24,990 nt of DNA from Myxococcales bacterium (GTDB taxonomy: Bacteria; Myxococcota; UBA796; SXON01), in the NCBI GenBank assembly GCA_009692585.1, contig SHYX01000059.1, positions 1 through 24,990 of the forward strand, written 5' to 3'. The notes under the pieces are model-generated. The model did not search any database, was not told the DNA's origin, and saw nothing but the letters and a program-made list of their open reading frames with translations. Positions 1 through 24,990 of the stretch are shown in pieces (position 1 is the stretch's first letter; the number at the start of each line of letters is the position of its first letter). Both the position numbers and the translations under genes were made by a program.

Positions 1-3
1 CCC

Positions 4-20
4 GCCTGAGGGGTCAGGCT
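4..20. repeat. 17-bp hairpin-forming word, inverted copy A
   Basis: The 17 bases are the exact reverse complement of 22881-22897. The word is itself a hairpin: CCTGA and TCAGG pair around a four-base loop. On the minus strand this copy contains the TGA stop that ends the reading frame described at 14-120. It could be a terminator stem, the end of a mobile element or a recombinase recognition word; the sequence does not decide. The match and hairpin are directly visible, the role is not. Confidence 0.6.
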
Positions 21-120
21 TGATAAACCGGAGCTGGGTCGGGTGCCTTGACGTCTCGCGGCGGAAAGCAAAGGTAGTTCAAGGTCATCTGCCCGCCACC
101 GCAGATATTGCACGTCGCAA
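14..120 (-). pseudogene. Possible 3' end of a transposase or recombinase-like gene
   Basis: Read on the minus strand, this stretch encodes a sensible protein tail: a CNICGG zinc-knuckle-like motif followed by MTLNYLCFPP and ending VYQA before a TGA at 16-14. Short Cys-pair tails of this kind occur near the C-termini of several transposase and recombinase families, but only one Cys pair is visible. The frame stays open upstream towards 264, but composition there looks non-coding. I see no other gene in 1-264. Fragment status and family are inference and weakly supported. Confidence 0.2.
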
Positions 121-264
121 GAGTACTTGAGGCCCATCGTCGCGGGTGCTGACGTCGGCGTCTGCGGCCCCCGGCCCTCGCGTTGTTCAGCGTAGACCGC
201 AGCCTGCGAGCGGCTCGTTGTTGCCCCCTGCGCCCGCTCGACCCAGGGGGCGTTATGGTCGAGC

Positions 265-1191
265 ATGCCGCTCGTGATGCCTGAGGTCTACTCCCTCTAC
301 TTCCCCGAAACGGCAGCCGCAGCGCGGGAGCTACGGACGGATCCGGTCTTCGACTCCTGGTACGATGAGGCGTGGCTCGGGCGCGAGAACGCGGTGCCCG
401 GCCGTTTCCTGGACACCTGGCGGCGGTGGAGCGGCTGGGGGCTGGATGCGTTCCCCCACGCCGCGATCGGCAACGGATCTTCCGAGATCCTCCGCGAGCT
501 GGTCTGCGGCCCGGAGATCGTCGTCTTCGAGGGGGACTACGAGGGTTACGCCTACAACGCGGCCGCGCGGGGGGTGCCTGTCCGTCGCATCGACAGGCTC
601 AATCCTTTCGTAGGGCTGGAGGGCGTCGCGCCCGGGTCCGTTTTCTTCATCAGTGAGCCCTCCGCCATCGACGGAGATCATTGGCCCAATCTCGCCGCGT
701 TTCTGGCCGAGCTGCATACTCGTTTTCCGTCCCTTCGAGTCGTGCTGGACGCGAGCTACGTCGGCCTCACACGGGAGCCGCGAACCGTTTCGGTAGTGTG
801 GCCGAATGTGGGCACCGTCGTCTTCTCGCTCTCCAAGCCTTTCGGCCTCTACCGCCACCGCGTTGGCGGGATGGTGTCGCGCGAACACCAACCACTCTTC
901 GCGTACAATCATTGGTTCAACTCACTCTTCGGATTGAAGCTCGGCACGCTGATGATGGACAGGCACGCGCCGGGCGACCTTCCGCGCCGATACGCCGGGT
1001 TGCAAGAGAAAGTGGTGCGTATGGCTATGGAGCGGGGTGAGGTGGGGGCCGACGCGCAACCCTGCAACGTCCTGCTCCTGGCCCGCGGCGCCTTGCCTCA
1101 CGCCGAGGCGCGCTACAACCGGGCGTCCGGGCAGGTCCGTTATTGCCTGACGCCCGGCCTGCACGCGCTCATCCACGAGGGTGCGTCGTGA
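265..1191 (+). CDS. PLP-dependent class I/II-like aminotransferase, small
   Basis: 308 aa, fold-type I PLP enzyme. Visible family motifs in order: NGSSEI near residue 69 (phosphate-binding region), the EPSAIDG segment and LDASYVGL near 168 (cofactor-contacting Asp and Tyr), SLSKPFGLYRHR near 195 with the Schiff-base lysine, and RYCLTP near the C-terminus, where the arginine would bind the substrate carboxylate. At 308 aa it is shorter than the usual 350-400 aa. The ATG at 265 lies 14 bases after a run of G; an ATG at 277 is an alternative start. Its stop overlaps the next gene by four bases (GTGA), so the two are translated together. The substrate is unknown. Its place before NAD genes makes a role in amino-acid or pyridine chemistry possible, but that is inference. 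Confidence 0.8.
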   Translation: MPLVMPEVYSLYFPETAAAARELRTDPVFDSWYDEAWLGRENAVPGRFLDTWRRWSGWGLDAFPHAAIGNGSSEILRELVCGPEIVVFEGDYEGYAYNAAARGVPVRRIDRLNPFVGLEGVAPGSVFFISEPSAIDGDHWPNLAAFLAELHTRFPSLRVVLDASYVGLTREPRTVSVVWPNVGTVVFSLSKPFGLYRHRVGGMVSREHQPLFAYNHWFNSLFGLKLGTLMMDRHAPGDLPRRYAGLQEKVVRMAMERGEVGADAQPCNVLLLARGALPHAEARYNRASGQVRYCLTPGLHALIHEGAS

Positions 1192-1943
1192 CGATCTTCC
1201 GGGCACCGGCTCTCTCGCTGTTCCGCACTTCCATGCTCCGTGACGCTCCGATCGTCCGGGACATGTGCGGCACGCTCGATGAGGTCTTCGCAACCCGCGA
1301 CATGACAAGTCGCGGGCACTTCACGTCCTACTTCCGTGTCATCACGCTACGCCCGGAGACTTGGTACCCGAACCCCGTGCTCGCGGACATGTACCTGTTG
1401 CACGAGCTGACCCACATCACGCTGCCGTATTGCGACCCGTCTGCGAGCTGGCTCGACTGGGTCCGCAGCCGCGTCGCGAGCGAGTTCCAGGCTTCGCTTC
1501 TCACCGAATGCCTGATCTACTTCCACATTCCGCAGCTTCGCGAGTTGACCTTCGATCATGAGATCTGGGTGGATCGATTTCTGCATCTGCGCGGGCGCCC
1601 ACTCCACGCGATCGAGGTGCAGATCGCCGACGAGCGCCGTCGTGCGCTGAACGCTCCGCGCTACGACGACTTCATCGAGTTCCAGATCCATGGGTACGGC
1701 GCGCAGAACATGCGCTGGTGCCGGATCTGGGGCGACGCGGTTGGGTACGGACCCGATGCCCTCGCGCCGGCGTTTCGCGTCGTCGAGCGTCACTTGTCCG
1801 CCGTCGGGTGGGAGGAGCGGCACGGGCACTGGCTGGACGAACACTCGGAGGCCGGCGTGCCGTTCGCCCACCAGGCTGCCGAGTTCGAGCGCGCATACGA
1901 TGAGACGCTCGCCGCGTGGGGCAACCAGTACCTGAAGCGGTGA
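1188..1943 (+). CDS. Uncharacterised HExxH-motif protein
   Basis: 251 aa from a GTG that overlaps the aminotransferase stop; an upstream in-frame ATG at 1143 lies inside the previous gene and is less likely. The clear feature is LLHELTHITLPY around residues 67-78, an HExxH zinc-binding signature, followed by SEFQASLLTEC about 25 residues later, which could provide a gluzincin-like third ligand (Glu). The remainder is rich in aromatic residues and Arg, with no signal peptide or membrane segment, so it is probably cytosolic. I do not recognise a named family. It may be a metalloprotease-like processing enzyme or a metal-binding scaffold with an incidental motif. Tight coupling to the aminotransferase suggests the two act together. 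Confidence 0.7.
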   Translation: MTIFRAPALSLFRTSMLRDAPIVRDMCGTLDEVFATRDMTSRGHFTSYFRVITLRPETWYPNPVLADMYLLHELTHITLPYCDPSASWLDWVRSRVASEFQASLLTECLIYFHIPQLRELTFDHEIWVDRFLHLRGRPLHAIEVQIADERRRALNAPRYDDFIEFQIHGYGAQNMRWCRIWGDAVGYGPDALAPAFRVVERHLSAVGWEERHGHWLDEHSEAGVPFAHQAAEFERAYDETLAAWGNQYLKR

Positions 1944-1970
1944 GGTTCACTTGCGTCACAGAGGAAGCAC

Positions 1971-3956
1971 ATGAGAACGCTGAACGTCGCCGCCGCCGCC
2001 GTCAATCAGGCGCCCCTCGACTGGGACGGCAACCGCGCCCGCTTGCTCGCCGTGCTGGCCGATGCCCGCGCTGCCCGGGTCGCTGTTCTCTGCCTGCCCG
2101 AGATGTGCATCACGGGCTACGGCTGCGAGGACGCCTTCCACGCGCGCCACGTCGTCGATACCGCGTGGAGCGAACTCGCGGCGCTGCTCTCGGCGACCCG
2201 CGGGATGGTCGTGTCGTTCGGCCTGCCGGTGCGGCACCGAAACGGGCTCTTCAACGGCGCGGTGCTCGTCGTCGATGGGACCATCGCCGGAATAGTGTGC
2301 AAGCGACACCTCGCGGGGGATGGCGTGCACTACGAACCCCGCTGGTTCAAGCCCTGGCCGGCGGACGTGCGGTCGGCGGCCACTCTCCCCATCGATACCC
2401 CGGCCGCTATCCCGATCGGCGACATCCACTTCGACATCGGCGGGGTGCGCATCGGGTTCGAGATCTGCGAGGATGCGTGGGTAGCAACCCGACCTGGAGG
2501 TGAGCTCGCGCGGCAGGGCGTGGACATCATCCTGAACCCGAGTGCCTCGCACTTCGCGTTCGGCAAACATGAGATCCGGCAGCGGTTCGTCGTGGAGGGG
2601 AGCCGGGCCTTCGGCGTGACCTACGTGTACGCGAACCTACTCGGGAACGAGGCCGGTCGCGTCATCTACGACGGCGGCGCCCTCATCGCTTCGGGCGGTG
2701 AGATGGTGGCGCGCGGGCGGCGATTCTCCTTCCGCGACCACGAGCTGGTCACCGCCGTTGTCGATCTCGACCGCGACCGCACGACGCAGGTCCGGACCGC
2801 CAGCTTCCAACCCGACGTCGTCGATCGCGGGGACACGGTCTCCGTAGACTTTACGTTGCCGTCGCACGAACTCGCCGTTCGAGCAGTGTTGGCCGCGCCC
2901 GACGCCTGGGAGAGCGGGAACGCCGTGAAGGAAGAGGAGTTCACCCGCGCGGTCGCTCTCGGTCTTTGGGACTACGTGCGCAAGAGCGGGGCCACGGGCT
3001 TCGTCCTCTCGTTGTCGGGCGGGGCCGATTCCTCCGCTTGTGTGACGCTCGTGCAGGTTGCGATGCGTCTGGCCGCTGGCGACCTCGGCGGGGATTGGGC
3101 TCGGCGACTGCCGAAGGCACCGGAGGGGGTCGCCCTCGACCGCGACGCTCCGCTCGCAGGACGTCTGCTTTGTCTGTACCAGCGGACGGCGCAGTCTTCC
3201 GCCACCACGGAGGCCAGTGCGCGAACGGTGGCCCAAGGCGCTGGTGCGGCGTTCCACGTGGTCGACATCGATGCCATGGTGGCGGCGTACCGCGGGATTG
3301 CGGAGGAGGTGTGCGGCCGCGAGATGAGCTGGACGGCGGACGCCATCGCGCTGCAGAACGTGCAGGCGCGCGCCCGCGGCCCTGGCGTCTGGATGCTGGC
3401 GAACCTGCGCGGGGCGCTCCTGCTCACCACCTCGAACCGCTCCGAGGCAGCCGTCGGATACGCGACGATGGACGGCGACACATGCGGTGGCGTCGCTCCG
3501 CTCGCGGGAATCGACAAGCACTACTTGCGGTCGTGGCTGCGCTGGATGGAGACCGACGGCCCGGAGGGCATCGGTCCGTCGCCGTACCTCCGCGTCGTCA
3601 ACGCCCTGCAGCCGACGGCGGAGCTGATGCCGGCCGCAGCGGGCCAGACCGACGAGGGCGACCTCATGCCGTTTCCGGTGCTCGACCGCATCGAACGCTT
3701 CGCCATTCACGACAAGCAATCGCCCGCGGAGGCGCTCGCCCGCCTTCGTGTGGAGTTCCCGATGCACCAGGATGCCGACCTGCGCCTGTGGGTGCGGCGC
3801 TTCTTCACTCTGTGGCGCCGCAACCAGTGGAAGCGCGAACGCTATGCCCCCTCCTTTCACCTCGACGATGTCGACCTCGATCCCCGCGCCTGGTGCCGGT
3901 TCCCCATCCTTTCGGGGGCCTGGATCCGGGAACTCGACGAACTGGATCGCTCGTAG
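1971..3956 (+). CDS. nadE: Glutamine-dependent NAD+ synthetase
   Basis: 661 aa, the usual size of the two-domain enzyme. It amidates nicotinate adenine dinucleotide to NAD using glutamine and ATP. The N-terminal nitrilase-type glutaminase carries the catalytic triad: Glu44 in CLPEMCITGYG, Lys111 in VCKRHL and Cys166 in FEICEDAW. The C-terminal synthetase starts near residue 320 and has the ATP pyrophosphatase P-loop SGGADSS at 349-355, then TTSNRSE and ATMDGDTCGG segments typical of NadE. The ATG follows a 27-base gap after the HExxH gene, with AGAGGAAG as ribosome binding site. It performs the last step of the route started by the nicotinamidase and NAPRT genes downstream. All key residues are present, so it should be active. 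Confidence 0.95.
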   Translation: MRTLNVAAAAVNQAPLDWDGNRARLLAVLADARAARVAVLCLPEMCITGYGCEDAFHARHVVDTAWSELAALLSATRGMVVSFGLPVRHRNGLFNGAVLVVDGTIAGIVCKRHLAGDGVHYEPRWFKPWPADVRSAATLPIDTPAAIPIGDIHFDIGGVRIGFEICEDAWVATRPGGELARQGVDIILNPSASHFAFGKHEIRQRFVVEGSRAFGVTYVYANLLGNEAGRVIYDGGALIASGGEMVARGRRFSFRDHELVTAVVDLDRDRTTQVRTASFQPDVVDRGDTVSVDFTLPSHELAVRAVLAAPDAWESGNAVKEEEFTRAVALGLWDYVRKSGATGFVLSLSGGADSSACVTLVQVAMRLAAGDLGGDWARRLPKAPEGVALDRDAPLAGRLLCLYQRTAQSSATTEASARTVAQGAGAAFHVVDIDAMVAAYRGIAEEVCGREMSWTADAIALQNVQARARGPGVWMLANLRGALLLTTSNRSEAAVGYATMDGDTCGGVAPLAGIDKHYLRSWLRWMETDGPEGIGPSPYLRVVNALQPTAELMPAAAGQTDEGDLMPFPVLDRIERFAIHDKQSPAEALARLRVEFPMHQDADLRLWVRRFFTLWRRNQWKRERYAPSFHLDDVDLDPRAWCRFPILSGAWIRELDELDRS

Positions 3957-4053
3957 ACGAGCGCCAAACAACAGATGGAGGTGGTCATGCCCGCCTTCCC
4001 GCCGGGAATTCTTACGTCTACGATCCGGTTGCCATCGAGATCGACGTGTTTTC

Positions 4054-4104
4054 TTGCACCTTTTGCCTTGACTTATGCTCTACGTGAGGTGAAGATAGGC
4101 TCAT
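4054..4104 (+). promoter_or_regulatory. Probable promoter and leader of the NAPRT gene
   Basis: This is the most AT-rich stretch of a 148-base gap between nadE and the phosphoribosyltransferase gene, so an internal promoter is likely. TTGACT at 4068-4073 resembles a -35 box; the best-spaced -10 (AAGATA, 4092-4097) is poor and would leave a very short leader. TTGCAC at 4054 and TATGCT at 4074 are also promoter-like but only 14 bases apart. An NrtR operator would be expected near here, but I could not identify a convincing palindrome. Ribosome binding is weak (GTGAGGTGAAG). Confidence 0.3.
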
Positions 4105-5625
4105 ATGGAGAATAAGAAGATGTTCGGTCCCTCCTCCCGCTCGGTGCTCCACACCGACGGCTACAAGTTCAGCATGGCCGAAGCGGGCTTTCCGCTGCGT
4201 CGGGAGGCGTTCTACTACGCGCATCGCAAGGGTGGATGGGCATTTCTCCCTGTGGACGTTGAAGACTTCGTTAGGAACAACCTCCCGATCTCGACCCCCG
4301 AGGACTGGGCGTTCCTGGACGCGCACGGGTACTTCCAGGGTGGGGCCTTTCGGCAGGCGATCGCGCAGCACGACCGGGTGAAAACGGTGGGGCTGCCGCG
4401 CGGGTCGTGGTTCTACGACCGCGAGCCGGTGTTCTACGTGGACGGCCCGTCGGCCCTGCCGTCTTGGCTGGAGCCCTGCGCCCTCCAGCTCAACTTCCGC
4501 ATCCAGGTGGCCACCGCGGCCCTGCTGAACCCCGATGCACTCGCAGAGAAGGTCGCCCGGGTGACCTGTGAAGCCGAGCGTGCCATCGTCCTCGAGACGC
4601 TCGACTACGTGGGGGTCGCGGCTCCCTCCATTCAAGTGGACGTCGAAGGCTACGCCGCCGCCGTCCTTGCCCGCGCGAGGCGGCTGGTGGACATCCTCGG
4701 CGACGCCGACCGGGCGTTCGAGGTCGGCATGCGCGCCGTGTCCTGCATGGAACAGCACCGCATCGCGCTGACCGCCATCCGGGCAGCGGGGATCAAGCGC
4801 ACGTCCAACGTGGGACTGGCAGCAGAGTTGGACATGATCCCGGTCGGCACGATGGGGCACGAGCACATCCAGCGGTACGGCGACGACTACCAGGCATTCG
4901 TCGCGATGCGTGACAAGTTCCCCGGATTCGTTTTCTATTTGCCTGACACCTTCGACACCGTTGCCTCAGGCGTGCCCTCGGCCCTCTCGGCGATGCAGGC
5001 CGACCCCGCCCGGAACTCTGGCATTCGCTTCGACTCCGAGCACGGAATCCGCGGGCACTACCTCTACGCCGTGAACCGCGCGCGAGAGCTCGGGATGGTC
5101 CCCTACCTGGGCCTGGAGAGCGGCTGGAACGAGGCGCGCACGGTGGAGTTCGAGGAGCTTCGCAAGCTGGTGGACTGGCCGCGCGAGCGGCAGGGCTACG
5201 GGTACGGAGGCTACTTGGTGAAGCCCCCATGGCCGCACTTCGGCCGGGACGACGTGTCCGCCGTGTGGAAGCTTTGCTTCAGCCTGTGCGGTCGGATGAA
5301 GTTCGGCGACGAGCCGGGAAGCGCGAAGGCCAGCATCCCGGGCCGCCCCATCACCTGGCGGCCTCACCTCGGGATGGCCGGATATACCGGCCCCTTCGGC
5401 TATGTGGCGCAGCAGGGCGAGGAATGGGAGCCCCCCGTCCCTGCGACGATGCTTTCCGGGTCTACCGACATCCCGCCGCCGACGCGCTTCACCGTGACCG
5501 AGATCAAGTCGCTGATGCATCGCTCGCGTCCCATCGCGTACTCCCCCCAGACCCTCGCGCTCATCGACCGCTGCACGGGTGAGCGGGAGGCAGGGATTAC
5601 CCGCACCCTCACCCGCAGGTCTTGA
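4105..5625 (+). CDS. pncB: Nicotinate phosphoribosyltransferase
   Basis: 506 aa. Converts nicotinate and PRPP to nicotinate mononucleotide, the entry step of Preiss-Handler NAD salvage. The N-terminus has the family opening LHTDGYKFSMA, and residues 230-253 hold KRTSNVGLAAE...IPVGTMGHEHI, the characteristic TSNV and GTMxH segments with the histidine that is phosphorylated in this family (His252). Residues 398-413 (RMKFGDEPGSAKASIPG) match the phosphate-binding loop of the longer NAPRT forms. IRFDSEHG near 307 supplies PRPP-site residues. The closely related NamPRT (nicotinamide) cannot be excluded from sequence alone, but the adjacent nicotinamidase, which would feed it nicotinate, argues for NAPRT. 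Confidence 0.87.
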   Translation: MENKKMFGPSSRSVLHTDGYKFSMAEAGFPLRREAFYYAHRKGGWAFLPVDVEDFVRNNLPISTPEDWAFLDAHGYFQGGAFRQAIAQHDRVKTVGLPRGSWFYDREPVFYVDGPSALPSWLEPCALQLNFRIQVATAALLNPDALAEKVARVTCEAERAIVLETLDYVGVAAPSIQVDVEGYAAAVLARARRLVDILGDADRAFEVGMRAVSCMEQHRIALTAIRAAGIKRTSNVGLAAELDMIPVGTMGHEHIQRYGDDYQAFVAMRDKFPGFVFYLPDTFDTVASGVPSALSAMQADPARNSGIRFDSEHGIRGHYLYAVNRARELGMVPYLGLESGWNEARTVEFEELRKLVDWPRERQGYGYGGYLVKPPWPHFGRDDVSAVWKLCFSLCGRMKFGDEPGSAKASIPGRPITWRPHLGMAGYTGPFGYVAQQGEEWEPPVPATMLSGSTDIPPPTRFTVTEIKSLMHRSRPIAYSPQTLALIDRCTGEREAGITRTLTRRS

Positions 5626-5657
5626 CCGTCCTCCCCACTTTTCGCCCTGTAATCCGC

Positions 5658-5676
5658 GGGGCAGAGGTCCTGCCTC
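5658..5676 (+). terminator. Hairpin between NAPRT and nicotinamidase genes
   Basis: GGGGCAG and CTGCCTC form a seven-pair stem (one G-U pair) around the loop AGGTC, followed a few bases later by a run of four T. It could be a leaky terminator or an mRNA-processing stem in the 78-base gap. The T run is too short and too distant for a confident intrinsic terminator. Confidence 0.3.
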
Positions 5677-5703
5677 CGCCACGCTTTTCCCTCGGAGCCC
5701 TCC

Positions 5704-6528
5704 ATGTCCGCAACCAAGATCCACCTCCTCGTGATCGATCCCCAGAACGACTTCGTCAGCAAGACGGGAAACCTCTCCGTCGTCGGTGCCGCAGCCGACA
5801 TGGACCGCGTCGCGAGTATGATGCGCCGGATCGGTCCCAAGCTGGGCGATGTGCATTTCACTCTCGACAGCCATCGCAAGGTGGACATCTCCCACCCGAT
5901 GTGGTGGAAGAATCCAGCCGGACAGCGCCCCTCCCCCTTCACCATGATCTCCGTGGCCGACGTGGAGAACGGCGTGTGGACCACCACCCAGCCGGGCGCG
6001 TACAAGCGCAGCCTCGCCTACGTGCGGGCGCTGGCGGCCACCGGCCGGTATCCTCACGTCGTGTGGCCGGAGCACTGCCTCATTGGCGACGCCGGGCACA
6101 ACGTCTGGCCGCTGCTCGCCGAGGCTGCCCACGATTGGGAGTTCAGCCAGCACGGCATGGTGGACTTCGTCACCAAGGGCTCCAACCCGTGGACCGAGCA
6201 CTTCTCCGCCGTGCAGGCTGAGGTTCCGGACCCGGCGGACCCGAGCACCCAGGTGAATACCGGCCTCATCCGCACGCTGGAGGAGGCGGACATCATCCTT
6301 CTCGCCGGCGAGGCGCTGTCCCACTGTGTGGCCAACACGGTGCGCGACATCGTGACCAACTTTTCCGACCCCCGGTATGCGCAGAAGCTCGTCCTCCTGA
6401 CGGACGCATGCTCGTGCGTCGCCAACCCCCCTGGCACCACGCTCTTCACGGACATGGCCACGGCGTTCCTCCGCGACATGAAGGCCATGGGGATGAAGAC
6501 ATCCACCACCGACTCGTTCCTCGCGTGA
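5704..6528 (+). CDS. pncA: Nicotinamidase / isochorismatase-family cysteine hydrolase
   Basis: 274 aa. Predicted to deaminate nicotinamide to nicotinate, which the upstream phosphoribosyltransferase then uses. The cysteine-hydrolase triad is visible: Asp12 in VIDPQNDF, Lys158 in DFVTKGS and Cys208 in GEALSHCVANT. Metal ligands characteristic of nicotinamidases are plausible at Asp55 and His57 (TLDSH) and His64. It is longer than E. coli-type PncA (about 210 aa), with extra sequence around 65-120, as in the larger eukaryote-like nicotinamidases. ATG follows CTCGGAGCCCTCC. Another isochorismatase-family amidase activity is possible, but context strongly favours nicotinamidase. Confidence 0.85.
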   Translation: MSATKIHLLVIDPQNDFVSKTGNLSVVGAAADMDRVASMMRRIGPKLGDVHFTLDSHRKVDISHPMWWKNPAGQRPSPFTMISVADVENGVWTTTQPGAYKRSLAYVRALAATGRYPHVVWPEHCLIGDAGHNVWPLLAEAAHDWEFSQHGMVDFVTKGSNPWTEHFSAVQAEVPDPADPSTQVNTGLIRTLEEADIILLAGEALSHCVANTVRDIVTNFSDPRYAQKLVLLTDACSCVANPPGTTLFTDMATAFLRDMKAMGMKTSTTDSFLA

Positions 6529-6541
6529 TCCACCACCAATC

Positions 6542-6564
6542 CTGGGGCGCGTGACGCGCCCCGG
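6542..6564 (+). terminator. Strong GC hairpin between nicotinamidase and VWA genes
   Basis: GGGGCGCG (6544-6551) and CGCGCCCC (6555-6562) form a perfect eight-pair stem with the three-base loop TGA, extendable outward by wobble pairs. It fills most of the 58-base gap. There is no U-run, so it may be a factor-assisted terminator, a processing site that sets unequal expression of the two halves of the operon, or a protein-binding palindrome. The structure is certain; the role is inference. Confidence 0.5.
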
Positions 6565-6586
6565 TCAGACCACATCGGGAGATCCA

Positions 6587-7366
6587 ATGCCCAAGTTCAT
6601 CGACCACGACGACCTCCAGACCCACCCGCTCGGCGGGTCCAACTACGCCTTCTCCGCTACCCGCGTCGATGACCTCGGCGCGACCGAATACACGCTTGTC
6701 ACCCTTGCGGTGGACGTCTCCGGTTCTGTGGCCGGCTACGCCCCTGCGCTGGAGCAGTGTGTCAAGCAGGTCGTGCGGTCCTGCATGCACAGCCCCCGGG
6801 CCGACAACCTGCTCCTCCGCCTCGTCACGTTCTCGAGCTCGCTCAACGAGGTCCACGGTTTTCGCCCGCTCTCCGAGTGCGACGAGGCCAGGTACACCGG
6901 ATGCATCCGCACGGGTGGCGCCACGATTCTCTTCGACGCTGCGCTCAATGCCGTCAACGCCATCGCGGCCTACGGCAAGGACCTCACGGCGAACGACATG
7001 GACGTGAACGGAATCGTCATCCTGATCACCGACGGTGAGGACGCGGGCTCGACATTGACCGCGAACGAGGTCCGCCGCGCGTTGGCCGACGCAATGCAGA
7101 CCGAGTCGTTGGAGTCCATCCGCACCATCCTCGTCGGTGTCGTGGGCGACGAGACGTCTCCGTCCCGCTCGGAGGCGGACCGGGCTCGGGCGATCAACGG
7201 CTACCTCAAGGACCTCGTGACGGGGGTCGGCATCGACCAGTATGTACCGCTCAACCGGGCCGACGCCTCCACGCTCGCGAGGCTGGCCGAGTTCGTTTCG
7301 AAGTCGATTTCTGCACAAAGCCAGTCCCTCGGCACCGGCGGTCCGTCCCAATCCCTGACGTTCTGA
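6587..7366 (+). CDS. VWA-domain protein, TerY-like
   Basis: 259 aa, essentially one von Willebrand A domain, cytosolic. The metal-ion-dependent adhesion site is complete: DVSGS at 43-47, Thr113 in TGGATIL and Asp149 in ITDGEDAGS. The start is the ATG after CGGGAG; an upstream in-frame GTG at 6551 lies inside the hairpin and is rejected. It is followed within 16 bases by a PP2C-like phosphatase and then a kinase. VWA plus PP2C plus kinase is the known TerY-P triad of tellurite-resistance-type stress systems, in which the VWA protein is thought to be a phosphorylation-controlled scaffold. No TerC, TerD or TerZ gene is in the window. Domain call is firm; the TerY link rests on gene order. Confidence 0.87.
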   Translation: MPKFIDHDDLQTHPLGGSNYAFSATRVDDLGATEYTLVTLAVDVSGSVAGYAPALEQCVKQVVRSCMHSPRADNLLLRLVTFSSSLNEVHGFRPLSECDEARYTGCIRTGGATILFDAALNAVNAIAAYGKDLTANDMDVNGIVILITDGEDAGSTLTANEVRRALADAMQTESLESIRTILVGVVGDETSPSRSEADRARAINGYLKDLVTGVGIDQYVPLNRADASTLARLAEFVSKSISAQSQSLGTGGPSQSLTF

Positions 7367-7382
7367 GCGCGGCGAAGCCACC

Positions 7383-8210
7383 ATGAGCGCCGACGCCTAC
7401 TTCCACATCGGACACAGCCACACCGTCTGCCAGGACTACGCCGTTGCCCGCCAGCACGGAGAGAGGGAGATCGCTGTCGTCGCCGACGGGTGCTCGTCCT
7501 CCCCCGATACGGACTGCGGGGCACGCCTCATCGCAGCGGGGATGCTGGGGTGGGCGGACCCCGTTCTCGTCTGGGGCGACGACGACGCTCGCAAGGTGAT
7601 CGCGACCGCCGCGGACCATGCGGCGGTTGTGGGCTGGCCGTCGATGTGCGTCGACGCGACCATCGTTGCCGTTCGTCGGGAGCCCACCGTGTTCCGCGCG
7701 TTCGTGGTCGGTGACGGCGTGGTCGTGGCTCGCCGCAGGGACGGCACGTTCCGCGTCGTCGACGTGGAATTCCCGTCAGGAGCCCCGGCCTACGCGAGCT
7801 ATCTGGCGAATGAGCCCCGCCGCGGCAACTACCTGCGCACTGAGCCCGACACACCGTCTCGCGACGTACGAATCGTCCGTGTGTACGACGGCGACTCGGT
7901 GACCGAGGCGTCGAGCTTGGCTCGCAGCGCCGGCTGGGTGCTGGAACTGGTGTTCCCGGTCGTGGAGTTCGAACTCGCGGCTGTCGCCAGCGACGGGCTC
8001 CGCTCGTTCCAGCGGCGCACGGGAACCAGGTTCGCCCCAGTCCCGCTCCTCGAAGTCGTGCCGCACGTCTTTGGCTTCAAGGGCCTCGCCGGCGAGTTCG
8101 TTGCCCGCCGCCTCCGGCGTTTCCTGCGGAAGGAGTGCGAGGACATGGGCTGGCACCCCAACGACGACGTCGCCGTGGCCGCTATCCACGCCAAAGGAGC
8201 GCCATCGTGA
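7383..8210 (+). CDS. PP2C-like Ser/Thr protein phosphatase
   Basis: 275 aa. Metal-dependent phosphatase fold, expected to reverse the action of the neighbouring kinase. Motifs in order: GHSHTVCQDYA (7-20, Asp18), VVADGCSSS (33-40, the Asp-Gly pair of PP2C motif 2), CVDATIVAV (89-97), VVGDGVVVARR (109-118), ASDGLRSF (202-209) and the C-terminal NDDVAVAAI (260-268). The core metal aspartates are present, but spacing is shorter than in stand-alone PP2Cs, as in the compact TerY-P phosphatases. A strong site (AAGCCACC with GCGGCG upstream) is not evident; the start lies 16 bases after the VWA stop, suggesting coupling. Its stop overlaps the kinase GTG. Confidence 0.82.
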   Translation: MSADAYFHIGHSHTVCQDYAVARQHGEREIAVVADGCSSSPDTDCGARLIAAGMLGWADPVLVWGDDDARKVIATAADHAAVVGWPSMCVDATIVAVRREPTVFRAFVVGDGVVVARRRDGTFRVVDVEFPSGAPAYASYLANEPRRGNYLRTEPDTPSRDVRIVRVYDGDSVTEASSLARSAGWVLELVFPVVEFELAAVASDGLRSFQRRTGTRFAPVPLLEVVPHVFGFKGLAGEFVARRLRRFLRKECEDMGWHPNDDVAVAAIHAKGAPS

Positions 8211-9892
8211 ACGTCACCATCCAGGGTCAGGGCGATGTGAGCCTCTCGCAGAACGACTTCGTCGCTTCCGGCGGCGAAGGATCGATCTATGCTCGTGGCT
8301 CCACCGCGTTCAAGGTCTACAGCGACCCGGGCAAGATGATTCCCCACGGCAAGATCAGCGAGCTCTCGGGTATCAACGACCCGAACGTCATCAAGCCGGA
8401 GCGTGTGCTTCTGGACCCCACCAACCACGCGCCCATCGGCTACACGATGCGCTTCGTGAAGGACGCGATGCCGCTTTGTCGGACCTTCACCCGCGCGTTC
8501 CGTGAGCGGGAGGGGCTCGATCACGCCAAGATGGCCGCCCTGGTGGGGAAGCTTCGGGATCTCGTGAAGAACGTCCACGCGGCCGGCATTCTGATCGTCG
8601 ACCTCAACGAAATGAACTTCCTCGTGGACCAGACGTTCGCCGAGGTCTACGGCATCGACGTCGACAGCTACCAAACACGCTCCTACCGCGCGACCGCGCT
8701 CATGCTCTCCGTACGCGATTGGAAGGTCACGCCCCCGGACTTCACCGAAGGTTCTGACTGGTTCAGCTTCGCCTGCGTGGCGTTCCAGATGTTCACCGGC
8801 ATCCACCCCTACAAGGGCAAGCACCTGAGCGGCGTGGGCCTCGAAGGCCGGATGAAGACTGGGATTTCCGTGTTCGACCCTTCCGTCTCCTTGCCGAAGG
8901 CAGCCTATCGTTTCGACGTCATCCCGAACGTTTACCGGGATTGGTTCACGTCGGTGCTCCGCGACGGGAAGCGCAGCCCTCCCCCGGCCGACCTCCAGAG
9001 CGCCGCCATCGTGGTCGCTGCGGTGCGGGCGGTGCTCGGAGGCAATGAGCTCGACATTGCCGAGTTGGTCTCGTTCTCCTCGGCCGTGCTCCAGTACGCG
9101 GAGAACGCTGGTTCGAATGTATCGGTCACGGTAGACGGGGTGTTCTGCGGTCAGCGCAGGGTGTGGAGCGGGCCGACGCCAGGTGCGGGGATCGCCTTCA
9201 CGCCCAAAATGAACCGTCCCGTGATCGCGTGGGTCGAGCAGGGCGTGCTCCGTGTGGTCGATTGCGCGGACGGGAAGGAGGTTCCAGCGACCCTCCGCGC
9301 GGACGAAGTGATGAGCACCGCTGGTCGTGTGTACGTCCGCAGCGGCGACAAGGTGCTGGAACTCGTGCTCACCGACGTGTCCTCGGGCGTCCTCGCTTCC
9401 ACCCGGCTCGCGGCTAACGTCCTCCAGCTCGCAACCCGCCTGTTCGACGGCGTGGCAGTCCAGAACTTGCTTGGTTCCGTGTTCGCGTCCGTGTTCCCTC
9501 GCTCGGGCGAGACCTACCAACTCCGGGTGCCGGAGTTGGACGCGTACCGGGTGATAGAGGCACGTTTCGAGAATCGGGTGCTCATGGTGCTCGCCGCGCA
9601 GGGTGAGCGCTACGACCGCCTCACCTTCCACCTCGCCGACGACTATCATTCCTACCGAATGCTCCCCACAGTGAGGGATGTGACCCCCGGCGGCGTCAAC
9701 TTCATCGTCCTCGACAACGGCGTGTGCGTCCACCTCACCGAGGAAGAAAAGCTGGAGGTCACCGCGGTCGGCTCGAAAAACGGGAAGGTGGTCGAGGCCG
9801 AGGCGCTCGGGAACGACATGCGGCTGGTCAAGCACGCCGGGCGGGTGGCGTTCATCCGCGGCGACACGGTCCACTCGATGAGGATGAAATAA
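8207..9892 (+). CDS. Divergent Ser/Thr protein kinase with C-terminal beta-rich domain
   Basis: 561 aa from a GTG that overlaps the phosphatase stop and follows AAAGGAGC. Kinase motifs: glycine loop GGEGSIY (22-28), Lys36 in AFKVY, catalytic loop VDLNEMNFLV (131-140; Asp132 and Asn137 kept, HRD His/Arg and the DLK Lys lost), and IDVDSYQ (150-156) in place of DFG, the form found in kinases of TerY-P triads. SDWFSFACVAFQMFTG (183-198) is the subdomain IX helix. Residues from about 300 to 561 are not kinase; they repeat short beta-strand units (for example RVYVRSGDKVLEL, NRVLMVLAAQ, RVAFIRGDTVHSM), like a beta-propeller or similar sensor. It lacks membrane helices. I infer that the C-terminal part senses a ligand or partner. 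Confidence 0.83.
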   Translation: MNVTIQGQGDVSLSQNDFVASGGEGSIYARGSTAFKVYSDPGKMIPHGKISELSGINDPNVIKPERVLLDPTNHAPIGYTMRFVKDAMPLCRTFTRAFREREGLDHAKMAALVGKLRDLVKNVHAAGILIVDLNEMNFLVDQTFAEVYGIDVDSYQTRSYRATALMLSVRDWKVTPPDFTEGSDWFSFACVAFQMFTGIHPYKGKHLSGVGLEGRMKTGISVFDPSVSLPKAAYRFDVIPNVYRDWFTSVLRDGKRSPPPADLQSAAIVVAAVRAVLGGNELDIAELVSFSSAVLQYAENAGSNVSVTVDGVFCGQRRVWSGPTPGAGIAFTPKMNRPVIAWVEQGVLRVVDCADGKEVPATLRADEVMSTAGRVYVRSGDKVLELVLTDVSSGVLASTRLAANVLQLATRLFDGVAVQNLLGSVFASVFPRSGETYQLRVPELDAYRVIEARFENRVLMVLAAQGERYDRLTFHLADDYHSYRMLPTVRDVTPGGVNFIVLDNGVCVHLTEEEKLEVTAVGSKNGKVVEAEALGNDMRLVKHAGRVAFIRGDTVHSMRMK

Positions 9893-10716
9893 TGGGCGAC
9901 CAGCGTGAAGACGAGTCCGGCTCTGAGGAGGAGTTCCTGGCGCGGTACAAGGGCCAGGAGTACCCCAAGCCGTCGGTCACCGTCGACGTGGTGATCTTCT
10001 CCATCCTCGACGGTGAGCTGAAGGTGTTGCTCATCCAGCGCAAGGCGCATCCCTTCCGGGGTTGCTGGGCCATCCCGGGCGGGTTCGTCGACGTGGGCAA
10101 CGCCTACTTGGACCAGGGCGAGGACCTCGACGCCGCCGCCCATCGCGAGTTGGAGGAGGAGACGAGCCTCCCTCGAGGCTCCTGCTTCCTCGAGCAGCTC
10201 TACACCTTCGGGAAGGCCGGGCGTGACCCCCGCACCCGGGTGATCACCGTCGCGTATTACGCCCTCGTCCGCCCCACCCTCGCGCCGCTCGTGCACCCCC
10301 AGTCGGACGCCCAGGAGGCCCGCTGGTTCGGCGTCTGGAAGCTGTGGGAGAAGGGTCACCTCGAGGGGACGCCCGAGGTGGTGAAGCCCCTGATCGAGAG
10401 CGAGGGGCCTGGCCCGCTGGGCAACGCGAGCCTCGCGTTCGATCATTCAGACATCCTCACCCAAGCGATTCGGCGCATTCGTGGCAAGATCGACTACGCC
10501 CCCATCGCGTTTGACCTGGTGCCCGAGAGGTTCACCGTCAGCGACCTCCGGTCCGTCTTCGAGGTTGTGAAGGGAACGATGTACCACGCGGGAAATTTTC
10601 AGCGGCGGTTCCAACGGATGCTGGAGGACGGGACCATCGTTCCTGCGGCCGGGGAGACGACCCGTCGCGCTGGCGGGAGGCCGGCGAGGCTCTACCGCTT
10701 CGTGCGCCCGGCCTGA
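9892..10716 (+). CDS. nrtR: NrtR-type Nudix transcriptional regulator of NAD metabolism
   Basis: 274 aa; its ATG overlaps the kinase stop (TAATG). The N-terminal Nudix domain (about 28-175) has the ADP-ribose-type box with Glu followed seven residues later by RELEEET, but an eight-residue insertion splits GGFVD from GE and the last Gly is Ser; catalysis is possible but may be reduced. The C-terminal winged helix (about 205-272) shows FTVSDLRSVFEVVKGT, NFQRRFQRMLEDG and GGRPARLYRF, the NrtR operator-binding domain. NrtR proteins repress NAD synthesis and salvage genes and are released by ADP-ribose or related NAD products. Here it probably controls the genes just upstream and perhaps the 11814 operon, and it is co-translated with a signalling kinase. 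Confidence 0.88.
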   Translation: MGDQREDESGSEEEFLARYKGQEYPKPSVTVDVVIFSILDGELKVLLIQRKAHPFRGCWAIPGGFVDVGNAYLDQGEDLDAAAHRELEEETSLPRGSCFLEQLYTFGKAGRDPRTRVITVAYYALVRPTLAPLVHPQSDAQEARWFGVWKLWEKGHLEGTPEVVKPLIESEGPGPLGNASLAFDHSDILTQAIRRIRGKIDYAPIAFDLVPERFTVSDLRSVFEVVKGTMYHAGNFQRRFQRMLEDGTIVPAAGETTRRAGGRPARLYRFVRPA

Positions 10717-11043
10717 TGTGCGCACCTCTGTCAGGGGTGGAAGAATCGTGACGATGCGACTCTGTATTCTCTTCCCGCGCCTCGACGATGCAGGGCTGTC
10801 CGTCCGGGCCAGCATACCGCAGGGTGCGACCGTCGTGACCGCGTTCTCGCGGTCGCTGGACGGAGGCAGAGCCGATCGCGACCGTGCCTCACTCGCAATT
10901 CTTTCCGCCAAACCGATGAAAGGTCCCGCCTGTCCCATCCCGTCGATTTCGCCCGCTGACGCGACTGTAGGCACTGTCCGAGACCGGCCGGATCGCGCCG
11001 ACAACCGCGCCTGACGATCACCGACCCCGCCGCTCGTGCGCGG
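10717..11043. other. Gene-free stretch after nrtR
   Basis: About 330 bases without a supported gene. A short plus-strand frame (10718-11014) and long minus-strand frames cross it, but neither shows a recognisable motif or ribosome binding site. It has lower codon regularity than its flanks. It leads directly into two decayed genes, so it may be eroded sequence. No clear terminator for the nrtR operon was seen. Confidence 0.5.
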
Positions 11044-11052
11044 GTGCCGTCG

Positions 11053-11357
11053 TCCACCCCGACGGGGGGCCGTGGTAGGCGTCGCGGCCCCGCGCTGGGG
11101 CCCCGGGAGTCGCTGCGCCCGCTCCACGTCGGGTTCGTCTTGCAGGCGCCAAGCCTCGTGGCACCGCTCACCGTCGTCGAGAACGTCGAGCTGCGCTGCT
11201 CCTGGAGCAACGCGCCCCACGGGAGGCCCGCGCTGCTGCGCTCGCCGTGCTCGGGCCGATCGGCCTCGCAGAGCTCGCGGACAAGCCGCCTGAGGATATC
11301 TCCGGGGGCCAGGCGCGGCGGGTCGCCGTCGCGCGGGCGCTCGCCCGTCCGGCGTGA
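11053..11357 (+). pseudogene. ABC-transporter ATPase fragment (MacB/LolD-like)
   Basis: Two reading frames together spell the middle of an ABC ATPase. The first frame gives HVGFVLQAPSLVAPLTVVEN, the Q-loop region of MacB/LolD-type ATPases. Near 11195 the homology moves to another frame that reads LLEQRAPREA...LGPIGLAEL and then ISGGQARRVAVARALARPA, containing the SGGQ signature, before a TGA at 11355. The Walker A region should lie upstream and the Walker B with switch His downstream; neither is present. So this is a frameshifted, doubly truncated remnant. No permease partner is visible. Confidence 0.75.
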
Positions 11358-11730
11358 GGCTCCCTCCCTCGGGGCCGCGCGACGCGATGGCGCTCGGCGG
11401 AAACGTGGTCATCGGGCTCCTGATCCTCGCCGTCACCTCCTGGCTGGTGCTGCATCGACGCCCCCGAGTGGCCGTGTTCGTGGTGTTGTCGATCGGCGTT
11501 GGCCTGGGGCTCCTCGCCGCACTGAAGCTCGGACTCGACCGCCCACGACCGCCCTCGTTCCCCACCTCCAGGCGGTGTACCCGTCGAGCTTCCCCAACGG
11601 CCACTCGATGGGCGCAGCGCTGACCTACCTGACGCTCCTACCCCACTGACGTGCTCGGGGGCTGGGCGATGAGCACGGCATGGGCGCTTTTGTGCGGGAC
11701 CGTGGCGGACTGGATGGAGCGACGCGAGGG
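11354..11730 (+). pseudogene. Decayed PAP2-family membrane phosphatase
   Basis: Successive frames give a scrambled type-2 phosphatidic acid phosphatase. Frame one, overlapping the ABC remnant stop, reads RDAMALGGNVVIGLLILAV, a second hydrophobic segment, and KLGLDRPRP (the K-x6-RP motif). Near 11545 the frame changes and reads LVPHLQAVYPSSFPNGHSMG and ALTYLTL (the PSGH motif, as PNGH). At 11645 the first frame resumes with PTDVLGGWAMSTAWALLC, the C-terminal helix. The segment with the SRxYLGVHY histidine between these parts is missing. One truncation, one internal deletion and two frame changes make a functional product very unlikely. Confidence 0.75.
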
Positions 11731-11813
11731 CAGCGTCTCAGGTCCCGATACAACACCGCTCTTTCGTCGGGAAATCCGGACGAGCGCTTCGGGCGGCGTG
11801 CTATTTCCAGCGT

Positions 11814-13175
11814 ATGCCCCTCGCGGGAACGCCGGTGTACAGGTCGGGTCTGGTGGTGGGCAAGTTCGCCCCACCCCATCGCGGCCATCAGCTGCTCATC
11901 GAAGCCGCGCGCGCCGAGTGCGCCGCGGTGACCGTGCTCGTGTACGCGAGCCCGGACTTCCCCGACATGCCGTCCGAGCTGCGGGCCGCCTGGGTACGGC
12001 ACCTTTTCCCCGCGGCTTCGGTGCACGTTCCCGTCGATCCTCCCCCCGACGCTGCCGACGATCTCACCCACCGGGTCTACGTGCGCGACTGGCTTGCAGC
12101 CCGCGGGATCGAGGTGGACGTGGTGTACACCAGCGAGGGGTACGGCGAGGGGTTCGCCGCGGTGCTCGGGTTGCCACATCGCTGCGTGGACATCGATCGG
12201 GTGAAGATCGGAACCTCCGGCACCGCCGTGCGCGCGGACCTGATCGCGCGGCAGGGCGTGTTGGACCCGTTCATCTTCCGGGCCGCCATGGGGGTGCTGC
12301 GGCCCGTTTTCGCCGTGCCGGCCACCATGCGCGCCGTGATCCGCACGGCTGCGGGGGTGGAGCTCCGCGACGTACCGACGCCTGTCGCCGGGCCCGGTCA
12401 AGCGCTTGTACGGGTCGTCGTAGCCGGGGTCTGTCGAACGGACACCGCGGCCGCCACCGGGCCGTTCCGGGGGCCGCGTGTCCTCGGCCATGAAGCGTCG
12501 GGCTGGGTCGCCGCAGTCGGGCCCGAAGTGGACCGCGCGCTTCTCGGCGCGCCAGTCGCCATCGACCCGCGGCTCAACGAGGGCATGCTCGGGGTGGACC
12601 GTGACGGCGTCTACGCCGACTTCGTCGCCGTGTCGGTCGGTCGCCTCCTCCCGCTACCTGTGGAGCTCTCCTGGAGGCGAGGTGCCTATGTGGAGCCGGT
12701 GGCTGCTGCCCTCGCCCCCGCTTCCGTGCTCGACCCGGACACCAGCGTGCTCGTCCTCGGGCAGGGGCGGATCGCGAGCCTCGTCGGAGCGGTCCTTCGT
12801 CGAAAGGGGTTTGACCGCGTGACCGTGGCCACGTCGGGGCCGGCGGCCTCCTTCGACGCGGTGGTCGAGTGTGATCTCGGGGTGGACGCACTTTCCCGGG
12901 CGCTCGTCGCCGTCCGCCCACGCGGGCGCATCGTCCTTCGCAGTCGCACGGCCGGGGACCGCCTCCTCCCCGGCGATCTCTGTGTCGCCCGCGAGGCCAC
13001 GATCCAGGCGGTCGGGTACGGCAGCTTCCACGAGGCTGTCGCGCTCCTCGCAAACGGCCTCGATGTGGACGGCCTGCTCGGTCCCGTCCGGCCGTTCAGC
13101 CAGGCCGTGGCGGCCCTGAACGAGGGTGAGTCGCAGAAGGCGTTCCTCGCGCCAGATCCGGCATGTGTGGACTGA
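11814..13175 (+). CDS. NadR-type NMN adenylyltransferase fused to medium-chain dehydrogenase
   Basis: 453 aa in one uninterrupted frame. Residues 13-165 are a nucleotidylyltransferase of the NadR NMNAT type: VGKFAPPHRGHQLLIEAA (15-32, the HxGH motif), VVYTSEGYGEGFAAVLG (103-119), VDIDRVKIGTSGTAVR (125-140). Residues 172-450 are a zinc-dehydrogenase-like MDR: AGVCRTD, VLGHEASG (Cys and His-Glu of the catalytic site), EPVAAALAP and a GQGRIA nucleotide loop. The Cys-rich structural zinc lobe is absent. The fusion would join NAD(P)-nucleotide formation to an NAD(P)-dependent redox step. An in-frame ATG at 12327 begins the MDR part but has no ribosome binding site, so separate expression seems unlikely. 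The gene overlaps asnB-like by 13 bases. I know of no described NMNAT-MDR fusion; novelty is unchecked. Confidence 0.83.
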   Translation: MPLAGTPVYRSGLVVGKFAPPHRGHQLLIEAARAECAAVTVLVYASPDFPDMPSELRAAWVRHLFPAASVHVPVDPPPDAADDLTHRVYVRDWLAARGIEVDVVYTSEGYGEGFAAVLGLPHRCVDIDRVKIGTSGTAVRADLIARQGVLDPFIFRAAMGVLRPVFAVPATMRAVIRTAAGVELRDVPTPVAGPGQALVRVVVAGVCRTDTAAATGPFRGPRVLGHEASGWVAAVGPEVDRALLGAPVAIDPRLNEGMLGVDRDGVYADFVAVSVGRLLPLPVELSWRRGAYVEPVAAALAPASVLDPDTSVLVLGQGRIASLVGAVLRRKGFDRVTVATSGPAASFDAVVECDLGVDALSRALVAVRPRGRIVLRSRTAGDRLLPGDLCVAREATIQAVGYGSFHEAVALLANGLDVDGLLGPVRPFSQAVAALNEGESQKAFLAPDPACVD

Positions 13176-14995
13176 TCGGCGTTTTCGGGGAGGTAGACCG
13201 CGAGCGCGCGATCGCAGGGCTGGCGGGCATCCGCACGCGCGGGCGGGACGGCGAGGGCGTCTGGGTCGGAGATGGCATCGCGCTCGGACACACCCGGCTC
13301 GCGATCCGCGACGTCCAGAGAGGCGGCCAGCCGTTCGTGGGGGAAGACGGGAGCGTCGTCGCGGTCGTGAACGGCGAGCTGTACGGGACCGGGGGGATTC
13401 GCGCGAGACTCCAAGCGCGCGGGCACCGGTTTCGAAGCCACTCGGACAGCGAGGTCGTCGTCCACCTGTACGAGGAGGAGGGCACCGACGGACTGCTCCG
13501 GTTGGAGGGTGAATTCGCCCTTCTGCTCTGGGACGGGAGGCGACGGAGGCTGATCGGAGCGCGCGACCCGTTCGGTGTGCGACCGCTGGTCTGGGCTCGC
13601 TCGGAGGGGCGCGTCTGCCTTGCGTCCACAGCGAGGGGGCTTCACGCGCTCGGTGTGCCTCTCGATGTCGATCCCGACGCCGTCCTCCGAAGTTTTCACC
13701 ACCAGTACCTGCCATGTGGCCACACCCCCTGGGCGGGTGTACGCGCATTGCTGCCCGGCTGGATCCTGACCGTGGACGACGCCGGGCTGGTCGAACGGGC
13801 GTGGCGACTACCGCCGCTGGCCCGAGCGGAGCGGGTCGACGACCCCGAGGGTGAACTCCGCCGTGCGTTGACGGCGGCGGTGGCTGATCGGCTCGATGCC
13901 GACGTGCCCGTCGGTTGCCAGCTCAGCGGAGGTGTGGACTCCGCGGCGGTCCTCGCGCTGGCCGGCCGGGGACGAGACGCCTTCACGGTGTCGTTCCCCG
14001 GCGACCGCGACGAGGTGGACGACGCACGTGACGCCGCCCGGGCGTTGGGCGCACGCCTCCATGTCGTGGAGGCCACGCCAGAGACGTTGCTCGAGGCGTT
14101 GCCAGAGGCCGTGATGGAGTCGGGCGGGCTCTGCATCAACGGACACGGAGCGGCGAAGCTCCTCCTTGCGAGGGCGGCCAGATCGGCCGGCGTGAAAGTG
14201 CTGCTGACCGGAGAAGGGGCGGACGAGCTGTTTTTCGGGTACCTCCACCTTCGCCAGGACCTGCTCGGGCCGAGCGCCGACCTCGAAGCCGAGAATGGGA
14301 CGACGGCGGGGATCCACCTCGCGGAAGGTCTGTCCCTGCCGGTCGACGGTGTTGCCCGAAGGCTCGGTTTTGTCCCCTCGTTCCTCGCCGCGAAGGCGTC
14401 GTTGGGCCACAGGGCGTCGTCCCTGCTGAACCCCGATCTGCGCGCGCTCGGTTCGGGTCGGGACCTGCTCGTGGAGCTGGTGGACGCCTGCGACGTGCCC
14501 GGGAACCTCGCTCCCGTTGATGTCTCGTCGTTGTTGTGGACGCGCCTCTGTCTGTCCGGGAGCATCCTTGGGGTGCTGAACGACCCCGTCGAGCTGCTTG
14601 GCGGGGTGGAGGGCCGGCTCCCGTTCCTCGATTCGCGGGTGGTCGCCCTCGCGATGAGGCTGCCGCATTCGTGGAAGGTGCGCCCCGGGCAGGGGAAGTA
14701 CGTTCTGCGGGCCGCCATGCAAGGTGTGCTCCCCGACGCGGTGCGGTGGCGACCCAAGCGCCCGTTCATGGCGCCGCCGTTGGCTGCGGAGGCCGGCTTT
14801 CGGGATCGCCTGCTCGACACCCTCCCGCGCGACCTGCTCGACCGGGCGGCCGTGGAGCGGGCACTCGCCCTTTGGCCCTCGCTCGCGCCCCGGGAGCAAG
14901 TCAGCTGGGATGCGGCGTTGACGATGGCGCTGTCACTCGGCATCCTGGCGGCCCCGCGGGTGGCCGCACCCCTTCGGCAAGGGGGCGCGGCGTGA
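13163..14995 (+). CDS. asnB: AsnB-type glutamine-hydrolysing amidotransferase/synthetase
   Basis: 610 aa. The start is fixed by MCGLIG: Cys2 must become the N-terminal nucleophile of the class II glutaminase. This domain shows RTRGRDGEG, LGHTRLAI, VVNGELYG and SDSEV segments. The synthetase domain has the PP-loop GCQLSGGVDSAAVL (251-264) and LLTGEGADELFFGY near 347-360. Family members make asparagine or amidate other carboxylates, and in biosynthetic clusters some form beta-lactams or amides on tailored substrates. Placement between an NMNAT fusion and an NRPS-like reductase, with overlapping starts, suggests a pathway-specific substrate, though asparagine synthesis cannot be ruled out. Active-site residues are intact. 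Confidence 0.88.
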   Translation: MCGLIGVFGEVDRERAIAGLAGIRTRGRDGEGVWVGDGIALGHTRLAIRDVQRGGQPFVGEDGSVVAVVNGELYGTGGIRARLQARGHRFRSHSDSEVVVHLYEEEGTDGLLRLEGEFALLLWDGRRRRLIGARDPFGVRPLVWARSEGRVCLASTARGLHALGVPLDVDPDAVLRSFHHQYLPCGHTPWAGVRALLPGWILTVDDAGLVERAWRLPPLARAERVDDPEGELRRALTAAVADRLDADVPVGCQLSGGVDSAAVLALAGRGRDAFTVSFPGDRDEVDDARDAARALGARLHVVEATPETLLEALPEAVMESGGLCINGHGAAKLLLARAARSAGVKVLLTGEGADELFFGYLHLRQDLLGPSADLEAENGTTAGIHLAEGLSLPVDGVARRLGFVPSFLAAKASLGHRASSLLNPDLRALGSGRDLLVELVDACDVPGNLAPVDVSSLLWTRLCLSGSILGVLNDPVELLGGVEGRLPFLDSRVVALAMRLPHSWKVRPGQGKYVLRAAMQGVLPDAVRWRPKRPFMAPPLAAEAGFRDRLLDTLPRDLLDRAAVERALALWPSLAPREQVSWDAALTMALSLGILAAPRVAAPLRQGGAA

Positions 14996-17754
14996 GGTTC
15001 GTCGCGCGCTTGCACGGCATCGCCGCGCGGCATCCGGACGTGCCGGCGCTCGAGGACGGCGGTCTGGTGCTCTCGTACGCCCAGTTGGTGGACCGCGCAC
15101 GTTGGACTGCGGAGGGGCTCTCGCGGGCGGGTGTGGGTCCTGGAACCCGCGTTGCGCACGGGTACACCCGCAGTGCGGATGCGGTCGTGGCGATGTGGGC
15201 AACGTGGATGCTCGGTGCCGCGGTTGTGCCGATCCCCGCCGATTGGCCCGGGGACCGCCGTGCCGACATGATTCGGCGGGCGAGGCCCACAGTGGTGGTC
15301 GGGGAGCGGGACGCGGGCCTGGCGGTGCCGCTGGTTCCGGCCGTCGGCGGCACAGGCCCCGGCTCCTCCTCGGAAGCTCGATCCGGGCCCGAGGGGCAGG
15401 AGGCCTGGGTGATCTTTACCTCGGGGAGCACGGGGCGGGCGCAGGGGGTCTGCGTTCTGGAGCGCGGTGTCTCTGGACTCGTCGACGCACAAATCGCCAC
15501 GTTCGGGTTGGGACCGGGCTCGCGAGCGCTCTGGATGCTGTCTCCGGGCTTCGACGCCACGTTCTCCGACATCCTGACCGCGCACCTTTCGGGGGCGACG
15601 TTGGTGGTCGCGCCGGGCTTCCGAACGGCGGCGGCGCTCGGTGCGTGGATGGAAAGGGCCGGCATCACCCACGCGGATCTCCCGCCGGCCCTGCTCGGAC
15701 CGCTGCTCGCCGTGCGCCCGGCGTCGCTGCAGGTCGTTGTTGCCGGGGGCGAGCCCGCACCGCCCGCGGTCGTGCGACGATGGGCCGGTGTTGTGCGTTT
15801 CGTCAACGTCTACGGGCCGACCGAGGGGACGGTCTGCACGAGCCTCGGCGTTGTGGACCCAAAGGATTGGGACATGCCGCGCATCGGAAGGCCGATCCCC
15901 GGCGTGCGGTACAAGGTGGCGGACGGCGAGCTCTGGATCGCCGGGGATTGCCTCGCCGCGGGGTATCTCCACGACGAGGCGCTCACGGCCGCCCGGTTTG
16001 TGTATGACGACGTCGGGGAGCGGTGGTTCCGAACCGGCGACCGTGTTCGTGCCCGTTCCGATGGGGACCACGCTTACCTCGGCAGGCTGGACCGGATGGT
16101 CAAGATCCACGGCCGCCGCGTGGAGTTGGGGGAGGTCGAGGTGCACCTCTCCGCCGTGCCGGGCGTTTCGAGGTGCGCCGTGGTGGCCGACGACGTCGGG
16201 CTCGCCGCGTTCATCGTGCCGGAGGCGGGAGCGGTCGAGCTCCCTGCGGTGCGGACGGCCCTCGGGCGGTCTCTCCCGACGTGGATGATCCCGGGACGGA
16301 TCGAGAATGTTCACCGGCTCCCGGAGGGGCCGAGCGGGAAAGTGGATTTTCGCGCGCTCGCCGCTCGGGATCGTCGCCCCGTCGGGGGTGCAGGCGGCGG
16401 GCCGACGGTTGCGGCGCGGATCTGGTCGGACGTGCTCGGGCGGGCGGTTGATGACGGTGACGATCTAAACGTCGCCGGGCGGGACTCGATCGCGGTGCTG
16501 GAGGTGCTTGCACGGGCGGAGGCGTGTGGATTGCCGGTCGATCCCGAACAGATCGCGACCGGCCCGACACCGGCGGACACGTTCAGGGCCAGGCCGACGC
16601 CGAGTGCCGGGATCAGAAGGTCGGTGGCCGAACTTCGCGCCTGCGCGCCGGGTCTTCCGGCGTTCGGGCCGCCTCGGTCCCGGACCGGAATCGTCCTTGT
16701 GACGGGTGGAACCGGATTTCTCGGCGCGGCCGTCGTCGCCCGCCTGTCCCGGGAATGGGAGGGCGTTCGCTGCCTTGTCCGCGCGGCCGGGCCGCTCGCA
16801 GCGCGCGGTCGGCTGCTCGCGGCGCTGGAGGGCCTTGACGCCGATCTGCAGCGGGTCGAGGCCATCGTCGGTGATCTGGAAGCGCCGGGTCTCGGGATCA
16901 CCGATCTATCGGCGCTCGCGGATGTGGACAGGGTGGTGCACCTCGGTGCCCGGGTCGACGTCGCGTCTCCCTACGCCGTCGTCGCCCCGTCCATCGTCGG
17001 CGGGACCCAGCGTGTGCTGGAGTTCGCGGCTTCAGTTGGCGTGCGTTCGATCGTCTTCGTCTCCTCCCTCGCGGTGTTCGTCAACAGCGATCATGCGGGC
17101 GGCGTCATCACGGAGGTGTCGGATCCAGACGACTCGGTGAGGCTCCGCGGGGGCTACGCCCAGGCCCGGTGGGTCGCCGACGGCCTGATGCGCGCGGTCG
17201 GGGAACCCAAAGTCGCCGTCCTCCGGCCCGGCCTCATCGTGCCCGATGCCAGCGGACGATGGACAGAACGCGCTCAGCTCAGGCTCTTCGTGCGCGGCCT
17301 GGCGAAGATCGGAGCCGTGCCGGATGCGCTGCCATCGCTTCGGCTCGACCTGACCCCCGTGGGCATCGTGGTGGACGCGATCTCAAGGGCCTGTCACGAG
17401 GAGTTGGGCGGGGTCTTCCATCTCGCGCATCCCACAGGCGCGACCTTTTTCGAGCTGCTGGAGGCCGTCACCCGAGCCGGGGCACCCGTAACGACTGTGC
17501 CGCAATCCGCCTGGGGCACGGTTCCGACGGAGGGCGTCGATGTTGCCATGGTGAGGCTCGGCCTCGCCCGGGCCCTGCAACCAGCGCCGATCGGCGACGC
17601 CGACGACCGACTTCTGGCTTACGACATGTTCCTCGCATCGCGCTTTTCGTTCGACTGCACAGCGACATGGGCACGCCTGGGGCTGCGGCCGCTTCCGGCC
17701 GCCGAGCAACTCCTCGATCGCTGTGCCCAGGTCGCGCTCGGGGGTGGGAGGTGA
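14992..17754 (+). CDS. Adenylation-carrier-thioester reductase (NRPS-like) enzyme
   Basis: 920 aa from a GTG overlapping the AsnB-like stop. Adenylation domain, residues 1-460: IFTSGSTG (141-148), NVYGPTEG (272-279), FRTGD (346-350), GRLDRMVKIHGRRVELGE (364-381), catalytic Lys450 in PSGKVD. The substrate pocket begins FDAT at 187-190, with the Asp that binds alpha-amino groups. Carrier domain 470-535 with Ser499 (GRDSI) for phosphopantetheine. Reductase domain 565-920: VTGGTGFLG (570-578), VSSLAVF, and YAQAR at 722-726, where the catalytic YxxxK lysine is Arg. The architecture resembles Lys2 and carboxylic acid reductases: activate an amino acid, tether it, release it as aldehyde or alcohol. 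No condensation domain is present. Chain release may be altered by the Lys-to-Arg change. Confidence 0.9.
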   Translation: MRFVARLHGIAARHPDVPALEDGGLVLSYAQLVDRARWTAEGLSRAGVGPGTRVAHGYTRSADAVVAMWATWMLGAAVVPIPADWPGDRRADMIRRARPTVVVGERDAGLAVPLVPAVGGTGPGSSSEARSGPEGQEAWVIFTSGSTGRAQGVCVLERGVSGLVDAQIATFGLGPGSRALWMLSPGFDATFSDILTAHLSGATLVVAPGFRTAAALGAWMERAGITHADLPPALLGPLLAVRPASLQVVVAGGEPAPPAVVRRWAGVVRFVNVYGPTEGTVCTSLGVVDPKDWDMPRIGRPIPGVRYKVADGELWIAGDCLAAGYLHDEALTAARFVYDDVGERWFRTGDRVRARSDGDHAYLGRLDRMVKIHGRRVELGEVEVHLSAVPGVSRCAVVADDVGLAAFIVPEAGAVELPAVRTALGRSLPTWMIPGRIENVHRLPEGPSGKVDFRALAARDRRPVGGAGGGPTVAARIWSDVLGRAVDDGDDLNVAGRDSIAVLEVLARAEACGLPVDPEQIATGPTPADTFRARPTPSAGIRRSVAELRACAPGLPAFGPPRSRTGIVLVTGGTGFLGAAVVARLSREWEGVRCLVRAAGPLAARGRLLAALEGLDADLQRVEAIVGDLEAPGLGITDLSALADVDRVVHLGARVDVASPYAVVAPSIVGGTQRVLEFAASVGVRSIVFVSSLAVFVNSDHAGGVITEVSDPDDSVRLRGGYAQARWVADGLMRAVGEPKVAVLRPGLIVPDASGRWTERAQLRLFVRGLAKIGAVPDALPSLRLDLTPVGIVVDAISRACHEELGGVFHLAHPTGATFFELLEAVTRAGAPVTTVPQSAWGTVPTEGVDVAMVRLGLARALQPAPIGDADDRLLAYDMFLASRFSFDCTATWARLGLRPLPAAEQLLDRCAQVALGGGR

Positions 17755-18293
17755 CCCTGCGCGTGCGGATCGTAGGGCCTGAGAGCGCAGGAAAGACGAC
17801 GGTCGCCCGGGCACTGGCCGCGCGCTTCACCGCGGTCTGGGTGCCTGAGTTTGCAAGGGGCTACCTCGAAGCGAAGGAAGGCCGGCTCGAAGTGGCCGAT
17901 CTCCTCGAGATCGCCCGTGGACAAGCGGAGCTAGAAGATGCGGCGGCCCTTGGCATCCGGGAGCCTACCTCCTTCCCCGGCGGCCGTGTCGCCGGCGGTC
18001 TGCTGTTCTGTGACACGGACCCGGCGACGACGGCTCTCTGGGCGCGGGCGCTGTTCGGATCCACAGACCCGGCGATCACCGCTCTCGCCGCCGGCCGGCG
18101 CTACGCACTGACGCTGCTGCTCGCTCCCGCGCCGTGGGTCCCGGATCCGGTGCGCTACCAGCCCGCAGCGGGCGACCGTCAGGCGTTCTTCGAGGCCTGC
18201 ATCGTTGCTTTCCCGAACGCCGTCGTTCTCGAAGGGGGTTGGCAGGCGCGTTGGGACGCGGCGGTTGGCGCGGTCGGCCGCCTGTTCCGGTAG
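17751..18293 (+). CDS. NadR-type ribosylnicotinamide kinase
   Basis: 180 aa from a GTG overlapping the previous stop. P-loop kinase matching the C-terminal half of NadR: GPESAGKTT (9-17, Walker A), VWVPEFARGYLE (29-40), IARGQAELED (54-63) and FCDTDPATTALWA (86-98), all features of the RNK domain that phosphorylates nicotinamide riboside to NMN. In NadR this domain is joined to NMNAT; here the NMNAT half is the first gene of the same operon, fused to a dehydrogenase. NMN made here could be adenylylated by that enzyme. Another small nucleoside or pathway-intermediate kinase activity is an alternative. Confidence 0.82.
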   Translation: MTLRVRIVGPESAGKTTVARALAARFTAVWVPEFARGYLEAKEGRLEVADLLEIARGQAELEDAAALGIREPTSFPGGRVAGGLLFCDTDPATTALWARALFGSTDPAITALAAGRRYALTLLLAPAPWVPDPVRYQPAAGDRQAFFEACIVAFPNAVVLEGGWQARWDAAVGAVGRLFR

Positions 18294-18294
18294 G

Positions 18295-18306
18295 CCCTCC
18301 CGAGGG
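18295..18306. terminator. Short stem between convergent operons
   Basis: CCCT and AGGG pair around a four-base loop in the 23-base gap between the kinase stop and the oxygenase stop. The stem is short and has no U-run, so it is a weak candidate for a bidirectional terminator. Confidence 0.2.
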
Positions 18307-18316
18307 GAAGGCGAAC

Positions 18317-19195
18317 TTACCGCCATGTCGCAAGGGGATGGTATTCGGCCTCGATTCGCTCCGTCGCGCCCTGCGATGCGTCGTCCACGCTCGGCGGTGC
18401 TCCGGGCCAAGGCGGGACCAGCCGGAAGTCGATGCTGAAGCGCGTGGTGCCGGCGATCGGGTTCGGGCGCGTCTGGTGGAGGTGGTGGCCAGCGAATAGG
18501 ACGATGTCTCCTGCCCGGGCAGAAAACCGCAGATCAACCGTCGGCCTCGGCACGCCGACGCCCTTGACGGTTTCGCCGGCGCGGAGAAGTGCCCCGATGG
18601 GCCGCGGATAGTCGGCGAGGGTCGCCTTCCCGTGCCAGCCAATTCGTTCCATCCAGCTCCGGAACTCGAAATCGGCGGAGGTGTTGGGGATCGGGTTGTC
18701 GAAAAAATCGGGGTAGAAAACGAACGACTGACTCTCCGGCAGGTCGTGGAGCGGCACCCAGGCGTTGATCTGCGCTTGCGGGCAGGCGTACCAGGTGTCG
18801 CGGTGGGCGGTGAACATGGACTCGGCTGCGGGCACCTTCTCCGCTCCGAACGGGACAAAACGAAGTCGTGGTTGGTCCATCCGCGCGTCGTCGGGAAACC
18901 CGAGGTCGCGGAAGACCGCGGCCGCGAGGGTGGCCACGAGGGCGGTCGTTTCGACGGCCCGCCGACCCTCGGCGAGCAACGGGAATTCATGGAGTCCGAG
19001 GTGTGGTTCTTCGCGGAGCGTGGTTGTCAGGACTCGCACGACCTCGCTCACCAGGTTGCGCGATCCGTTGGTGGCCTCGATCAGCAGGATCTCACCAGCG
19101 TGGACGGCCTCGGCGAGGGCGCGGGCCCCGACCCCGTTCGCCCCAGGTTCGTCGGCCCCCGGTTGTCGTCGCGGGTTCAGGCGCCTGCGGATCAT
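18317..19195 (-). CDS. Phytanoyl-CoA-dioxygenase-like 2-oxoglutarate/Fe(II) oxygenase
   Basis: 292 aa. Non-haem iron oxygenase: the iron ligands are His131 and Asp133 in TAHRDTWYACPQAQINAW and His240 in GHHLHQTRPN, with Arg252 (TTRFSIDFR) in position to hold 2-oxoglutarate. The segment FVFYPDFFDNP (158-168) follows the HxD motif. The start is the ATG at 19195, which overlaps the methyltransferase stop (ATGA); the frame stays open further upstream but that part is antisense-like. Such enzymes hydroxylate, halogenate or desaturate small molecules. It converges on the NRPS-like operon, so a tailoring role there is plausible but unproven. The substrate is unknown. Confidence 0.82.
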   Translation of the reverse strand: MIRRRLNPRRQPGADEPGANGVGARALAEAVHAGEILLIEATNGSRNLVSEVVRVLTTTLREEPHLGLHEFPLLAEGRRAVETTALVATLAAAVFRDLGFPDDARMDQPRLRFVPFGAEKVPAAESMFTAHRDTWYACPQAQINAWVPLHDLPESQSFVFYPDFFDNPIPNTSADFEFRSWMERIGWHGKATLADYPRPIGALLRAGETVKGVGVPRPTVDLRFSARAGDIVLFAGHHLHQTRPNPIAGTTRFSIDFRLVPPWPGAPPSVDDASQGATERIEAEYHPLATWR

Positions 19196-20013
19196 TCCGG
19201 CTGCCCTCGCGCTCGGCCGCCGACGTCGCGTTGATCGGGAACCCCCTCGGGCCGGCGCCCGCTCAGCAGGATCCTCGGCCCGGTGTGCGGCCCGGGCCTG
19301 CTCGACGTCCACGCCGGCCAGCTCTCCACGTCCACAAATCCGGCAGTCGCCAGGGCGTCCCGCAGCTCGGCCACGGTGATGATCGCCAGCCGAACCACGT
19401 CCTCCCACCTCGCCCTTCCGTCGTCGTCGCCGTTGCCTTGCGCCCAGATGCACTCCGTCCTGTCGGTGTGCACCCAGACCGAGGCGGGGGCGTCGATCTC
19501 CTGATGCGCGACGCGACGAAGTCGGAATCCGTCGAGGCTCGCCTCCTTCGGTTCGGGCTTCACGTGGTTCTGGAGGATGTGGACGAAGTCAGGGAGGTCG
19601 ATGACCACGACGCCTCCCGGATCGAGCGCACGAAGCAGGCGCCGCAGAGCCTCCCGGCGCTCCGGGGGGCCGGCGAGGTAAGCCAGCGGGCCGTTGATCA
19701 GGCAGATGAGGTCGAAGCGCTGCTCGAAGTCCAGCTCCAGCATTCCCTCGGCGCCGACCGCCACGTCAGGTGCGCGAGCCTGGGCCGCCGCGCGGTAGTC
19801 GGGATCGGGCTCAACGGCCTCGACGTGCCATCTGGCCGCGCACATGCCCGGCAACAGCCGGCCGGTTCCGCAGCCCACGTCCAGCACGTGAGGCCGTTCC
19901 GCCAGGCCGTACCAGCGCCGGACGGTGTCGAGGAAGGCGATCATCGTGTCGGCACCCGCCACCCGACCAAGGAATAGGTCGTACAGGGCGGCGCGGGAGG
20001 GGGGAGACCTCAC
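19192..20013 (-). CDS. Class I SAM-dependent methyltransferase
   Basis: 273 aa from a GTG. Motif I is VLDVGCGTGRLL (43-54), with an acidic strand-2 end (VEPDPDYR), motif post-I Asp in RFDLICLINGPLAYL, and GGVVVIDLPDFVHIL. The N-terminus YDLFLG is common in small-molecule methyltransferases. The last 25 residues are Arg/Gly rich and may be dispensable. It is co-translated with the oxygenase downstream (ATGA overlap) and its own GTG overlaps the stop of the methylase stub. Methyl acceptor unknown; a natural-product tailoring step fits the neighbourhood. Confidence 0.85.
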   Translation of the reverse strand: MRSPPSRAALYDLFLGRVAGADTMIAFLDTVRRWYGLAERPHVLDVGCGTGRLLPGMCAARWHVEAVEPDPDYRAAAQARAPDVAVGAEGMLELDFEQRFDLICLINGPLAYLAGPPERREALRRLLRALDPGGVVVIDLPDFVHILQNHVKPEPKEASLDGFRLRRVAHQEIDAPASVWVHTDRTECIWAQGNGDDDGRARWEDVVRLAIITVAELRDALATAGFVDVESWPAWTSSRPGPHTGPRILLSGRRPEGVPDQRDVGGRARGQPE

Positions 20014-20135
20014 TGCTCCCTGACCAGAACGTGCACGCCGAGCACGTCGGCGAGGTCCTTGAGGTAACTGTCCTTGCTCGCCTGCGGGGAGGCCCCGGAC
20101 GCCGACCAGCGGGCGATGAACTGCGTCGCTTCCAC
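20010..20135 (-). pseudogene. N-terminal stub of an MmeI-like DNA methyltransferase
   Basis: 41 codons from a GTG at 20135, reading VEATQFIARWSASGAS, then KDSYLKDLADVLGV, then a stop. The pattern (FIARW, xASG, then a helix ending LxDxLGV) is the usual first 40 residues of large MmeI-type or related type II DNA methyltransferases of roughly 900 aa or more. Here it ends after HVLVREQ, and the following frame is the unrelated small methyltransferase. So only the first few percent of such a gene remains, and the downstream operon abuts it by a four-base overlap. The family match is from memory of the motif and is moderately sure. Confidence 0.5.
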
Positions 20136-20280
20136 GCCGGCGATGTACCCCGTCGGGGGAGCAGGTGGGCGTTCCGGCGATGCTGGTGGCGGACCCGCGG
20201 CGCGGATCAGGCTCGGGGTGATGCCGGATCGGGGATTGGGGGTCGATCGTCGATCGGGTGCGAACGGGGGTGATGAAGGG

Positions 20281-20370
20281 CGATGACGTTGCTCCGGATG
20301 GGCGATGCCGATGACGGAATTGTGGGCGTGATTCCGTGTCATCATCGACATCGGCCGGGTTGTCATCGGG
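20281..20370. repeat. Long imperfect inverted repeat upstream of the XRE gene
   Basis: Two arms of about 40 bases pair around the ten-base loop TGTGGGCGTG. The inner stem is ACGGAAT with ATTCCGT (20314-20320 and 20331-20337); further out, GATG/CATC-rich blocks pair with small bulges. A separate 13-base arm, GATGCCGATGACG at 20304-20316, is repeated perfectly inverted at 20379-20391. The whole 20136-20432 gap has no supported gene and is rich in such words. It may be a recombination or transfer site, a transposon end or a regulatory structure. Confidence 0.55.
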
Positions 20371-20398
20371 GACGGCATCGTCATCGGCATCATGGGGC

Positions 20399-20430
20399 TC
20401 GACTTCGTCACCAATGTTAGTATAGATAAC
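20399..20430 (+). promoter_or_regulatory. Likely promoter and operator of the XRE gene
   Basis: TCGACT (20399-20404) and TATAGA (20421-20426) are 16 bases apart. The AT-rich core GTTAGTATAGATAAC (20416-20430) stands out from the GC-rich surroundings and is bounded by GTTA and TAAC inverted arms, a likely autoregulatory XRE operator covering the -10 box. Transcription would begin about 15-20 bases before the ATG. Inferred from sequence only. Confidence 0.4.
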
Positions 20431-20450
20431 CAGTGCTGCCCCGGAGCCTC

Positions 20451-20885
20451 ATGCCTACCCCCGCCTCTCCCCGCCCCATCGTCGATTCCGCGACCCTGTT
20501 CGGCCGCTGCATCGCCGTGATCCGCGCCGACCTCGGGCTCACGCAGGCGCAGATGGCCGCAATGCTGCGCGTCTCCCGTCCGACGATCACGCACTTCGAG
20601 ACTGGGCGCGCGACCCCGTCCTTCCACGTCCTCCTTCGCCTGGGGCAGCGAGTCGCGAAGGCGCGCGTCGACAGTGACGCCACCGCCGTCCTCGCGTTGC
20701 TGCACCTGACGGCGAGCGCGCTCCAGGCCGACGGCATCCGGGTGCTCAACCGGCCCGTGCGCGAGGGCGACGTCATCCTCGACTTCGCCAAGATCGACCG
20801 CGTGGTCGGGCGCGTCTTCGACCGCGAGTTCCGCGAGTACGTCCCCGCCAAGCTCGCCGAATTCTCCGGCGACGACGACGAATAG
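20451..20885 (+). CDS. XRE-family helix-turn-helix regulator
   Basis: 144 aa. Residues 19-60 form an XRE-type HTH: LGLTQAQMAAML, then VSRPTITHFETGRATPS with the recognition helix near 42-51. The C-terminal 70 residues are unassigned and end in a short acidic run. ATG 20451 follows GGAG by five bases; the in-frame GTG at 20433 is less likely. The next gene starts 36 bases downstream, so both are probably in one unit, as in repressor-led modules of mobile elements. Confidence 0.85.
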   Translation: MPTPASPRPIVDSATLFGRCIAVIRADLGLTQAQMAAMLRVSRPTITHFETGRATPSFHVLLRLGQRVAKARVDSDATAVLALLHLTASALQADGIRVLNRPVREGDVILDFAKIDRVVGRVFDREFREYVPAKLAEFSGDDDE

Positions 20886-20921
20886 TCACGTTCAACCAAC
20901 CAGCCTGATCAGGAGTATCCC

Positions 20922-21278
20922 ATGGGCAAGTACGCATTCATCGACAACATCTTCGGTACCGACGACGAGGAAGAGACCGGGGCGAACGACGCCTTCGAGG
21001 AGGAGGAGGACGATGACGACGACGACGAGGACGACGACCCGCCCGCAGAGGACGACGCCATGCTCGCCCGTCTCGACAAGGCGTACCGTGCGCTGCGGGC
21101 TCGGGTTCGGGCCGTTTCCGACCTGTCCGAGTTGCGGACGATGCGGTCCGAGCACACCGCTGCACTCGCCGGGTGTCAGAGCCCGACCCTGCGCCTGCGC
21201 ACGCTCGACATCATCGAGGCCATCGACGACCGCGTCACCAATCTGCGCGCCAGTCGCGGCGGTCCCCGGAGCCAGTGA
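20922..21278 (+). CDS. Small, strongly acidic protein of unknown function
   Basis: 118 aa with an almost unbroken Asp/Glu tract at residues 14-46 and a C-terminal helix-rich half (RLDKAYRALRARVRAV, then LRLRTLDIIEAIDDRV). A good ribosome site, AGGAG, lies nine bases before the ATG. No family recognised. Acidic low-complexity proteins next to a repressor can be DNA mimics or histone-like chaperones, but that is only a possibility. Its stop overlaps an ATG of the next frame by one base (TGATG). Codon use in the acidic tract is GAC/GAG-biased as in the rest of the window. Confidence 0.7.
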   Translation: MGKYAFIDNIFGTDDEEETGANDAFEEEEDDDDDDEDDDPPAEDDAMLARLDKAYRALRARVRAVSDLSELRTMRSEHTAALAGCQSPTLRLRTLDIIEAIDDRVTNLRASRGGPRSQ

Positions 21279-21315
21279 TGTCGGCCACCTTCCGCGCCGT
21301 GCAACGACCGCGCCA

Positions 21316-21579
21316 GTGGTCGCCCAGCGTGGCGCCACCCAGCCGGTCCGGGAGGAGAGCCATGGCCCCGAGCGGCGACGCCGCCGCGAGGGGAACGAGT
21401 CTGCGGATGTCGCCGCCGCCAATCAGCTCGCGGCGGACCAAGCAGCCGCAGAGCAGGCCGCAGCGGAGCAGAAATGGCGGGATGAAGAGGATCTGCGCGA
21501 ACTCCGCGAACGAGCGCGCTGCCGAGGGCCAGCGCGACTCGCGACTCAGTCGGCGTGCGGTGCGCGTGCAGGGCATTGA
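21316..21579 (+). CDS. Candidate coiled-coil frame overlapping the recombinase 5' end
   Basis: In a frame other than that of the recombinase, this stretch encodes AANQLAADQAAAEQAAAEQ followed by KWRDEEDLRELRERAR, a convincing amphipathic helix with protein-like codon use, while the recombinase frame over the same bases looks like non-coding Ser/Arg/Pro-rich translation. The best ribosome site nearby (GGAGGAG at 21351) serves the ATG at 21362 in the recombinase frame. One reading is that the true product starts at 21362, passes into this frame near 21395 and returns near 21525, meaning two frameshifts. As a separate 87-aa protein it is doubtful. Confidence 0.3.
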   Translation: MVAQRGATQPVREESHGPERRRRREGNESADVAAANQLAADQAAAEQAAAEQKWRDEEDLRELRERARCRGPARLATQSACGARAGH

Positions 21580-22975
21580 CCGGCTTTACGTCTGGGCTTT
21601 CTCGCGCGTCGCCAGGAATATGTTCGACTGTCTGAAAGCCTTGGCCACGCTCGACGAAGCCGACATCGACGTGATCTCGCTGACCGAGCCCGACGCGAGG
21701 GACAACTCCTTCCGCAAGTTGATCCGGCCGATCCTCGCGTGGCTCGCCGAACGTTACCGCGAGGAACTCTCGCGGAACGTCGTTCGGGGCATGCGCTCCC
21801 AAGCCGAAAAAGGGTTCTGGCAGAATGGGCACGCCCCCTACGGGTACGCCCTCCAGAAGGTCGAGGGCGGCACCAAGCTCGCCGTGACCGACGAGACGCG
21901 CGTGGACTTCGACACGGTGCAGCGGATCTTCACCGAGTACCTCGTCGGGAAGGACGGCCAGAAGCGTCTCGCCGAGAAGCTGACCCGGGAGGGCGTGCGG
22001 CCCCCGAGTCGCGAGGTCGCCCGCGATCGGTTCGCGGGGACGTGGCGCCCGAAGCACGTCCAAAACATCCTGACGAACGTGACGTATTGCGGCCACCTCG
22101 TGCAGAAGGGCGACGCGCTCGCGCGCAACTGCCACGACGCGGCCGTCTCCGACGAGGACTTCGCCCGCGTCGCCGCCCTCCGCAAGCTGAAGGACCGGAG
22201 CAAGGACGAAGGCGGCAACGGCAACCACGCCATCCATATGAGCGAACGCGGCGTGCTCACGCCGTGGCTTCGGTGCGGATCGTGCCGCGGGCGCATCGCG
22301 ATCACCGGCGGCGGACACACCGGGAACGTGCGCCACTACTACACCTGCGCCACCCGGCAGGAGAACAAGGCCAACTGCTCCGGCCTCTCCGTCCGCGTCG
22401 AAAAGCTTGATGCCGCCGTCCTCGACTACATCCACGACGAGGCCCTCTCGCCAGAGTCAGTGCGCGAAATGATCGACCAGGGCGTTGTCGCACTCGCCGA
22501 CCAACCCGACGAGAACCAGGCTGAGCGCGTCCGCCTCGCCACCGACATCGCCGAGTTGGACGCCCGCATCCGCAAGATCGGCCTCCAGGTCGCCGACGAC
22601 ATCCTCACTACCGAGGACGCGAAGGCGCTGAACGCCCCGCTCATCGCCCGTCGCGAGGCCCTGAAGCTCCGCCTCGCGGCCCTCCCGGAACGCAAGCCGG
22701 TCCCCACCCCCGACCGGATGGACCCCGCGAAGTTCCGCGCCGCGGTGTTGGAAGCATGGAGCACGCGCCCCCTCGACGAGCGCCGCGAAGCGTTGGATCG
22801 TCTCGTCGAGAAGATCACGCTCTCAGACGGTGGCGCCCACGTCGACTACCGCGTCAAGGACGAACAGATCGCGTTTCACCAGCCTGACCCCTCAGGCCCG
22901 CCGTCGGGTTCATGGGGACAATGGACCCATGTGATCGACACACCGGACGTCCGATCGCCACGAAAGCGAGCGTGA
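21362..22975 (+). pseudogene. Large serine recombinase lacking its catalytic-serine half
   Basis: Recognisable homology begins near 21550 (GIDRLYVWAFSRVARN) with the second half of the resolvase domain, then LSRNVVRGMRSQAEKGFW and APYGYAL of the recombinase domain, KHVQNILTNVTYCGHL, a zinc ribbon (LRCGSCRGRI ... YYTCATRQENKANCSG), a long coiled coil and a C-terminal tail. A normal member starts with a YxRVS-type motif carrying the nucleophilic serine about 60 residues before DRLYVW. No such motif is present in any frame here; the bases instead hold the coiled-coil frame above. So strand cleavage should be lost, although zinc-ribbon DNA binding may persist. The start at 21362 is chosen for its strong Shine-Dalgarno; the frame is open from further upstream. 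Confidence 0.75.
22881..22897. repeat. 17-bp hairpin-forming word, inverted copy B
   Basis: Exact reverse complement of 4-20. Here it lies inside the recombinase reading frame, encoding QPDPSG, about 80 bases before the stop. A second hairpin follows at 22911-22931 (CATGGG and CCCATG around nine bases), so the 3' end of this gene is rich in palindromes, as expected for a terminator region or element end. Confidence 0.6.
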
Positions 22976-23201
22976 ACCAATAAGATCGCGTCCTCCGGGT
23001 CCGGATCCCGATCGAGTACCCGGCCGATCGCAGCCTCGAACTTCCCGCGGTCTCCCCGAAGTCCCCCCGCCGCCAGGTATTCCTCGGTCGCCCGGCGGCG
23101 AGTTTCTCGCCTGCGGCAAATGGCGAGCGCGAGGGCTGACCACGCACCCCTTCGCGAGGTACGCTAGTGGAAACCGGACTGGTCATGGTGCTGGAGGGAG
23201 A
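22976..23201. other. Spacer after the recombinase, possible coding remnant
   Basis: No complete gene. The plus frame from 22984 to 23140 reads RVLRVRIPIEYPADRSLEL and then AVSPKSPRRQVFLGRP before a TGA, which is protein-like, but it has no start codon and is preceded directly by TAA. It may be the tail of a lost gene. CTGGAGGGAG at 23191-23200 is the ribosome site of the next gene. Confidence 0.3.
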
Positions 23202-24296
23202 ATGCGAGGGCTTGAGGGCGTGATCGTTTCGCGTGCTCGCTCCGGGAGTGGGGGTCACGCCCTGTGCCTGCTCGTGGCGCTCCTGGCGCTCGCCGTGCCG
23301 CGGCTGGCCGAGGCATGCTCCTGCAGGCCGCAGTCGGCCCAGCAGGCGGCGCCCCGCGTGCACGCGATTGTGGAGGGCCGCGTCGTGTACGCGGCGCCGT
23401 CTCCGGACGGGGCGGTGGAGCAGGCCATCCGGGTGCGGGTGGACGCGGTCTACAAGGGCGGGGCGGACGAGGCCCCGGGCGACACGCTGGACGTGATCTG
23501 GGGCCAGTGCAACGACGTGGCGCTGACCACCGCCACGGCCGCGCGCATCTGGTTCCTGACGCGGTGGGAGGGGCGCTACAGCACGAGCCTGTGCGAGGCC
23601 GCGCTCGCCGCCAACGACGAGGGCAGGGCCATCGCACGCGAGGTGGTGCTCCTCGCGGAGGGCCTCGGCCAGGCCCGCGACGACACCACCGTCGACCCCG
23701 AGACGGCGGACTTCACCCTCACCGCGATGGCCATCGGCTGGCGCCTCCACACGCTGGAGGCGGCGAAGCGGATGGCGGGCCCGGACCGCGCGCCGACCCC
23801 CGAGCTCCTGCGCGTCCACGCGCTCATCGCGGCCCGGTTCGCGGTCCGCATGGCGCCCCCGGCGGACCACCCGGCGGCCGCGCTCCCGCTCGAGCGCGCC
23901 AGCTTCAGCTACGTGGCCGACCGCGTGAGCCTCTACAGCCGCGGCGGCGGGCTCCTCAGCACCGGGCTCAGCCTCGCGCGGTGGTGGGCGGACCGTGACG
24001 CCGTGCCCGCCCCCCCACGCCCGCGGCCGGAGGGGATGACGGACCGGCACTGGGAGTACTACCAGAGCGCCGAGGCGCGGAACGAGCCGCCCGCGTGGGA
24101 TCTGGGTCGCTGGCACGTGTCGATCGGGCACGCCGCGCGGGTCGACCGGAAGGTCGTCGCCGCCCTGCTGGAGCCGCTCGCGCCCCAGCGCGGAGACCCC
24201 GCCGCCGTCGCGCCCCTGCTGCGCAGCGTGTGCGCGCTCGTGTCCGGCGCCGGGTGCGCGAGCGCGGAGCTCGACGCCTCGCTGCTGGCGCCGTGA
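23202..24296 (+). CDS. Secreted NTR/TIMP-like Cys-rich protein
   Basis: 364 aa. The first 38 residues form a signal peptide: basic start, hydrophobic core ALCLLVALLALAVPRL, and cleavage after AEA, giving a mature N-terminus CSCRPQ. A mature CxC start followed by a segment like VHAIVEGRVVYA is the netrin/TIMP-like opening seen in many secreted proteins of delta-type bacteria. Further Cys at WGQCNDV and STSLCEAA could pair with the first two. The C-terminal 200 residues are unrecognised; the two Cys near the end (VCALVSGAGC) may form another bridge. Start chosen from GGAGGGAG just upstream. Function unknown; probably periplasmic or extracellular. Confidence 0.72.
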   Translation: MRGLEGVIVSRARSGSGGHALCLLVALLALAVPRLAEACSCRPQSAQQAAPRVHAIVEGRVVYAAPSPDGAVEQAIRVRVDAVYKGGADEAPGDTLDVIWGQCNDVALTTATAARIWFLTRWEGRYSTSLCEAALAANDEGRAIAREVVLLAEGLGQARDDTTVDPETADFTLTAMAIGWRLHTLEAAKRMAGPDRAPTPELLRVHALIAARFAVRMAPPADHPAAALPLERASFSYVADRVSLYSRGGGLLSTGLSLARWWADRDAVPAPPRPRPEGMTDRHWEYYQSAEARNEPPAWDLGRWHVSIGHAARVDRKVVAALLEPLAPQRGDPAAVAPLLRSVCALVSGAGCASAELDASLLAP

Positions 24297-24451
24297 GCGT
24301 CGAGCGACATTTCGAGAGCGCGCGTTGTTGGTCACCAGCTCCCGTTCGGCCCGCCAGAGGGATCATCGGCGCGCTATCGGGTGCGGGTGGAGGCGGAGGG
24401 GGTGAGGAGGCCGAAAGCGCGCCAAAAACGCCCGCTTCAGTGCCATTCAGC

Positions 24452-24979
24452 CTAGCTGCGTTCGGGATGGGGCGTGAAAAGGCCGATGGCCTTCGGCACC
24501 GTGTACTTCGTTGCCCGTCCTACCTTCACGGGTTCTGCGCTACCGCCGCCCACGACAGCCTTGACCGCTACGCGGGCCTTGCTTTCTGAGACCCCGAGCG
24601 CGTTCGCGATCTCCGCGGGCGACTTGGGAGTTTCGTCGGTTCGAAGAAGGACGAGGACGCGCTCCTCGATCGTCGGGCTCTCTCCAGCACTGCTGGCAGC
24701 GTACGGCTCCGGGTCGGGCTCCCGAACCATCATCAGCAGCGATGGAGTTTCCGCTGGCCCAGGCTTCCGCGCTGCATCGGCCTGACGAGCGCGCCTTAGC
24801 CGATCTTCAAGTTCGCCCATCTCCGCCCGGCGACCCGCCAAGGCAGCCTCGAGTTCGGCGATCTCACGTCGGCGAACCGCCACCAGACCCTCCAATTCCA
24901 CGATGTCCGCGCTGGGCGGTCCCGGAACCGGAGTAGATCGCATGGTCAGCGACGGACTTCCAGGCTCGGGTGAGCGCAT
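24452..24979 (-). CDS. Coiled-coil winged-helix DNA-binding protein
   Basis: 175 aa. Residues 25-66 form a regular Leu/Glu/Arg coiled coil (VELEGLVAVRRREIAELEAAL and on), so it is probably a dimer. A Pro-rich linker leads to a C-terminal winged helix (about 105-165): IEERVLVLL, SPAEIANALGVSESKARVAVKAV as the HTH, then KVGRATKYTVP as the wing. No effector domain is visible. ATG at 24979 lacks a ribosome site; the in-frame ATG at 24943, with GGAAG upstream, may be the true start and would remove 12 residues. It faces the NTR gene across a 155-base gap in which I see no clear terminator. Target genes are unknown. Confidence 0.7.
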   Translation of the reverse strand: MRSPEPGSPSLTMRSTPVPGPPSADIVELEGLVAVRRREIAELEAALAGRRAEMGELEDRLRRARQADAARKPGPAETPSLLMMVREPDPEPYAASSAGESPTIEERVLVLLRTDETPKSPAEIANALGVSESKARVAVKAVVGGGSAEPVKVGRATKYTVPKAIGLFTPHPERS

Positions 24980-24990
24980 GAGTTGCGGTC

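Follow-up and report, generated by a model that had tools for sequence, protein, structure and literature searches.

NadR is the bifunctional NMN adenylyltransferase (NMNAT) and ribosylnicotinamide kinase (RNK) of nicotinamide riboside (NR) salvage, both activities normally serving to make NAD, and PnuC is a riboside importer. To our knowledge, a single route is known in which NAD itself enters a natural product. The altemicidin (sbz) pathway uses NAD as a biosynthetic substrate and begins with the PLP enzyme SbzP (PMC11610977). The locus described here, as we read it, shares with altemicidin the idea of NAD as a building block, and with NadR of NR salvage both domains and their motifs. It differs from the latter in that the two halves reside in separate proteins, the NMNAT half is fused to a dehydrogenase, PnuC is absent, and the setting comprises an AsnB-like enzyme and an NRPS-like A-T-R reductase.

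The window, i.e., the whole analyzed stretch of 24,990 nucleotides from a Myxococcales bacterium, contains the genes listed in Table 1. The ORFs for the NMNAT-MDR fusion (11814-13175), AsnB, A-T-R, and RNK overlap successively by 13, 4, and 4 nt, exactly where an earlier reading of the DNA letters (the sequence-only reading) had placed them. Of the operon bounds proposed there, 11814 to 18293, the core genes stood but the end did not, as the locus also takes in the oxygenase and methyltransferase genes at 18317-20013, which run in the opposite direction, and thus ends at 20013. The A-T-R ORF is nested in a longer open frame starting at 14536, and the RNK ORF in a frame starting at 17169. The same NMNAT-MDR fusion and gene set recur at locus L153 of genome G450, which argues against a chance arrangement in the window. 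Tentatively, and at close to an even chance, we regard 11814-20013 as one copy of a biosynthetic locus that combines an MDR dehydrogenase, AsnB, A-T-R, the two NadR activities, and usually a methyltransferase and a 2-oxoglutarate (2OG) oxygenase, with a pyridine nucleotide as substrate or product.

Table 1. Genes of the putative biosynthetic locus and its context in the window
Feature	Position	Strand	Evidence
NMNAT half of fusion	11814..12326	+	TIGR01526 positions 3-145, E 6e-12; GKFAPPHRGH, SGTAVR
Compact MDR dehydrogenase half of fusion	12327..13175	+	PF08240, E 3e-14; model pLDDT 95.7
AsnB-like glutamine amidotransferase/ligase	13163..14995	+	TIGR01536, E 2e-97; Cys2, SGGVDS
NRPS-like A-T-R	14992..17754	+	Pfam and NCBIfam; code DASDVGVVC; GRDS at 16477; YAQAR at 17155
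Ribosylnicotinamide-kinase-type P-loop kinase (RNK, NadR C-terminal half)	17751..18293	+	TIGR01526 positions 164-304, E 3e-25; PF13521
PhyH-type 2-oxoglutarate/Fe oxygenase	18317..19195	-	HRD...HLHQT; fold match PtlH, model pLDDT 79
Class I SAM methyltransferase	19195..20013	-	PF13649; GTG start at 20013
NrtR-type Nudix/winged-helix regulator of NAD genes (neighbor, not core)	9892..10716	+	PF00293 and PF21906
NAD salvage neighbors (context, not core)	1971..6528	+	
NAD synthetase (context)	1971-3956	+	
Nicotinate phosphoribosyltransferase-like, NAPRT (context)	4105-5625	+	
Nicotinamidase-like (context)	5704-6528	+	

The nucleotidyltransferase motif of NMNAT and the Walker A and B motifs of RNK, which mark membership in the NadR family, are all present in the window, and residues 11-142 of the fusion protein align to positions 3-145 of the NadR model TIGR01526. 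The halves score 45 and 89 bits, below the cut-off of 341; this says little, since complete cluster NadRs miss 341 bits too (0 of 27 genomes over). In the tree, the window RNK sits among cluster RNKs, its grouping with salvage RNKs not being rejected (p = 0.235). The NMNAT half falls among NadRs that are not part of the cluster group, a single lineage being rejected (AU p = 0.0009). The split NadR of the sequence-only reading therefore survives insofar as both half-types are present as separate proteins, but their common lineage does not, and a simple split of one NadR is ruled out for NMNAT. Judging from this placement, the NMNAT half of the window and L153 apparently replaced the cluster's own. 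Elsewhere, L003/L081 and L004/L082 combine, in the same cluster, a NadR whose NMNAT motif has decayed with a tandem NadD-like protein, and NadD seems to stand in there for the decayed domain. In L083 the P-loop of the NadR kinase is gone, and in L016 its lid; an intact separate RNK adjoins in each. Since NMNAT and RNK are replaced when decayed, both activities seem to be kept by selection. RNK is fused to A-T-R in L006, L012, L083, and L169, and NMNAT to MDR in the window and L153. An altered RNK acceptor site, taken as the sign of a new riboside, was considered and dropped: most fixed differences vanish against closer controls, the PnuC-linked NadRs of Myxococcota, which the cluster NadRs resemble in the acceptor region with no separation between the two. 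A novel riboside is thus without support.

The nearest solved folds to the MDR model are threonine and sorbitol dehydrogenases, whose fold it shares, and cluster MDRs conserve C, H, E, and E at what we take to be the zinc-binding positions of such enzymes. With 282 aa versus 316-364 aa in the 50 best solved matches, the window enzyme is roughly 35-80 residues shorter; the nucleotide-binding domain of cluster MDRs lacks one stretch, and GxGxxG is altered to Gx[GN]R[IF][AS]. AsnB (GATase_7 and Asn_synthase domains) keeps the Ntn cysteine and the ATP-pyrophosphatase loop (SGGxDS) common to its family, exemplified by the hydroxyamidotransferase 7ylz and E. coli AsnB 1ct9, although the cluster protein aligns only partially with its best solved relatives; the AsnB of L153 is 70% identical to that of the window. 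A-T-R (AMP-binding, PP-binding, and NAD_binding_4, carrier serine in place) has its three domains and signature motifs in common with known NRPS-like A-T-R reductases, i.e., those with MxcG-type and aminoadipate-reductase-type R domains. The cluster enzymes differ from these in the RNK fused to four relatives and in a near-invariant pocket code. The adenylation letters read DASD[VILT]G[VC][VI]C in 35 of 37 loci examined, the other two being unreadable, with the letters of 13 loci obtained by a pattern that itself presets the first D and the G, and those of L011, L014, and L015 taken from the alignment. We infer from this pocket that a single conserved amino acid with a polar or charged side chain may be loaded. 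Signature motifs were found in each core protein of the window except for YxxxK of the R domain, whose catalytic Lys is present in 33 of 35 readable loci. It is replaced by Arg in the window (YAQAR) and in L153 (YTQAR), so that reduction may be impaired in these two.

Dehydrogenase-led searches recovered the gene set in five phyla, going by record titles; its distribution is scattered but recurring. One carrier is the named strain Limnoglobus roseus, whose complete genome contains a six-gene cluster (L018). The genes were checked for co-occurrence, as the sequence-only reading had advised. Among 36 triad loci, i.e., those with dehydrogenase, AsnB, and A-T-R, NMNAT is present in 30 and RNK in 31 (27 and 28 of 33 once the window and the two loci located by way of NadR are set aside). 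Across Myxococcota (282 genomes), NadR was found in 18 of 20 with the compact MDR versus 18 of 262 without it (Fisher p = 1.3e-16, which overstates the association because the genomes are related). It adjoins cluster genes in 15 of the former 18; in G001 it adjoins the oxygenase and methyltransferase genes. Among the NadRs of genomes without compact MDR, 13 of 18 adjoin PnuC.

NMNAT is missing from the fetched stretch in 6 of the 36 triad loci. For five of the 36, NadR is confined to other parts of the genome, in two cases as a member of the salvage-like branch, and one has none. AsnB and A-T-R without NadR halves, which had been named as a finding that would speak against a joint pathway, do occur locally (L186, L187, L141, L144, and L024). 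In L186 and L187, the other cluster genes lack an adjacent NadR, but both genomes keep one of the cluster clade elsewhere. G410 (L141), G286 (L144), and G359 each have just one NadR, encoded on a different contig that carries no cluster genes; it falls with the PnuC-linked rather than the cluster NadRs. These three cases slightly lower our confidence in the pyridine-nucleotide reading. L012 has RNK only locally and a NadR on another contig, and no NadR was found in the assembly of L024, whose contig ends 2.5 kb past A-T-R. A complete NadR elsewhere, the other finding held to count against the idea, was looked for in the sister genome G450, where only a 22-bit match over 72 positions appeared beyond the two halves. 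The proposal that NadR activities work in one pathway with AsnB and A-T-R is well supported by co-occurrence, fusions, and replacement of decayed halves, with the loci without adjacent NadR counting against it.

A profile including the window sequence matched the 2OG/Fe oxygenase in 30 of the 36 triad loci; the L153 orthologue matches PF05721 with E 0.001, below that family's cut-off. The methyltransferase of the window is 42% identical to that of L153, located at the same place, 43% to that of L085, and 38% to that of L160, these sharing one subtype. Neighbors whose recurrence goes beyond mere synteny are NrtR, NAPRT, tandem NadD, and also protein kinases. NrtR, the sole regulator among the recurrent families listed, adjoins L022 and L148 as well as the window cluster, and in L148 NAPRT and nicotinamidase lie directly upstream of MDR; only 7 of 36 triad loci have NAD genes at their flanks. 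The cluster core lacks a ribosylating enzyme. A PLP-like ORF is located at 265-1191 of the window, 10.6 kb away from the cluster.

Gene content, recurrence, the near-invariant adenylation pocket, and the fact that both NadR activities are retained and replaced are computational observations. For the chemistry and the order of steps, we infer the following scheme. A-T-R would load its conserved amino acid and release it reductively as an aldehyde, the oxidation level of which MDR might tune; AsnB would form an amide, and methyltransferase and oxygenase would decorate the product. RNK would phosphorylate a riboside and NMNAT adenylylate the resulting nucleotide. With these two steps in the pathway, the pyridine nucleotide (NAD, NMN, NR, or a close analogue) would be a stoichiometric substrate or product, beyond the role of hydride carrier. 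It is quite unlikely, in our estimate, that the cluster makes an NAD analogue. In that case, RNK would phosphorylate, and NMNAT adenylylate, a ribose-borne base that is modified or derived from an amino acid, yielding an intracellular dinucleotide that would serve as a new NAD-like cofactor or antimetabolite. The recurrent neighbor families listed include no exporter or resistance gene, and NrtR is their only regulator. The analogy to altemicidin and SbzP drawn in the sequence-only reading is unsupported in detail; in contrast to sbz, no PLP family is among the recurrent cluster neighbors listed. A full-text search of the open literature, judged by titles and the starts of abstracts, found no description of such a cluster, and the gene set is apparently undescribed so far. 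If true, the proposed pathway would tie specialized metabolism to cofactor synthesis a second time and independently. The locus is compact and small enough to be expressed as a whole, so that the pyridine-nucleotide question is directly testable.

Of the alternatives, the one that survives best, unlikely but to be taken seriously, is a supply role: NR would be converted by the cluster NadR to ordinary NAD for the reductase, the dehydrogenase, or an NAD-poor cell, and the product would contain no pyridine nucleotide. The resemblance of cluster RNK to the nearest PnuC-linked NR kinases would fit, as would the descent of the window NMNAT from another NadR lineage, the NAD salvage genes adjoining some clusters, and three carriers in which a salvage-type NadR encoded outside the cluster seems to do the work. 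However, PnuC was found in none of the fetched stretches of the 36 triad loci, whereas the same queries detect it in 5 of 5 controls, and among 24 carriers examined only 4 have a PnuC above the cut-off, on other contigs. Since NadD scores above its cut-off in 20 of the 24, NAD is made regardless in most of them, and redox use alone leaves the fusions to A-T-R and MDR unexplained.

We give little credence to a repurposed enzyme pair, in which A-T-R and MDR would yield an amino alcohol, the RNK-like kinase would phosphorylate it, and the NMNAT-like domain would add a nucleotide, comparable to CDP-ethanolamine or CDP-choline. The NMNAT brought in from a different NadR lineage, and NadD as its apparent stand-in elsewhere, point to NMN- or NaMN-like substrates instead, RNK does not stand out from NR kinases, and a head-group transferase is not among the recurrent neighbor families listed, even though the A-T-R-RNK and MDR-NMNAT fusions fit sequential steps on one intermediate and the methyltransferase would suit N-methylation. 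Self-protection, with a product that depletes or mimics NAD and a NadR that refills the pool, is very unlikely: an NAD regulator and salvage genes do adjoin some clusters, but neither fusion to biosynthetic enzymes nor the keeping of a separate kinase or adenylyltransferase after one decays is expected of protection genes, and the recurrent neighbor families listed include no exporter. That an operon happened to acquire two NadR pieces is hardly credible given recurrence in five phyla and the association within one, overstated as its p value is, despite some clusters having no NadR nearby.

Several candidates were rejected. Locus L009 of Mycobacterium ostraviense has dehydrogenase and adenylation matches, but no AsnB or NadR. 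The isolated compact MDRs of G243, G274, and G821 have neither AsnB nor A-T-R nearby; NadR is absent from G243 and G821, and G274 gave a 28-bit match. A phage or plasmid origin was dismissed, as NadR matches reach at most 40% identity in plasmids and at most 44% in the ten listed of 765 phage records, and viral contigs yielded no relative of the MDR alignment. A defense system was likewise discarded, PADLOC matching 1 of 10 window proteins, the methyltransferase (E 1e-14), over part of a larger model. Radical-SAM and RimO genes, found as neighbors in alphaproteobacteria, were judged to reflect shared local gene order.

The four overlapping genes recognized in the sequence-only reading were recovered as open reading frames at exactly the positions proposed, and profile searches identified them as NMNAT-MDR (the N-terminal NadR activity fused to a compact dehydrogenase), AsnB (amidotransferase/ligase), A-T-R (adenylation-carrier-reductase), and RNK, the C-terminal NadR activity. 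The adjoining oxygenase and methyltransferase genes (18317 to 20013) are assigned to the same unit, because relatives of both are cluster members elsewhere. The oxygenase gave no Pfam match in a search of the window proteins, and comparison of its predicted structure yielded a TM of about 0.5 with PtlH. The MDR model (pLDDT 95.7) displays a predicted threonine/sorbitol dehydrogenase fold; the protein comprises 282 residues versus 316 to 364 in its 50 best matches, with the gap in the nucleotide-binding domain. The adenylation pocket letters read DASD[VILT]G[VC][VI]C in 35 of 37 loci (22 from an alignment, 13 by a pattern in which the first D and the G are preset), the other two being unreadable. 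Judged by specificity tables, this code resembles Gln/Glu and other polar codes, closer assignment being unsafe. Among 35 readable loci, Lys of the R domain is replaced by Arg only in the window and in L153, its sister copy.

The closest relatives of the fused dehydrogenase are short stand-alone MDRs (n = 30, 260 to 319 amino acids). Their alignment (A3) was used to scan genome contigs, and 80 of at least 188 confirmed loci were retained, all of which were screened. Since L028 to L080 gave no AsnB, NadR, RNK, or methyltransferase match in this screen, L001 to L027 served as the study set. Among the 80 loci, the MDR-AsnB-methyltransferase-oxygenase-A-T-R-NadR set, whole or minus one or two tailoring genes, occurs in Myxococcota/Deltaproteobacteria, Planctomycetes, Alpha- and Gammaproteobacteria, Melainabacteria/Obscuribacter, and Eremiobacterota, with taxa as given in record titles. 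Extra loci came from a NadR search of Planctomycetota (L102, consisting of the four core genes only, and L103) and from MDR-alignment searches of Myxococcota and Cyanobacteriota. Compact MDRs were present in 20 of 282 Myxococcota genomes (threshold set in the gap between 246 and 206 bits after this gap was seen), 4 of 194 Cyanobacteriota sensu lato, and 1 of 190 Alphaproteobacteria, which is the seed. Three compact MDRs are isolated (L138, L140, and L184, the last being one of the four cyanobacterial cases), with AsnB and A-T-R not found nearby; their genomes, G243, G274, and G821, respectively, yielded no NadR, a 28-bit match, and no NadR.

All four genes occur together at most of the 36 loci combining MDR, AsnB, A, and R, which may represent 35 distinct ones, as the NadRs of L027 and L145 are identical over the compared region. 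Specifically, 30 contain NMNAT, 31 RNK, 31 the methyltransferase, and 30 the oxygenase, as counted with profiles partly built from the window and several of the counted loci. Six loci are without NMNAT: NadR lies on another contig for L012 (with RNK fused to A-T-R), L141, and L144 and elsewhere in the genome for L186 and L187, and none was found in the assembly of L024.

NadR (TIGR01526, E ≤ 1e-15) was detected in 36 of the same 282 Myxococcota genomes, i.e., in 18 of 20 carrying compact MDR versus 18 of the 262 lacking it (odds ratio 122; p = 1.3e-16, uncorrected for kinship among the genomes). In 15 of the 18 genomes having both, NadR or RNK adjoins cluster genes. Of the NadR genomes without compact MDR, 17 of 18 were examined (G475 left out): 13 have PnuC, the nicotinamide riboside (NR) importer, within about 1 kb, one holds a cut cluster fragment (L160), and three have neither. 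PnuC was found at none of the 36 cluster loci on the stretches examined, the same queries matching five of five controls, and exceeded the cut-off in 4 of 24 carriers, never on the cluster contig; therefore, the cluster NadR is not serving NR import in most carriers examined. NadD exceeded the cut-off in 20 of the 24.

For the chemistry and product of the cluster, we infer that a pyridine nucleotide is likely a substrate or product of the pathway. Because the cluster RNK looks like the NR kinases found in PnuC units, its acceptor is, judging from sequence, likely NR itself or a close analogue. The main competing explanation, in which the cluster NadR supplies plain NAD, is possible if rather unlikely. 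It gains from three carriers (G286, G359, and G410) whose NadR lies apart from the cluster genes and groups with PnuC-linked NadRs; these carriers with a separate salvage-type NadR count slightly against a pyridine nucleotide as substrate or product and, to a still smaller extent, against an NAD analogue. Synthesis of such an analogue, a dinucleotide built via RNK and NMNAT, appears distinctly improbable.

For both NMNAT and RNK, one copy has decayed next to an intact counterpart, which suggests that each activity is needed. In L081 (sharing a contig with L003) and L082/L004, the NMNAT motif of NadR is lost (GDFCPLTNAH), and a tandem NadD-like protein inside the cluster keeps the motif in its first domain and has it altered in the second; L010 also has tandem NadD, its NadR being cut by the contig end. 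The NadR kinase P-loop is lost in L083, and L016 keeps it with the lid segment missing; an intact second RNK, A-T-R-fused or stand-alone, is present in both. The A-T-R-RNK fusions come from Alphaproteobacteria and, in one case, from a myxobacterial genome (G424).

Coordinates of tailoring genes in the window and of NadD and RNK variants in other loci
Feature	Location	Strand	Remarks
2OG/Fe oxygenase	window, 18317-19195	opposite	HRD and HLHQT motifs; fold resemblance to PtlH
Methyltransferase	window, 19195-20013	opposite	
Tandem NadD-NadD proteins	L081:1516-3030; L082:2326-3693; L010:8592-9962		Obscuribacterales-type clusters
A-T-R with C-terminal RNK kinase	L006:14440-17793; L012:3033-6410; L083:6401-9781; L169		one open frame

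The window NadR halves differ in their placement. Maximum-likelihood analysis of NMNAT domains united the cluster NadRs in a single group (support 97/90), whereas the NMNATs of the window and P0002, an NMNAT-MDR fusion protein, nest among non-cluster NadRs (100/99); constraining them into the cluster group was rejected (AU p = 0.0009). The window RNK is sister to that of L153 (100/97), both lying among cluster RNKs (85/90), and its constraint with salvage RNKs was not rejected (p = 0.235). L153 repeats the whole window architecture, its fusion being P0002 save for the start residue, with identities of 70% (AsnB), 67% (NMNAT), 58% (A), 57% (MDR), 50% (RNK and oxygenase), and 42% (methyltransferase); outside the two halves, a search for further NadR in its genome gave a 22-bit match only. 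A complete NadR accompanies the oxygenase and methyltransferase subtype of the window in two cluster fragments (L085:852-2461 and L160:1241-2835), implying that this subtype has either moved or arisen before the NMNAT swap.

Once gene order shared by close relatives is discounted, the 25 most widely occurring families of flanking genes reduce to protein kinases at four loci, NrtR near the clusters of the window, L022, and L148 (all myxobacterial), NAPRT near those of the window and L148, and tandem NadD in three Obscuribacterales-type loci. Nicotinamidase also lies near the clusters of the window and L148, and NAMPT and a 27%-identical NadE near L006; taken together, these NAD genes occur near 7 of the 36 loci. 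In L148, NrtR, NAPRT, and nicotinamidase lie immediately upstream of MDR on the same strand.

The NAD salvage row of the window starts with a short PLP aminotransferase-like frame (weak HisC match) and an unassigned one with a HELTH motif (265 to 1943), and contains a VWA, PP2C, and kinase-like triad (6551 to 9892) between nicotinamidase and NrtR. Between NrtR and the cluster (11044 to 11650), frame-broken remnants resembling an ABC-transporter ATPase (ISGGQARRVAVARAL) and a PAP2 phosphatase (LDRPRP...FPNGHS) were recognized by eye; the breaks may stem from assembly error. A large serine recombinase (21173 to 22975) lies about 1.2 kb past the cluster. Among the matches listed, Caulobacter jumbo phages (H45 to H54) encode a NadR that shares 44% identity with its cluster counterpart in planctomycete TBK1r (L020).
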